50,810 nt of DNA. Source: Planifilum fulgidum (GTDB lineage Bacteria; Bacillota; Bacilli; Thermoactinomycetales; DSM-44946). Shown piece after piece: positions 1 to 50,810 of the stretch (positions within the stretch are counted from its first letter, which is position 1; every line of letters begins with the position of its first letter). The translations under genes and the position numbers were made by a program. The stretch spans positions 1 through 50,810 of the forward strand of contig NZ_FOOK01000024.1 in NCBI RefSeq assembly GCF_900113175.1, read 5' to 3'. A model generated the notes under the pieces. The model did no database searches. It was not told where the DNA came from and saw nothing but the letters and a program-made list of their open reading frames with translations.

Positions 1-247
1 TTTCCTCAATGAGGCGTCTTTCCGAACGAATTCCGTACAAATAACCGATCAAAAGCATTTTGAACAGCATGACCGGATCGATGCAAGGACGCCCATTATC
101 TTGACAATACAAGGGGCGGCATTTTTCCGCGATAAACGAAAAGTCGATGGTTTCATTGATTTTTCTAAGCAAGTGATCTTGGGGAACAAGGTCTTCTATG
201 TTGACTGTTTCGGGTTGAAATTCCCTGGATGGGTTCGTCCTGAACAT
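1..247 (-). CDS. IS1182-family transposase, N-terminal part (cut by window edge)
   Basis: The minus strand reads from an ATG at 247 into the window edge without a stop, giving about 82 residues. The peptide starts MFRTNPSREFQPETVNIEDL and includes CIDPVMLFKMLLIGYLYG followed by RSERRLIEE. This is the DUF772-type N-terminal domain of IS1182/IS5-like DDE transposases, which precedes the catalytic domain. The catalytic part lies outside the window, so intactness cannot be judged. The hairpin at 289-322 could be the element's own end or the terminator of the neighbouring operon. Only the family assignment is confident. Confidence 0.8.
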   Translation of the reverse strand, partial: MFRTNPSREFQPETVNIEDLVPQDHLLRKINETIDFSFIAEKCRPLYCQDNGRPCIDPVMLFKMLLIGYLYGIRSERRLIEE

Positions 248-288
248 ATAAAAACCTTCCTTCGGAATTGTTTTATTCCGAATTCAAC

Positions 289-322
289 AAAAAAGGCTGT
301 TGACCCTTCTTTGTCAACAGCC
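289..322 (-). terminator. Rho-independent terminator after the betaine/hydrolase operon
   Basis: On the minus strand a perfect 10-bp stem (GGCTGTTGAC / GTCAACAGCC, 295-304 with 313-322) with an 8-nt loop is followed by six T (294 down to 289). It lies 115 nt after the stop of the alpha/beta hydrolase. It may instead belong to the end of the adjacent IS element, since IS1182-type elements can carry hairpins before the transposase start. Confidence 0.65.
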
Positions 323-324
323 TC

Positions 325-345
325 AGTGAACCCGAAGGGTTCACT
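325..345. repeat. Second perfect inverted repeat next to the IS end
   Basis: AGTGAACCC and GGGTTCACT form perfect 9-bp arms around a 3-nt loop, directly beside the terminator hairpin. There is no T-run. It may mark the insertion target or the IS boundary. No function is assigned. Confidence 0.4.
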
Positions 346-436
346 CGGTAAATGCCTTCGATTTTTCAAACTCCTGCACGAATCGAACCTTGATGGCCGG
401 GAGATTTCCGGACAATCATCCGGGAGGCATCGGCCC

Positions 437-1168
437 TCAACGCGCCCGATGATTCCCATCTTCCCGGTCCCGCTCCTCGAGAAAGGAAACCACCGTGCGG
501 AAAAACCGGTCGTAGTCCGGGTTCCACACATCGTGCCCCGCCTTCGGCAGGACGGCGATTTCCACCCGGGACAGCCTTTCCCGAAAAAGCGCCGCATCCG
601 CCTCCTTCAGCAGCGATCCCTCGCCTCCGCCGCGGAGGACGAGCACCGGACAGGAGATATCCCGCAACCGGTCCCAGAGAAGCACCTCCCTCGATTCCCG
701 CTGTATGGCCCTTACCACCCGTTCCGGGACATTTTGGTAAGAGGAGAGGACCCGTTCCACCCAGGTTTCGGAAAGGGCCGGGTATCGCGCGGGATAATCG
801 ATCAGGATCAAACCGGCCACCCGGCGGGGATGGCGGGCCGCCAGCTCGATGGCCCGGGGGACTCCCATCGAGTAGGCCATCAGGCAGAATCGCCCCTTCA
901 GTGCCTTCTCCATCACCGCTTCGGCGTCTTTCACCTGATCCTCCAGGGAATACCCCGTCTCCGGCGCGTCGCTTTTGCCCGTCCCCCGCCAGGAGACGGC
1001 CAGGGTGCGGCGGGGAGCCAGCTTTTCCATTTCGGACCGAAAGTTCTCGGCGCTCCCCAGCGCACCGGGAATGTACATCAGGGGAATCCGATCGGCTGCT
1101 TCCCTCTCCCCGCCCTCCAGGTAATGGATGCGGACACCCTCCCTCACGGCCCATTCATCCCGAATCAA
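437..1168 (-). CDS. Alpha/beta-hydrolase fold protein
   Basis: 243 residues, the usual length for a compact alpha/beta hydrolase. The strand-loop PGALGSAENF (about 34-43) is the oxyanion region, the nucleophile elbow AYSMG gives Ser100, an acid may come from the LLKEAD region, and the AGHDVW motif gives His212. There is no signal peptide, so it should be cytosolic. The start overlaps the end of the betaine ATPase gene by 4 nt (ATGA), so it is the last gene of that operon and translationally coupled. The substrate cannot be read from the sequence. Its place suggests an esterase or lyase acting on an imported quaternary amine or ester, which is inference only. Confidence 0.8.
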   Translation of the reverse strand: MIRDEWAVREGVRIHYLEGGEREAADRIPLMYIPGALGSAENFRSEMEKLAPRRTLAVSWRGTGKSDAPETGYSLEDQVKDAEAVMEKALKGRFCLMAYSMGVPRAIELAARHPRRVAGLILIDYPARYPALSETWVERVLSSYQNVPERVVRAIQRESREVLLWDRLRDISCPVLVLRGGGEGSLLKEADAALFRERLSRVEIAVLPKAGHDVWNPDYDRFFRTVVSFLEERDREDGNHRAR

Positions 1169-2376
1169 TCGGCTGCACTCCTTTCCGCCCCATTGCCGCC
1201 AGCTTCAGACATCAACCCGGCCAGGACCGAAACCCGAAGGATGATACCCAAGAGCTTCCCGGATCCGTTCACCACGGCGATGGGAAAGCGGGACTCGGCG
1301 GCCTTGGGGATCAGCTCCTGAATGGTCTCTTCGGGGTCGGCGGTATGGTAATCCTTCCGGAGGATCTCCGAAAGATTCTTGTTCTCTTTCCTGGCCTGGA
1401 TCGCGTCATCGATCGTGACGATCCCTTGCAGCTTCCGGTCACCGTCCACGACAAACACGCTGGAGATGCCGTTGGATTCCATCTCCCTGACCGCCACCCG
1501 GATCCCGTCCTTCATGGAAACCGTCGCGGCGGTCCGGACCATCACGTGTTTGGCCTGGACCACCCTGGACCGGTCGATATCCTTGACAAATTCCTCGATG
1601 TAATCGTTCGCCGGCTGGTTCAGGATCTCCTCCGGCGTCCCGATCTGAATCATCTCGCCATCCTTCATCACCGCCACCCGGTCACCCAGTTTGAAGGCTT
1701 CGTTCACATCGTGGGTGATAAAGACGATCGTCTTCTTCAACTTGGACTGGATCTCCAGAAGCTCCAACTGCATTTCCCGGCGGATCAAGGGATCCAGGGC
1801 GCTGAAGGGTTCATCCATCAGCAGAATGTCCGGATCAGTGGCCAAGGCCCGGGCCAACCCGACCCGCTGCTGCATCCCGCCGCTCAGTTCCCCGGGCATT
1901 TTGTCCTCCCAGCCCTCCAGGCCGACGACGCCCAGCACCTCCCGGGCCTTTCGCCTGCGCTCCTCCTTGGGAACTCCCTTCACTTCCAGGCCGTATTCCA
2001 CATTGCCCAGGACGGTGCGGTGGGTAAAAATGCCGAAGTGTTGAAACACCATGGCCATTTTGTTTTGGCGGAATTCCCGAAGCTGCTTCTTTCCGTATTC
2101 CACGATGTTTTCCCCGTCGACGGTGATCCGTCCCCGCGTCGGCCGGTTGAGCAGGTTGAGGCAGCGGATCAGGGTGGATTTTCCGCTGCCCGACAACCCC
2201 ATGATCACAAAGATTTCTCCCCGCTTCACTTCGAAGGAAACGTCGCGCACGCCGACGGTATGGCCCGTCTTCTTCAAAATCTCGTCCTTCGACGCCCCCT
2301 CCTCGAGTAGTTTCAGCACGGATTCCGGGCGGGGGCCGAATACCTTGGTCACGTTTTCCACGATGATCTCAGACAT
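1165..2376 (-). CDS. opuAA: Glycine betaine/proline-type ABC transporter ATP-binding protein with CBS domains
   Basis: 403 residues from the ATG at 2376, which has AAAAAGGAG 6 nt upstream. An upstream in-frame ATG at 2412 lies inside the permease gene and lacks a site. The N-terminal ABC domain has Walker A GLSGSGKST (about 60-68), signature LSGGMQQRVGLARAL and Walker B ILLMDEPFSALDP. Two CBS repeats follow in the last 120 residues (HVMVRTAATVSMKDGIRVA; YHTADPEETIQELI), which in OpuA/OpuC-type importers sense ionic strength or nucleotides. The 5' end overlaps the permease stop by 8 nt and the 3' end overlaps the hydrolase start. It powers osmoprotectant uptake at the inner face of the membrane. 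Confidence 0.92.
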   Translation of the reverse strand: MSEIIVENVTKVFGPRPESVLKLLEEGASKDEILKKTGHTVGVRDVSFEVKRGEIFVIMGLSGSGKSTLIRCLNLLNRPTRGRITVDGENIVEYGKKQLREFRQNKMAMVFQHFGIFTHRTVLGNVEYGLEVKGVPKEERRRKAREVLGVVGLEGWEDKMPGELSGGMQQRVGLARALATDPDILLMDEPFSALDPLIRREMQLELLEIQSKLKKTIVFITHDVNEAFKLGDRVAVMKDGEMIQIGTPEEILNQPANDYIEEFVKDIDRSRVVQAKHVMVRTAATVSMKDGIRVAVREMESNGISSVFVVDGDRKLQGIVTIDDAIQARKENKNLSEILRKDYHTADPEETIQELIPKAAESRFPIAVVNGSGKLLGIILRVSVLAGLMSEAGGNGAERSAAD

Positions 2377-3235
2377 GGCCCTGCTCCTTTTTGAAGTTGT
2401 AGCGATTGGCAATGCCTTGGGTGATTCGGTCGATGATAATCGCCAAAATCACGATGGACAGCCCGGCCTCAAACCCGCGGTCGATATCCACCCGGTTGAT
2501 GGAGATCAGCACTTCCATTCCGAGCCCCTTGGCCCCGACCAGGGAAGCGATCACCACCATCGCCAGCGCCATCATGGTGGTTTGGTTGATTCCCGCCATG
2601 ATGGTGGGAAGGGCTTGCGGAAGCTGAACCTTTCTCAGCATCTGCCAGCGGGATGAGCCGAAGGAAAGGGCCGCCTCGATCATCTCCCGGGGCACTTCGC
2701 GGAGGGCGAGATTGGTCAGGCGGATCACCGGGGGAAGGGCGTAAATGACGGTGGCGAACAGCGCCGAAACCTTTCCCAGCCCGAAAAACATGATGGCCGG
2801 GATGAGGTAGACAAAACTGGGCATCGTCTGCATGGCATCCAGGATGGGGCGCATCACCGCCTCCGTCAACCGGCTGTATGCCGTCAGAATGCCCACCGGG
2901 ATTCCGATCAGGAGAGAAATGGCCACGGAGGTCAGCACGATGGACAAGGTCAGGATCATCATGTCCCAATAACCGAAAGACCCCACCAGGAACAGCAGAA
3001 AGCCGAATACAATGCCGGCGGGCAGATGGAGCAGCCGCCATCCCAGCAAAATGACGACCAGAATCACCGCCCACCAGGGAAGCCATCCCATGAAAAGTTC
3101 CACATTGTACAGGAAGGTCAGGGTGACCGTTTTGACCGCATCGAAAAATCCCGTCAAATGGGTGGTCAAAAAACGGATCAAGCCTTCCACATATCCGCCG
3201 ACGTCGATACGAAATTGATCAGGAAATTGACTCAT
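2369..3235 (-). CDS. opuAB: Glycine betaine ABC transporter permease
   Basis: 288 residues with six to seven hydrophobic segments and the binding-protein-dependent inner-membrane component motif around EMIEAALSFGSSRWQMLRKV, typical of the ProW/OpuAB family. The N-terminal 40 residues (FLTTHLTGFFDAVKTVTLTF) form an amphipathic or first transmembrane segment as in OpuAB. Its stop codon lies inside the start of the ATPase gene, so the two subunits are coupled. The Shine-Dalgarno for the ATG at 3235 is weak (GGGAAGC about 12 nt upstream), which with the 209-nt gap after the binding-protein gene may lower its expression relative to the receptor. Confidence 0.92.
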   Translation of the reverse strand: MSQFPDQFRIDVGGYVEGLIRFLTTHLTGFFDAVKTVTLTFLYNVELFMGWLPWWAVILVVILLGWRLLHLPAGIVFGFLLFLVGSFGYWDMMILTLSIVLTSVAISLLIGIPVGILTAYSRLTEAVMRPILDAMQTMPSFVYLIPAIMFFGLGKVSALFATVIYALPPVIRLTNLALREVPREMIEAALSFGSSRWQMLRKVQLPQALPTIMAGINQTTMMALAMVVIASLVGAKGLGMEVLISINRVDIDRGFEAGLSIVILAIIIDRITQGIANRYNFKKEQGHV

Positions 3236-3444
3236 CGCAAATGTGCTTCCCGCGAAGCCTGCACGTCACCTCTTTTCTTTGATGAGAAGTTTTGGACTGA
3301 CGACAAGCGATACGAAAAGGGCGGGACAGCGATTTTCCTGATGGGCCGTTGCGCGGAAAATCGCCGCCCTACCGTCCGGCGATTGAGGGAAATGCCGCCT
3401 TCCCCGTCGAAAGAAGACACGTCCGTTCCGGCCCCGCTCGAAAA

Positions 3445-4467
3445 CTATTTCAGCGACTCTTTCACTTTGGCCGCCACATCATCGGGAACCCACCGGGTCC
3501 AAACCTCTTCGTGCTCCTTGAGAAACCACCGGGCGGCCTCATCGCTGTCCGCGTCGTTGTCCCGCATGTAGGCCAGGGCTTCATTGGTCAATTCCGCGCT
3601 GGTCCGGTATTTCCCGAGAAATTCCACCACTTCGGGAGACCGCTCCCGCAGGCTTTTGTGGATGGCGATTTCCACCGGTTGGGTGGGAAACGCCGTCCCG
3701 TATCCGTCCTCCCAGGCTTTCTCGTCGTAGGCGGGTTCCTCCAACAGGGTCATGTCGTATTTCCCCATGACCCAGGTGGGCTCCCAATAGTAGCCCACCC
3801 AGGGCTCTCCCTTTTCATAGGCGTCGGTCAGCGAGCTGGTAAGAGCCGCATCGGAACCGGGCCGGAAATAGCTGAAGTGCTTGTCCAGACCGTAGGTCTT
3901 CACCTTTTGTTCCAAAATTCCGTCAACTGCCCAGCCGGTGGGAGATCCGATAATCCGCGATTTGCCGAGGTTTTCCGGATCCTTGAAGAGATCCTTGTAA
4001 CGAATCAGATCCTGGACCGTTTTCAGGTCCGGAGCCATCGGTTTGATGCCCCGCTTCTTGTCCCCCTTGATCATGTAGGTCGGCACGTAAAATCCCTGCC
4101 GGTTATCGTCAAAGTTGGTGGACACCCGTTCCACATTTCCGCTTTTCAAAATCTTTTCCCACTGTTCCTTCACATTGCCCGTCCAGATCTCCATGTACAC
4201 GTCGATATCCCCCTGCTCCAAACCCGTCAGGGTGTTGGGGGTGGAGCCGGGTATCACGTCGGTCTTGAACCCGTACCCGTTCTCAATGATCGCCTGTGCC
4301 ACGCTGTTGTGAAAACGCAGGCTGTCCCAACCGGCATCCGCAAAGATGATGGGATCATCCTGCCCCTGCTCCAATTCCGGCGGCGTGGCACATGCCATCA
4401 TCGAAACGATAAGTATTGCCGAAAGGATTCCGAAAATCCATTTCGGCAACTTTTTGTAAAAATTCAC
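3445..4467 (-). CDS. opuAC: Glycine betaine-binding lipoprotein of the ABC importer
   Basis: 340 residues from a GTG at 4467, preceded by AGGAGG at 8 nt. Longer in-frame extensions to 4641 run through the promoter and are rejected. A lipoprotein signal (KWIFGILSAILIVSMMAC) predicts lipidation at the Cys and anchoring outside the membrane. The mature part is a ProX-like type II periplasmic-binding fold: FADAGWDSLRFHNSVAQAII, GDIDVYMEIWTGNV and WVGYYWEPTWVM supply the aromatic residues expected for a quaternary-amine cage. As first gene of the operon (receptor, permease, ATPase, hydrolase) it is likely made in excess. Glycine betaine is the family prediction; carnitine, choline or proline betaine remain possible. 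Confidence 0.9.
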   Translation of the reverse strand: MNFYKKLPKWIFGILSAILIVSMMACATPPELEQGQDDPIIFADAGWDSLRFHNSVAQAIIENGYGFKTDVIPGSTPNTLTGLEQGDIDVYMEIWTGNVKEQWEKILKSGNVERVSTNFDDNRQGFYVPTYMIKGDKKRGIKPMAPDLKTVQDLIRYKDLFKDPENLGKSRIIGSPTGWAVDGILEQKVKTYGLDKHFSYFRPGSDAALTSSLTDAYEKGEPWVGYYWEPTWVMGKYDMTLLEEPAYDEKAWEDGYGTAFPTQPVEIAIHKSLRERSPEVVEFLGKYRTSAELTNEALAYMRDNDADSDEAARWFLKEHEEVWTRWVPDDVAAKVKESLK

Positions 4468-4491
4468 ATTAACAACCTCCTGTTCTCGAAT

Positions 4492-4497
4492 ATTATA
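4492..4497 (-). promoter_or_regulatory. Probable -10 box of the betaine operon
   Basis: The minus strand reads TATAAT at 4497-4492, 24 nt before the GTG start, inside an AT-rich stretch. The -35 region (CGATCA or TTTCGA) is poor, so an activator or an up-element may be needed. Confidence 0.5.
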
Positions 4498-4500
4498 ACA

Positions 4501-5268
4501 TAATAAAAAAATTTGATCGAAACGAGGGGGCGGCAGGATTCCGCCGAGGATGTGAAATAGACGGTGAATGTCACGGACCAGTGCAGAAGATGCCGAATTC
4601 CCCCGGATATGGGCGGATCTGTGGATGAAATAAAGCGGCAAACGGCAGGAGCTGGGCCGCGTTTTGTCACGCCAAAAAAAAACGGCTCCGGCGGTACGGG
4701 TGACTTATGCCGATATTTGGAATGCGCCGCCGGAATGCAAAAAGGTTTAAAGCGTTTCAACCTGCTCTCCATGAAACGGCCGGGGGGCGGCGCTTTGTAA
4801 GACAGTCCGGCGGAGAGGGACCGCCCCGGCGCTGCAAAGACGCAAGGCGAAATGGCTCAAAGCACTCTGCGATGAGAATACCTACCGGCTCCGCTGAACT
4901 CGAAATTCCGGCCATGGTGTACCTGCGCGGCCGCCCTCCGGCATGGAGGAGAGGTGCAGCTTCGGGTACACTTTCACCTCTTGCAGGGTGACCAGCACGC
5001 TTTCAGCGCACACGAAAACACCCCGCGTTCTTCCGGTACCACTCCCGGAAGTAATCGGGGGGTGCTTCTCGCCGGCATCTGGGATTCAAGATGTTTTTCC
5101 CGGTGTTTGCGGCGTCCCCGCGCCGGATACCGACCGGCACGTACTGCAGGGGCAGACCCGTCGCACTTGGATCGGCTGCGGCCGCGCGAATTCCGAGGGA
5201 AGCGTTCCTTGCATCGACAGCAACGTTTCAAGGTATTCTCTCCAAGAAAAAAAGGCGCCGTTGCGCCG
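4501..5268. other. Gene-free stretch, possible decayed coding remnant
   Basis: No supported gene in about 770 bp. Between 5240 and 4930 the minus strand gives protein-like but interrupted readings: one frame contains LPLQYVPVGIRRGD and PPDYFREWYRKN before a stop near 5010, and another frame continues with VLVTLQEVKVYPKLHLSSM. This could be a frameshifted old gene, but no family is recognised and the codon pattern is not decisive. Confidence 0.25.
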
Positions 5269-5616
5269 TTACATTTGGATTCTTTGTAAGAGATCTTGAA
5301 AGTCTTCATCGTCGATGGGGACTCCGGGGCCGTATTTGAATCCATAGCATGGCACATCCCCTTCCCACCGCTCGATGTCGAACAACTCTTGGATGACCGC
5401 TTTCACACACAAGGGGATGCGAGCATCTTCCTCCCCTTCAAACTCGTAATAGAGATAATAAATGAACTTCTCTCCGGTGCGAATTGCATCCAGGTACTCC
5501 TTCACCTTTTGGACCGCCTCTTGGGGTTCCCCGCTCAAAGCGCCGTTGTCGCAGGTGATGGTGACGGGAACATCCCCCATCTTGCCGTAGCCGGTGAACC
5601 GCCCCTTTTTGAACAT
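5269..5616 (-). CDS. Small hypothetical protein, tandem paralogue 3
   Basis: 115 residues, no signal peptide, acidic. It begins FTGYGKMGDVPVTITCDNGA and later has FDIERWEGDVPCYGFKYGP. It aligns with the two genes upstream through a common plan: an N-terminal YGK..V.VTYDNG strand pair, an amphipathic helix (EAVQKVKEYLDAIRTGEK), a variable centre and an ERWEGD.P.Y segment. The start is preceded by GAGGCG. The function is not recognised. Tandem small acidic paralogues of this kind are often immunity proteins, but no toxin gene is next to them here. Confidence 0.65.
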   Translation of the reverse strand: MFKKGRFTGYGKMGDVPVTITCDNGALSGEPQEAVQKVKEYLDAIRTGEKFIYYLYYEFEGEEDARIPLCVKAVIQELFDIERWEGDVPCYGFKYGPGVPIDDEDFQDLLQRIQM

Positions 5617-5641
5617 CGCCTCTCACCTTACTTCAACGCCC

Positions 5642-6001
5642 TCAGAGAAGGTAGAATCCGTCATAATACTTTTCTAGCTCTTCGTCAGTCATCTGCTCCA
5701 GTTTTTTTCGGATGTTTTCATCTAACCCCGCGGGATAGGCGTAAGTGGGATAGCTTCCTTCCCACCTTTCCACATCGATCGCTGTGTCAATGGCATATTT
5801 GTACGTGAACGGGTGCTCGGCGGTATGTTTCCACATCCTAAATTTGGCGAACCGCATGGGAGTTTCCCAGGTCCGGACTTCATCGATGAATTTCATGATC
5901 TCGTCCACGACTTCCTTGGAATCACAGATCAGTTTCCCGTTGTCATAGATCACCTTGACGGGCTTGCCGTTCTTCTTGCCGTAGGCAACAAATCGGGGCA
6001 T
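5642..6001 (-). CDS. Small hypothetical protein, tandem paralogue 2
   Basis: 119 residues from the ATG at 6001, which has GGAGGGG about 7 nt upstream; the longer reading to 6043 overlaps the preceding gene and is less likely. It begins MPRFVAYGKKNGKPVKVIYD, continues with KEVVDEIMKFIDEV and ends with an acidic helix EQMTDEELEKYYDGFYLL. AIDVERWEGSYPTYAYP matches the third paralogue and the YGK...YDNGK start matches both. It is cytosolic, with no recognised domain. It sits 25 bp before paralogue 3, so the set is probably one transcript. Confidence 0.7.
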   Translation of the reverse strand: MPRFVAYGKKNGKPVKVIYDNGKLICDSKEVVDEIMKFIDEVRTWETPMRFAKFRMWKHTAEHPFTYKYAIDTAIDVERWEGSYPTYAYPAGLDENIRKKLEQMTDEELEKYYDGFYLL

Positions 6002-6039
6002 GGCGACTCCCCTCCAAGACAAGAAAAGACGCTTGGGCG

Positions 6040-6387
6040 TCAAAAGAAGAACTTTACGTTTTTATCTTTTTTTGATGCTTCTATCAGATGTTCAATTTCG
6101 GGGGGCAGGAAATCGGGAATATCGCCTTCTTCGTCGATCACTTCATCCAGCAATTCCGTCATGGCGTACCATGCCCCGCGCGGAGTATCAATGTCTTCGT
6201 GTCCACAACTAAAAGGTCCGCGTTGGATGACGTATTCTTTGTTTCGGACTTCCTTGATGACCTCATGGACCTCTTTTTCGACCCATTTGTTATCACTGGT
6301 GATCTTCCCGTTGTCGTAGGTGATGCGGACGATCTCGTACCCTTGACCATCCTCGTTTTCAAGTTTCCCGATGATTGTGAATTTCAT
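6040..6387 (-). CDS. Small hypothetical protein, tandem paralogue 1
   Basis: 115 residues from the ATG at 6387 (a GTG two codons upstream is an alternative; GGGGTGTGGAT precedes it). It has the same plan as its two neighbours: FTIIGKLENED, then VRITYDNGKITSDN, then a helix KEVHEVIKEVRNKEY, and the acidic C-terminus EEGDIPDFLPPEIEHLIEAS. It is the most divergent copy, keeping GDIP but losing ERWEG. First gene of a probable three-gene transcript. No function is recognised. Confidence 0.68.
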   Translation of the reverse strand: MKFTIIGKLENEDGQGYEIVRITYDNGKITSDNKWVEKEVHEVIKEVRNKEYVIQRGPFSCGHEDIDTPRGAWYAMTELLDEVIDEEGDIPDFLPPEIEHLIEASKKDKNVKFFF

Positions 6388-6393
6388 ATCCAC

Positions 6394-7145
6394 ACCCCGA
6401 GGTTTTGATATATGTTAATTTTATCATCCATACTGATCAACATCCATGGTTTCCGGCGAGGGGACCAAGTATGAATACATGGATTTTATCATCCAAGTGA
6501 TCATACTTTTAAAGGATCTCGTCTCCATTTTCCCGCGGCATGTACCAGCGAGGGAATCGGTCTAATTTCCACTCCTCGAAGAAGCTTCCTTACTGGTGTT
6601 CGGTCCAAGCCGCCTTTTATAACACTATCAGCAAAGTCCATTTCCTGGCTCCCGCAAATGCCGCAGTTAAACCCGGCGCGACAGATACAAACCGGCAAGC
6701 GAATTCATGCACGCCGCGAAGTTTGGGACTTACTCGCTGTACCCCTTCCCGGATCCTTCTTCATAAGCGGAAATCATGGAGGGGAAGAGGTTCCACTGTC
6801 TGGCCTTTTCCGGTTCCTTTTCCCTCTCCCATGTGACTTTCAGCGCTATTCGTGCACTGTTCCACGACCTTCATGCAGGCAGGATTGGACATGGAAAGGA
6901 AGAGCGGAGAACAAACTTCCAGTTGCCAAAGGGCGGAAAATGGGCCATCAAAAGAAGAGCAGGCCATCTGGGGGAAATCCGATTAAAGAATCACAGGATG
7001 AAAAAAGCCCCAACCCCTTTCTGCGGCAACCAGCCTTCCTTCACACCGGCCAGGTGATGTGTCGAAAATGCCCGGTGCCTTCGGTTGCTCTCCAGGCGAA
7101 AGCAAGGGGCAGGCCGGACCACCGCACATCGGATGCGCCCGTCCT
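6394..7145. other. Gene-free stretch
   Basis: About 750 bp without a supported gene. Close to the paralogue cluster it is AT-rich, with two copies of TTTATCATCCA (about 6420 and 6485) that may be part of a promoter region. The rest (6520-7140) has only short, shadow-like readings in all frames. I see no RNA gene or repeat. Confidence 0.4.
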
Positions 7146-7685
7146 TCATCCCCCGAGCCTTTCCCACTCTTTCCGGGTGATCCGGTAAACGCAGACATCG
7201 GGCACACCGCGAAACGTCGTCTTTTTCCACGTATGCATGCCGTTTTTCTCCGCCACGCGGCGGGAAGCCCGGTTGGGAGACTGGATCAGGGAGATGACCC
7301 GGTCGACGGGCTTCCTGCGAAAGGCGAAGTCCCGCAGGGCCCTTGCCGCTTCCGTGGCCAGCCCCTGTCCCCGATAATCCCGGTCGATCAGATAGCCCAC
7401 TTCCAATTCCTCCACGCCGTCCACTTCCTGGGTCATGAGTCCGCAGCGCCCGATCAGCCGGCCGCTTGCCTTGTGGACGGTGGCGTAAAGGCCGTGCCCC
7501 CGGAAGGGAATCACCTCGTGAATGTGGCGGTGGAGCCAATCTTTCACCTCCGCATAAGCGGGCACCCGGCCGCTGCCGATATACCGCATCGTCCCGGGCT
7601 GGGTGTAGATCCGGTACAGATCGTCCAGATCGTCCACCAAAAAATGGCGCAGAATCAAACGGTCGGTTTCCAAAACAATCTCCAT
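7146..7685 (-). CDS. GNAT-family N-acetyltransferase (RimJ/RimL type)
   Basis: 179 residues. The N-terminal LETDRLILRHFLVDDLDDLY is the classical opening of RimJ/RimL-like acetyltransferases. Strand beta4 (LEVGYLIDRDYRGQGLATEA) contains the acetyl-CoA pyrophosphate loop, here R-G-Q-G-L-A, and SPNRASRRVAEKNGM is the conserved C-terminal part. The start has AAGGAGATCGGGGAA just upstream. It is cytosolic and may acetylate a protein N-terminus, small amine or antibiotic; the substrate is not inferable. It is monocistronic, with the ycsI terminator between it and the next gene. Confidence 0.9.
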   Translation of the reverse strand: MEIVLETDRLILRHFLVDDLDDLYRIYTQPGTMRYIGSGRVPAYAEVKDWLHRHIHEVIPFRGHGLYATVHKASGRLIGRCGLMTQEVDGVEELEVGYLIDRDYRGQGLATEAARALRDFAFRRKPVDRVISLIQSPNRASRRVAEKNGMHTWKKTTFRGVPDVCVYRITRKEWERLGG

Positions 7686-7761
7686 TTCCCCGATCTCCTT
7701 TCGGAAAACTTCGCCCTTCTCCCCTCTCCTCCCGAAATACCGACGCGATCCGCAAAAATCA

Positions 7762-7790
7762 AAAAGCCGCGGGAAAAGCCCGCGGCTTTT
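7762..7790 (-). terminator. Terminator of the ycsG-ycsI unit
   Basis: A perfect 12-bp stem (AAAAGCCGCGGG with CCCGCGGCTTTT) and a 5-nt loop, followed on the minus strand by TTTTGATTTTT-like sequence. It lies 50 nt after the ycsI stop. The A/T flanks make it symmetric, so it could also stop plus-strand transcripts. Confidence 0.85.
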
Positions 7791-7839
7791 GCACGGGAGG
7801 CCGAACTCATCCCGGTCGGTTTTTCGCCCCTTCCGATCC

Positions 7840-8628
7840 CTACAGTACCCCGAACCGCTCGTCCCGCAGGTCGGTGATAAACATGTGCCCCGGGGCGTGG
7901 GTAATCATGAGATCGGGTTTCACTTCCATCGCCACCGCCTGGGGCGTGACGCCGCAGGCCCAGAAGACGGGAACCTCCCCCTCCCGGATCGTGACCGGGT
8001 CCCCGAAGTCGGGACGGCTCAAATCACGGATCCCGATCGCCTCCGGGTTTCCGATCTGCACCGGCGCCCCGTGGACCGCCGGAAAGCGGGAGGTCACCTG
8101 GACGGCCCGGACCACCTGCTTTTCCGGAATGGGACGCATGCTGACCACCATCGGTCCTTTGAACCGCCCCGCCGGAACGCACGGAATGCTCGTTCTGTAC
8201 ATGGGCACGTTGCAATTCTCCTCGATATGGCGCACCGGAATGCCGTTGGCGAGCAAAGCCTGTTCAAAGGTGAAGCTGCACCCGAGGAGAAACGCGACCA
8301 GATCCTCCGCCCAATGGCTTCGGATATCGGTCGTCTCCTCCACCAGTTCCCCGCGCCGATAGATGCGGTATTTGGGCAGATCCGTCCGCAGGTCGGCCGC
8401 AGGCGCCGCCATCCGGGGAACGGGGGAACCGGGTTCCGTCACGTCGAGCACCGGGCAAGGTTTCGGATTCCGCATGCAAAACAGCAGAAAATCGAAGGCC
8501 AGATCCTTTTTCAGCACAACCAGGTTGGCCTGGACAAACCCCCTCGCCAAGCCGGAAGTGGGCCGAACCCATTCATTGCGCCGGAAGAGGGCCCGCAGTT
8601 CGGCGGGGGACATGGCGGCAACATCCAT
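7840..8628 (-). CDS. ycsI: YcsI/DUF1445 family protein (putative hydro-lyase or D-glutamate cyclase-like)
   Basis: 262 residues from the ATG at 8628 with GGAGGAG 6 nt upstream; a longer open frame to 9018 only shadows the transporter gene. It matches the DUF1445 family: [20 protein letters not shown] near the N-terminus, then [34 protein letters not shown] and [19 protein letters not shown]. Family members are annotated as putative hydro-lyases, and a mammalian relative is a D-glutamate cyclase. In Bacillus subtilis ycsI lies beside ycsF (5-oxoprolinase subunit) and ycsG. Only ycsG is present here, 26 bp upstream. Confidence 0.88.
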
Positions 8629-8654
8629 CTTTCTCTCCTCCCCGACCAATGGAA

Positions 8655-9863
8655 TCAGTCGAACAGCTTGGGCAGCTCCGTAAACAGGGTGACCCCGCCC
8701 AAATAGGACATGACGATGACAACCAGAACGCCGAAGACCGTCAACCACACCGGATGTTTGTAGTTGCCGACGATCGATTTCCGGTGGGCGGCGATCAGCA
8801 TGATCCCCAGAGCGATCGGCAGAATCAAACCGTTCAGCGCTCCCACCAGGATCAGGGTTTTCACGGGACGGCCGACGGTGACGAACACGAGGGTCGACAG
8901 GATGATGAAGGCGATGATCAGCCCTCTGTGGTGCCTGTTCAAAGCCTTGCTGAAGGTCCGGATAAAGGAGACGGAGGTGTAGGCGGCTCCCACCACCGAC
9001 GTCACCGCCGCCGACCACATCACGATGCCGAACAGCTTGTACCCGATCTCGCCCGCCGCCAGCTGAAAGACGGAAGCCGGCGGATTGGCCTCATCCAAGG
9101 TCAGCCCTGCCGCCACCACCCCCAAGGCGGCCAGGAACAGGATGTAGCGCATCAGGGCCGTGATCAGAATGCCCGATATGGAGCTTCGGTTCACCTCGGG
9201 CAGGGCCTCGATTCCCTTCACCCCGGCATCCAACAGGCGGTGGCCCCCCGCAAAGGTGATGTACCCGCCGACCGTGCCCCCGACCAGGGTCACGATCGCC
9301 ATGAAAAAGCCCGCCCGGTTTTCGGCCGTCATCTCGGGGACGAAGGAACGGACCACCGCTTCCCCCACCGGCGGGGCCGAGGTGAACATGACATACAGGG
9401 TGAGGCCGATCATGACAAATCCCAACACCAGCGCAAAACGGTCCATCGCCTTCCCGGCTTCCTTCGACAGGAAGAGGCCGACGGCGACCAGCGCGCTGAT
9501 GACCGCCCCGATCTTGGGATCAACGCCGAACAGCACGTTGAAGCCGAGGCCGGCTCCTCCGATGTTTCCGATATTGAAGGCCAACCCGCCCAGCACCACC
9601 AGAAACGCCAGGAGATAGCCGAGCCCCGGCAACACCTTGTTGGCGATGTCCTGGGCCCGGCTTTCGGATACGGCGATGATGCGCCAGATGTTCAGCTGGG
9701 CACCGATGTCCAGGAGAATGGAGGCCAAAATGACAAACCCAAAACTGGCCGCAAACTGCGCCGTGAATACGGTGGTCTGGGTCAAAAAGCCCGGACCGAT
9801 CGACGAGGTGGCCATCAAGAAGGCCGCTCCCAGCAGCAGACTCCAGTTGAACCGCTTTTTCAC
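8655..9863 (-). CDS. ycsG: NRAMP-family membrane transporter (YcsG-like)
   Basis: 402 residues from a GTG at 9863 (GAGAGGGTG upstream); an extension to 9941 lacks a good site. About eleven hydrophobic helices. TM1 carries [17 protein letters not shown] where metal-transporting Nramps have DPGN, and TM6 carries [20 protein letters not shown] rather than the MPH motif. It therefore belongs to the YcsG-type divergent branch, probably not a Mn/Fe carrier. Pairing with ycsI (and in B. subtilis with 5-oxoprolinase genes) suggests import of an organic acid or a 5-oxoproline-related compound. This is inference. Confidence 0.85.
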
Positions 9864-10342
9864 GATGCTTTCACCCTCTCCACCCGCGGCAATTGTCCAG
9901 AACTTCCGAATTCTTTTCAACCCTTTTCCGATGCCCGGCAAAACCGCCGCAATTCGGCATTTGCAACGATACAGTATTTTATTGATAAAAATTTCAACAA
10001 ATTTACATATATTCTGCTGAAAAAAGGAGCCTCGGATCTCTTTCTCCGCAGGCGGCCATTTTCATATATTATAGAATACTTGCATGCCGGATCAATAGGA
10101 AAAAAGATACACGGGGTGCGGAACATGATTTCCTTCGGACCTCCAGGCCGCCTAAACAAAAAAGAACCGGGCAACGCGGACCAGGCGTCCCGCTCCCTTC
10201 CATCTCCTCCCCCAGGCCCTTTCCGCGTCCGGTGCAAACTGCCGGGCATGTCCCCCGCGGCCGCAACGCGTCACGGCACATCGCAAGGGGAGGATTGGAG
10301 GCTACCGCCATCCTGACCGGAATGCATCCGTTGTCCGCCCTT
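9864..10342. other. Intergenic region with AT-rich leader of ycsG
   Basis: No gene in about 480 bp. 9960-10080 is very AT-rich on an otherwise GC-rich background and probably holds the ycsG promoter; candidates such as TTGAAA with TAAAAT are spaced poorly, so I do not define one. Next to the mtlA stop (10343) I see no convincing terminator. A T-run near 10155-10162 on the minus strand follows an imperfect GC-rich stem. Confidence 0.4.
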
Positions 10343-11800
10343 TTATCGGGAGTTGGAGCCGTTTTTCCGAAGCATGCCCTTTTCCAACAAACGGACCAGC
10401 TTTTCGTAATTCTCGATGTCTGTGAAGGACTGCAGGGGATAAACCATCTTGTCCGGAAACTCCCGTCGGATTCTTTTGGTCAATTTTTGATGGCAGATGA
10501 TCAGGTCCGTCTCCGGGGGAATTTCGTCAATGGACGAGTTGTCCACCTCGATGCCCAACCCCGACTTCCGCAACTGCTTTTTCAACATGGCCGCCCCCAT
10601 CGCGCTGGAACCCATGCCGGCTTCACAGGCAAAGATGATTTTTCGAACCGAAGCCACCGCCTCTTCGGGTCTCAAGGGGTTCGGTCCGTCCTCCGGAGCG
10701 GTCTGGATGGCTACCGATGTCTTTTTCGGTTTTTCATGAAACTGATCCATATTCTGAAGGGCGATGATCTCCCCCAGACGCCTCCGGTTGCTCTTTTTCG
10801 GCGAAGTGGCGGAAAACCGGCTCAACAACAGGGAAGAGGCCATGAATGAAACCAGGGCCGAGATGACCACCCCCGCCAATACGAAGGGCATCTCCTCCTT
10901 CGGTGTCAGGCCGAGGATCAAAAAGATGCTTCCGGGAGAGGGCAATGACACCAGACCCACATCAAAGAACTGGAACGCGGCGATCCCCGCCGTGCCGCCG
11001 GCCACGACGGCGGGCAGCAGAACCGGATTCATCAGCACGTAAGGAAAATACACCTCGTGAATCCCGCCGAACAGATGAATGAACGAAGCCAGTTTTGCGC
11101 CCTTCCGGTTCTCCGCCTTCGCCTTCAGCCAGTAAGCGGCCAGCATCCCCAGCCCCGGCCCCGGATTGGTCTCCAACAGAAAGAATATGGATTTCCCGAT
11201 CTCCTTCACCTGTTGAATCCCCAAAGGAGCCAATATGCCGTAGTTCATCACATTGTTGAAAAAGAGCACCTTCCCCGGCTCGATGATCAGGGCCGCCATC
11301 GGGAGCCAGCCCGAATGGATGACGGTCTCCATCAATTCGTTGACCCGATGCACTCCCGCCGACAGCGCCTGACCGACGAACAAAAAACAGACTGCGGTGA
11401 GCACCACGGCCACCCCAGCAGCCGCCGCATTGGTCGCCAACAACTCATATCCGATGGGAATGCGTTCCTTTACGGCCTGATCCAACCGGTTCATCAACCA
11501 ACCCGTGGCCAGACCGATCAGCATCGCCCCGAGAATGTTGGGAACGGAGCTGGCAAGACTCAGCCCGAAGGTGACAATGGACGCCACCACCGCCCCCCTT
11601 TGTCCCCCCAGCAATCTCCCGCCCGTATAACCCAGCAGAATGGGAAGCAAGGTTTCATAGATCGGGCGGACCAGCAAGATCAACCGGTCATTGTACCACC
11701 AGCCGTAGATCCCGAAAACCGCCTGAATGATCCCGACGGCGATGATCACCGCAATATTTTGGTAGATCATCGCACTGAGCAGCTGGCCGAGCTTCCTCAT
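10343..11800 (-). CDS. mtlA: PTS mannitol transporter, EIICB component
   Basis: 485 residues. The EIIC domain (1-330) has LLPILLGYTGGRLLGGQRGAV pieces, FFNNVMNYGILAPLG (about 180-194), FFLLETNPGPGLGM and FGGIHEVYFPYVLMNPV, all hallmarks of mannitol EIIC. A hydrophilic linker (331-384) leads to an EIIB domain with phospho-cysteine Cys392 in FACEAGMGSSAMGAAML. No EIIA is fused. It takes up mannitol with phosphorylation to mannitol-1-phosphate. The start overlaps the mtlR stop by 4 nt (ATGA), so regulator and transporter are coupled. There is no mtlF (EIIA) or mtlD in the window, unlike Bacillus mtlAFD loci. Confidence 0.92.
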   Translation of the reverse strand: MRKLGQLLSAMIYQNIAVIIAVGIIQAVFGIYGWWYNDRLILLVRPIYETLLPILLGYTGGRLLGGQRGAVVASIVTFGLSLASSVPNILGAMLIGLATGWLMNRLDQAVKERIPIGYELLATNAAAAGVAVVLTAVCFLFVGQALSAGVHRVNELMETVIHSGWLPMAALIIEPGKVLFFNNVMNYGILAPLGIQQVKEIGKSIFFLLETNPGPGLGMLAAYWLKAKAENRKGAKLASFIHLFGGIHEVYFPYVLMNPVLLPAVVAGGTAGIAAFQFFDVGLVSLPSPGSIFLILGLTPKEEMPFVLAGVVISALVSFMASSLLLSRFSATSPKKSNRRRLGEIIALQNMDQFHEKPKKTSVAIQTAPEDGPNPLRPEEAVASVRKIIFACEAGMGSSAMGAAMLKKQLRKSGLGIEVDNSSIDEIPPETDLIICHQKLTKRIRREFPDKMVYPLQSFTDIENYEKLVRLLEKGMLRKNGSNSR

Positions 11801-13884
11801 GGGCCATGAACTCCCTTAAGGCAGACGTTGGTTCTCGAAATCAACTCCTCGGACAAAAGAAATTCCAGGCTTTTTCTGATTTTTTTGATCGATCCGCGTT
11901 TCAACAGGGCGACAAAATCGTCCTCGATCAGGGCGGCACTGATTTGACCGATCAAATCGATGTGCTCCTTTGGGGCGGTCGGAGGTGCCGCCAACAGCAA
12001 AAACGTGGAAACGCGCCGTTTTTCATCGGCGTCATTCCGCCAATCGACCGGGGATGAAAGCCGGAACACCGCCATGAGCAGTTCGCTTACGCCTTCCGAT
12101 TTGGCATGGATCAGGGCCAAATCGTTGATGATCAATCCGCCTTGCGCCTCTCTTTTTTTTATGTCGCGGCATAACGCGCGAAGGTCCCGGATTTTGCCCC
12201 AACCCGCAAGCAGCAGACACAAAGACTCCAGCACCGGTCTTGAAACGTTTACCCCGTCGAACACCTGAAGATTGCGCAGGATCTGCATCATCCCCTCGCC
12301 CGATCGGGCCAAAGACAAAGCCGAAGGGGACGGTTCTTTCGCCTCCTGAACCGGAAAATCATCGACCCGCATCCGCGACAAGGTCCATTCGATGGCGGCC
12401 AGATCCTCCTTCTGCAGAAAGGGGTGAACGACCACCACCCGGTGGTCGTCGGCAAAGGAGATGGGCACCGTGGAAACGATCAAATCGATGTGCTCCTGCT
12501 CCGACAACCACTTTTTCAGTTCCGTCACCGAAACGATCCCGACAATGTCCAGATAGGGCACTTCGTTTTTCAGCCGTGCGGTCAAATAGCTGGACGTGCC
12601 AAAGCCGCCGGCGCAAACCACCACCGTACGAAACCTTCTTCCTTCCCGCCGGCGGATCAGGGCGGCTCCGACGTGCAACGCAAGATATCCGATTTCATCG
12701 TCCGGCACGGCATAAGGAAACTGTTTGGAAACCGCCTTCCGGCAAGCGTCGAACACTTCGGGATACCGTTCCCGGATCTCCTTCAACATGGGATTGTGGA
12801 TTTGCAAGCCATTTTCCAGCCGGCCCATGGCGGGGATCAAGTGAGCCAGCAAACCCTCGAACAGGATGGCGTCCCCCAGCAACGGCACGCCCAATTCCCG
12901 CTCGACGGACTGGATGAACTGTTGTGCCAGTTCAAACATCCGGCCGCTTTCGGGGGTTTCCATCGGATGCTCCTTGCTTATGGCCGCGCCGGAGAGATGC
13001 AATGCGATATATCCGATTTCCATTTCCGGAATCGGAAGGGAAAGGGCGCCCTCCAGACGCGACGCGATTTCCCTGGCCAGGGGAAGCATTTCCATCGCTT
13101 CGGAAGGAAGGTTCCGCGACAATTCCCCTTCATATTTCGCGCCGCGCTTGATCCGCTCCACGGCCAAAAGGAGGTGAATCACCAGGTTGACATAGCCTCG
13201 ATCCGTCAAAAGAATGGCATCGCAGCCGTCCAGCACCTCCCGGACAGCCCGTTCAACGGCCCATATATGCTCAATGTCAAGAAATTTCAGCAGCCGGTCA
13301 CGCACCAAAAACCCCAACGGATGTTGGGAAGCTTGCCCTTCATTTTGAAAAAGGGCGAGCCACTCTTCAAAGGTCGTCCCCTGGTGAAGAAATTTCGAAA
13401 GGGCCATCCGCTTTTGCTGCTCCGTCCCTTCCAGAAACACTCCCCATCCCGGTTTGCGGATCAGTTTCAAACCCGCTTCCGCAAACCAATGTTCCAGCTT
13501 GTCCAAATCGAGGCTGATCGTCGCCTCCGTCACGTTGTACTTGCGGCTGAAGGCATAAAGTTTGACGGGTTCCCCGGCGAGAAGCAGGTCGAAAATCAAC
13601 CCTTCCTGCCTCTCTTCGGGGGAATAGAGCCGATACTTTTCCATTTCGTTCAACGATTTCAGCAGCCGCTGCTTGTCCTCTTCCCGGCCCTCGATCGCCA
13701 TGCCGGAACCCGTTTTTCTGACGATCTTCAAGCCGTGGCGGGAGAGGATTCCCCTCAGGGACTGGATCTCCCTTTGAATCGTTCGAAGGCTCACCTTCAA
13801 CATGTCTCCCAACTGCTGATCGGATACGAAAGTGGGAGAAAGCAACAGGATCTGAAGCAATCGCCTTTGCCGGGAATGAAGCAT
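11797..13884 (-). CDS. mtlR: PRD-containing transcriptional activator, MtlR type
   Basis: 695 residues from the ATG at 13884 with GAGGAG 8 nt upstream (an ATG at 13911 is possible). Domains in order: HTH (SDQQLGDMLKVSLRTIQREI), a second HTH (YNVTEATISLDLDKLEHWF), PRD1 (VIHLLLAVERIKRG; EIGYIALHLSGAA), PRD2 (AHLIPAMGRLENGL; EIGYLALHVGAAL), an EIIB-Gat-like domain (VVVCAGGFGTSSYLTARL, Cys conserved) and a C-terminal EIIA-like domain with His in NDLALIHAKSEGV. In this family phosphorylation by HPr and EIIA/EIIB tunes activity to mannitol supply and carbon status. It probably acts on the operator upstream of the polyol operon at 20931-20963. Confidence 0.9.
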   Translation of the reverse strand: MLHSRQRRLLQILLLSPTFVSDQQLGDMLKVSLRTIQREIQSLRGILSRHGLKIVRKTGSGMAIEGREEDKQRLLKSLNEMEKYRLYSPEERQEGLIFDLLLAGEPVKLYAFSRKYNVTEATISLDLDKLEHWFAEAGLKLIRKPGWGVFLEGTEQQKRMALSKFLHQGTTFEEWLALFQNEGQASQHPLGFLVRDRLLKFLDIEHIWAVERAVREVLDGCDAILLTDRGYVNLVIHLLLAVERIKRGAKYEGELSRNLPSEAMEMLPLAREIASRLEGALSLPIPEMEIGYIALHLSGAAISKEHPMETPESGRMFELAQQFIQSVERELGVPLLGDAILFEGLLAHLIPAMGRLENGLQIHNPMLKEIRERYPEVFDACRKAVSKQFPYAVPDDEIGYLALHVGAALIRRREGRRFRTVVVCAGGFGTSSYLTARLKNEVPYLDIVGIVSVTELKKWLSEQEHIDLIVSTVPISFADDHRVVVVHPFLQKEDLAAIEWTLSRMRVDDFPVQEAKEPSPSALSLARSGEGMMQILRNLQVFDGVNVSRPVLESLCLLLAGWGKIRDLRALCRDIKKREAQGGLIINDLALIHAKSEGVSELLMAVFRLSSPVDWRNDADEKRRVSTFLLLAAPPTAPKEHIDLIGQISAALIEDDFVALLKRGSIKKIRKSLEFLLSEELISRTNVCLKGVHGP

Positions 13885-14077
13885 GGACTTTCGCTCCTCT
13901 CCCGTTTCCATCCGGTTTTCGCGTTTTCCCCATGGTCTTTCTTCTCTGCCGAAGCCTTCTCCTTGTGCGACGCCGCAAATTCCATAAATTGGTCTTCGCT
14001 CGTGCCCCCAACGATGTCATAAACATCCCTCCCGGTCCCTCGCCCGGGACGGCAAGATGCGGCTTCGAAGTGAGGCG

Positions 14078-15034
14078 TCACCGCCTCCAGGCGGCGAAAT
14101 GTTTCTCCACCTCTTCAAGGGTGGGCAAAGCCGTCATCGCCCCCTTGGCCGATACCGCCAGTCCGCCGGAAACCGCCGCAAAGGCCGCAAAATGCTCCAG
14201 CTCATCCAAAGAATAAGAGGACGGATCCGCTCCGGACAGGCTCAATCGGTAGAGAAAGCCGGAAACAAAGGCATCGCCGGCGCCCGTCGTGTCGACAACC
14301 TCGGCGGGGAAGGCCGGAACATGCCGGAGCCCTTCGCCATTGACGACCCAGCACCCCTTTGCCCCGAGGGTGACCAGGAGCGCCTTCAACCGGTATTTTC
14401 GACGGAAGGCGACGGCGGCCTCCGGAGTCCCCTCTCCCTCCAGAAACGCCAATTCGTCTTCCGACACTTTCGCGACATCCGCCTGATCCATCATCGCCGC
14501 AATCGATTCGTGCGCCCGCTTACGGTCCCCCCACAAATTCATGCGGATGTTGGGATCGAAGGAAACCGTCACTCCCCGGGCCTTCGCCCGACGGACCGCC
14601 TCAAGCGTGGCCGTCCGGGAAGGCTCGCCGATCAGCGAGATCGAACCGACATGAAGGATATGATACCGATGCAGGGGCACGGCTTCCACATCTTCTTTTC
14701 TCAAAAATCGGTCGGCACTCGGATCGATGTAAAATTCAAAAAAACGCTCCCCGGCGGAATCCAGTTCGACGAACACGAGCCCCGTCCTGGCCTGATCGGT
14801 TTGGGTCAGGTAGGCGGTTTCCACTCCGTAGCCCCGCAAGGTTTCGATGAGAAAGTTCCCCAGGATGTCCCGACCGACTTTTCCGACAAAGGCTGCGGGC
14901 GCCCCGAGCCGCGCGACTCCCACCGCCACGTTCGCCGGAGCACCCCCGGGACATTTTTGATAAGTTTGCTGGTCCTTATCCAGCGGAATCATGTCCACGA
15001 GGGCTTCTCCCAGGGTGAGGACTCCCTTGCCCAT
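14078..15034 (-). CDS. PfkB-family sugar kinase, probable fructokinase
   Basis: 318 residues; the ATG at 15034 follows AAGGAGGT. It starts MGKGVLTLGEALVDMIPLD, with PGGAPANVAVGVARLGAPAA as PfkB signature 1 and VDTTGAGDAFVSGFLYRL as signature 2, containing the catalytic Asp and anion hole. The size and GGAPANVA motif fit bacterial fructokinases. It would convert fructose made by the two upstream polyol dehydrogenases into fructose-6-phosphate. It is separated from them by 285 bp holding a small ORF and a candidate pseudoknot, so its translation may be regulated separately. Other ketohexoses cannot be excluded. Confidence 0.88.
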   Translation of the reverse strand: MGKGVLTLGEALVDMIPLDKDQQTYQKCPGGAPANVAVGVARLGAPAAFVGKVGRDILGNFLIETLRGYGVETAYLTQTDQARTGLVFVELDSAGERFFEFYIDPSADRFLRKEDVEAVPLHRYHILHVGSISLIGEPSRTATLEAVRRAKARGVTVSFDPNIRMNLWGDRKRAHESIAAMMDQADVAKVSEDELAFLEGEGTPEAAVAFRRKYRLKALLVTLGAKGCWVVNGEGLRHVPAFPAEVVDTTGAGDAFVSGFLYRLSLSGADPSSYSLDELEHFAAFAAVSGGLAVSAKGAMTALPTLEEVEKHFAAWRR

Positions 15035-15063
15035 GGGCGACCATACCTCCTTTCAAGAAGCAG

Positions 15064-15118
15064 CTGGGGAGGAACAAAGGCAGACCCGGTCCTCCCCAGC
15101 GTCACACAGGACCGGGTC
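15064..15118 (-). promoter_or_regulatory. Candidate H-type RNA pseudoknot upstream of the fructokinase RBS
   Basis: In the minus-strand transcript a perfect 10-bp stem forms from GACCCGGTCC (15118-15109) and GGACCGGGTC (15092-15083). The 3' part of its loop, CTGGGGA (15099-15093), is complementary to TCCCCAG (15070-15064) further downstream. Both pairings can coexist as a pseudoknot. Alternatively CTGGGGAGG and CCTCCCCAG make a competing 9-bp hairpin. The element ends about 13 nt before AAGGAGGT of the fructokinase. There is no T-run, so it is not a simple terminator. Confidence 0.5.
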
Positions 15119-15245
15119 CGCCTCCATCCCATTTTAAACGATCTGTCTCCCCCTTTCGAAGGCCGTTCAGACCGGAGCAGCCGACGGTTTTTTTCGGGGA
15201 GGCGCGGAGGCCCCTGCGCGAGGAACCGGCCCGTCGTTGTGCCAT
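15102..15245 (-). CDS. Possible 47-residue leader peptide
   Basis: An ATG at 15245 follows GGAAGGAG at good spacing in the gap between the second dehydrogenase and the fructokinase. It encodes 47 residues, very basic at the N-terminus (MAQRRAGSSRRGLRASPKK) and ending GGGPGPV. Its TGA at 15102 falls within the loop of the candidate pseudoknot, so ribosomes finishing it would unfold the first stem. It might therefore couple or gate kinase translation. No homologue is recognised, and the GC-rich composition means it could be chance. Confidence 0.35.
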   Translation of the reverse strand: MAQRRAGSSRRGLRASPKKTVGCSGLNGLRKGETDRLKWDGGGPGPV

Positions 15246-15319
15246 ATGCGCACTCCTTCCGGGAATCGGCGCCCGGCGCCGCCATTCCCTGTGCCGATCC
15301 CCAATCCGTCCCCGCCGTC

Positions 15320-16342
15320 TTAAAGCCCGGGACACACCAAAACCTTGATGTCTTCCGGGGGCTTCTTTTCCCGCATGTAGTCCGCGAAGGATTCGAGACC
15401 GATTTTTTTCGTCACCAGCGCCCCCACGTTCACCCGCTTCTGTTCGATCATCCACAGCGCCTGATAGAAATTGAACATCAGCGCCATGGAGCCGACATAC
15501 TGCCAGTCCTTGTGGTATATGTCGAAGGGATTGACGGAGATCCGCGCATCGGAGGGAGCCACGCCGAACTGCAGAAGGCGGGCACCGGGTCCGGCAAAAC
15601 GGAACATGCCTTCAATGACGGCCGGAATCCCGGTGGCATCCACCACAAGATCAAAACCGTCGGGATATCGGGACTCCAGGCGGCTTTCCAAAGATTCTCC
15701 GCCATGGTACACGGCGTCGGCACCCAATCTCTTCGCCGTCTCCAGTTTCTTTTCCGCGATATCCACCAGAACCACTTCGGAGGTTCCGCTCGTTTTCAAC
15801 GCCATGAGCAGCATCAATCCCATCGGGCCGCCTCCGAAGATCAATGCTCTTTCCCCGAATTTCGGCTGAATCCGGTTCAATGCATAGGCGACGCAGGACA
15901 GGGGTTCGATGAGCGCCCCTTCTTCAAAGCTGATTCCCTCCGGCAACCGGTACAAGTTTTTGGCCGGAACGCGGACATACTCGGCGAAAGCGCCGTTCAT
16001 CGTCACCCCGATCGCATTCCAGCGCTTGCAGTGATTCCAGCGATGGTTCCGGCAATGGACGCACGAGCCGCAGTAAACGGACGGATCGACGGCGACCCGT
16101 TCCCCCGGCGTCCATTCGTCGACGCCCTCCCCCACTTCATAAACGGTGCCGGAAAACTCATGCCCGCCGGCGATCGGATACGGAGAGATGAAATCCCCCT
16201 CGAGAATGTGATAGTCGGTCCCGCAAATCCCGCAGCACTCCACCTTCACGATCACTTCGTCGGGACCCGGTGACGGAATCTCCACTTCCTCCACCCTGAT
16301 TTGATGCGGGGAGACAAAAAGAGCCGCCTTCATCTTCGGCAT
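15320..16342 (-). CDS. Zinc-dependent alcohol dehydrogenase, polyol dehydrogenase-like
   Basis: 340 residues; the ATG at 16342 has AGGGAG upstream. Medium-chain dehydrogenase fold: catalytic-zinc residues in VECCGICGTDYH and GGHEFSG, a structural-zinc cysteine set CGSCVHCRNHRWNHC (four Cys), and a Rossmann motif FGGGPMGLMLLMAL with an acidic residue after beta2 (VLVDIAEKK), which favours NAD. Within the polyol operon it probably oxidises a hexitol such as mannitol, arabitol or sorbitol to a ketose. It differs clearly from the preceding dehydrogenase gene, so the two likely have distinct substrates. Confidence 0.88.
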   Translation of the reverse strand: MPKMKAALFVSPHQIRVEEVEIPSPGPDEVIVKVECCGICGTDYHILEGDFISPYPIAGGHEFSGTVYEVGEGVDEWTPGERVAVDPSVYCGSCVHCRNHRWNHCKRWNAIGVTMNGAFAEYVRVPAKNLYRLPEGISFEEGALIEPLSCVAYALNRIQPKFGERALIFGGGPMGLMLLMALKTSGTSEVVLVDIAEKKLETAKRLGADAVYHGGESLESRLESRYPDGFDLVVDATGIPAVIEGMFRFAGPGARLLQFGVAPSDARISVNPFDIYHKDWQYVGSMALMFNFYQALWMIEQKRVNVGALVTKKIGLESFADYMREKKPPEDIKVLVCPGL

Positions 16343-16402
16343 GTGAATTCACTCCCTTCGTGAATTCTCTTCAAGGTGCCGCAGGGGATCTCCTTCCCGG
16401 CT

Positions 16403-17476
16403 TCACTCCGGCAACCCGTTGGGATAGACAAACACCTTCACGCTTTTCTCCTTCTGCGTCCTTGCCCGTTCCAGGGCGTCACGGGTCCCTTCCAAGGGAT
16501 ACCGGTCGGTTACGAGTTCCCTGACGTCCGCCAAGCCGGAGGATAAAAACCGGATGGCCTGGGGATAGACGTTGGCGTAACGAAACACGCCGAAAATGTC
16601 GAGCTCCCGGTCGGCGATCAACGGCACATTCAGTTCGATCAGATCCTGCGGAGGGAGGCCGACGATCGAGAGTTTGCCTCCCCGCCGGACGGAAGCCAGC
16701 GCGGATTGGAGGGCCTTCGGATGACCCGCCGTCTCAAAGGCCACATCCACCCCTTCGCCGCCGGTGATTTCCCGGATCGCCTCCTCCGGCTGCCGTTCCA
16801 GGATGTGGACCGTGTGGGTGGCGCCCAATTTTTCCGCCGCCGCCAACCGCTTCGGCACCAAATCGGTTGCGATGATCGTGGATGCGCCAAAGGCTCTGGC
16901 CGCAACGACCGCCATCAGCCCGACAGGTCCCATGCCCATGATCGCCACCGTCGAACCGGGCGTCAATCCGGCGCGCCGGGCCGCGTGAATGCCGACCGAA
17001 AACGGCTCGATCAGCGCGGCCTCTTCGAAGGAAAGGTGATCCGGGATCGGATAAAGGAAATCCTCTCGATGTTTGATATACTGCACAAAGGCCCCGTCCA
17101 CCGGCGGTGTGGCCAGGAAGGAAACATCGGGACACAAATTGTACCGTCCTTGCTTGCAGTAATCGCAGGTTCCGCAGGGAACGCCGGGCTCGACGGCGAC
17201 GCGGTCCCCCACCTTCACCCGGGATACCCGCTCCCCCGTCGCCACCACCACCCCCGAACACTCATGGCCGAGGATGATCGGTTTTTCCACCACAAAGCGT
17301 CCGATCCTGCCGTGTTCGTAATAATGAACATCCGATCCGCAAACCCCGACCGCCATCACCTTGACGAGCACTTCGTTTTCGCCTACCTCCGGGACCGGCA
17401 GTTCCCGGATTTCGATTTCCCAAGGTTTGGTAAGCACCGCAGCCTTCATGACCTCCGGAATCGCTTCCCTGTTCAC
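16403..17476 (-). CDS. Zinc-dependent sorbitol/xylitol dehydrogenase-like protein
   Basis: 357 residues from a GTG at 17476 with GGAGGG 6 nt upstream. GVCGSDVHYYEHGRIG and LGHECSGVV are the zinc-site and substrate-site motifs of sorbitol/xylitol dehydrogenases (the CGSDVHYY motif is typical of that group). CGTCDYCKQGRYNLC is the structural-zinc loop, and MGMGPVGLMAV the nucleotide loop with Asp after beta2 (ATDLVPKR), implying NAD. It follows the permease gene by 28 bp. It probably converts sorbitol to fructose, or xylitol to xylulose; the fructokinase downstream favours fructose. Confidence 0.9.
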   Translation of the reverse strand: MNREAIPEVMKAAVLTKPWEIEIRELPVPEVGENEVLVKVMAVGVCGSDVHYYEHGRIGRFVVEKPIILGHECSGVVVATGERVSRVKVGDRVAVEPGVPCGTCDYCKQGRYNLCPDVSFLATPPVDGAFVQYIKHREDFLYPIPDHLSFEEAALIEPFSVGIHAARRAGLTPGSTVAIMGMGPVGLMAVVAARAFGASTIIATDLVPKRLAAAEKLGATHTVHILERQPEEAIREITGGEGVDVAFETAGHPKALQSALASVRRGGKLSIVGLPPQDLIELNVPLIADRELDIFGVFRYANVYPQAIRFLSSGLADVRELVTDRYPLEGTRDALERARTQKEKSVKVFVYPNGLPE

Positions 17477-17504
17477 CGCAATCCCTCCGTTTCCATTAAT
17501 GATT

Positions 17505-18338
17505 TCATTTCACGGCCCCCATCGACAGGCCGCGGACCAGGTATTTCCTCACAACCAGTCCGGCGATCACCATCGGCGTGATGATGACGGTTCCGGTGGC
17601 CATGGCCTGCCCCCAAGCGATGCCCTGCTGAGTGATCAACAGGGAGGCCGCCACCGGAATGGTTTGATTTTCGTGTCCGGAAAAGACGGAGGCGAAGAGG
17701 AAATCGTTCCAGGCAAACATCAAACACAGGATGCCGGTGGCCACCAGGCCCGGAGCGGCAGGCGGAATCACCACCCGCCAAAAGGCTTGAAACCGGCTGC
17801 ACCCGTCAATCATCGCCGCCTCTTCCAGATCGACGGGAACCTCCTTGAAGAAAATCATCATCATCCACAGCGCAAAGGGCAAATTGAACGTGGTATAGGC
17901 AAAAATCAACCCCGTCATCGTCCCGATGAGCCCCAGGTGGGTAAACATCAGGTAAAGGGGCAGCATCACGGCGGGGATGGGCGCCATGCGCGTGCTGATG
18001 ATCCAAAAGGAAATGTGCTTCTCCCCTTTAAACTTCCGACGGGCCAGGGCAAATCCCCCCAGCGTGCCCAACACCAGGGAAATCCCGGCGGAGATGACGG
18101 AAGCGATCACGCTGTTTGTCAGGTAGTGGAGGAATTTTCCCCGTTCGGAGAACATGTAGGCATAGGTGTCGAAATGGGGTTTGAAAAGAAATTTGGGCGG
18201 CATCGAAAACATGCCGGCCTGGGTTTTCAGGGAAGATAGCACCATCCAGAGGACGGGAAAGAGCGCCCATGTCAAAGCGATCCCCGCCAGGGCGTACAAA
18301 ACCAGGCCGATCGCCAATTTTCGAAAGCGCGGGGCCAT
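17505..18338 (-). CDS. Sugar/polyol ABC transporter permease, MalG type
   Basis: 277 residues, six membrane segments and the EAA loop EEAAMIDGCSRFQAFWRVVIPPAAP of CUT1 permeases. Its start abuts the stop of the first permease gene (TGAATG). Together with that subunit it forms the membrane channel for the polyol taken up by the upstream binding protein. No ATPase gene is in the operon, so it must use a shared MsmX/MalK-like ATPase coded elsewhere. Confidence 0.92.
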   Translation of the reverse strand: MAPRFRKLAIGLVLYALAGIALTWALFPVLWMVLSSLKTQAGMFSMPPKFLFKPHFDTYAYMFSERGKFLHYLTNSVIASVISAGISLVLGTLGGFALARRKFKGEKHISFWIISTRMAPIPAVMLPLYLMFTHLGLIGTMTGLIFAYTTFNLPFALWMMMIFFKEVPVDLEEAAMIDGCSRFQAFWRVVIPPAAPGLVATGILCLMFAWNDFLFASVFSGHENQTIPVAASLLITQQGIAWGQAMATGTVIITPMVIAGLVVRKYLVRGLSMGAVK

Positions 18339-19283
18339 TCATGCTTCCCCCTTCCGCATGAACCGGACAAACAGCTGTCCCAGGATGATCGTCACAAAGA
18401 GCATGGTCAGACCCAGGGCGGCGGCCGACCCGAAGTCCTGGAATCGAAAGGCCACTTCCATCAGGTGAAAGCCGATAATCTTGGTGGAGTCGGCGGGGCC
18501 GCCCTCGGTCGCGATTTTGATGGTGTCGACAAAGCGGAAAATGTCCATCATGCGAATCAGCAGCGCGAGGACGACCGTCCGGGAGATCAGCGGGAAGACG
18601 ACATGGATCAGCTTCCGCCAATAACCCGCTCCGTCCACTTCCGCCGCCTCCAGCACCTCCTCCTGAAGCGACTGCAAACCGGCGTACACGATGATGGTGA
18701 TCAGGGGCGACCACTCCCACACGTCCATGAGGATGATGGCGGGAAGGGCCGTGGAAACATCCCCCAAAATCTCGGTCTCCACGCCGATCAGCCGAAACAG
18801 CCACGCGTACAGGCCGTACGTCGAATTGAGCATGAACCGGCCCAGCAGCCCGACGACCACCGGGGCGACAAAGAGGGGAATCATCCACAAGGTCAATATC
18901 GCGTTTCTCGCCCGCGGAAGCTGATGGATCAGCAGGGCCATTCCGACCCCGACCGCCATTTCAAGGGACAAACCGCACAAGGCGTAAACCGCCGTGCGGC
19001 CCCAGGAGGCCCAGAACGTATCACTGGTGAAAACGTTTTTCCAATTTTTCAGCCCGTTGAATGCCGGTTCGTCGAAGGACAGCGTGAAATCCATCATGCT
19101 GGCATATATCATGTACATCAGCGGAAAGATGCTGATCATCGCCAGCAGCACCAGGGACGGAAGCAGCATCCAGAATTCCGTCGACCATTTTCCCGGCCCT
19201 TTTTTTCTTTGGACGCGAACCGACGGGCTCGCGTCCAAAAGCATCGGTTGCTGATATCCGTTCTCCTTGATGTTCAGGCTCAT
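18339..19283 (-). CDS. Sugar/polyol ABC transporter permease, MalF type
   Basis: 314 residues with a long cytoplasmic N-terminus (about 35 residues) and six membrane helices. The EAA loop reads EEVLEAAEVDGAGYWRKLIHVVFPL. It belongs to the CUT1 MalF-like family and is partner of the next permease. It lies 27 bp after the binding-protein gene. Confidence 0.92.
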   Translation of the reverse strand: MSLNIKENGYQQPMLLDASPSVRVQRKKGPGKWSTEFWMLLPSLVLLAMISIFPLMYMIYASMMDFTLSFDEPAFNGLKNWKNVFTSDTFWASWGRTAVYALCGLSLEMAVGVGMALLIHQLPRARNAILTLWMIPLFVAPVVVGLLGRFMLNSTYGLYAWLFRLIGVETEILGDVSTALPAIILMDVWEWSPLITIIVYAGLQSLQEEVLEAAEVDGAGYWRKLIHVVFPLISRTVVLALLIRMMDIFRFVDTIKIATEGGPADSTKIIGFHLMEVAFRFQDFGSAAALGLTMLFVTIILGQLFVRFMRKGEA

Positions 19284-19310
19284 CGGTCTCCCTCGATTCC
19301 TCTCAGCGCT

Positions 19311-20855
19311 TCAGTTTCCGGTCGCCTCATCCGATTTCTCCGCGATCGCTTTCACCGCTTGTTCCGGACTTTGTTTGCCCGCGATCATCTTGGACAGTTC
19401 GGTGAAAATGTAGGTGTCGATCTGCGGCCACTGGGGAATTTTCGGACGCATATAGGTGTTTTCCGGTTTCCACGCTTCCAGCACCGCTTTCATCGAAAGC
19501 AGGTTCGGCATTTCCTCGGCTTCTTTCGTCCCGGCCTCCATCCCCCTTTTCACGTCGGGAAGCGCATATACGGAGGAACGGGTCGGCGTCGAACCGCCCT
19601 GCTCGGATTTCAAAATCATGTACTGGGTTTGCGGAGACGTGGCCCACACCAGGAACAGCCAGGCCGCTTTCTTTTCCTCGTCGCTGGCGTATTTGTTGAT
19701 GCCGATGCCGGTTCCGCCAAAGATGTTCGCGCTTCTGACCTTCCCCTTCGGCAGAATCGTCCAGCCGACCTTTCCGGCCACCTTGGACTTTTCCCCGCTT
19801 TCAAACATGGCGGAAAACTCGTGCCACTCGGGAGCCATGGCGATTTCGCCGGCGGCGAAGGCCTCGGCCAATCCGTTCCAATCCCAGGAGGTGCTTCCCG
19901 GCGCCGCCTCCTTCAACAGCTTGTTGTAAAATTCGGCCGACTCAAGGGCTTCTTTGGAGGTCATCGCGGATTTTCCGGGATTGCTTGTCCCGATCGTGCC
20001 CACATCCTTTTTCTCGAAATAATCTCCCCCGTTGGCGGCCAGAATGTTGCTGAAATCGCACATCAATGAATCGTACTGCTTGGCCTGGTGACCCGTTCCG
20101 TATTTCACCTCGGTGATGACGCCCTCTTTCACTTTTTGATTGATCCATTTGGCAATCTCGTAATATTGATCCCAGGTCATGCCGGGCCGGGGGGTCCAAT
20201 CATACCCCTTTTCCTTCATGAACAAATCCTTGTATTTCTCGAACACATCCTTCCGATAGGCCAAAACCATCGTCGGATTGTCGTAGGGCAAAGCCAGCAG
20301 TTGCTCCTTGTTTCCCATGTGCCCGAGGGCTTCCAACTGGACGGGGATGAAATCCTCCACTCCCCCGGGAATATGGGGCATGGTCGGTTCGTTGTTGAAC
20401 AGGTTCAAATCCACGAAGTGCTGGGAATACTTGGCGAGAATCTGGTAAGGATCCGCATAGATGACGTGGTATTTTGAGGATTTGGCATTGAAATCGAGGC
20501 TCACCTTCTCGACGACCGTGCCCAGGTCGCTCTGTTCGATGTTGACCTTGATGCCCGTCACCTTTTCAAACTTGTCGATATTGGCGGCAATGGCCGAAGA
20601 AGGCGGGGTGTTCTCGGAAATGACATTGATCTGGATTCCCTTGAACTGTTGCCAATCAAAGCCTTCAGGCGCCTGGATTTTGGGCAGCCCTTCCACCCAT
20701 CCCTCAAAGGGGGCGTCGACCAATTTGTCGGGATTGATCTGGTCGGCGTTCTTGCTCTTCGTATCGATGCTTTCTCCCCCCGAAGAGCACGCCGTCGCCA
20801 ACATGACAAGCGCCAAAAGCAATGCGCCTAAGCGGAAGGCTCTTCGCTTCTTCAT
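19311..20855 (-). CDS. Polyol/sugar-binding lipoprotein of a CUT1 ABC importer
   Basis: 514 residues. The lipoprotein signal is MKKRRAFRLGALLLALVMLA followed by TACSSGG, with lipidation at the Cys. The mature protein has the family-1 solute-binding pattern (KVTGIKVNIEQSDLGTVVEK; LADPYQ-like regions; EIAMAPEWHEFSAMFESGE; NIFGGTGIGINKYASDEEKK). The start has AGGGGGGAAG 4 nt upstream. Dehydrogenases and a fructokinase downstream point to a hexitol such as mannitol or sorbitol. First gene of an operon of at least five genes, with a cre-controlled promoter 40 nt upstream. Confidence 0.9.
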   Translation of the reverse strand: MKKRRAFRLGALLLALVMLATACSSGGESIDTKSKNADQINPDKLVDAPFEGWVEGLPKIQAPEGFDWQQFKGIQINVISENTPPSSAIAANIDKFEKVTGIKVNIEQSDLGTVVEKVSLDFNAKSSKYHVIYADPYQILAKYSQHFVDLNLFNNEPTMPHIPGGVEDFIPVQLEALGHMGNKEQLLALPYDNPTMVLAYRKDVFEKYKDLFMKEKGYDWTPRPGMTWDQYYEIAKWINQKVKEGVITEVKYGTGHQAKQYDSLMCDFSNILAANGGDYFEKKDVGTIGTSNPGKSAMTSKEALESAEFYNKLLKEAAPGSTSWDWNGLAEAFAAGEIAMAPEWHEFSAMFESGEKSKVAGKVGWTILPKGKVRSANIFGGTGIGINKYASDEEKKAAWLFLVWATSPQTQYMILKSEQGGSTPTRSSVYALPDVKRGMEAGTKEAEEMPNLLSMKAVLEAWKPENTYMRPKIPQWPQIDTYIFTELSKMIAGKQSPEQAVKAIAEKSDEATGN

Positions 20856-20881
20856 CTGCTTCCCCCCTGGGTGAGACGAGT

Positions 20882-20900
20882 TGTTGACGCTTTCATTATA
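20882..20900 (-). promoter_or_regulatory. -10 box and overlapping cre (CcpA) operator of the polyol operon
   Basis: The minus strand has TATAAT at 20900-20895 and, overlapping it, ATGAAAGCGTCAACA (20896-20882). This matches the Bacillus cre consensus WTGNAANCGNWNNCW at 14 of 15 positions. The position, across the transcription start, is that of classical CcpA repression by glucose. The -35 is weak, which suits an activator-dependent promoter. Confidence 0.72.
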
Positions 20901-20930
20901 GATCGAATTTCATGAATCGACGGAATGGAG

Positions 20931-20963
20931 ATGGCGCATCTTTGGCGCATGCGGATGTGACAA
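20931..20963 (-). promoter_or_regulatory. Putative MtlR activator site upstream of the polyol promoter
   Basis: About 30-65 bp upstream of the -10 the minus strand has TTGTCACA (20963-20956), then 6 bp, then TGCGCCAA (20949-20942), resembling the two halves of the MtlR consensus TTGNCACA/TGTGNCAA as I recall it from Bacillus (4-bp spacer there). A third half, TGCGCCAT (20938-20931), repeats the second exactly 11 bp (one helical turn) on. Activator position and a linked mtlR gene support the call. The spacer mismatch is a caveat. Confidence 0.5.
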
Positions 20964-21013
20964 TTCTTTAAGATTTCCCGCCGGGAAAACCGAAAAACCC
21001 TTTCACCGGAAAC

Positions 21014-21040
21014 AAAAGACACGCCTGTCGCGTGCCTTTT
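21014..21040 (-). terminator. Terminator of the yhf-like operon
   Basis: On the minus strand AAAAGGCACGC and GCGTGTCTTTT form an 11-bp stem (one G-U pair) with a 5-nt loop, ending in TTTTG. It lies 74 nt after the yhfW stop and separates the operon from the polyol promoter. Confidence 0.75.
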
Positions 21041-21113
21041 CACTTATCGCTTGAATGATTCGCACATGCCTGCGCCAACTTTCCCGGCGGGACAGGGCAT
21101 CCGATTTTCTTCA

Positions 21114-22328
21114 TCACCGGATCAGCGAATAAAAACTGCTTCCGTTCTCCGGCGGAGGGACGGAAAAGAAATCAGCAACGGTGGCCGCGATGTCGGACAA
21201 GGTGTCCCGCTCCCCCACATCTCCGCCCCGCAGGGACTTGCCGTAGGCAAGCAGGAACGTTTTTTCCCGGGTGTGCCCGCTGTGACCGATGGTCGGATCG
21301 TTGCCGTGGTCGGCGCTGATCATCAGCAGATCCTCCTCCGACATCCCCTTGAGGATGACGGACAAAGCCTTGTCCACTTCCATGATCTTTTGCGCATACC
21401 GGTCCACATCCTGGGCGTGTCCGGCCAGATCCGTCTCCTGCACCGTGGCCGCAATCAGCCCCTCTTCCACCCAATCCATGGCCTCGATGACGGACCGCAT
21501 CACCCGGTCCGTTTCCACCGCCGGAATCCGCCGGGCCCCTTCGCAGGTGATCACATCCTGCATCTTTCCGATCAGGCAGACCTCTTTCCCCGACTCGACG
21601 AGAATGCTGCTGACCTGGGTCTTCGGATTGACGCCGTACCCCATATGGCGAACCTGATACCCGCGCCCATAGACGCCCGATTTCGGCGAATTCACCCCGA
21701 CGAGCCCGTCGGAGCGCCGCTCGACGCTCTCCCGGATCCGCTCGGGGGAAACCCCCTTCCCGCCCAGGGCGATGACGCGGCTCACTTTCACCGCCGAGCG
21801 GACAATCTCGCCGATCCTCAGGACCTCGTCGAAGGAAATGCGGTCCAGCGGCGCCGTCACGTTGTAAATCTGGCCGTAGTCGGTTTCGATGTTGTCGGCG
21901 ATCACCACGAGATCATTGACCAGAAGATAGGGCAGCGCCGGATCGGGGACCTCCACTTGGTATCCCCGCTGGGCAAGGGCAGCGCGAACCGTCTCCATAT
22001 TTTTCGCGAAGGGCTCCCTCCGGGGTTTTCGGGGAGCGGTGCCCATGATTTCCTGGTGCCCCGCATAACTGTCGGCTCCGTCATGCTGCAGGCGCAGGGT
22101 GCCGAATCCCGCCCTGGGTTCGCCGGCGGCCGGTTTCAACCGGGGATGGCGCAAAATGCGGTTGATCCCCAGCCATTCCAGCTGCGGAATCCGGATCTCC
22201 TTCGCCCGATCCAGGATGTGATAAAAGGTGTTGGCTCCCCGGTCCTGCTTGCGCGACGGAAAGATGTCGTCCATCGCTCCGACTCCGAGGCTGTCCAAAA
22301 TCAGGAGGATCGCTCGCCGTCTGCCCAT
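21114..22328 (-). CDS. yhfW: Phosphopentomutase-like metalloenzyme (YhfW family)
   Basis: 404 residues, alkaline-phosphatase superfamily, DeoB branch. Metal-binding elements are visible in order: LLILDSLGVGAMDD at the N-terminus, a GADSYAGHQEIMGTAP segment at the phospho-acceptor region (DeoB has a Thr-containing variant), TDLAGHAQDVDRY, and SADHGNDPTIGHSGHTREKT. These would hold two Mn ions for phosphoryl transfer. It matches E. coli YhfW rather than true DeoB, whose operon partners (nucleoside phosphorylases) are missing. It starts inside the last 28 nt of the preceding yhfX gene with GGAGGCGG upstream. Last gene of the operon; likely a phosphomutase of an unknown phosphorylated intermediate. 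Confidence 0.85.
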   Translation of the reverse strand: MGRRRAILLILDSLGVGAMDDIFPSRKQDRGANTFYHILDRAKEIRIPQLEWLGINRILRHPRLKPAAGEPRAGFGTLRLQHDGADSYAGHQEIMGTAPRKPRREPFAKNMETVRAALAQRGYQVEVPDPALPYLLVNDLVVIADNIETDYGQIYNVTAPLDRISFDEVLRIGEIVRSAVKVSRVIALGGKGVSPERIRESVERRSDGLVGVNSPKSGVYGRGYQVRHMGYGVNPKTQVSSILVESGKEVCLIGKMQDVITCEGARRIPAVETDRVMRSVIEAMDWVEEGLIAATVQETDLAGHAQDVDRYAQKIMEVDKALSVILKGMSEEDLLMISADHGNDPTIGHSGHTREKTFLLAYGKSLRGGDVGERDTLSDIAATVADFFSVPPPENGSSFYSLIR

Positions 22329-23515
22329 TTTTCCGCCTCCTCCGTCAACGGTTTTCCCAAGCTGTCGTAGATTGCCTTCAGCGACGGCCGCCCCCGCTGG
22401 ATTCCCTCCACCAGCGCCACCTGACTGCGCGTGACAAAGATTTGGGTGCGAAAAGCGAAAACCGCCGTGTCCCCCACTTCGATCCGGTGACCCGTCCGAT
22501 CAAGCGCCCCGTAGTAATCGATGAACTGGGGCGGCGTCTCCCGCACCCGAACCCGGCGGTCCATCATCCCGGGAAACGTCTTCCCGACGATCGCCTCCCT
22601 CGCCCGGGAGCGCCGGTAAAACCCGCCCCCGTACACATAGGCGCGCTCCCCGTCCAGATGGGAAACTTCGCTCACATACACCATGGCCGGCAATTCGGGC
22701 TGATCCCCCCGCTGGTGCAGGGGGGTCGTCCCGGTCAACGCATGGCCCGGCTCGCCGTGGGTCGCCCCCAACTCCTTCAATATCGGAATGGTGGAGACGC
22801 ACGTGGCGCTGGGCATGTTGATCTGCTCCAGGGAGATCCCCAGCTCCTCCGACAGCCGCTCGGCGCAGCGGAGGACCGTATGGGCGTTGGCCAGGGGCTG
22901 GACATCGCCGCGGTCCGGATCGTACAGCAAACAGGGAAATCCCGTGACTCCCGCGATGCGGACGCCGGGCAAGCGAAGGATTTCCCGGGCGGCCTCGATC
23001 AACCCGCTTTCCCGGAATCCGCCCTGCTGCCCCTCGTACAAGACATCCTCGGGCCCGACCACCCGAAGCAACAACTTTTGCGTTCGGCCCATCCTTTGGG
23101 CCACTCGGGAAATTTGCGCCGCCTTTTCCACGGAATAGACGGTCACCACTTCCGGCCGGTAGGAAAGAATCTCCTCAATCATCCCGGAGGGGATCTGCAC
23201 CAGGTGGCCCACATTTCCCAAGGGGATGCCCGACCGGCCCAGCAGGCGGGCTTCCCAGGGGTCGACGGCCACCGCACGCGGAATGCCGCTGGCGGCGATC
23301 AACCGGGCCACTTCGGGATTGCGGCCGATTTGTTTTGTCATCATGTAGAGCCGGATTCCGGCCCGGGCCGCCGCCCGGGCCAGGAGGCGGGCGTTGTAGG
23401 CAATCGCATCCAAGTCCAACACGTAGGTGTTCGGGGGAATGGTGCCGCTTCTGTGCAAGTCCACCGCCGCTTCAACCAGTGCCGGATTTCTCTTCAAGGT
23501 AACCGATAGAAACAT
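22301..23515 (-). CDS. yhfX: Alanine-racemase-like fold III PLP enzyme (YhfX family)
   Basis: 404 residues. The TIM-barrel start TYVLDLDAIAYNARLLARAA and PLP-lysine Lys61 in LYMMTKQIGRNP are those of fold-type III PLP enzymes. HGEPGHALTGTTPLHQRG and the C-terminal domain (DTAVFAFRTQIFVTRSQVAL) match YhfX. The start abuts the yhfS stop (TAAATG) with GAGGTG upstream. It probably racemises or epimerises an amino acid or related amine, but unlike Alr its substrate is unknown. Together with yhfS it forms a pair of PLP enzymes of different fold in one operon. Confidence 0.85.
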   Translation of the reverse strand: MFLSVTLKRNPALVEAAVDLHRSGTIPPNTYVLDLDAIAYNARLLARAAARAGIRLYMMTKQIGRNPEVARLIAASGIPRAVAVDPWEARLLGRSGIPLGNVGHLVQIPSGMIEEILSYRPEVVTVYSVEKAAQISRVAQRMGRTQKLLLRVVGPEDVLYEGQQGGFRESGLIEAAREILRLPGVRIAGVTGFPCLLYDPDRGDVQPLANAHTVLRCAERLSEELGISLEQINMPSATCVSTIPILKELGATHGEPGHALTGTTPLHQRGDQPELPAMVYVSEVSHLDGERAYVYGGGFYRRSRAREAIVGKTFPGMMDRRVRVRETPPQFIDYYGALDRTGHRIEVGDTAVFAFRTQIFVTRSQVALVEGIQRGRPSLKAIYDSLGKPLTEEAEKWADGERSS

Positions 23516-24628
23516 TTACACCTCGCCTCTATCTTCAAGATCGCTCAGCGCCTTTCTCAAGATCTCGATCACCAGATCGGCCCCCGAGCGCATCGGATTG
23601 ATGCGGACAGCCCTTTCCGCCAGCTCCGGACGGCTTTCCAGGAAACTGCCGGACACCCGGTACACCATGGGAAGAATCTCATAACGGGATTCCGCCCCGA
23701 CCGGATAGATCGCCGCGCCGTGCCGCTCACAGGCCCGGATCAGAGCGGGGGCGATCGGCCGCCTCAACTCCGCGATCACATTTTTGGATTGGGCATTGGT
23801 GATGTACGCCCGTTTCACTTCCGGAACGACTCCGGCGTTGAGCAGCTTGCAAAGCCGCTCCGTCTGTTCGTTTTGCACCGCGAAGGCGACCGGCGCCAGC
23901 ACGAGGGAGCGAAGAAGCTCCATCGCTTCGAACCCCTGCACCTGCCCGCCTCCGGAATAATTCCGCTCGTGAATTTTCCGGATTCCCTCCCCTTTCCCGA
24001 CGACGATCCCGATCCCGGGAGGACCGAGCAACTTGAACCCGGAGAAACAGGAATAGCAGGCCCCCAATTCGACACCGATTCGCGGCACCTTCAGGGCGGT
24101 GTAATTGTCGTCCACGACGATGGGGAGATCGGGCCGCTCGGCGCGCACCCGCCGGATCACATCGCCGAGATCGTAATCATCCGTCGGCTGCTGACGGGAA
24201 TGCTGGACATAAAAGAGGCGGCATTCCCTATGTTTCTTCAAAGCGTCCCGCAACCGGTCCGGATCGTTGTAATCGACGGGCACCGGATTGAGCCCCATGA
24301 GCCGCACCGTCTCCTGCGTGGTCTTGTACATCGGCCCCGTGTGGGCGAAGAAGGCATCCCCCGGCTCGAGGAGGACGCTCAGCGCGGAGCGGATCGCCCC
24401 GGTGCCGGCGCCGCGGACGAGGGCGCAGGCTTCCGCCCGAAAAAACCTTGCCAGCACCCGCTCCACCTTTTCCGTCTGGAGCGGGCGGCCCGGTCCGGGA
24501 ACAACACCCACATCCCCCTGCTGAAAGAACTCCCGCCCCGTGAATTCCTCGGCAATCAAGGCGGTCAACTCAAATTGTTTCTGCTTCGCCTGTTGGATGT
24601 TCATCGTCGTCAATACCGGATCGCCCAT
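23516..24628 (-). CDS. yhfS: Fold I PLP-dependent enzyme (YhfS family)
   Basis: 370 residues; the ATG at 24628 follows AGGAGG at 8 nt. It is an aminotransferase/Cys-Met-metabolism-like fold: RGAGTGAIRSAL (cofactor phosphate loop), IVVDDNYTALK with Asp173/Asp174 near the pyridine nitrogen, and the Schiff-base Lys199 in CFSGFKLLGPPGIG. The family is close to E. coli YhfS, whose reaction is not known to me. A lyase, transaminase or selenocysteine-synthase-like reaction is possible. It is 12 bp after php. Confidence 0.85.
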   Translation of the reverse strand: MGDPVLTTMNIQQAKQKQFELTALIAEEFTGREFFQQGDVGVVPGPGRPLQTEKVERVLARFFRAEACALVRGAGTGAIRSALSVLLEPGDAFFAHTGPMYKTTQETVRLMGLNPVPVDYNDPDRLRDALKKHRECRLFYVQHSRQQPTDDYDLGDVIRRVRAERPDLPIVVDDNYTALKVPRIGVELGACYSCFSGFKLLGPPGIGIVVGKGEGIRKIHERNYSGGGQVQGFEAMELLRSLVLAPVAFAVQNEQTERLCKLLNAGVVPEVKRAYITNAQSKNVIAELRRPIAPALIRACERHGAAIYPVGAESRYEILPMVYRVSGSFLESRPELAERAVRINPMRSGADLVIEILRKALSDLEDRGEV

Positions 24629-24640
24629 CGCAACAACCTC

Positions 24641-25555
24641 CTAAAAGGACAGGAAACGGCGCGGATTCTCCACCAACATCGTCTCGATCTCCCGCCTGGA
24701 CACGCCGCCATCCAGCAATCTCGGGATGAACCGGGTGAAAAGGTATTCATATCCGAAACCGCCGTTGACCTTCAGATAGGATTTCTTCGTGATGTCGCAG
24801 GACAGCATCAGCTGTCCGACATACCCCCTGTCCAGCAGATACAACAGATCGGACAGCCGCTCCGACTCGGGGCGGTAGTTGTTCTTGCCGATGGTGTCGA
24901 ACTGGATGTAAACCCCCGCCTTCAACATCGTTTCATACTCCGCGCGGTTTCCGTTTAAATCCTGGTGGCCGATGGAGACCTTGGAAAGGTCCGCCCCCAA
25001 TTCGTCAAACAACCTCACCTGCACAGGCCCCAGTGTCCCCAGCTCGCAATGGGTGCTGAGGGGAGCTCCCGTCCGCTTTTGGGCCCGGGCGGCGGCCCGG
25101 AACACCTTCTCCTCCTCGGCGGTCATCTCGTTCAGGCTGCTGCCGATTTCGGCGATGATTCCGGCCCTCACCCCGGTATCCCCGATTCCCTCCGTCAGTT
25201 CCCGCACGAACAGCTCCTCGATTTCCTCTTCGCTTTGCTCTTTTACTTCTTCCGGGTAATAGGTCTGCTTGTAGTAGCCGGTGGCCGCCACAATCGGAAG
25301 GCCGTGCCGTTCGGACATCCGCCGCAGGGCTTCCACATCCCGTCCCATGCCGCGATTCGTCACCTCGACGATTCCCCCGCAACCCGCCGCCTTCAGCCCC
25401 TCCAACTCCCGGTCCATTTCCTCCGAATCCGACAGGATGGGGTCGTCATCCCGCCGGATTCGGGACAGGTCCAGAACCAGGTGTTCGTGAATCATGGTCG
25501 GACCAAAAGATTCCGGGGAAATGTCCCCGGTGACCGTGCGAATTGTTTTCGTCAT
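24641..25555 (-). CDS. php: Phosphotriesterase-homology protein (Php)
   Basis: 304 residues, amidohydrolase TIM barrel. Metal ligands are visible as His23/His25 (TMIHEHLVLD), Glu136 (IIAEIGSS) as the bridging residue, His169 (LSTHCE), His197 (SIGHQD) and Asp254 (LSCDITKKSY). Having Glu instead of the carbamylated Lys of true phosphotriesterase is the feature of E. coli Php. The start has GGGAAGGGATCGG before it. Members of this family with known activity are lactonases or esterases. Its neighbours suggest it opens a lactone or hydrolyses a phosphoester in an unknown catabolic route. Confidence 0.88.
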   Translation of the reverse strand: MTKTIRTVTGDISPESFGPTMIHEHLVLDLSRIRRDDDPILSDSEEMDRELEGLKAAGCGGIVEVTNRGMGRDVEALRRMSERHGLPIVAATGYYKQTYYPEEVKEQSEEEIEELFVRELTEGIGDTGVRAGIIAEIGSSLNEMTAEEEKVFRAAARAQKRTGAPLSTHCELGTLGPVQVRLFDELGADLSKVSIGHQDLNGNRAEYETMLKAGVYIQFDTIGKNNYRPESERLSDLLYLLDRGYVGQLMLSCDITKKSYLKVNGGFGYEYLFTRFIPRLLDGGVSRREIETMLVENPRRFLSF

Positions 25556-25594
25556 ATCCGATCCCTTCCCGATGAAATATTTTCCGCCTTGCCC

Positions 25595-26890
25595 TTATTG
25601 CGGCGGCGTCATCAATCCGGCGAAGACCAGCAGATTCGCGAGGATCCCGACGGCGACGGCGCCGACCGGCCCGACGGCCATGCGGACGATCGGCCGCCCC
25701 GCCGCTTCGTTCAGCAGATAAAGGCCCGCGATGAAGAAAAATCCGAAGCCGGGAGCCATCGCGTTGGCGGCGTTGGCGCCGCCGATCAGCAGAGCCACCT
25801 CCAGAATGCGGGTCATCGCGGTGCGGATGTTCTCGCCGGACTCCCTCACTCCCGGATACTTATCCAGCAGGCGGGCGATCGAACTTAAAAGCAACACTTC
25901 GATCATGATCACGATCGCTCCGCCAATGCCCGCCACCCAGACATTGGGCGCCAACAGACCCACGACGAACACCAGCGTAAATCCGACCGGTCCGTACACC
26001 CCGGTGGCGATGGCCGTGCTGGCCACCAGCGGGATGAATCCGATGGCCCGGGCCAGGGCCGCGATCGCCGCATCCGTTTGTTGCCCTTTGGCGAGCAGGT
26101 TCAGGGAGATGGGATCGCCGGCGATGATCAGCAGATTGGTCGCCATGGAGATCAATCCGCCCATCACCATGAAATAGACCACATGTTTCCGGATCCGGCT
26201 GACCCGGTCGCTGAAAACGGCGGCCAGATCCACCCCTTCGCTGACTTCCCCGGACTTCTGCCGGACGGCGAAGACAAACAGAAAGATCATGCCGACAATC
26301 AGCGCAATCCCTTCCTGGTTCAAGGTCACGGCCGTACCCTGAAAGGTCAGCAGGCCGCTTTCATTGAGCCAGACCGCCAGCTGCCTCACCAAGACGGCGG
26401 CCAAAAAGGTCCAGACGCCTTTGGCCACGCCAAACTGGAAAGCCACCGCCAAGGCGGGAAACACCATGAACATGACAACCACGGGAGCCCCGACTTCCCC
26501 CATCGGATCCAGAACGTTAACCGGAAGGCTTTCGAACAGCTTGACAAACCCCTCCAGTCCCATCAGCAGCGCCGCGCCGTATGCCCCGCCGAGCAGGGCG
26601 GCCACCGGGGTTCCCCACCGGTTGTTCGGCGTCGCCAGGCCGATGATGTCGGTCCCCAGCAGAATGCTGTGAATCAGGATGATGCTGGCGGTCAAAGTGA
26701 AGGGGATGCCGAATCCGACCACCAGACCGAACCCCATCGCGAAGGCCGTCAGCGCCAGCTCCCGCCGGCTTAGGCGCCCTTCGATGTGTTCCGGCACGAT
26801 CGGCCGCAATCCGTCGTTGAAAACGGCGATCCCCCGGTTTGCCAACACGGCCGCCACGGCCCCCACCAGCGCAACGATGATCATATTCAT
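25595..26890 (-). CDS. yhfT: Multi-spanning membrane transporter (YhfT family)
   Basis: 431 residues from the ATG at 26890 (AAGGTGAG at 7 nt); a GTG four codons upstream is less likely. It has eleven or twelve hydrophobic segments. Conserved-looking loops are NRGIAVFNDGLRPIVPEHIEGR after TM1 and GLATPNNRWGTPVAALLGGAYG in the centre. It matches the YhfT family of unknown specificity, presumed importer for the operon's substrate. The topology and loops loosely recall EIIC-type permeases, an impression only. A 122-nt gap with a GC-rich hairpin (26954-26968) separates it from yhfU. Confidence 0.82.
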   Translation of the reverse strand: MNMIIVALVGAVAAVLANRGIAVFNDGLRPIVPEHIEGRLSRRELALTAFAMGFGLVVGFGIPFTLTASIILIHSILLGTDIIGLATPNNRWGTPVAALLGGAYGAALLMGLEGFVKLFESLPVNVLDPMGEVGAPVVVMFMVFPALAVAFQFGVAKGVWTFLAAVLVRQLAVWLNESGLLTFQGTAVTLNQEGIALIVGMIFLFVFAVRQKSGEVSEGVDLAAVFSDRVSRIRKHVVYFMVMGGLISMATNLLIIAGDPISLNLLAKGQQTDAAIAALARAIGFIPLVASTAIATGVYGPVGFTLVFVVGLLAPNVWVAGIGGAIVIMIEVLLLSSIARLLDKYPGVRESGENIRTAMTRILEVALLIGGANAANAMAPGFGFFFIAGLYLLNEAAGRPIVRMAVGPVGAVAVGILANLLVFAGLMTPPQ

Positions 26891-27012
26891 GAAAACACTC
26901 ACCTTCTTCCGGGATTTTCGGATTACCCGACGTTGCCAACCGTCCGCTTATCCGGCCGCCCGGCGGCCGCATGCCAAAAAGCGCCGAACCGCACCGCTTC
27001 GGAGAATTCCTG

Positions 27013-27375
27013 TCAGGTCAGTTCCCGGATCGCCTTCATGATCATCGGGACGGCCAGCTCCTTGTGATCGGCGGTGAAGCCGAAGGCTTTCTTCCCCGCC
27101 CGGACCGCTTCGCGGATTTTCTCCTCATCGGGCTTGCGCCCCGGCATTGAGACCGTTTCGCATTTGTCCCGGCCGATGACGGCGATCGCCATGGCCAGCG
27201 CCCCGCCTCCGCCGGTGTGACAAGCCCCGATGTAATAATCGGCCTTGCCCGTTTTCACCGCCATCGCCGCCTCCAGATCCGACCGGATCATCGTCTCCAC
27301 CCCCTCCGGACCGTGTTTTCGGACCAGCTCCTCCACCTCTTTCTTGTCCACCTGGCCGCCGATCACAATCTTCAC
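27013..27375 (-). CDS. yhfU: DUF2620 protein (YhfU family)
   Basis: 120 residues from a GTG at 27375 (GGAGGGG upstream). MKIVIGGQVDKKEVEELVRK starts a Rossmann-like strand-helix unit. KADYYIGACHTGGGGALAMA carries Cys52 followed by a glycine-rich loop; the last part is KKAFGFTADHKELAVPMIMK. It matches DUF2620/YhfU, always seen near YhfT. The Cys plus Gly loop resembles, without proof, the phospho-cysteine loop of PTS EIIB proteins. Confidence 0.82.
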   Translation of the reverse strand: MKIVIGGQVDKKEVEELVRKHGPEGVETMIRSDLEAAMAVKTGKADYYIGACHTGGGGALAMAIAVIGRDKCETVSMPGRKPDEEKIREAVRAGKKAFGFTADHKELAVPMIMKAIRELT

Positions 27376-27381
27376 GTTTTC

Positions 27382-27744
27382 TCACCCCTCCGTTTTCTGC
27401 AAAAGGGAAATATAGTGAATGATCAGATACCTTTTTTCCGCATCCGGCAAAGCCTTGCCCCACTGGCGCTCAATCCAATCGACTTCTCCGACCGCTTCCC
27501 GAAACCGTGAAGACGCTTCCACTTCCGCGAACAATTCCTTCGGAGGCGGATCGATTTCCTCACGGCGCGCAAGGCGCGTCAAAGCGGACGCGAGGTGCGT
27601 GGAAAACATGTTCACTTGTTCCGCCGGAAAGCGGCCGTGTCTGTCCGTCAGCCGCTCCACCGCCCGTTGCGCGATGTCCGCCGCCTCGGGGGTCACCACC
27701 CCGCCCTCGATCAAAATCTTGAATCGTTCCTTCAAACCATTCAC
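27382..27744 (-). CDS. yhfY: Stand-alone PRD-domain protein (YhfY family)
   Basis: 120 residues from a GTG at 27744 (TTGGAG at 8 nt); the longer frame to 27807 runs through a palindrome. It is a single PTS regulation domain: MFSTHLASALTRLARREE and YLIIHYISLLQ carry the two histidines that PRDs use as phospho-acceptors. It has no DNA-binding domain. It lies six bp before yhfU. It may modulate the YhfZ regulator or the YhfT/YhfU transporter according to PTS phosphorylation. Confidence 0.8.
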   Translation of the reverse strand: MNGLKERFKILIEGGVVTPEAADIAQRAVERLTDRHGRFPAEQVNMFSTHLASALTRLARREEIDPPPKELFAEVEASSRFREAVGEVDWIERQWGKALPDAEKRYLIIHYISLLQKTEG

Positions 27745-27758
27745 TCTGAACACTCCAA

Positions 27759-27776
27759 TATACAGGATACTGTATA
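27759..27776. repeat. Palindrome upstream of yhfY
   Basis: TATACAG and CTGTATA form perfect 7-bp arms around a 4-bp centre, in the 133-bp gap between yhfZ and yhfY and ending 2 nt before the TTGGAG of yhfY. The AT-rich surroundings (TTATTATACAG) could include a second promoter. It may be an operator for YhfZ, or an RNA hairpin that hides the yhfY start. Confidence 0.5.
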
Positions 27777-27877
27777 ATAACGGAAAGAAAACTTTCTCCT
27801 CACACATCCTATTCCCCGCCGCTCGTCAAAAGACCGGAGGGGAGTGCGTTTCCTTCACCGCACAAGGGCACCCCCCG

Positions 27878-28810
27878 TCAATAGCTGGCGAAACGGCGGC
27901 CCTGTTCCACATCCTCCTGTACGGCCCGAATCCGGTCCACCGAAAGATCGGCCAGCCTCTGTTCCACGATCTTTCCCTTCTCCTGATCGACAACCAAAAC
28001 TGCCTCGCTCACCTTCTCGGAAAGTTCCCGGGCCCTTTCCGACCGAAACGGCCCGCGTCCGAACCGATCGGCGTACCGGAGCTCGTCCTTGTTCCAGACG
28101 GCGGCATCGATTTTTCCTTCCTTCAGCATGTCGAGCAGCTGCATGTAGTTCACTTCGACCAGTTCCACATCCAAACCGCGGCACTCATAGGACGTAAGGA
28201 GATATTGATCCGCCGAGGTAAAATCGATGCCGACGCGCATCCCGTCGCGGATGGTCGTTTCGCCGGGATCGGCAAAGAAAATTTCGTGACCGGATACGTA
28301 GGAGCCGGGACCCAACCGCTTCACGATGTGCAATCCCGGACGCTGCTGTTTGTGCAATTCCGCCGCCAAACCGGAAACCACCGCAAAATCGTATCGGCCC
28401 GATTGCAGGGCGTCGATGCGATGGGTTGAGCCGCGCATGAAGGCCAGATTAAAGGGGACATTGATTTCCCGAAAGGCCTCCACCAGACCGGTGGCCAGCC
28501 CCTCATACTTGCGCGAATAAGGAAGGGGCATGACCCCGACCACGTGGGACATCCCGGCGATTTCCCACAGGGCCTGATCGTCCTTGTGACTCAAGAAGGT
28601 TCCCAAATGGCCCCGGGACTCCAGCCGAATCGCGCCCATCTCCTCCAACAGCCGCAGCGCCCCCTGCACCGTCCCCCTTCCCAGGGAAAGCTCACCGGCG
28701 AAATCGCTGATCCTCGGAATGCGCTCACCCGGCTTGACGGACAGGAGACGACGGGCGATCTCCCTCGCCGCCAACCCGTTTTTGGTATACATCCGATCCA
28801 ACAACGCCAT
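27878..28810 (-). CDS. yhfZ: HTH regulator with substrate-binding-like domain (YhfZ family)
   Basis: 310 residues. The N-terminal winged helix is GntR-like: RIPRISDFAGELSLGRGTVQ, then LRLLEEMGAIRLESRGHLGT. The C-terminal 200 residues look like a periplasmic-binding-type sensor (VVGVMPLPYSRKYEGLATGL; SGRYDFAVVSGLAAELH; GMRVGIDFTSADQYLLTSYE; LKEGKIDAAVWNKDEL), as in YhfZ. It would sense a small ligand and control the operon it heads. Its promoter carries an inverted repeat just after the -10, consistent with autorepression. First gene of the eight-gene unit. Confidence 0.86.
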   Translation of the reverse strand: MALLDRMYTKNGLAAREIARRLLSVKPGERIPRISDFAGELSLGRGTVQGALRLLEEMGAIRLESRGHLGTFLSHKDDQALWEIAGMSHVVGVMPLPYSRKYEGLATGLVEAFREINVPFNLAFMRGSTHRIDALQSGRYDFAVVSGLAAELHKQQRPGLHIVKRLGPGSYVSGHEIFFADPGETTIRDGMRVGIDFTSADQYLLTSYECRGLDVELVEVNYMQLLDMLKEGKIDAAVWNKDELRYADRFGRGPFRSERARELSEKVSEAVLVVDQEKGKIVEQRLADLSVDRIRAVQEDVEQGRRFASY

Positions 28811-28829
28811 GATTCCCTTCCCGATATTT

Positions 28830-28888
28830 TACAAAATACGGTTTTTTGTATTCACTTCGAATATACCATTCCCCGCGCTGGCATGCAA
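28830..28888 (-). promoter_or_regulatory. Promoter and operator of the yhf-like operon
   Basis: On the minus strand the -35 is TTGCAT (28888-28883), the spacer exactly 17 bp and the -10 TATATT (28865-28860). Immediately after, TACAAAA (28850-28844) and TTTTGTA (28836-28830) form perfect 7-bp arms with a 7-bp spacer, covering about +3 to +23. This is the position for a repressor, most simply YhfZ itself. Confidence 0.72.
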
Positions 28889-29057
28889 GAAAAAATTCGT
28901 CCGGACAAAAAGCCCGAAGCGCCGCTTCCGCCCGCTCCGATGCTCCCGATCGCCGGACGGCATGAAAAATTTGGATCAAATCCCCTGGACCCGGTAAAGA
29001 ACCGGCCGGGCGAGCGCCACGGTTGGTGCGGCCTTTCATCCCGGGGACCAGACGGCC

Positions 29058-29091
29058 AAAAAAATGCCGACCTTCCTTCCGAAGGTCGGCA
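29058..29091 (-). terminator. Terminator of the thioredoxin-reductase-like gene
   Basis: A 10-bp perfect stem (TGCCGACCTT with AAGGTCGGCA, 29065-29074 and 29082-29091), a 7-nt loop and a run of seven T on the minus strand, 15 nt after the gene's stop. Confidence 0.88.
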
Positions 29092-29105
29092 ATGAGCCTT
29101 CCAAG

Positions 29106-29669
29106 TCATTTCAGAATGTCGTGGTCCACATACCGCTCGCCGTTCAATTCGCTGATCACGTTGATCGCCACTTTGGCCCCGTCGCCGGCCGTGATGATGG
29201 TGTGAACGCTCACGCCGGCGCAGGTTCCGGCAGCCCAGATCCCCTCGATATTGGTTTTCCCCTCTGCATCCACCTTGAGCACCTTGGGAACCCGCGGCTC
29301 CGTTCCTTCCTTGACCTCCACGCCGATTTTGCCGGCCAGGTCCGTGGCCAGTCCGGTCGCCAAAATCACGTGCTTCGCTTCGAAGGTCCCCTTGTTCTCG
29401 GTTTCGATCGCGAAACCTTCGCCCTTCTTCTCGATGTTGACCACCGTATCTTCGATGATCTCGGCGCCGAACTTGGCCGCCTGCTTTTTCCCCGTCTCCA
29501 CCAAATCGGGGCCGGTGATCTCCATCACGCCGTAATGGTTCTCAATCCAAGCCTTCTTGGTAATGCTCTTGTCGTTGTCGAAAACCACCGTTTTCTTTCC
29601 GGCCTTCGCGGCAAACAGTGCGGCACTCGCTCCGGCAGGTCCGGCTCCAACGATTGCAATGTCATACAT
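29106..29669 (-). CDS. Half-length FAD-dependent oxidoreductase, thioredoxin-reductase-like
   Basis: 187 residues from the ATG at 29669 (AGGAGAAGAG upstream); an extension to 29738 runs into the promoter. MYDIAIVGAGPAGASAALFA is the FAD dinucleotide loop, HVILATGLATDL the ATG motif, and NIEGIWAAGTCAGVSVHTII the C-terminal FAD-ribityl motif. The central NADPH domain and the CxxC pair of thioredoxin reductase are both missing; the two FAD half-domains are joined directly. Such short flavoproteins occur in Bacillales with unclear partners. It is monocistronic, with strong promoter and terminator, so probably abundant. Confidence 0.82.
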   Translation of the reverse strand: MYDIAIVGAGPAGASAALFAAKAGKKTVVFDNDKSITKKAWIENHYGVMEITGPDLVETGKKQAAKFGAEIIEDTVVNIEKKGEGFAIETENKGTFEAKHVILATGLATDLAGKIGVEVKEGTEPRVPKVLKVDAEGKTNIEGIWAAGTCAGVSVHTIITAGDGAKVAINVISELNGERYVDHDILK

Positions 29670-29723
29670 CGCCGCTCTTCTCCTCTCTGATGGTTTTCCG
29701 ATGTAAGGGATTGACATGATTTG

Positions 29724-29752
29724 ATTATAATTTTTCATTACTTTTTAGTCAA
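29724..29752 (-). promoter_or_regulatory. Strong sigma-A promoter of the flavoprotein gene
   Basis: TTGACT (29752-29747), 17-bp spacer, TATAAT (29729-29724) on the minus strand, in an AT-rich patch. The start codon is 54 nt downstream of the -10. Confidence 0.8.
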
Positions 29753-29854
29753 GGAAGTTTCTTACCACAGAGTGGAATAAAATGAAACGGAAAATGGGAC
29801 GGGAAGGGAACCCGTGAAAAATCCCCTTCCCGAAGACCGCTCGCCTCCCGCCTC

Positions 29855-31540
29855 TCACCAGGGCCGCACCGGGAGGGCGCCCGGAGCGGGATGGAGGATC
29901 ATATCGGCCAGCGGCACGGCGTAGGCGATGATCGAGAGAACGACCGACACCCCGATCCAGACCGACCAGCGTTCCAGTATGCGCGGCGGCTCCGACGCCC
30001 TCTCGTACACCACGCCGATCGGGAACTCGGCCGGCCGATCCGTTTTCGGCGCGAAAAACCACAGGTGAATGAGGATGTAAACCGCCAGCAAAATGGCCGC
30101 AAAGAGAAGGATCCCGCCGACACTGATCAGCTGCAGGTGGGGCATCCAGCTCGACACGATCTCGTGCCCGCCGTAGGTGGAAAAACTGGATCGCCGCGGC
30201 GCTCCCATCAGTCCGACGACATGCATCGTGACCGACATGAGCATCATGCCGACCGTCCAGATCACGGTCTGAATGATGCCCAACCGGTTGATGGCCGGCG
30301 TCAACCGCCGGTGGCGCAGGATGGGAATCATCCAGTACAGGGCGGCGAGATAGGTGAGCCCGACGGTGGATGCCATGGTCATGTGGAAGTGGCCGGTGAC
30401 GAACCACGTATTGTGCACCAGCTGGTTCAGCTGATAGCTCGCCAGGATGATGCCCCCCGCCCCGCCGAGAATAAAGATGATCATCGCCATGAAGGGCGTG
30501 AAAAACCGGACATCCCCCCAGGGCAGCTTTTTCACCCATCCGAACAACCCCTTTGCCCCCCTGGCCCGTCCCGCCATCTCAAAGGTGCCCAATATGGAAA
30601 AGGCGGTAATCAACGTGGGCACCACCACCGCCATCGTCAGCGCCACCTGAAGGAATTTCCAAAACGGTTGAATGCCCGGATCGGTCAGTTGGTGGTGAAA
30701 ACCCACCGGAATGGAGAACAGGAGGAAAAGAATAAAGGTCAGACGGGGGAGAGAGCCGCTGAGAATCTTGCCGCCGATGATCTGGGGAATGTTCACATAC
30801 CAGTAGATGTACGCCGGCAACAGCCAGAAATAGACGAGCGCATGTCCGAACCACCAGAACAGCGTGCGGCTGAGCGGGACGTTGACGCGGTCAACCCAGC
30901 CGAAGGACCAGGGAATCAGCTGGACCACCACTTCGATCGCCACATACAGGCTGGCGTGCAGCCACAGGATGACCGTGGCCAGGGCCATATAGGCGAAGAG
31001 GGGAGAGCTTTCCCCCCTGTTCCGGCGCCGCCAATGGACGTAATTGATGATGACCACGGCGGAAGCCACCCAACTGCCCACGACCAGAAGGGCCAGCCCC
31101 ACGTAAAACCAGGGGGAAGCCTGAAGGGGAGGATAAAACGTGTAGAGGACGGTGGCCTCGTTCATCAAAATGTGCGCGGCGGCCAGCAGGGTGCCGAGCG
31201 TCATCATGCCATATCCGATCCACGCCCATTTGCGGGAAGAGGAAACCAACCGACCGTCCAGGGTGCGGGCAAGCCCCGCGTACAAGTAGCCAAAAATGAA
31301 AAATGTCGTGAAGACCAGGGCCAAAAGCACTCCGTGCAACGTCAACATTTGATAATAATTGATCCCCGCGGGGAGCCGGATCCAGCCCGCCCGTTCCATC
31401 ACCTGGAGCAATCCGGCGATGGCGCCGATCAAAAGCGCTCCCACAGACACCCCGACGTGGGCCAGAACCAGGCGCCGATCCCGCTCATCGTAGCGGTGCT
31501 TGGCCAGGGTTTCCCCCTTCTCCGTTGCGGCCGTCGACAT
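29855..31540 (-). CDS. ba3-type cytochrome c oxidase subunit I
   Basis: 561 residues from the ATG at 31540 (GGAGAGTG upstream); the longer frame to 31612 runs into subunit II. Twelve or more membrane helices. Heme and copper ligands: MLTLHGVLLAL (low-spin heme His), FGHALVYFWLLPAYI (CuB His and the cross-linkable Tyr), IPVGFHHQLTDPG (two CuB His) and FVTGHFHMTMAS (high-spin and low-spin heme His). The sequence type (GHALVYFWLLPAY and no D-channel signature) is that of B-family ba3 oxidases such as in Thermus and Geobacillus. It reduces oxygen and pumps protons at high oxygen affinity. Confidence 0.92.
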   Translation of the reverse strand: MSTAATEKGETLAKHRYDERDRRLVLAHVGVSVGALLIGAIAGLLQVMERAGWIRLPAGINYYQMLTLHGVLLALVFTTFFIFGYLYAGLARTLDGRLVSSSRKWAWIGYGMMTLGTLLAAAHILMNEATVLYTFYPPLQASPWFYVGLALLVVGSWVASAVVIINYVHWRRRNRGESSPLFAYMALATVILWLHASLYVAIEVVVQLIPWSFGWVDRVNVPLSRTLFWWFGHALVYFWLLPAYIYWYVNIPQIIGGKILSGSLPRLTFILFLLFSIPVGFHHQLTDPGIQPFWKFLQVALTMAVVVPTLITAFSILGTFEMAGRARGAKGLFGWVKKLPWGDVRFFTPFMAMIIFILGGAGGIILASYQLNQLVHNTWFVTGHFHMTMASTVGLTYLAALYWMIPILRHRRLTPAINRLGIIQTVIWTVGMMLMSVTMHVVGLMGAPRRSSFSTYGGHEIVSSWMPHLQLISVGGILLFAAILLAVYILIHLWFFAPKTDRPAEFPIGVVYERASEPPRILERWSVWIGVSVVLSIIAYAVPLADMILHPAPGALPVRPW

Positions 31541-31545
31541 AAAAG

Positions 31546-32022
31546 TCACTCTCCTTTTACATAAATCGTTCCCTGCATGAGATGGTGTCCGGAACCGCAA
31601 TACTCGTGGCAAAGAACCAGATACTTCCCGGGTTTGTCAAAGGTGTAGGTTTGCTTGGTGATGTGTCCCGGCTCCACCATCATGTTCACCGTCGTTCCGG
31701 GAATGTAAAAGCCGTGAATGACGTCCCTGCTCGTCACCCGAAAGTGAACCTTGGCCCCTGCCGGCACCGTCACTTCCTTCGGATCGTATCCGAAAACAAA
31801 CGACACGGATGTGAGAACATACTCGTTGGGCCCGATCCGCTCCAGTCCGGGATTGTCAAAGGGCGGCGTCCGGGTCACTTTTTCGGGCTCCACCGTCCTT
31901 TCCATCCCGTCCGTCGGATGCAGTCCCATGGAAAATCCCATATACCCGGTGATGAGCAAAAAGAGGAGCAGCGTTCCGATTCCGATTCCGAGCCAAAGGC
32001 GTTCATAACGGGGGATATCCAT
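31546..32022 (-). CDS. ba3-type cytochrome c oxidase subunit II
   Basis: 158 residues: one N-terminal membrane helix (LWLGIGIGTLLLFLLITGYM) and a cupredoxin domain outside. The CuA site is complete: His in SRDVIHGFYIP, and CHEYCGSGHHLM with two Cys, His and Met. It lacks the second membrane helix of A-type subunit II, as expected for ba3. It is five bp upstream of subunit I and preceded by AAAGGAAGGAAG. Receives electrons from cytochrome c. Confidence 0.92.
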   Translation of the reverse strand: MDIPRYERLWLGIGIGTLLLFLLITGYMGFSMGLHPTDGMERTVEPEKVTRTPPFDNPGLERIGPNEYVLTSVSFVFGYDPKEVTVPAGAKVHFRVTSRDVIHGFYIPGTTVNMMVEPGHITKQTYTFDKPGKYLVLCHEYCGSGHHLMQGTIYVKGE

Positions 32023-32056
32023 CGGTTTCTTCCTTCCTTTTGAAACTGTTCGCTCC

Positions 32057-32209
32057 TTACAAAGCCACCCGAAGGTACAAGAAGAAAACGATCAGCCAAA
32101 TCGCCAAAATCAACCCGCCGATCAGCAGAACCGACACAAAGGTGCCCCGCAAATTTTCATCCTTATTCTTGTCCCTCCGATGAACCTCATATTCCGGGGT
32201 GCGGGCCAT
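32057..32209 (-). CDS. ba3-type oxidase small subunit (IIa-like)
   Basis: 50 residues: MARTPEYEVHRRDKNKDENL and then one membrane helix (VLLIGGLILAIWLIVFFLYL). This is the size and layout of the CoxIIa subunit that precedes subunit II in ba3 operons. The ATG at 32209 has GGGGGA 9 nt upstream. The larger open frame around it (to 32524) is not coding. Confidence 0.78.
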   Translation of the reverse strand: MARTPEYEVHRRDKNKDENLRGTFVSVLLIGGLILAIWLIVFFLYLRVAL

Positions 32210-32272
32210 CTCCGTACATCCCCCTTTCGGCTGAGACTTTCCTGGTCCCCATTGTTCGTTGTGACGGGCAAT

Positions 32273-32278
32273 CTTATA
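32273..32278 (-). promoter_or_regulatory. Possible extended -10 of the ba3 operon
   Basis: The minus strand reads TTTGGTATAAG, a TGn-extended -10 (TATAAG), 63 nt before the IIa start. No good -35 is seen. Confidence 0.35.
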
Positions 32279-32437
32279 CCAAAGCCGTGCCAACGGGTCC
32301 GAAGCGACGGCACAAAAAAGGGGCGCACCGCTTGTGCAGCGCACCTTAACATCCGGGAAACATTTTTCACCGGGGGCATTCGGGGGACGTTTCCTCCCGC
32401 CACACCGCGAAGATGCGATCCTCCCTCGGACCGCGGC

Positions 32438-32476
32438 AAAAAAACAGGCGACGGGCGTCGCTCTTCGCCCGTCGCC
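32438..32476 (-). terminator. Terminator of the csx20-like gene
   Basis: An 11-bp perfect stem (GGCGACGGGCG with CGCCCGTCGCC), an 8-nt loop, then TGTTTTTTT on the minus strand, 16 nt after the stop of the Csx20-like gene. Confidence 0.88.
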
Positions 32477-32492
32477 GAGCCGTCCGGGAAAG

Positions 32493-32885
32493 TTATTCCC
32501 GGGGATACCTCCGGAAGTTGACATGCTTGAAGAGATGGATGTTTTTTATGGAGCCGTCCGGCTGCCGGCGGCTTTCGTAGCGGCGGGCCGTCGTCGCATA
32601 GACGGGAATCCGCCCTTCCCGGTGGCACCAGGACACCACCAGATACACCGCCCCGAATTCCCCCTGCACGAGGACGACGTCCCCCGGACCCGTTTCCCGG
32701 GACAACCACTCTATCACCGGTTGAATCCATTCCCGGGGGAAGGCCCCCTCCGGCGGCACCTGGGACCACCGGGACTGAAGATCGTCGGGAAGGGAAAGAA
32801 ACGTCCCGATGCCCCACTTCTCCCGTGCTTCCTGCTTCTGTTCTTCCGTCAAGGCATGGGAAAACAGCAAAGCCATCCGCTTCAA
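32493..32885 (-). CDS. csx20: Orphan Csx20-like CRISPR ancillary protein
   Basis: About 130 residues from a TTG at 32885, chosen because MKRMALLFSHALTEEQKQEA then matches the family's usual start; a GTG at 32894 or an ATG at 32876 is possible, and no start has an ideal site. Further family-like parts are FLSLPDDLQSRWSQVPPEG, GDVVLVQGEFGAVYLVVSW and GRIPVYATTARR. The last two are the conserved core of Csx20, a CARF-related family attached to type III CRISPR systems and thought to be a ring nuclease degrading cyclic oligoadenylate. No type III effector genes are nearby. It is monocistronic with its own terminator. Confidence 0.75.
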   Translation of the reverse strand: MKRMALLFSHALTEEQKQEAREKWGIGTFLSLPDDLQSRWSQVPPEGAFPREWIQPVIEWLSRETGPGDVVLVQGEFGAVYLVVSWCHREGRIPVYATTARRYESRRQPDGSIKNIHLFKHVNFRRYPRE

Positions 32886-33092
32886 GGTCTCCACGCTCCG
32901 ATCCGGTCATGATGAAATTCGGCCCATTCAATCCGCGGCTCTTCGGTTGCGGGCCGGACTCTCCACGTCTTCTTTTCGGACAAAAGCGAAGAGGCGGGAA
33001 TCTCATCATCGCCGCTTTCAAAAACCATTCGTCATCACCGCATCGCAATCCTCCGATAACCGGCCAGCCACTTTTTCATTCGTACCCTTCCC

Positions 33093-33140
33093 TTGACAGC
33101 CCGGGGAACTCTGGGGTACGATTTGATCGGTTGATCAAAT
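33093..33140 (+). promoter_or_regulatory. Promoter and palindromic operator of the TetR gene
   Basis: -35 TTGACA (33093-33098), 18-bp spacer, -10 TACGAT (33117-33122). ATTTGATC and GATCAAAT form perfect 8-bp arms around GGTT at 33121-33140, overlapping the -10. This is a typical TetR autorepression layout. A related half-site, TTCAATCGACC, follows at 33146. Confidence 0.7.
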
Positions 33141-33311
33141 TTTTGTTCAATCGACCAAAGCGCCGGAAAATCGGTCCGTTCCAAGGGATTTCCTCCCGAA
33201 GCGGGCGGGGATACCGCGCACCGCATTCGCTCGGCAAATATCCATGAGGAGGGGTGCGTCATCGACGGCAGAAAGCGGACGTTCATCTCCGAAGCGAGGC
33301 GCGAGCAAATC

Positions 33312-33878
33312 ATGCAGGCCGCCATCCGCACGCTGGACGAAATCGGCTACGCAAGGGCGAGCCTCGCGCAAATCGCCAAACGGGCGGGAATCAGTACCGC
33401 GCTGATCTCCTACCACTTCGCGGACAAGCTGGACTTGATGAACCATCTTCTGATCAATTTGCTTCAGTCCACATCCCGATACGTCACGGAGCGGGTCAAT
33501 CGGGAACAGACCCCCGAGCAAAAGCTGAACGCGTTTATCCGGGCCAGCCTCGAATACTTGCGTGACCACCCCGACCGCAGCATCGCCCTCATCGAGATCA
33601 TCTTCCACGCCAGGACGCCCGACAACGTCCCCTATTACCGGATGGATGACGAGGATGAAGACCCCCTGTTGCAGCTCCTCCGGAACATTTTGCGCGAAGG
33701 ACAGCAACAGGGAGTGTTTGGAGATTTTCATCCGGACGCCATGGCCCATTTCATCCAGGGAGCGATCAACGAATACATGCTGGACAACTCGATGGCGCGC
33801 AGGCTGGATCTGGACACCTACAGCGACGAGCTGATCCGCATCGTCAACAGAGCGGTAAAGAAAAATTCCCGTGGCTGA
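33312..33878 (+). CDS. TetR-family transcriptional regulator
   Basis: At least 188 residues. The HTH is ASLAQIAKRAGISTALISYHF, followed by ADKLDLMNHLL, typical of TetR. The ligand domain is acidic in the middle (MDDEDEDPLLQLLRNIL). The first ATG is 33312, but the same frame is coding-like 17 codons further up (GRKRTFISEARREQI, a typical TetR lead-in) to an ATC at 33261 that sits 6 nt after GAGGAGGGG. No ATG, GTG or TTG exists in that stretch, so either a rare ATC start or a lost start/frameshift must be assumed. A palindromic operator overlaps its promoter. Confidence 0.85.
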   Translation: MQAAIRTLDEIGYARASLAQIAKRAGISTALISYHFADKLDLMNHLLINLLQSTSRYVTERVNREQTPEQKLNAFIRASLEYLRDHPDRSIALIEIIFHARTPDNVPYYRMDDEDEDPLLQLLRNILREGQQQGVFGDFHPDAMAHFIQGAINEYMLDNSMARRLDLDTYSDELIRIVNRAVKKNSRG

Positions 33879-34990
33879 CCCTCCCCATCCGGGCCGCGGC
33901 CGAAGGCCGGCTCCCGACCTCGCGCGCGGCATGATGCTGCTGGTCGCGCCGGCTCACGCCCATCAGTGCCTGAAGCCACCCGGGCACGTCATTACGGACG
34001 GGGATCGCATCGTCGCGTATCTCCGGCAAATCTTCATCGACGGCCGGGCGTTTCCCGCATTCTTTCTGCTGCTTGGATACGGTTTGGTCCAGATCATACG
34101 GCGGTGCAAGCAAAGGGTGAGGATTTAGGTGCCATCCGGAGACTGCTGAAAAAACGGGGATGGTGGTTGCTGGTCATCGGGTTTTTGCACGCCGTCACCC
34201 TGTTTGATTTCACCATCGGCATCTGCGGCTTCGCGACCGTTCTGCTCATCGGCACCCTCCGCTGGTCGGACCGCACCGTCAAGTGGGGCGTAATCGCTTC
34301 GCTGGCGGTCGTGACCCTGCTCGGTTCCGCGTTTGTCCGCGCCGAATACGACTTGTCCCCGGGTGCCGAGACGGTGAAACCGGACGTGCGGGAATCCCTG
34401 TTCATGCGGGTTTTCCTGTGGATGATCCTCACACCGCTGATGGTCCATCATGTCGTTCCGGCTATGATCGGGATGTGGGCGGCCCAGCCCATCCCGGAAA
34501 GCACCGCCGGCTCCTCGCCCGAACGGCGGCCATCGGCCTTCGCCTCCACAGCCGGCGCCATCCCCCTGGCGCTGATCTCCTCCGGCTTCTGGGCCGATCC
34601 GCCGACCGTCGCGAAGACGCTGGTCAGTTCCTTGCACACCGTAACCGGGTACGTGGGCGGGCTCGGATGGGCAGCGCTGATCGGCTGGACGGCGGCCCTG
34701 GTCGAGGGGAAACCGCATCCGGTGACGCGGGCCATCGCCGCCGTCGGACAGCGGTCCATGTCCTTTAATATCCTGCAGTCCGTCGCGAATTTTATCGCGT
34801 TTACACCGGACATCGGTATCCTCGGGAATCGCGCCGGACAGTTCGGAAGCGATGTCGTCGCTTGGCTGACTTGGATGGCTCCGGTTCCGGACGCGGAGAT
34901 AATGCGCCGCTCCAAAACGCAGGGACCGGCCGAAGCGATGTTGCGGCGCTGGTATATGGAAAAAGGACAAAACAGACGGAAGGTGGGTTA
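33871..34990 (+). pseudogene. DUF418-family membrane protein, frameshifted remnant
   Basis: The parts occur in order but in different frames. First an N-terminal stretch RAFPAFFLLLGYGLVQII (frame from 33871) ends at about 34128. After a shift near 34110 (CAAAGGG) comes LGAIRRLLKKRGWWLLVIGF and GICGFATVLLIGTLRW. Then PGKHRRLLARTAAIGL is found in a third frame at about 34500. Finally VGQRSMSFNILQSVANFIAF and a C-terminal GPAEAMLRRW. These are the hallmarks of DUF418 (YeiB-like) proteins, about 350-400 residues, six to eight helices. Several indels mean it cannot make a normal product. It follows the TetR gene directly and may have been its target. Confidence 0.7.
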
Positions 34991-34992
34991 TT

Positions 34993-35703
34993 ATGAAGAC
35001 AGCAAGCCGCCATGGGATTACCGTCACGGGATATTCCCCGGGAGCCAAAATCGGAATGTACGCCGGCTTTGGCGCCGCCGGCCTTGCCGTCGGCTATATG
35101 CTGCCGCGTATAGCGGACTGGGCACTCCGGCTGCCTTGGTTTCCCTTCGAGGACACGGCTCGCCTCATCCATTCGCTGGACGGCCCGTATCTCAAGTGGA
35201 TATTGGCCTTTCTCGGCCTGTTGGCGGGTTTCGTTCTCGCGTTTATCGCCGTCTGGGAGAGCCTGAAGGCCGCCATCTCCAACCATGAGGTATCGTTGGA
35301 ACAAGGGGAAAACCGCCGGACGATCCCCAGGCGGGACATCGCCTCCGTGTTTTTGGACGGGAAGGAGCTCGTCATCCTCGGCACGTCCGGTCACGAGCTG
35401 GTCCGGATGCCCGGTGTGGAGCATCCCGAAGACCTGGCGGAGGCGTTTCAAAACCACGGCTACCCGTGGTCGGCGGACGGCGATCCCTTCAAGGACCGGT
35501 ACCGGCGCTGGGTGCCGGATTTGCCCGAGCTGCCGCCTTCCGCCCACGCGCTGCTGAAGGTGCGGGAAAGGGCGCTGAAAGAAAAAAACAAGAAGGACAT
35601 CGCCGAACTGCGCGAGGAACTGGCGAAAATCGGTTACATTGTCCGCGACGAAGGGGTCAACCAGTATTGGCGGCCGGTCGAAAAGCCCCCGGTGAAAAAA
35701 TAA
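34993..35703 (+). CDS. YqeB-like membrane protein
   Basis: 236 residues; the ATG has GGAAGGTGG 7 nt upstream. Two membrane helices (about 20-40 and 68-88: LKWILAFLGLLAGFVLAFIA) are followed by a cytoplasmic PH-like part (NHEVSLEQGENRRTIPRRDI; FLDGKELVILGTSGHELVRM) and a charged C-terminal helix (ERALKEKNKKDIAELREELA). The layout and the IPRRDI..VFLDGKELV motif match Bacillus YqeB, whose function is not known. The gene is intact although the gene before it is broken. Confidence 0.7.
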   Translation: MKTASRHGITVTGYSPGAKIGMYAGFGAAGLAVGYMLPRIADWALRLPWFPFEDTARLIHSLDGPYLKWILAFLGLLAGFVLAFIAVWESLKAAISNHEVSLEQGENRRTIPRRDIASVFLDGKELVILGTSGHELVRMPGVEHPEDLAEAFQNHGYPWSADGDPFKDRYRRWVPDLPELPPSAHALLKVRERALKEKNKKDIAELREELAKIGYIVRDEGVNQYWRPVEKPPVKK

Positions 35704-35705
35704 AT

Positions 35706-35732
35706 CGGCCCCTGCATTGCAGCTAGGGGCCG
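35706..35732 (+). terminator. Weak terminator-like hairpin after the YqeB-like gene
   Basis: CGGCCCCT and AGGGGCCG form a perfect 8-bp stem with an 11-nt loop, starting 2 nt after the stop. No T-run follows (AGAGTTG), so efficiency is doubtful. Confidence 0.45.
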
Positions 35733-35863
35733 AGAGTTGCCCATTCAGCGGCTCATCCGGTTCGGATGCAAAAGGGAATCCCTACAGCAGCCAAGGTCGC
35801 CCACTCGATTCCCATCCACGATTTCCTCTTTCAAACGGCTTTTCTTGGACACCGTTATCAAAG

Positions 35864-35890
35864 GCCCGGAGGACAAGTCTTCCTCCGGGC
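35864..35890 (-). terminator. Terminator of the padR operon
   Basis: GCCCGGAGGA with TCCTCCGGGC, a perfect 10-bp stem and 7-nt loop, then CTTTGAT on the minus strand; 29 nt after the membrane-protein stop. The T-run is short. Confidence 0.6.
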
Positions 35891-35919
35891 AGGACAACAA
35901 AGTGCGCCTCTCCTCTGCT

Positions 35920-36591
35920 TTACAACGCCTTTTGCAGCTTATAACCCAGCATGAACAGCCCCGCCCCTATAATGAGGGACGCATACAGCGGAACCGTCAG
36001 GACCGGACCGATCGGGGGAATGAGATAGATAACGGCCATAAATGCTCCCGTGGGCACGATCGCAAACAGCCCTGTTATGAGCATCTCCTCGGCTTTGCGA
36101 ATATCCCTAAAGCAAGACCAGCGCATGTAGTGAAGGATCAGCAAAGCAAATCCGAAGCCAATCATCAGAGAGACGACGCTTTTAGCGACTACTGAGCCCA
36201 CATGAACCTCTTGGATCCACGACCCTTTACCCAGCAGATACATGACCAGATCAAACCCACCAGAAAGCAAAGCATGGACGGCGAAAAAGTAGGCCGCCCC
36301 CATGGCGATCATCAACCACCATTTGGAGGGAATCAGTGCAGGCAGTTCACCCACAATCTGTTGCGCCAACCGTTTGGGATCAGGACCAAAAATCTCTTCG
36401 GCCGATTTGCCGGCTTTCTGGGCCTCCAGCAAATGGTTCAGCAGCTCCAACAAAATCTCCTCCGTCTCCCGCTCCGATTTATTATAAGACAGGCGCAGAT
36501 AGGCCAGCATGTCCTCATACACTTTCCGGTTCTCTTCTGTCAACCCTTGGATCTTCTCGTCAATCTCTTTTCGTAAAGCTTTCTCATTCAT
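35920..36591 (-). CDS. DUF1129-type membrane protein linked to PadR
   Basis: 223 residues from the ATG at 36591 (AGGAGGAG upstream). The N-terminal 90 residues are a helical, charged domain (IDEKIQGLTEENRKVYEDML; TEEILLELLNHLLEAQKAGK) as found in DUF1129/DUF1700-like proteins that accompany PadR regulators. Four membrane helices follow (WWLMIAMGAAYFFAVHALL; VVSLMIGFGFALLILH; FAIVPTGAFMAVIYLIPPIG; LYASLIIGAGLFMLGY). Overlap of 8 nt with padR implies coupled translation. The function is unknown; probably an envelope-stress or export-related membrane protein controlled by its PadR. Confidence 0.78.
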   Translation of the reverse strand: MNEKALRKEIDEKIQGLTEENRKVYEDMLAYLRLSYNKSERETEEILLELLNHLLEAQKAGKSAEEIFGPDPKRLAQQIVGELPALIPSKWWLMIAMGAAYFFAVHALLSGGFDLVMYLLGKGSWIQEVHVGSVVAKSVVSLMIGFGFALLILHYMRWSCFRDIRKAEEMLITGLFAIVPTGAFMAVIYLIPPIGPVLTVPLYASLIIGAGLFMLGYKLQKAL

Positions 36592-36916
36592 CGTGCTGCT
36601 CCTCCTGTAGAAGTCTTTCAACCGACCGCATGACATCCCGCCAATCCCGCTTGAAAGAGGCCAGGGCCTCCTTCCCCTTCTCCGTCAATGTGTAATATTT
36701 GCGATCGGGGCCGCTGGGGGACTTGCGCATCGTCCCCTGGATCAGTCCCTCCTTCGACAGTCGCATCAAAGCGGGATAGATCGATCCTTCACTCACTACC
36801 AATCCGTACCGCTTCAAGGTTTCGGCCAACTCATACCCATAGACCGGCCGGCGACTGATGATGGACAGTATGCACCCTTCCAAAATCCCCTTGAGAATCT
36901 GACTGCGTAGTGACAT
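36584..36916 (-). CDS. PadR-family transcriptional regulator
   Basis: 110 residues from the ATG at 36916 (AGGTGAGGTG before it); extension to 36976 is less likely. Winged-helix PadR domain: LRSQILKGILEGCILSIISR, YGYELAETLKRYGLVVSEGS, IYPALMRLSKEGLI and PDRKYYTLTEKGKEAL, followed by a short C-terminal dimer helix. Subfamily 2-like, about the usual length. It is first gene of a two-gene unit with the membrane protein. Confidence 0.9.
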   Translation of the reverse strand: MSLRSQILKGILEGCILSIISRRPVYGYELAETLKRYGLVVSEGSIYPALMRLSKEGLIQGTMRKSPSGPDRKYYTLTEKGKEALASFKRDWRDVMRSVERLLQEEQHDE

Positions 36917-36972
36917 CACCTCACCTGCCTTGTAAAGCAATACAGATGACCGAAGAAAAAACCGTCCCTTGG

Positions 36973-37204
36973 TCATGGATTTAAACTATCTTGTTTTACA
37001 ATGTAGCTTAGCGGCAAGTCTCTGTCAAGAAAATGTCCAAACCATAGATTCTCATCGTCAGACAGTACTTCAGCATCCCACTCCATAAAGTCTCTTTTCA
37101 GTGCCGACCATTCCGGATAAATGCCCAGAGATCACGTCCCATGGATTATCTGCCCCGGATAATACCACATACTTCGAACTCTTTATAGATTGGTCGATAT
37201 CCAT
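36973..37204 (-). pseudogene. Frameshifted immunity-like remnant
   Basis: From an ATG at 37204, directly after a terminator, one frame reads SIKSSKYVVLSGADNPWDVI and HLSGMVGTEKR. After a +/-1 shift near 37090 a second frame continues FMEWDAEVLSDDENLWFGHF and LPLSYIVKQDSLNP to a stop at 36973. Composition (acidic, Trp-rich) is like small immunity proteins. The family is not recognised. It lies just upstream of the PadR gene. Confidence 0.45.
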
Positions 37205-37215
37205 CAATAAAGGCC

Positions 37216-37243
37216 AAAAAAAACAGCCCTCCAATCCGAGGGC
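37216..37243 (-). terminator. Cassette terminator T1
   Basis: GCCCTC/GAGGGC stem (37226-37231, 37238-37243) with loop CAATCC in plus-strand terms, followed by TGTTTTTTTT on the minus strand. It lies 20 nt after the immunity-like gene's stop and is nearly identical to T2 and T3. Confidence 0.75.
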
Positions 37244-37263
37244 AATATTACTCAAAAAGATCC

Positions 37264-37956
37264 CTACATTTCTCCTATGCAAGCCTTCTCAATCCAGTCC
37301 ACCACCTCTTCAACACTTCGGGTGGAATAAACTCGATGAGGTCTCTTCTTATCAGCAGGTTTAAATTTCTCCAGGACAAACCGCCCCTGGGGGTCCCCGG
37401 CCGGTTCCCAACCCAAATGGATTTGTATACTGCTGTCAAAGGCATGTTTCAGCAATAACAGATCATCTGTCAAATACTCCCGCATCTCCTGTGGATCAGC
37501 CGTTTCCCAATCCATCTCAATGAAACGATTCTTTTCAATCTTCCAGGCATGGTATATTTTGAGGGGTTGTAATTGAAGGGAAGGAGTAATTTGTTCCAAG
37601 GAAAACGTGGGATCTGAAGAAGGAAGAATCCCCTGACTTACACCCCAGGTGATTTTGTCTATCGCATCGGCAACCTCATGAAGATTTCTTGTTTCTATTG
37701 TCAGAAGAGGTTCAAAGTCTTTGTACGTGACCAGATCGAGTATAAACTCACCTTTAGGGTCCGCTTCCGGCCACCAACCAAGGTCCAATGCATACTTCTC
37801 ATTATAGAAGAATAACAGAATTTCTTTCGAGAATACGTCGAACCATCTGAGTTCATTATCAGGTGGCACCGTTTCAGGGTCGCAATCCATAAAGTAATTG
37901 GTTTCCAATGTCCAGCCCTGATGAATTCTCAAGGGATAATGTCTTAGTCTGCTCAC
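37264..37956 (-). CDS. Two-repeat hypothetical protein, putative immunity protein
   Basis: 230 residues from a GTG at 37956 (AGGAGTGG upstream). It consists of two homologous halves of about 105 residues. The first half has LRIHQGWTLETNYFMDCDPE, LDLGWWPEADPKGEFILDL and RNLHEVADAIDKITWG. The second has LKIYHAWKIEKNRFIEMDWE, IHLGWEPAGDPQGRFVLEKF and RSVEEVVDWIEKACIG. The shared signature is LGW.P..DP.G.F.L. It is acidic, cytosolic and without a known domain. It follows a toxin-like remnant and has a frameshifted paralogue next door, so it is probably an immunity protein. That role is inferred. Confidence 0.68.
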   Translation of the reverse strand: MSRLRHYPLRIHQGWTLETNYFMDCDPETVPPDNELRWFDVFSKEILLFFYNEKYALDLGWWPEADPKGEFILDLVTYKDFEPLLTIETRNLHEVADAIDKITWGVSQGILPSSDPTFSLEQITPSLQLQPLKIYHAWKIEKNRFIEMDWETADPQEMREYLTDDLLLLKHAFDSSIQIHLGWEPAGDPQGRFVLEKFKPADKKRPHRVYSTRSVEEVVDWIEKACIGEM

Positions 37957-37968
37957 TATTTACCACTC

Positions 37969-38115
37969 CTACATCAACTCACTTGCTTGTATGGGCTCCT
38001 TCTTCCAATCTACTATTATCCATTCCAGATCCGGTATCCCAATCCTTCCCCGAAACCAATTCATTGATATCACGGAGGATTCAAAAAGACCACGACTTCC
38101 CCCACCACCTTTCAT
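37969..38115 (-). pseudogene. Toxin-like C-terminal remnant
   Basis: A 48-codon frame between terminator T2 and the immunity-like gene ends RIGIPDLEWIIVDWKKEPIQ then ASELM, with the stop 12 bp before the GTG of the next gene. The hydrophobic/charged C-terminal strand pattern looks like the tail of a larger protein whose front is gone. The position upstream of an immunity-like gene suits a toxin tip. No family is recognised. Confidence 0.35.
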
Positions 38116-38131
38116 CGTACCAACAAACAAT

Positions 38132-38149
38132 GCCCTCCAATCTGAGGGC
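38132..38149 (-). terminator. Cassette terminator T2
   Basis: GCCCTC/GAGGGC stem with loop CAATCT (plus-strand terms), followed on the minus strand by ATTGTTTGTT. Same element as T1, 20 nt after the stop of the frameshifted paralogue. Confidence 0.6.
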
Positions 38150-38169
38150 AATATTATCATAAATATCCC

Positions 38170-38851
38170 CTACATTTCTCCTGTACATGCCTTCTCGATC
38201 CAATCCACCACCTCTTCAACACTTCGCGTGGAATAAGTACGACGAGGCTTCTTCTTATCATCATCAATCACTTTCAAGATAAACTGACCCCGGGGATCCC
38301 CGGCCGGTTCCCAACCCAAATGGATTTGTATGCTGTTGTCAAAGACATGTTTCAGCAATAACAGATCATCTGTTAAATACTCCCGCATCTCCTGTGGATC
38401 AGCTGTTTCCCAATCCATCTCTATAAAACGGTTTCTTTCAAATATCCAGCCGTGATATACTTTGAGCGCTTGCAATCGAAAGGGAGGAGTGATTTGTTCC
38501 AATAGGATCAGAAGATGGAAGAATCCCCTGACTTACACCCCAGGTAATCTTATCTATCGCATCGGCAACCTCATGAAGATTTCTTGTTTCTATTGTTAGA
38601 AGAGGCTCAAAATCTTCCAAAGTGACCAGATCGAGTATAAACTCACCTTTAGGGTCCGCTTCCGGTCCCCATCCAAGATCCAATCCATATTTATCATTAT
38701 ATTCCATATATAGTATATCTTGCATAAATATATCGGTCCACATAACAGTATCTTCAGGTGACACCATTTCAGGATCGCAATCCATAAAGAAATTGCGCAC
38801 CATCTTCCATCCCTGATGAATTCTTAAGGGATAATGTCTAACTCTACTCAC
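38170..38851 (-). pseudogene. Frameshifted paralogue of the two-repeat protein
   Basis: Starts at a GTG (38851, AAGGAG 8 nt upstream) with RVRHYPLRIHQGWKMVRNFF and follows the same two-repeat plan as the gene at 37264-37956. The first half ends at GVSQGILPSSDP, where an 8-nt deletion relative to that gene (about 38503-38513) shifts the frame. The second half (LKVYHGWIFERNRFIEMDWE; IHLGWEPAGDPRGQFILKV; RSVEEVVDWIEKACTGEM) is open in another frame. Apart from the shift identity to the other copy is very high, so the duplication and break are recent. It could also persist as two single-repeat proteins. Confidence 0.7.
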
Positions 38852-38880
38852 AATTTTCACTCCTTGATCAGAGGAATTTC

Positions 38881-39369
38881 TCATTCACCCATTCTTTTTC
38901 TTCTTAAAAACCTCGGCTTCTTGTTCTTATCTTTAAGATATTCATTCTCTAATCTTTTTACAGATATCGGATGTCCATGTAACACGGGTGTATTTTTATC
39001 TTTCCTCAATTCAGCACGGATCCAGGTGGTTTCATCCCCGCCATCATATCCAACGGGCCTACGTGTATCATAAAAAAAGTAAACAACATTTTTATCCTTA
39101 TCAACATAAATATATTCGGCTTTCCGTAATGCCTCTCTTTCCAGTTTTTCGTCATCAATATCAGGCAAATATTGTGCTGGAGGCCTCTTCCTTTCACTCC
39201 ACCGTTTTTGCCTTTTTATGTTTGTAGCCGTGAAGGGTCCACTCTGCTTTCTCAATTCATTGTTAACTCGTCCTAATTGAAATGAGAGTTGCCTCAAACC
39301 ATCAAAAAAGGAGCGGTACATCCTTCCTTTATAAGCTTTTTCAAAAACATAATATTCCGACAATACCAT
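38881..39369 (-). CDS. Possible toxin C-terminal domain fragment
   Basis: About 162 residues from an ATG at 39369, chosen because the frame further up (to 39456) runs through terminator T3; there is no good ribosome site at 39369. It is strongly basic in the middle (NIKRQKRWSERKRPP) and ends with YDTRRPVGYDGGDETTWIRA, NTPVLHGHPISVKRLENEYL and a Lys/Arg tail. The HGHP and ETTWIR motifs and the position 30 nt before an immunity-like gene suggest a nuclease-type tip of a polymorphic toxin that has lost its N-terminal delivery part. I cannot name the family. Confidence 0.5.
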   Translation of the reverse strand: MVLSEYYVFEKAYKGRMYRSFFDGLRQLSFQLGRVNNELRKQSGPFTATNIKRQKRWSERKRPPAQYLPDIDDEKLEREALRKAEYIYVDKDKNVVYFFYDTRRPVGYDGGDETTWIRAELRKDKNTPVLHGHPISVKRLENEYLKDKNKKPRFLRRKRMGE

Positions 39370-39375
39370 TGAATC

Positions 39376-39399
39376 AAAAAAGCCCTCCAATGAGAGGGC
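39376..39399 (-). terminator. Cassette terminator T3
   Basis: GCCCTC/GAGGGC stem with loop CAATGA, then TTTTTTGATT on the minus strand. It stops the Yip1-like gene 54 nt after its end and lies at the head of the toxin-like fragment. The stem is identical to T1 and T2. Confidence 0.72.
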
Positions 39400-39452
39400 A
39401 TGAAAAATCTCCGCAAAGAAACCGAGAACTCTCTTGCGCTGTTTCACTGGGC

Positions 39453-40055
39453 TCATCCAGCAAACAATCTCAACAAAATAACAAACACATTTACTGCAAA
39501 CAGGATCGCTTGGGCGCCAAATCCACGCCAGGCGGAAAACCGGTGGGCAACGGCCAAACCTTTGGACAACACGATGATAAATACGATCTGGAGAATGAAT
39601 TCGAATAATGAAAACAAATAGAATAAGACCGTCAGAAACAGGTTATTGGTAAGGGCCATCGTTTCCTCTAAAAACAATTCATGGCCGAATAAAAAGAGTA
39701 AAGGAATCCATAACAAGAATTTGGCGCTGTAGATCACGGTGGCCCACGCTACGGTTGTCCGGGTTTCCCGCCAAGTGCCCGCGCCCCCGAGGAGCCGGCT
39801 GGTTCCATGCACAATCAAACTGTATATCCCCCAATTCAATGCCCCGACAAGCGGGCCGATAATCACGGACAGGATCAATATCTCTGCCAAAGAAAATTTG
39901 TCTCCCATGTTGATAGATGATGCAATGTCCATCATCGAAATGATGCCGAACACAGTGATCAGCCAAAACATTTCCTTGCCGGAGGTATTCTCCAGTTTCT
40001 CCTCGATCACCTCACCGGTTCTGTACCAAATCGAAAACACAGGATTTTCACCCAT
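39453..40055 (-). CDS. Yip1/DUF1282-type membrane protein
   Basis: 200 residues from the ATG at 40055 (AGGTGGGGTG upstream). Five hydrophobic helices: MFWLITVFGIISMMDIA, EILILSVIIGPLVGALNWGI, VIYSAKFLLWIPLLFLFG, NNLFLTVLFYLFSLFEFILQ and GAQAILFAVNVFVILLRLF. The N-terminal SIWYRTGEVIEEKLE is typical of Yip1-domain proteins. The function is unknown in bacteria; some act as membrane-organising or export factors. Own promoter and terminator. Confidence 0.78.
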   Translation of the reverse strand: MGENPVFSIWYRTGEVIEEKLENTSGKEMFWLITVFGIISMMDIASSINMGDKFSLAEILILSVIIGPLVGALNWGIYSLIVHGTSRLLGGAGTWRETRTTVAWATVIYSAKFLLWIPLLFLFGHELFLEETMALTNNLFLTVLFYLFSLFEFILQIVFIIVLSKGLAVAHRFSAWRGFGAQAILFAVNVFVILLRLFAG

Positions 40056-40185
40056 TTTCACCCCACCTTTCAACCCGGAAAATAACTTCCAAACCAGGAC
40101 ACAAAGTAAAATAATAGATTTTTGGAACGGAACATAAAATCAAAACCAATACAAACCTTTCAGGCCAAAAATATGATACACATTC

Positions 40186-40214
40186 ACTCTATCTACTAAC
40201 ATTTATTCTGTCAA
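40186..40214 (-). promoter_or_regulatory. Promoter of the Yip1-like gene
   Basis: TTGACA (40214-40209), 17-bp spacer, TAGAGT (40191-40186) on the minus strand, in an AT-rich stretch 130 nt upstream of the start codon. Confidence 0.6.
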
Positions 40215-40278
40215 TTAATAAAATGTTCTATTGGATAGAAATAGCATCCGATGGCTCCATTCACTCAATATGACTGAA

Positions 40279-40322
40279 AGGGCGCGGCACATCCCTTTTT
40301 CCCGGGATGATGCCACGCCGCT
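40279..40322. terminator. Terminator of the FAD-binding dehydrogenase gene
   Basis: A long imperfect stem (GGCGCGGC-A-CATCCC with GGGATG-AT-GCC-A-CGCCGC) bracketing TTTTTCCC. On the minus strand it is followed by CTTTC, on the plus strand by TTTTTT, so it may work in both directions. It is 24 nt after the dehydrogenase stop. Confidence 0.55.
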
Positions 40323-40345
40323 TTTTTCCTTCCCTTTCCCCCCTG

Positions 40346-42004
40346 TCACGACAACGCCTTGGCCAAGGCCCGGCCCGCCTGCCTCCCCGTAAACAGGCAA
40401 CCGCCGAGGAAAGTGCCCTCCAGGGCCCGGTAGCCATGGACTCCGCCGCCGCCAAAGCCGGCCACCTCCCCGGCCGCATACAGACCCGGCACCGGATTGC
40501 CCGAGGAATCCAGCACCCGGCCGGACAAGTCCGTCTGGAGTCCGCCCAGGGTTTTTCGGGTGAGTATGTGCAGGCGCACCGCGATGAGGGGACCGTTTTT
40601 CGGATCCAGCAACTTGTGCGGTTTGGCCACCCGCGTCAGACGATCGCCGATATAGTTCCGTGCAACGCGAATGGCGGCAATCTGCAAATCCTTGGTAAAG
40701 GAATTCTCAATCTCCCGGTCCCGCGCCCGGATCTGCCGTTCAATCTCCTCCGGATCCAGCAGATTCTCCCCCGTCAGCCGGTTCATGCCCTCCACCAGTT
40801 CCGGAAGGGTGCCGGCGATGACAAAATCCTCCCCGTGATCCAAAAACGCCTGAACCGGATCCGTCGGGCCGGGCAGCACCCGTTGCCGGATCACCTCCTT
40901 GAGGTTCTTCTCCGTCAGATCCGGATTTTGCTCGGAGCCGGACAGAGCAAATTCCTTCTCAACGATTTTCTGGGTCAGGATGAACCAGGAATAATCATAG
41001 CCCGTCTTCAAGATGGCCTTCAGGGTTCCCAGCGTGTCAAAGCCCGGCAGGTACGGAACGGGAAGCCGTTTTCCCGTCGCATCCAGCCAGACGGAGGAGG
41101 GGCCTGGCAGAATGCGAATGCCGTGATGGGGCCAGATCGGGTTCCAGTTTTTGATTCCCTCCGTGTAATGCCACATGCGATCCCGGTTGACAATGCGGCC
41201 CCCCGCCCGCTCGGCGATGGCCAACATTCGGCCGTCCACATGGGCCGGAACCCCGGAGAGCATGTTTTTTGGCGGCTTTCCCAACCAGGACGGCCAGTGC
41301 CGGCGAACGAGCTCCAGGTTGCCTCCGATGCCTCCGCTGGAGACCAGGACGGCTTGGGCATGAAATTCAAATTCGCCGATCACTTCCCGGGAGCTCGCTT
41401 CCCCGCGCTTGGCATCGCTTGGAACGAGGATGGAGCCTTTCACCCCGGTGACGGCACCGCTTTTGGTCACCAATTCATCCACCCGGTGACGCGGGCGGTA
41501 ATCGATCAGACCCTTTTCCATGGCGGCCCGGACCCGCTGTTCAAAGGCGGTGACCAGGGCCGGACCGGTCCCCCAAACGATGTGAAACCGGGGCACGGAG
41601 TTGCCGGGACCGTCGGCGAGGTACCCTCCCCGCTCCGCCCAAGCGACGACCGGGAAAAAGCGGATTCCGTGCTCCACAAGCCACGCGCGCTTTTCCCCCG
41701 CCGCAAAGTCCACATATGCCTCCGCCCATTTGATCGCCCAATAATCCTCGTCCTTTTCCCGGTCAAAACCCGCGGTGCCCATCCAGTCCTGCCAGGCCAG
41801 TTCCCGGGAATCCTTGATCCCCAACCGCCGCTGTTCGGGAGAATCCACCAGGAACAGCCCGCCGAAGGACCACCAAGCTTGCCCGCCCAGCGACGCCTCC
41901 GGTTCCTGGTCCAGCAGGAGCACCTTTTTCCCCGCATCGGCCAGTTCGGCGGCGGCCACCAATCCGGCCAGGCCGGCTCCCACCACGATGACGTCCGAAT
42001 CCAT
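40346..42004 (-). CDS. FAD-binding dehydrogenase (3-ketosteroid dehydrogenase/fumarate-reductase-like)
   Basis: 552 residues from the ATG at 42004 (GGAGGGTGAA upstream). DVIVVGAGLAGLVAAAELAD is the FAD loop, and LDQEPEASLGGQAWWSFGGL the second part of the FAD site. The C-terminal GLYAAGEVAGFGGGGVHGYR and LEGTFLGGCLFTGRQAGR close the FAD pocket. The family (annotated as FAD-binding dehydrogenase, related to KstD and flavocytochrome fumarate reductases) is common in Actinobacteria and some Bacillota. The substrate is unknown; no heme domain or signal peptide. Monocistronic. Confidence 0.88.
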   Translation of the reverse strand: MDSDVIVVGAGLAGLVAAAELADAGKKVLLLDQEPEASLGGQAWWSFGGLFLVDSPEQRRLGIKDSRELAWQDWMGTAGFDREKDEDYWAIKWAEAYVDFAAGEKRAWLVEHGIRFFPVVAWAERGGYLADGPGNSVPRFHIVWGTGPALVTAFEQRVRAAMEKGLIDYRPRHRVDELVTKSGAVTGVKGSILVPSDAKRGEASSREVIGEFEFHAQAVLVSSGGIGGNLELVRRHWPSWLGKPPKNMLSGVPAHVDGRMLAIAERAGGRIVNRDRMWHYTEGIKNWNPIWPHHGIRILPGPSSVWLDATGKRLPVPYLPGFDTLGTLKAILKTGYDYSWFILTQKIVEKEFALSGSEQNPDLTEKNLKEVIRQRVLPGPTDPVQAFLDHGEDFVIAGTLPELVEGMNRLTGENLLDPEEIERQIRARDREIENSFTKDLQIAAIRVARNYIGDRLTRVAKPHKLLDPKNGPLIAVRLHILTRKTLGGLQTDLSGRVLDSSGNPVPGLYAAGEVAGFGGGGVHGYRALEGTFLGGCLFTGRQAGRALAKALS

Positions 42005-42106
42005 CGCGTTCACCCTCCGCAATTTTTCGTGTATGTTTAATCTTTTCCGACAAAATCGGCGAAACTCCTTTTTTTCCTCGGTGATTTCTCACAGGGAACG
42101 GTTTTT

Positions 42107-42135
42107 TTGCTTCGGCTCCCCGCTTCTGAAATAAT
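42107..42135 (+). promoter_or_regulatory. Promoter of the SDR gene
   Basis: TTGCTT (42107-42112), 17-bp spacer, AATAAT (42130-42135). The GTG start is 40 nt downstream with AAAGGAG in between. Confidence 0.6.
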
Positions 42136-42175
42136 AAAATTGGAGTGAAATTTATCCGGAAAGGAGCATCACACC

Positions 42176-42820
42176 GTGAAGGTTTTTGTGATCGGAGCCC
42201 ATGGCCAGATCGGGCAAAAGCTGGTTCATCTGCTCCAGCAAAGCGACCGCTACACCGTGAGGGCCATGGTGCGCCGGGAATCCCAGGCGGAAAGCTTTCG
42301 GCAAGCCGGGGTGGAGGCGGTGGTTGCGGATTTGGAGGGGCGAGTGGAAGAGATCGCTTCGGCTGCCAACGGTTGCGATGCGATCGTGTTTACGGCCGGT
42401 TCCGGAGCACACACCGGTGCCGACAAAACGCTTCTGGTGGATCTGGACGGGGCCGTCAAGAGCATGGAAGCCGCAAAAAGTGTGGGAATCCACCGGTACG
42501 TGATGGTCAGCGCCCTCCAGGCCCACCGCCGGGAAAACTGGAACGAAAGGATCAAGCATTATTATGTGGCAAAGCACTACGCCGACCGAATCCTGGAGCA
42601 AAGCGGACTGACGTACACGATCCTTCGTCCCGGGAGACTTTTAAATGAGCCGGGGACCGGGCACATTTCCATCGCCGAAAATTTAAGCCGGGGAAGCGTG
42701 CCCCGGGAGGATGTGGCCCGCACCATTCTGGCGGTCCTGGATGAGAAACGCACCTTTCGCCGGGGCTTTGACCTCACTTCCGGCGACACCCCCATTTCCG
42801 AAGCAATAAAGAATCTCTGA
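42176..42820 (+). CDS. Atypical SDR, NAD(P)-binding oxidoreductase (YhfK/YwnB-like)
   Basis: 214 residues from a GTG at 42176 (AAAGGAG 9 nt upstream). The nucleotide loop is VFVIGAHGQIGQKLVHLLQQ, followed by AMVRRESQAESFRQAGVEAV. The tail has YYVAKHYADRILEQSGLTYT and ILRPGRLLNEPGTG. This is the NAD(P)H-binding atypical SDR group to which B. subtilis YhfK and YwnB belong; the YxxxK is kept as YYVAK. The physiological substrate is unknown. Single plus-strand gene closed by the hairpin at 42915. Confidence 0.9.
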   Translation: MKVFVIGAHGQIGQKLVHLLQQSDRYTVRAMVRRESQAESFRQAGVEAVVADLEGRVEEIASAANGCDAIVFTAGSGAHTGADKTLLVDLDGAVKSMEAAKSVGIHRYVMVSALQAHRRENWNERIKHYYVAKHYADRILEQSGLTYTILRPGRLLNEPGTGHISIAENLSRGSVPREDVARTILAVLDEKRTFRRGFDLTSGDTPISEAIKNL

Positions 42821-42914
42821 CGAAGATCCTTTCGGCCGGACAATAGAGAGCCGGGAATTAAGGAGGAAAATTTTCGCTCCACGTTCGTCGTGATCTTAAA
42901 TCCGATGATGCCAA

Positions 42915-42945
42915 GGGAGGTCCGTTTACGAAGGACCTCCCTTTT
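42915..42945. terminator. Convergent terminator between SDR gene and small membrane protein
   Basis: GGGAGGTCC and GGACCTCCC form a perfect 9-bp stem with a 9-nt loop, followed on the plus strand by TTTTCC. It lies between two convergent genes and can serve the plus-strand SDR gene. Confidence 0.75.
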
Positions 42946-42955
42946 CCATTCATCA

Positions 42956-43192
42956 TCACAGGTCCAGGTCCAAGTCGATATCAGCACCAGCGGGAACATC
43001 CAGATCGATATCTTCTTTAAATCCCCAGTTGTTAAACTTCTCCCACCCTTCACGTGGACCGTACCGGATGACACAATAAAGCAAAATGAAAAGGAGCTTG
43101 AGAACGCCATATATCCAGACAAGCCCCCTCCATAAACCATAAAGTGCAAATGCGATCAGCAGAATGCCTATCAGGGCGTACACAACTTCCAT
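42956..43192 (-). CDS. Small membrane protein with acidic tail
   Basis: 78 residues from the ATG at 43192 (AAAGGTGTG 11 nt upstream). Two hydrophobic helices (VVYALIGILLIAFALYGLW and GVLKLLFILLYCVIRYG) are followed by an acidic tail ending DIDLDVPAGADIDLDLDL. No family is recognised. The tail with alternating Asp looks like a metal- or protein-binding strand. Confidence 0.6.
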   Translation of the reverse strand: MEVVYALIGILLIAFALYGLWRGLVWIYGVLKLLFILLYCVIRYGPREGWEKFNNWGFKEDIDLDVPAGADIDLDLDL

Positions 43193-43711
43193 CAAGGATG
43201 TTCACACCTTTTCTACAGTATGTAAATTCCGAAGTCACTTGTTCAGAGTCAACGTAACGTATCAAAGGTGATGCTTAGGCTTCCAAAGGCTTTCGCCTCA
43301 TCGAATGCCGAGCGGGACCGGCGCACGTACTCACTCCGGCAAAGCCGCTGACCCATGCCTTTATCCTCGACAGGACAGGCGACAATGACTTTTTTTGCAA
43401 CCGACAGAAACTCCAGAGATTGGGGTCTTCGGCAGCCCCCTATCGCGGGTCTCTGATTTGCCTTCCGACCGGAAAAACCCCCTCCTTACCTCGGATGAAC
43501 GATTGGCGATGGTTCTTGCCAGGCGGGCGGTAGGCCTCCACTTCCCCGGGCGGCCGGCCATTTCGCCGAAAGCCTTTTCATACAGGAGATAGACGGGACC
43601 CCGTATCGTCCCTGGGCCAGCCGCTTATTCCCCCCGGAAGGCAAAGTAAAAAGTGCCTTCACCGTTCGTTCCGTCTCCGGCTGAAACCCATTTCATCCTC
43701 ACCCCACGGCA
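43193..43711. other. Gene-free stretch
   Basis: About 520 bp with only short, mutually overlapping readings. A minus-strand frame around 43360-43560 is GC-rich and without a ribosome site. I see no repeat array or RNA gene. Confidence 0.35.
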
Positions 43712-43858
43712 TCACCGGATGGGGCAAAATCCGCTCTCGTTCAACATCGATTTCCACCCGAAAGACGTGCGCCAGAAATTGCGCACATCCGGTCGATCCA
43801 CGTCAGTAATCTGCCGGATCCCTTCGACAGCCTCCTGAGTCACTTCAGGTCGTCCCAT
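43712..43858 (-). CDS. Possible small ORF or gene fragment
   Basis: 48 codons from an ATG at 43858, reading MGRPEVTQEAVEGIRQITDV then DRPDVRNFWRTSFGW. The codon use looks coding, with a GGAG 12 nt upstream. It could be a small protein or the start of a truncated gene, as the reading stops at FCPIR. No family is recognised. Confidence 0.3.
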   Translation of the reverse strand: MGRPEVTQEAVEGIRQITDVDRPDVRNFWRTSFGWKSMLNESGFCPIR

Positions 43859-44056
43859 CCGGAACAAACTCTCCGGACTTCACCCTTGCAAATAAACAAG
43901 AATACATGCAAACTCCTTTAAAACCCAGCCCAGTTGGCCTGATATTTCATGCTTCTCGTTTCCGGAGACCACATCCCCTGTCCTTTGCCTTCAGAGCATG
44001 AATCGCGCTTGGACAACATTGTGTCCCGAACAGATATATGTATTTGATCTGCAAAC

Positions 44057-44788
44057 CTAAAGGGTGCACAAACCAAATCCCTGGGCGTTTTTGGCTCCAA
44101 ACCCCGCATCAAGCCCGACCTGCATCAAAGCCGGATCCCCCTCCAGACGGAAACGGCCGGACCATGCCTTGATCACAGTCCCTTTGTATCTGAGAATGTG
44201 TAGGCGGGTTTTGCCCAACGGTTCGATTTTCGTCTTCTCACCGGAATACGGCTCTCCCTGGATCGCCTCCCACTTCCGCGTCAAATTTTCATGAATCAAC
44301 TGCGAAAAGGATCGTTCCCGTGGATCAAAATAGCAAGTGTATCGCCCTCCCTCCGGTTTGTCGAAGGTGGAATAGACGGTGATGGGGGAAAGGGTAAACA
44401 CCTCCACCGCCGACGAAGTGATTCGCGGTGATTCCACCTCCACCTTTTCCACTTCGACCACCTGCTTCCCCAGTTGCATCCGACCTTCCTTCGCCAACAC
44501 CGAGGCCACTTGTTCGCAAAATTCCACCATCGGAGATGCGATCACGAGGCGGACGGGACCAAAAAAAGAAATTTTCCCTTTCTCCCGTTCCAGCCGGTAC
44601 GAACCCATCAACCGGGAAAAGGTAAACAGCCGAAAAATCCTACCGCCTCCCGAATACCCCTTACCGTGCAACTGTTCCGCATACTCCGGATCAAGAATCT
44701 TGTACACTGCCGACTGAACCCAGTAGTTATACTGAATGGGCAACTGCAAGCCGTCACCGGCAAATGATAGCGTCAATGTAAGATGCAT
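44057..44788 (-). CDS. cas6: Orphan CRISPR repeat endoribonuclease Cas6
   Basis: 243 residues; the ATG follows GGGGGGAG. The two ferredoxin-like domains are typical: LQLPIQYNYWVQSAVYKILD, then YAEQLHGKGYSGGGRIFRLF with His41 as the likely catalytic base, TFSRLMGSYRLER, and the C-terminal glycine-rich loop GLDAGFGAKNAQGFGLCTL. The length is normal and no frame is broken. It cuts precursor crRNA at the repeat 3' handle. No other cas gene and no array are in the window, but a single repeat-like sequence lies 166 bp upstream. Confidence 0.92.
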   Translation of the reverse strand: MHLTLTLSFAGDGLQLPIQYNYWVQSAVYKILDPEYAEQLHGKGYSGGGRIFRLFTFSRLMGSYRLEREKGKISFFGPVRLVIASPMVEFCEQVASVLAKEGRMQLGKQVVEVEKVEVESPRITSSAVEVFTLSPITVYSTFDKPEGGRYTCYFDPRERSFSQLIHENLTRKWEAIQGEPYSGEKTKIEPLGKTRLHILRYKGTVIKAWSGRFRLEGDPALMQVGLDAGFGAKNAQGFGLCTL

Positions 44789-45282
44789 ACCGCTCCCCCC
44801 TCTGGAAGTCGGTCAAACGGAAACCACCGAAGAGAAAATGCCGATGAGTACTTTTGTCATCCGGGGTAAAAACAAGCGGTACATCCCCTCCAATGTCCCG
44901 AATAATCATCCACCGACTTCCCAGATTTACTGCGCAACCAGCGGCAATCTACAGTTTCAATCCGTCACAGGTAAAGCTATCAACGTGAAAAAACCATAGA
45001 TTGTACTCGATCCTTCATTTGAAGCAGGTTTCCGCCATTCGGGAAGACGACACCGTCAGCGAAATACGCCAAGGCCATTGGAAACTGAAGGAGGCGGCCG
45101 ACAAACTGGAAAGGGGCGCTCAATTTTTGCGGAAAACCGCTTTGGCGGGATGAAATCCCTCCGAAAATTCAGGGCGGCGCACCCAAGAGGGGAAAGGGGC
45201 GCCGCACCAAGCCCGCGGAGAAAACATCCAGCTGCCTAACGCCCTTCAGAGATCCGCCCTGCCAATTCTCTTCCAACACTTT
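44789..45282. other. Gene-free stretch upstream of cas6
   Basis: It holds the CRISPR-repeat-like sequence at 44954-44984. On the plus strand 45019-45153 a TTG-started frame of 44 codons reads VSEIRQGHWKLKEAADKLER then LRKTALAG. It looks coding but has no ribosome site, so it is probably the tail of a lost gene. Confidence 0.35.
44954..44984 (-). CRISPR. Single degenerate CRISPR-repeat-like sequence
   Basis: On the minus strand this 31-nt stretch begins GTTGATAGCTTTACC and ends TGTGACGGATTGAAAC. The ATTGAAAC end is the 8-nt crRNA handle of Cas6-processed repeats, and the whole resembles the common 30-nt Bacillota repeats of the form GTTTT..TACCTATGAGG-ATTGAAAC. Only one copy is found and no spacers, so it is not an array but possibly the relic of one. 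Confidence 0.4.
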
Positions 45283-45649
45283 TTATATTAAGTCCAATCT
45301 CCGACAACAAAATGAAAGATACTCACCCTCTTTTCTATCACCCGGCAGCATCTTTCGCTCGAATTCAAACAATAAACCTCCCACCTTTACGATTCCGTTG
45401 ATTTGATCGATGAGCCTGCCCTTTATATAGTAAGAAAAGTATTCCGGCTGTTTTTCGATTTTGTATTCATTGTCGTCGGCTCTTACGATATCTGTAGAAC
45501 CAGAAATTAAATCGGTTGGCGCAACCGGAAAAGACTTTGAGAAACTTAGGGAGATATCTGTAGAACCATAGCAATGCATCGGTTCCCTCAACCGGCTGCC
45601 ATTTTGATGCGTCAATGGTTGCGCAAAACACTTTAACTTCCGTTTCCAA
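45283..45649 (-). pseudogene. Frameshifted small hypothetical gene
   Basis: A plausible start is at 45649 (TTG) with VKVFCATIDASKWQPVEGTD, which runs out at 45467. The C-terminal part lies in another frame ending at 45283 (YKIEKQPEYFSYYIKGRLID; VGGLLFEFERKMLPGDRKEG). Between them a 16-bp sequence (TGGTTCTACAGATATC) occurs twice, 66 bp apart. The two frames together would give about 110-120 residues. No family is recognised; location and composition suit an immunity-like gene. Confidence 0.45.
45487..45568. repeat. 16-bp direct repeat, 66-bp period
   Basis: GATATCTGTAGAACCA at 45487-45502 and again at 45553-45568 on the plus strand, inside the frameshifted gene. The 66-bp (22-codon) period suggests a local duplication. 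Confidence 0.7.
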
Positions 45650-45763
45650 AGCTTCTTTTGATAATCAATCGTTTTTGCGGATTCTCATCGAACTTCTCCC
45701 AACCATTTCGTCCACCCTTTTCCCCCATCTGGGCTTTTCAGTGCTCACTCATGTGTGCCTATC

Positions 45764-46489
45764 TCATCCCTTCCCGGTGGCAAACCGCAGGAGGAGCGAA
45801 CCATCGGGCCTCGCCTGCTGTTCGATCAGCGACAGCCGATATGGCGGGAATGCAAAGTCGGGGTTGTACCCTTCAAAAACGGCCGGAGCCCCTTTGTTCC
45901 CCAGGACAAGGGGCAACACCTGGAGGTCCACCTCGTCCACCAGCCCGGCCCGCAAGAGCGCCCCGTTGAGGATTCCGCCGGCGGTGCTGACGATGAGATC
46001 CGTGTCGAATGTCTCACCCAGCCTGCGCAGGGCAAGATCCAGGTCCACCCGGCTCTCCCCCACGACGAGATACGGCACGTCCCGCTCGCGCAAAAAGGCC
46101 AGGTATTCGGCGGGCGTCCTTCGGCTGACGAGGACCAGGACGTGGTTGTCGTCCTGGTGGGTATGTTGCCAGGCCACCCGCCCACGGCTGTCGACGACGG
46201 CCATCCAGCGTTTGAAGCGGCTGATCACCCGGTTGGGAAGGAAATCTTCATAGAGCTCGTCCTCCGGCGTTGAAGGGACCGCATCGATCCCCCCTGCATC
46301 CCGGGCCACAAAGGAGTTGCTCCCCTCCAGGATCACCGGCGCGCCGTGGAGTGCCGCAAAGTCGATAAGCTGAAAACCCGCCTCCAGAATCGGACCCCAC
46401 CGCTCGTCCTGCCAAGAGGGTACAGACGGCGAGACGGCAATCCGGCCGTCGAGGGTCATCGTATTGGCTGTGATAACACGCGGTCCCAT
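45764..46489 (-). CDS. RibD C-terminal/dihydrofolate-reductase-like protein
   Basis: 241 residues from the ATG at 46489 (TTGGAGG upstream). MGPRVITANTMTLDGRIAVS is the typical opening of the RibD_C family; IDFAALHGAPVILEGSNSFV, ERDVPYLVVGESRVDLDLAL and IVSTAGGILNGALLRAGLVD form the NADPH-binding core; VDEVDLQVLPLVLGNKGAPA is the conserved C-terminal strand. No deaminase domain is attached, so it is a stand-alone reductase such as the YyaP/YwjB type, not the bifunctional RibD. The substrate is unknown. Confidence 0.88.
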   Translation of the reverse strand: MGPRVITANTMTLDGRIAVSPSVPSWQDERWGPILEAGFQLIDFAALHGAPVILEGSNSFVARDAGGIDAVPSTPEDELYEDFLPNRVISRFKRWMAVVDSRGRVAWQHTHQDDNHVLVLVSRRTPAEYLAFLRERDVPYLVVGESRVDLDLALRRLGETFDTDLIVSTAGGILNGALLRAGLVDEVDLQVLPLVLGNKGAPAVFEGYNPDFAFPPYRLSLIEQQARPDGSLLLRFATGKG

Positions 46490-46556
46490 GCGTCCAACCT
46501 CCAATGGGGACTATACAAATTCACTCCCCGTTCAGCTGTGAATCAAGTGAGCGGAG

Positions 46557-47027
46557 CTATCGGATAAAAGCTCTTTCCTGACGGGCTAAAAAGTCTTGAA
46601 TCCGGATTCGCTGTGCCGGATGCAAGTCGAGGCGCTCCAATTCCTCCCTTGTGAAAAACCGGACCTGAACCGACTCCGAGCTGACCGACAGTTCACCTCC
46701 GACGATCCGGCAGGCAAAGCAAATGGAAAACTGCTGGCGCACCTCCCCGTCAGAAAAGGCGATCACATGCCCCGGATCGGAGTAAATGCCGGTGCATCGG
46801 AGGACCTCCACATCGAATCCCGTCTCTTCCTTCACTTCGCGGATCACCGCCTGTTCGACGGACTCGCCCAGCTCCATCGCTCCCCCCGGAAGGGACCACA
46901 GAAAATTATCGCTCCGCTTGTGCAAGAGAATCCTTCCATCAGAATCGGTCACGACCGCGGAAACGGCGGGAACCAAGGAATTGGGTTTCGGTGCGTCGGG
47001 CTGATGATAATAATCTTTTCGGGCCAA
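46557..47027 (-). CDS. NUDIX hydrolase
   Basis: 156 residues from a TTG at 47027 with GGAGGAG 6 nt upstream; a longer frame to 47180 lacks a site. The NUDIX box is GGAMELGESVEQAVIREVKE followed by ETGF, complete with REXXEE. The N-terminal YYHQPDAPKPNSLVPAVSAV and a central HVIAFSDGEVRQQFSICFAC are found in MutT-like Bacillota members acting on nucleotide sugars or (d)NTPs. Substrate open. Divalent-metal dependent, cytosolic. Confidence 0.9.
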   Translation of the reverse strand: MARKDYYHQPDAPKPNSLVPAVSAVVTDSDGRILLHKRSDNFLWSLPGGAMELGESVEQAVIREVKEETGFDVEVLRCTGIYSDPGHVIAFSDGEVRQQFSICFACRIVGGELSVSSESVQVRFFTREELERLDLHPAQRIRIQDFLARQERAFIR

Positions 47028-47250
47028 GGTATCCTCCTCCACGATCCATCTACCCGGTGAATTGTAAACCCCTTGTCGAAATCTGTGAATGGATATTGCA
47101 GTAGCTGCCGGAGCAAGAAAACGGGTGTCACACGCTTCCACTCGCGATGGTATACCTTTGAATGTGACGCCGGACTGCACAGTCTAGGTGGCAACTTCGG
47201 GTTTACAATAGACGTTTGATTTTCTACTAAAGATCTATTCAAGAACTCAT

Positions 47251-47670
47251 TTATTCCCAGGATAAATCCTCGAAGAGCCTTCCCGTTTCGTAAAAGTGAC
47301 GGAAGGCGCTAACGACTTTCGGAAAGTCAACAAGATGACAAAACACATCTGTGCCAACCTGTTTTATGTTCATGTGTATGAAATCCTCATGTTCGTCTAT
47401 TAAATCTTGCAAGTCATCATTTTCATCTTCATTTATCAAGATCGCGGAATCCCCCTCAATCACACGGCCGCCTTGATTGAAATATTCTACGATGTACCGT
47501 GTTCTGCCCTTTATCACTTCTCCCCCACCCGCCATCAAAAATCCATCTTTCGACTCAAGATACACAGCCGTTACCCTTTTCCCATCCAATAGATACTGAT
47601 ACACCTCCTCCCATGTAGGATTTTCGATACTTTCCTGGAGATCCTCAATTCGAAGTAACCATTCCATCAT
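47251..47670 (-). CDS. Imm1-like immunity protein
   Basis: 139 residues; starts ATGATG. NPTWEEVYQYLLDGKRVTAV, then LESKDGFLMAGGGEVIKGR, are the early motifs of Imm1-type immunity proteins; the C-terminal FHLVDFPKVVSAFRHFY-like segment is helical and acidic. Imm1 proteins bind and neutralise toxin tips, often deaminases. The 13-bp gap to a coding-like tail upstream (47683) suggests it once followed a toxin gene. AT-rich relative to its neighbour. Confidence 0.6.
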   Translation of the reverse strand: MMEWLLRIEDLQESIENPTWEEVYQYLLDGKRVTAVYLESKDGFLMAGGGEVIKGRTRYIVEYFNQGGRVIEGDSAILINEDENDDLQDLIDEHEDFIHMNIKQVGTDVFCHLVDFPKVVSAFRHFYETGRLFEDLSWE

Positions 47671-47682
47671 CGATTCCTCGTT

Positions 47683-48711
47683 TCAGCATGAGTATATGTC
47701 TGTTGCACTTTTCCCACTTTTTGACCATCCCTTCCTTGCTTCCCTGTATCCACCCACATCCACCCAATACTTCCCCATATTTGCACTTCATCTGCTGCAT
47801 CTCTTCTCCACCAGGAGGAACGTTCAATTCCTTACGCCCCTTCGCGACTTAAATTTGCTTTCCGATATTTCGGTACGGGATATGCTTTTACGATTTTTTC
47901 CCGATATAATTGCCCCATCTGCGGTTCATACCCTTTGTCCACGAGTTGTTAATAATCTTTGCACTCACAGGCAACCTGCTTTCCCCGAATCCAGCCAAAA
48001 AGTCCAGCTACAGCGGAGTCAGGTGGAATCTTCAAAATAAGAAGGGGTTATGCTACATCACCCCTTTCATTTCCCGGGAATTGAAAGCAGTTTTATTGGC
48101 CATCAAGGATGGAGAAGCTAAATCCAGCGTCTCTTTTCCGAGATAGGCGGCACCCTGCAGGATTTGTCCGGGGCTACACACTTTTTCGTTTTGTTCCATC
48201 ATCCAGCAAGCCTGCTAGCCTGCTCTTTTTCTCCCTGACTCCATCTGGGATGAAGATGCGGAAACATTTTTCCGTCCCCGGTGGTGGAAGAGGATGCCCG
48301 TCCACTTCCGGGGTATCGTCCACCGGAGTTGTGCCGGATCGAGCAGAGACCCGCAAAAATTGAAAGTGTTGGCTGCTTCCGAAGGTTTGGTCCCCGGCAT
48401 TTCGCTCGGCTGCCGAGCCAGGGACACACAGCGAGGCCTCGCTCCCAGCAGGCCATTTGGTTGCCATCAGTGTATGTGCATCATCTTTAATCCTGCAAAA
48501 ACATGTTGGTGGCAGAAGGCATAAGTGCAACCTACTTCGAAGCGCAAAACGGTATGTCAACTGGTTTATGCTTGTTTTCATCCTCCGACATGACTCGAAA
48601 AGCCCGTCATATCAACAACATCTCCACTGCAAAGTCCCGCTAAACAATATGTAAGCAGATGAAACAAATTAGTCGTACTGACAGTTACCAACACATATTA
48701 CATCTCTATTT
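47683..48711. other. Gene-free stretch with coding remnants and a repeat
   Basis: Next to the Imm1-like gene the minus-strand frame ending at 47683 reads YWVDVGGYREARKGWSKSGK then SATDIYSC, like the tail of a toxin, but it is interrupted 30 codons up. At 48042-48111 lies copy A of a hairpin repeat. 48170-48580 is GC-richer than its surroundings and open on the minus strand (135 codons) with no ribosome site or recognisable motif; I do not call it a gene. Confidence 0.35.
48042..48111. repeat. Hairpin repeat, copy A
   Basis: AAGGGGT (48042-48048) and ACCCCTT (48060-48066) make a 7-bp stem, followed by GGGAATTGAAAGCAGTTTTA and a CCATCAAGGAT tail. The tail matches copy C (GCCCATCAAAGAT after AACCGTTTTATT). 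The hairpin matches copies B and C in position. Confidence 0.5.
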
Positions 48712-49226
48712 TCACTCACCTAAATATTGATTTTTGAAGTTCAATAAGTACTCGTACCTCTCTCTAAAACGATATTTTTGAGAAATGGAATCACTGAAGG
48801 CGTCGGATAAACCTTTATAAAAAATGGTCGCCCCATCCAGCAAAGCTCTAATCAACTCCTCTCTGGGCAGCAACCACTTCCCGTATTCCCCACCCTCTCC
48901 AATTGTCATTAGCACCCATTTCGGTCCTTGCTCTTTAATATCTATCGGTACCGGTGAATCAGGCAAGTACATTCCTCCCGATCCTTTTTTTATAAAAGAC
49001 TTAATGGCTCTAAACAAATAGTCCCAGTAATCTATAATATAATCTCCTAATTTTTCGGTCAGTATTGGTTGTCCAAAGTAAGACAGTTCAATGTGGCCTT
49101 CCAATAATCAAAATCCAGATAGGGTTCCGCTTTTTTCAATGTGGTCTTATCATCCATCGGGATCTCCACAGGGAAGGATGGATTCCTTTTTACGGGAAAG
49201 TAAATGTATGTCTGCACCTGAAACAT
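48712..49226 (-). pseudogene. Frameshifted immunity-like gene
   Basis: From an ATG at 49226 (GGGGAGAGGG before it) one frame reads MFQVQTYIYFPVKRNPSFPV and LKKAEPYLDFDYW. A single-base shift near 49100 is needed to continue into the second frame (EGHIELSYFGQPILTEKLGD; YIIDYWDYLFRAIKSFIKKG; RERYEYLLNFKNQYLGE) that ends at 48712. Together about 170 residues, acidic and Trp/Tyr-rich. No family is recognised. It is embedded among immunity-like genes. Confidence 0.55.
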
Positions 49227-49648
49227 TGGACCCTCTCCCCATCCAATCATCTAAGTTTACTTTCGGATAAAGTTGACCAGCTAACGCATTCCACTTGAGT
49301 AAGCCTCAATCTGAAACCCGACAACATATTATTTCAAACAACGATAACTCTCCATCCTTGCCAAATTGAATACCCCACTTAGCCCACTTATTAGGAATTC
49401 ATTCAAGGGTATCTATCCAGACCGTAAGTGATTACTGTAACAATGAAATCAGGGGTGACATCTGCATCACCCCCTTCCTTCGCCAAAACGATTTATCGGC
49501 GATTGTTTCCGTCGTCCCTGCCCGGATAAGAACCCCTTTTGATTGTGGGTATACATCTGCGCCATATCCTTGGGACACAATTTTTTCAGGGTATCGTCTC
49601 CAGAAATTTTGCGCTATCGGAGATCGATGAAAACCATGTTATACCTGC
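49227..49648. other. Gene-free stretch with coding remnants
   Basis: The minus strand has two short coding-like pieces: NKWAKWGIQFGKDGELSLFE (near 49390-49320) and KWNALAGQLYPKVNLDDWMG (near 49290-49230), each closed by stops. They look like remains of toxin or immunity genes. Copy B of the hairpin repeat is at 49451-49480. Confidence 0.35.
49451..49480. repeat. Hairpin repeat, copy B
   Basis: GGGGTGA and TCACCCC form a perfect 7-bp stem around CATCTGCA (49452-49473). The shape and loop match copy C (GGCGAC-GTCTGC-GTCACC). Confidence 0.55.
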
Positions 49649-50053
49649 TCAGTAAAAACCCAAGAAGGTTTCACCCTCATGATAATACTCCACAACGTAT
49701 CTTTCCTTCGGGCAAAAGATCCAAGTATCAAAGCTAACGGATATAACATGATCGATGGCATTAATAACATTTTTTATAGATGTTTTAAGCATTGGATATG
49801 CTGTATTATCCCAGAAAACATAAACCGGCTCATTAACATTCACGTTATTTTTATGTAATTCCTCCAATATATCCTTATCTACTACAATATTCTTTTTCCG
49901 TACCATTTTGCTGAAATCGACTTTTGCCACAGTCGGATGGATAGGAACAATTTCTTCAAATTCCTTTTCAATCTCTTTTGTTTCTTTCTTAGACAAAACA
50001 ACAACCTTACCTTCTTTCTTCAACGCCTCTATACATTCATCCAAAATGTGCAT
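49649..50053 (-). CDS. Hypothetical protein, putative immunity protein
   Basis: 134 residues; GGGAGAAC 7 nt before the ATG. No signal peptide. It starts with a helix and strand (ILDECIEALKKEGKVVVLSK), a basic middle (KVDFSKMVRKKNIVVDKDIL), then VNVNEPVYVFWDNTAYPMLK, and a Trp/Tyr-rich end DTWIFCPKERYVVEYYHEGE. The final strand pair resembles that of CDI/Imm-type immunity proteins. I do not recognise the family. It lies in the immunity-like cluster and is followed by repeat copy B. Confidence 0.55.
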   Translation of the reverse strand: MHILDECIEALKKEGKVVVLSKKETKEIEKEFEEIVPIHPTVAKVDFSKMVRKKNIVVDKDILEELHKNNVNVNEPVYVFWDNTAYPMLKTSIKNVINAIDHVISVSFDTWIFCPKERYVVEYYHEGETFLGFY

Positions 50054-50387
50054 TCTCAGTTCTCCCTTATTAATCTTTCCCTATTTTGCCCTCCCTCCAC
50101 TATAATTTACAACATTGTTCTTTTTCCAGATTCCCAATCCAAGTGCATCTCTTTATTTCCTTCAGCGGACGCTCATTTCCTTGATCGCTCGCTAGCCCTC
50201 AGTGGAAAATTACTTAATAGCTTCCGTCCTCCGTTAAATGGTCTATCTTCTTTTCAAAAAGAAGAGGGGAAGCACAAAGAATATCATCGTCCACAAGCAG
50301 GGTGTAGTTCGTGCATCAGGCGACGTCTGCGTCACCCCTTTTATTTGCCCAGGAATCGAAAACCGTTTTATTGCCCATCAAAGATTA
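50054..50387. other. Gene-free stretch with hairpin repeat copy C
   Basis: Between the two immunity-like genes. Copy C is at 50319-50385, ending 2 nt before the stop of the SMI1-like gene. The remainder shows no supported coding frame. Confidence 0.4.
50319..50385. repeat. Hairpin repeat, copy C
   Basis: GGCGAC and GTCACC (one mismatch) around GTCTGC, then CCCCTTTTATTTG, then AGGAATCGAAAACCGTTTTA and TTGCCCATCAAAGAT, the last part shared with copy A. It sits immediately downstream of the SMI1-like gene. Confidence 0.5.
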
Positions 50388-50810
50388 TTAGATTTCATCC
50401 TCATAATCTTCTAACGCACTCTCTAACTTATCTATCAGAAACAGATAGAAATTATCATAATACCTAAAACTCTCCCCTCCGAAATCCCAATCTATTACGG
50501 GACACTCCCCATTTACCATTTTATTTGTCTCCAAACAATAAACCCATTCATCCGCATTATATATTGCAACCAAGGAATTGGGCATCCCAATTTTTCTGTA
50601 ATCCTTTGTTAATTGAACAACCGGTGGTTCAACACTTTTTGGCCCTATACCTATAATATCGATCCCTGCTATTCCACCATGACCATATTCCCGCAAAAAC
50701 CATTTATAACTTTCCGGTAATGTTACATTAAGCTCTTTTTCCACTTCAACAATTCTGTTATCGTCAACTCCGCCTGTAATAAGACGGTCAGGACCATTAT
50801 TTATTAATTC
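50388..50810 (-). CDS. SMI1/KNR4-family protein, 5' end outside window
   Basis: At least 140 residues; the frame stays open to the window edge. EKELNVTLPESYKWFLREYG is the SMI1/KNR4 signature, followed by GIAGIDIIGIGPKSVEPPVV, LTKDYRKIGMPNSLVAIYNA, EWVYCLETNKMVNGECPVID and a Trp-containing strand. Stand-alone SMI1/KNR4 proteins in bacteria are usually immunity proteins for polymorphic toxins. It is the third immunity-like gene in 3.5 kb here. Confidence 0.85.
   Translation of the reverse strand, partial: ELINNGPDRLITGGVDDNRIVEVEKELNVTLPESYKWFLREYGHGGIAGIDIIGIGPKSVEPPVVQLTKDYRKIGMPNSLVAIYNADEWVYCLETNKMVNGECPVIDWDFGGESFRYYDNFYLFLIDKLESALEDYEDEI

Follow-up and report, generated by a model that had tools for sequence, protein, structure and literature searches.

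The closest described system is the yhfZYXW-php-yhfUTS operon of Escherichia coli K-12 (b3376-b3383), which carries on a single strand the same eight families as the locus described here; of 5,426 complete E. coli genomes, 5,014 contain 80% or more of the cluster. Our search of the open literature turned up no functional paper on the function or substrate of yhfSTUWXYZ, DUF2620 or php, although the operon is carried by over 90% of these genomes and by many endospore-formers. A further relative, which we regard as a sister operon, is EF_0829-EF_0839 / AHA_3910-3917 (TIGR03577-TIGR03583, DgaE/DgaF-like), encoding a PRD protein, a YhfU-like protein, membrane proteins, an amidohydrolase and a PLP lyase.

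Layout, gene order and co-inheritance of the yhf locus

The window (the whole analysed stretch of 50,810 nucleotides from Planifilum fulgidum) had been annotated in a first pass as containing eight co-directional yhf/php genes at 21114-28810. Profile matches bear this out and identify eight consecutive genes on the minus strand, YhfZ, YhfY, YhfU, YhfT, Php, YhfS, YhfX and YhfW:

29065..29091, minus strand: terminator of the preceding gene, an 11-pair stem followed by 7 T; upstream limit of the yhf unit
28836..28851, minus strand: probable YhfZ operator ATAC-N8-GTAT (ATACAAAAAACCGTAT), 25 bases upstream of the yhfZ ATG; coordinates computed from the motif match
27878..28810, minus strand: yhfZ, regulator with GntR-like HTH_41 and YhfZ C-terminal binding domain (PF14503 267 bits, PF14502 70 bits)
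27382..27807, minus strand: yhfY, single PRD domain without a DNA-binding part (PF00874 27.9 bits)
27013..27375, minus strand: yhfU (DUF2620), predicted RpiB/LacAB-like fold, invariant Cys52 (PF10941 169 bits)
25595..26902, minus strand: yhfT, polytopic membrane protein, presumed transporter (PF10797 582 bits)
24641..25555, minus strand: php (yhfV), PTE-family metal hydrolase with Glu at the bridging position (PF02126 287 bits)
23516..24628, minus strand: yhfS, fold-type I PLP enzyme (YhfS-like_C PF22475 144 bits)
22301..23515, minus strand: yhfX, alanine-racemase-type barrel PLP enzyme (YhfX-like_C PF21279 112 bits, PF01168 58 bits)
21114..22328, minus strand: yhfW, phosphopentomutase-like metalloenzyme of the alkaline phosphatase superfamily (PF01676 104 bits)

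The X and W genes overlap by 28 bp and S and X abut, while the remaining gaps are 6 bp (Y-U), 12 bp (P-S), 39 bp (T-P), 70 bp (Z-Y) and 110 bp (U-T); the true yhfY start probably lies downstream of the listed ATG. A placement of these genes among true DeoB, Alr or lactonase families fails because the profile scores favour the Yhf families and the DeoB model stays below its cut-off; the families are Yhf/Php. The downstream ABC transporter, dehydrogenase and PfkB genes (14078-20855) were considered as part of the unit and rejected: a 258-bp gap separates them from the yhf cluster, the congener locus L042 carries other genes at that place, and matches to the ABC transporter elsewhere are just 23-29% identical. 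An Rfam search of the window matched no riboswitch.

The E. coli order given in the first pass, Z-Y-X-W-php-U-T-S, is correct for MG1655, and the window has a different one, Z-Y-U-T-php-S-X-W. To describe this as two swapped blocks is inexact because php moves relative to U-T as well, and the order is not unusual: among Bacillota it is the most frequent one (27 of 33 loci in the even sample plus the window), and it occurs in 98 of 115 loci overall, making E. coli the exception to a Gram-positive majority. Gene order is no defining feature of the cluster, as several orders occur among complete clusters; the most stable sub-block across loci is Y-U-T. By contrast with order, content is closely kept. 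Among 399 sampled class genomes, 21 have YhfT and YhfS, two have YhfT alone, none has YhfS alone and 376 have neither; in all 21 genomes with YhfS, YhfT lies beside it (Fisher p ~5e-33, genomes treated as independent). Chance association of the two is excluded. In 33 evenly sampled loci, YhfX, W, U and Y are found in 33, Z and S in 32 and P in 31. This near-perfect co-occurrence in other genomes supports the earlier proposal that the eight genes are one co-inherited functional unit.

Proposed regulation and uptake

YhfZ scores 372 bits against NF041241 (cut-off 260), and the palindrome ATAC-N8-GTAT precedes yhfZ in 44 of 107 loci, including the window, versus 0.58 expected; with A/T on both flanks it is found in 43 loci versus 0.24 expected. 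Spacing matters, as spacers of 4-7 gave no loci and spacers of 9-12 one or two. ATAC-N8-GTAT is the probable operator of YhfZ, and was preferred over another candidate, TACAAA-N-TTTGTA, which was found in three loci only. The operator is visible from the window alone; the ninth gene, NagB and PTS neighbours described below are visible only by genome comparison. YhfY carries a PRD domain (PF00874, cut-off 23) in which the His of the first PRD motif is invariant in 113 sequences.

The first-pass annotation had assigned import jointly to YhfT and YhfU. For YhfU, the top Foldseek matches of an AlphaFold2 model (pLDDT 96.6) are RpiB/LacAB, and VIA-align places it on these proteins with Z up to 14.1 and an rmsd of 2.1 over 111 residues. 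Cys52, in a C-x-[TS]-G-x-G loop, is invariant in 114 sequences and aligns with the catalytic RpiB Cys. We suggest that YhfU has the predicted fold of sugar-phosphate isomerases (RpiB/LacAB) and, because of this fold and the invariant Cys at the catalytic position, is probably not a transport subunit; the Foldseek and VIA-align matches thus disfavour YhfU as an importer component. Only 3 of 72 members match Pfam LacAB_rpiB PF02502 (best E 0.062) and, therefore, YhfU is filed as an RpiB-like fold rather than as RpiB. Isomerase activity is not assured because the alignment has no conserved Asp-His pair in the first loop, after the first strand. The fold family also covers galactose-6-phosphate isomerase (4lfk, among the structural matches).

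YhfT was modelled as helical throughout (pLDDT 87.7). Against the PDB, the model matched nothing at E<=0.001 (best probability 0.16) and no known transporter fold, and its best VIA-align score was Z 6.2 over 78 residues; its polytopic nature makes a role as transporter plausible. We also considered that YhfY, YhfU and YhfT form a PTS-like phosphorylating importer, with the YhfU Cys phosphorylated like that of EIIB, YhfY relaying from HPr and YhfT as the membrane part. The stability of the Y-U-T sub-block, the invariant His in YhfY, HPr/EI genes adjoining the cluster in several loci and the similar pairing of a PRD protein, a YhfU relative and membrane proteins in the sister operon are consistent with this arrangement, as is PTS IIB 3czc, the first non-RpiB entry in the YhfU structural list (Z 8.2). 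However, YhfU fits RpiB/LacAB structures clearly better (Z 9-14), these comparisons gave no match between the YhfT model and an EIIC structure, and HPr or EI occurs in a minority of loci only. The cysteine of EIIB sits in the first-strand P-loop, whereas that of YhfU is at the RpiB position. We consider such an importer distinctly improbable.

Enzymes, neighbouring genes and a possible pathway

The first pass had listed a metal-dependent hydrolase with a Glu bridge, two PLP enzymes of different fold and a phosphomutase, and all four hold up. Php, whose best solved relatives are 4lef and 1bf6 (E. coli PHP), belongs to the PTE family; H-E-H is kept in 112 sequences, the bridging-position Glu is present in 112 of 113 and HxH is conserved. 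YhfS matches 4j8l (YhfS) at E 4e-103 and has a PLP-type Lys in FSxFKLLGP that is invariant in 112 sequences; its nearest relatives are methionine gamma-lyase and related C-S lyases. We also tried YhfS as a DgaE-type ammonia lyase, but the profile similarity is weak (E 0.0013, probability 19%) and methionine gamma-lyases are nearer. YhfX, an alanine-racemase-type barrel, matches 4kbx (YhfX) at E 2.6e-101 and has Lys61 in 113 of 114 sequences. YhfW scores 543 bits (cut-off 254) against NF009049, the NCBIfam model of YhfW type that is named phosphopentomutase, and 140.6 bits against the true DeoB equivalog TIGR01696, under the cut-off of 341.2; it matches phosphopentomutase (PPM) structures at E 3e-30. 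The position aligning with the PPM nucleophile, which we take to be Thr85 of B. cereus PPM, holds a hydroxyl residue in 106 of 107 sequences (Thr in 73, Ser in 33, the latter including the window), and the residue preceding Gly-His is variable. By sequence, YhfW is a phosphopentomutase-like enzyme.

Two alternative routes were weighed. In one, a riboside or amino-pentose would be degraded, with Php and the PLP enzymes stripping the rest, YhfW shifting the phosphate of the pentose from position 1 to position 5 and YhfU forming the ketopentose phosphate. The resemblance of YhfW to phosphopentomutase and of YhfU to RpiB, two enzymes that work one after the other in the breakdown of pentoses, and a nucleoside hydrolase beside the cluster in L075 and L076 argue for this pentose route, but YhfW falls far under the DeoB cut-off, the fold family of YhfU includes an isomerase of galactose 6-phosphate, and hexosamines are what the neighbouring NagB, NamZ and PBP4B-like genes suggest; we regard it as unlikely. 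We are equally doubtful of the second, in which an uncommon amino acid, either D- or modified, would be taken up, racemised by YhfX and eliminated or transaminated by YhfS, the relatives of sugar enzymes having been recruited for other phosphorylated substrates. The racemase-type barrel of YhfX, the C-S lyase relatives of YhfS and the PBP4B-like peptidase relatives adjoining 15 loci are consistent with it, but YhfW, YhfU and the repeated recruitment of NagB are left unexplained.

Beyond the eight genes, a cluster-exclusive ninth gene with an amidase signature is present in ~40 of 115 loci; neither the window's cluster nor its genome has a match at E<=1e-20. NagB (TIGR00502 above cut-off) is found no more than 7 kb away in 17 of the 115 loci; in 10 of them it is contiguous with the cluster and reads in the same direction, and in L087 and L105 it sits inside the yhf operon. 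In the even sample it lies within 8 kb of YhfT in 5 of 32 genomes, from five families, versus ~0.3 expected (p ~1e-5). On the NagB tree, 10 label changes are required, of which supported branches force seven or more; therefore, NagB joined the cluster repeatedly. NagB is not an obligatory step, since the genome that contains the window, 99.99% complete, gave no match to it. Other flanking genes, none of them universal, encode HPr (four clustered loci and L128), EI (three loci), PBP4B-like PF00144 proteins, a NagZ-like GH3 and NamZ (L055, L075 and L076).

The earlier list of conceivable substrates included an amino sugar, and of the options listed the neighbouring genes (NagB, NamZ, PBP4B-like) speak for this one. 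Our best explanation, held tentatively and at slightly less than even confidence, is that the cluster is one catabolic operon for regulated uptake and breakdown of an amino-sugar-type compound. It builds on observed gene content, co-inheritance, the operator-like motif, conserved residues and recurrent NagB linkage, and on modelled folds; from these we infer what each enzyme does and in which sequence, as well as transport, control by YhfZ and the nature of the substrate. Specifically, YhfZ would repress the operon at ATAC-N8-GTAT until a small metabolite binds, YhfT would import the substrate, and YhfY may link the system to the PTS phosphorylation state. The amidase, where present, and Php would split amide and ester or lactone linkages by hydrolysis, YhfX would invert the amino-bearing carbon, YhfS would eliminate or transfer at such a carbon, YhfW would move or remove phosphate, and YhfU would interconvert aldose phosphate and ketose phosphate. 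The substrate would most likely be of amino-sugar type, perhaps derived from the cell wall, with products entering central metabolism as amino-sugar phosphate, deaminated by NagB where present.

The above-chance NagB linkage, the HPr/EI, PBP4B-like, NagZ-like and NamZ neighbours in some loci, the sugar-phosphate chemistry hinted at by the YhfU fold and Cys and by YhfW, and the pairing in the sister operon of YhfY and YhfU relatives with D-glucosaminate-6-phosphate-lyase-like and aldolase genes support the amino-sugar reading. Against it, the window genome has neither NagB nor the amidase, NagB is not nearby in most loci and no flanking gene is universal; NagB could reflect general co-location in hosts that group nag genes, or serve a co-occurring nutrient. 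Moreover, a pentose would better suit the resemblance of YhfW and YhfU to pentose-phosphate enzymes, YhfU lacks the Asp-His pair, and YhfS is closer to methionine gamma-lyase than to amino-sugar-acid lyase. It is also possible, if rather unlikely, that the NagB, PBP4B and HPr neighbours are incidental and the substrate something else entirely, beyond reach of these comparisons. That none is universal, that the window genome has no NagB and that its downstream ABC cassette is not common to its congener fit this view, but the linkage of NagB above chance and its repeated origin do not. A more specific version of the amino-sugar reading strikes us as very improbable: it would make the cluster a PTS-linked system of a new kind that takes up and degrades an amino sugar from peptidoglycan, with YhfT as a new-fold transporter, RpiB-fold YhfU acting with it, and the amidase opening a substrate amide (e.g. 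muramic-acid lactam of the spore cortex); the product would then feed into metabolism via amino-sugar phosphates. The RpiB-like YhfU fold, probable YhfZ operator, exclusive ninth enzyme and recurrent NagB link are new handles that would narrow the pathway to a short list of amino-sugar-type candidates, triable in E. coli.

Comparison with known systems

In the sister operon, the small YhfU-like protein matches the DUF2620-type profile at E 4.5e-6 (profile-profile E 1.1e-5). That operon differs in having other membrane proteins (DUF4310-4312) and a KDPG-type aldolase and in lacking YhfZ, YhfT, YhfX and YhfW; conversely, a profile search found no DUF4310-4312, SFCGS, DgaE or DgaF genes in the window's yhf block, and its genome has no SFCGS match. 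At the level of single proteins, YhfU shares its predicted fold and the invariant Cys with RpiB/LacAB isomerases, but no Asp-His pair is conserved in it behind the first strand. DeoB and YhfW have in common the superfamily, the metal-site pattern and Ser/Thr at the nucleophile position; YhfW differs in scoring below the DeoB cut-off and in the variable residue before Gly-His. Other Bacillota yhf clusters (e.g. L042, L055, L075-L154) have the same content as the window, mostly the same order (98/115) and in part the operator motif (44/107), and many have an amidase-signature gene or adjacent NagB, unlike the window. The E. coli K-12 operon has the frl operon beside it instead of the genes that flank Gram-positive clusters, and no ATAC-N8-GTAT was found upstream of it, in contrast to the window; its orthologues of the window YhfT and YhfU are 40-41% identical.

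The yhf gene set and its probable control region

The first-pass annotation had placed eight genes of a complete yhf/php set at 21114-28810, and all eight are present there on the minus strand, each matching its own Yhf family.

Genes of the yhf set, all within 21114-28810 on the minus strand
YhfZ: NF041241, 372 bits (cut-off 260)
YhfY: PRD protein match
YhfU: DUF2620 match
YhfT: YhfT family, 582 bits
Php: PTE match
YhfS: YhfS-like_C match
YhfX: YhfX-like_C match
YhfW: NF009049, 543 bits (cut-off 254)

YhfW lies below the DeoB equivalog cut-off (TIGR01696, 141 bits versus the 341 needed), and YhfT and YhfU share ~40% identity with their E. coli counterparts. yhfX and yhfW overlap by 28 bp and the distance between yhfS and yhfX is 0 bp, while the other intergenic gaps measure 6 (Y-U), 12 (P-S), 39 (T-P), 70 (Z-Y) and 110 bp (U-T). 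Upstream of yhfZ, a strong terminator (29091-29065) ends the preceding transcript; downstream of yhfW, 258 bp separate the cluster from an ABC-transporter gene. On the same strand at 14078-20855 lie genes for a solute-binding protein, two ABC permeases, two zinc dehydrogenases and a PfkB kinase, while none of the genes scanned there codes for an ABC ATPase; this group is not conserved together with the yhf cluster. A PTS EIIC/EIIB protein and a PRD/EIIA transcription regulator are encoded at 10343-13911, apart from the yhf unit.

An ATAC-N8-GTAT palindrome occupies 28836-28851 and lies 25 bases upstream of the yhfZ start codon. The palindrome precedes yhfZ in 44 of 107 loci against 0.58 expected (with A/T flanks, 43 loci against 0.24), and its half-sites are spaced by 8 almost exclusively. 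We infer that YhfZ is the protein that binds it.

Distribution and gene order

YhfT is present in all three genomes of the window's family, which belong to one genus (one copy is a contig-end fragment), and scores above cut-off in 12/398 genomes of the phylum sample and 23/399 of the class sample; its relatives are encoded at no fewer than 455 genome loci. At least 80% of the cluster is held by 5,014 of 5,426 complete E. coli genomes. YhfT accompanies YhfS in 21 of the 399 class genomes and is present without it in two (one lacks php and yhfS, the other is a fragment), whereas no genome has YhfS without YhfT (Fisher p ~ 5e-33, uncorrected for relatedness). Moreover, each yhf gene was found in 31 to 33 of the 33 loci from these even samples, confirming the co-occurrence of the eight families on which the proposal of a single pathway depended.

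Gene order was read in 115 loci, comprising the window, E. coli, the 33 even-sample loci and the 80 nearest relatives from named genomes. The relative order Z-Y-U-T-P-S-X-W, in complete clusters or those missing an end gene and with or without one extra gene, is found in 98 of these, and in 27 of 33 loci in the even samples plus window once a degenerate locus is set aside. Five genomes enter the total twice, and the set of 80 relatives has a bias in favour of the window's lineage. The other orders are Z-P-S-W-X-A-Y-U-T and Z-S-X-W-Y-U-T-P-A (A being an amidase-signature ninth gene), Z-Y-U-T-S-P-X-W, and that of E. coli, which is therefore the odd one out. The first-pass annotation gave the E. 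coli order correctly (MG1655 has yhfZ-Y-X-W-php-U-T-S), but its description of the difference as two swapped blocks is inexact because php also shifts relative to U-T. The operon is known but uncharacterised, and the window's cluster is typical of it. Locus L080 carries an extra Y-U-T block upstream of a complete cluster, so that the putative transport part is partially duplicated. Six loci (L075, L076, L106, L122, L124 and L125) have no yhfW after yhfX at the cluster, and in five of them a PBP4B-like gene takes its place.

Predicted activities and a ninth gene

The AlphaFold2 model of YhfU (72 relatives, pLDDT 96.6) found RpiB or LacAB isomerases as all of its best Foldseek matches (probability 1.00, TM ~0.66), and VIA-align gave Z 9.0-14.1 for 23 RpiB/LacAB entries, followed by a PTS IIB at 8.2. 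With a profile built from two YhfU sequences, RpiB came out on top, though not significantly, and its cysteine lined up with the invariant Cys of YhfU. Because the fold matches RpiB/LacAB but Pfam LacAB_rpiB membership was not reached, we regard YhfU as predicted to be RpiB-like by fold, not RpiB proper. YhfW conserves a hydroxyl residue (Thr or Ser, the latter in the window) at the aligned nucleophile position of B. cereus phosphopentomutase, placed by the residue number that we take to be that of the nucleophile. A pentose route is a live reading of the pathway. The PLP-type lysine of YhfS is conserved in 112/112 sequences, its nearest relatives after YhfS itself being methionine gamma-lyases (E 1.6e-11), and an amino-acid route is likewise live. 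The YhfX lysine is conserved in 113 of 114 sequences (solved relative, 4kbx), and Php retains H-E-H, with Glu at the bridging position in 112 of 113. YhfT, with its many helices, is a putative transporter; its model is confident (pLDDT 87.7, pTM 0.84) and had no convincing match among solved structures.

The ninth gene, encoding an amidase-signature protein of ~370 aa, is present in 41/115 loci, two of which are listed.

Examples of the ninth gene
L044: 8158-9273, minus strand
L061: 6474-7580, plus strand

The match to PF01425 is weak (28 bits, cut-off 27). Its Lys and two Ser (K68, S118 and S142 in L061 ORF numbering), the latter separated by 24 residues, are 98-100% conserved, in what we take to be the arrangement of the amidase triad. 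The gene lies mostly between T and P, and elsewhere as P-A, S-A-X or A-Z. It occurs in 12/32 yhf genomes, all matches adjoining the cluster, and in 8/398 phylum genomes, all eight with YhfT (p ~ 3e-14); it is exclusive to the yhf cluster in a search that first scored few candidates per genome, so that distant copies could be missed. Neither the window's genome nor the E. coli cluster has a copy. It is a yhf component without a family name.

Neighbouring genes, a sister operon and the proposed pathway

Of the 115 loci, 17 have NagB (TIGR00502) no more than 7 kb away. In 10 it is contiguous with the cluster and runs in the same direction, and L087 and L105 have it within the operon. In the even samples it lies within 8 kb of YhfT in 5/32 genomes from five families (~0.3 expected), and in several genomes searched the cluster-linked gene is a second copy, with another elsewhere. 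The NagB tree needs 10 label changes, and supported branches force at least 7 of them; the link was therefore gained (or lost) many times. Against this neighbour evidence for amino sugars, the window's genome has no NagB match at all. Downstream of the cluster, several loci from different families carry HPr and EI genes; PBP4B-like PF00144 proteins adjoin 15 loci, and NamZ, NagZ-like GH3 and BshB1-like deacetylase proteins adjoin a few. At L055:1179-7386, genes for an ABC sugar transporter, a BshB1-like deacetylase and a NamZ-like protein lead directly into a complete yhf operon. In L082, L087 and L088, yhfZ is preceded at 68-94 bp by a co-directional gene for a GlcD-like FAD oxidase, which scores under the GlcD cut-off.

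The best-supported mechanism, which we put forward tentatively and at a little short of an even chance, is that yhf may encode a regulated pathway for uptake and breakdown of an amino-sugar-type compound. A substrate unrelated to amino sugars, pentoses and amino acids is a further live rival to it, beside the pentose and amino-acid routes.

An operon of the EF_0829-EF_0839 type is present in two genomes from the window's order (L157:3736-11390 and L158:7193-14008); it encodes a PRD regulator, an amidohydrolase, a small PRD protein, an SFCGS protein, DUF4312, DUF4311 and DUF4310 proteins, a DgaE-type lyase and a DgaF-type aldolase. DgaE is named after D-glucosaminate-6-phosphate lyase, an enzyme of an amino-sugar acid, and for the amino-sugar reading of yhf this link is a parallel rather than proof. 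The SFCGS protein is a relative of YhfU: it matches the YhfU HMM (E 4.5e-6; hhalign E 1.1e-5), and PF14272 picks up 54 of the 72 YhfU members, at best with E 1.8e-6. This sister operon carries relatives of YhfY and YhfU, and its membrane proteins differ from those of yhf.
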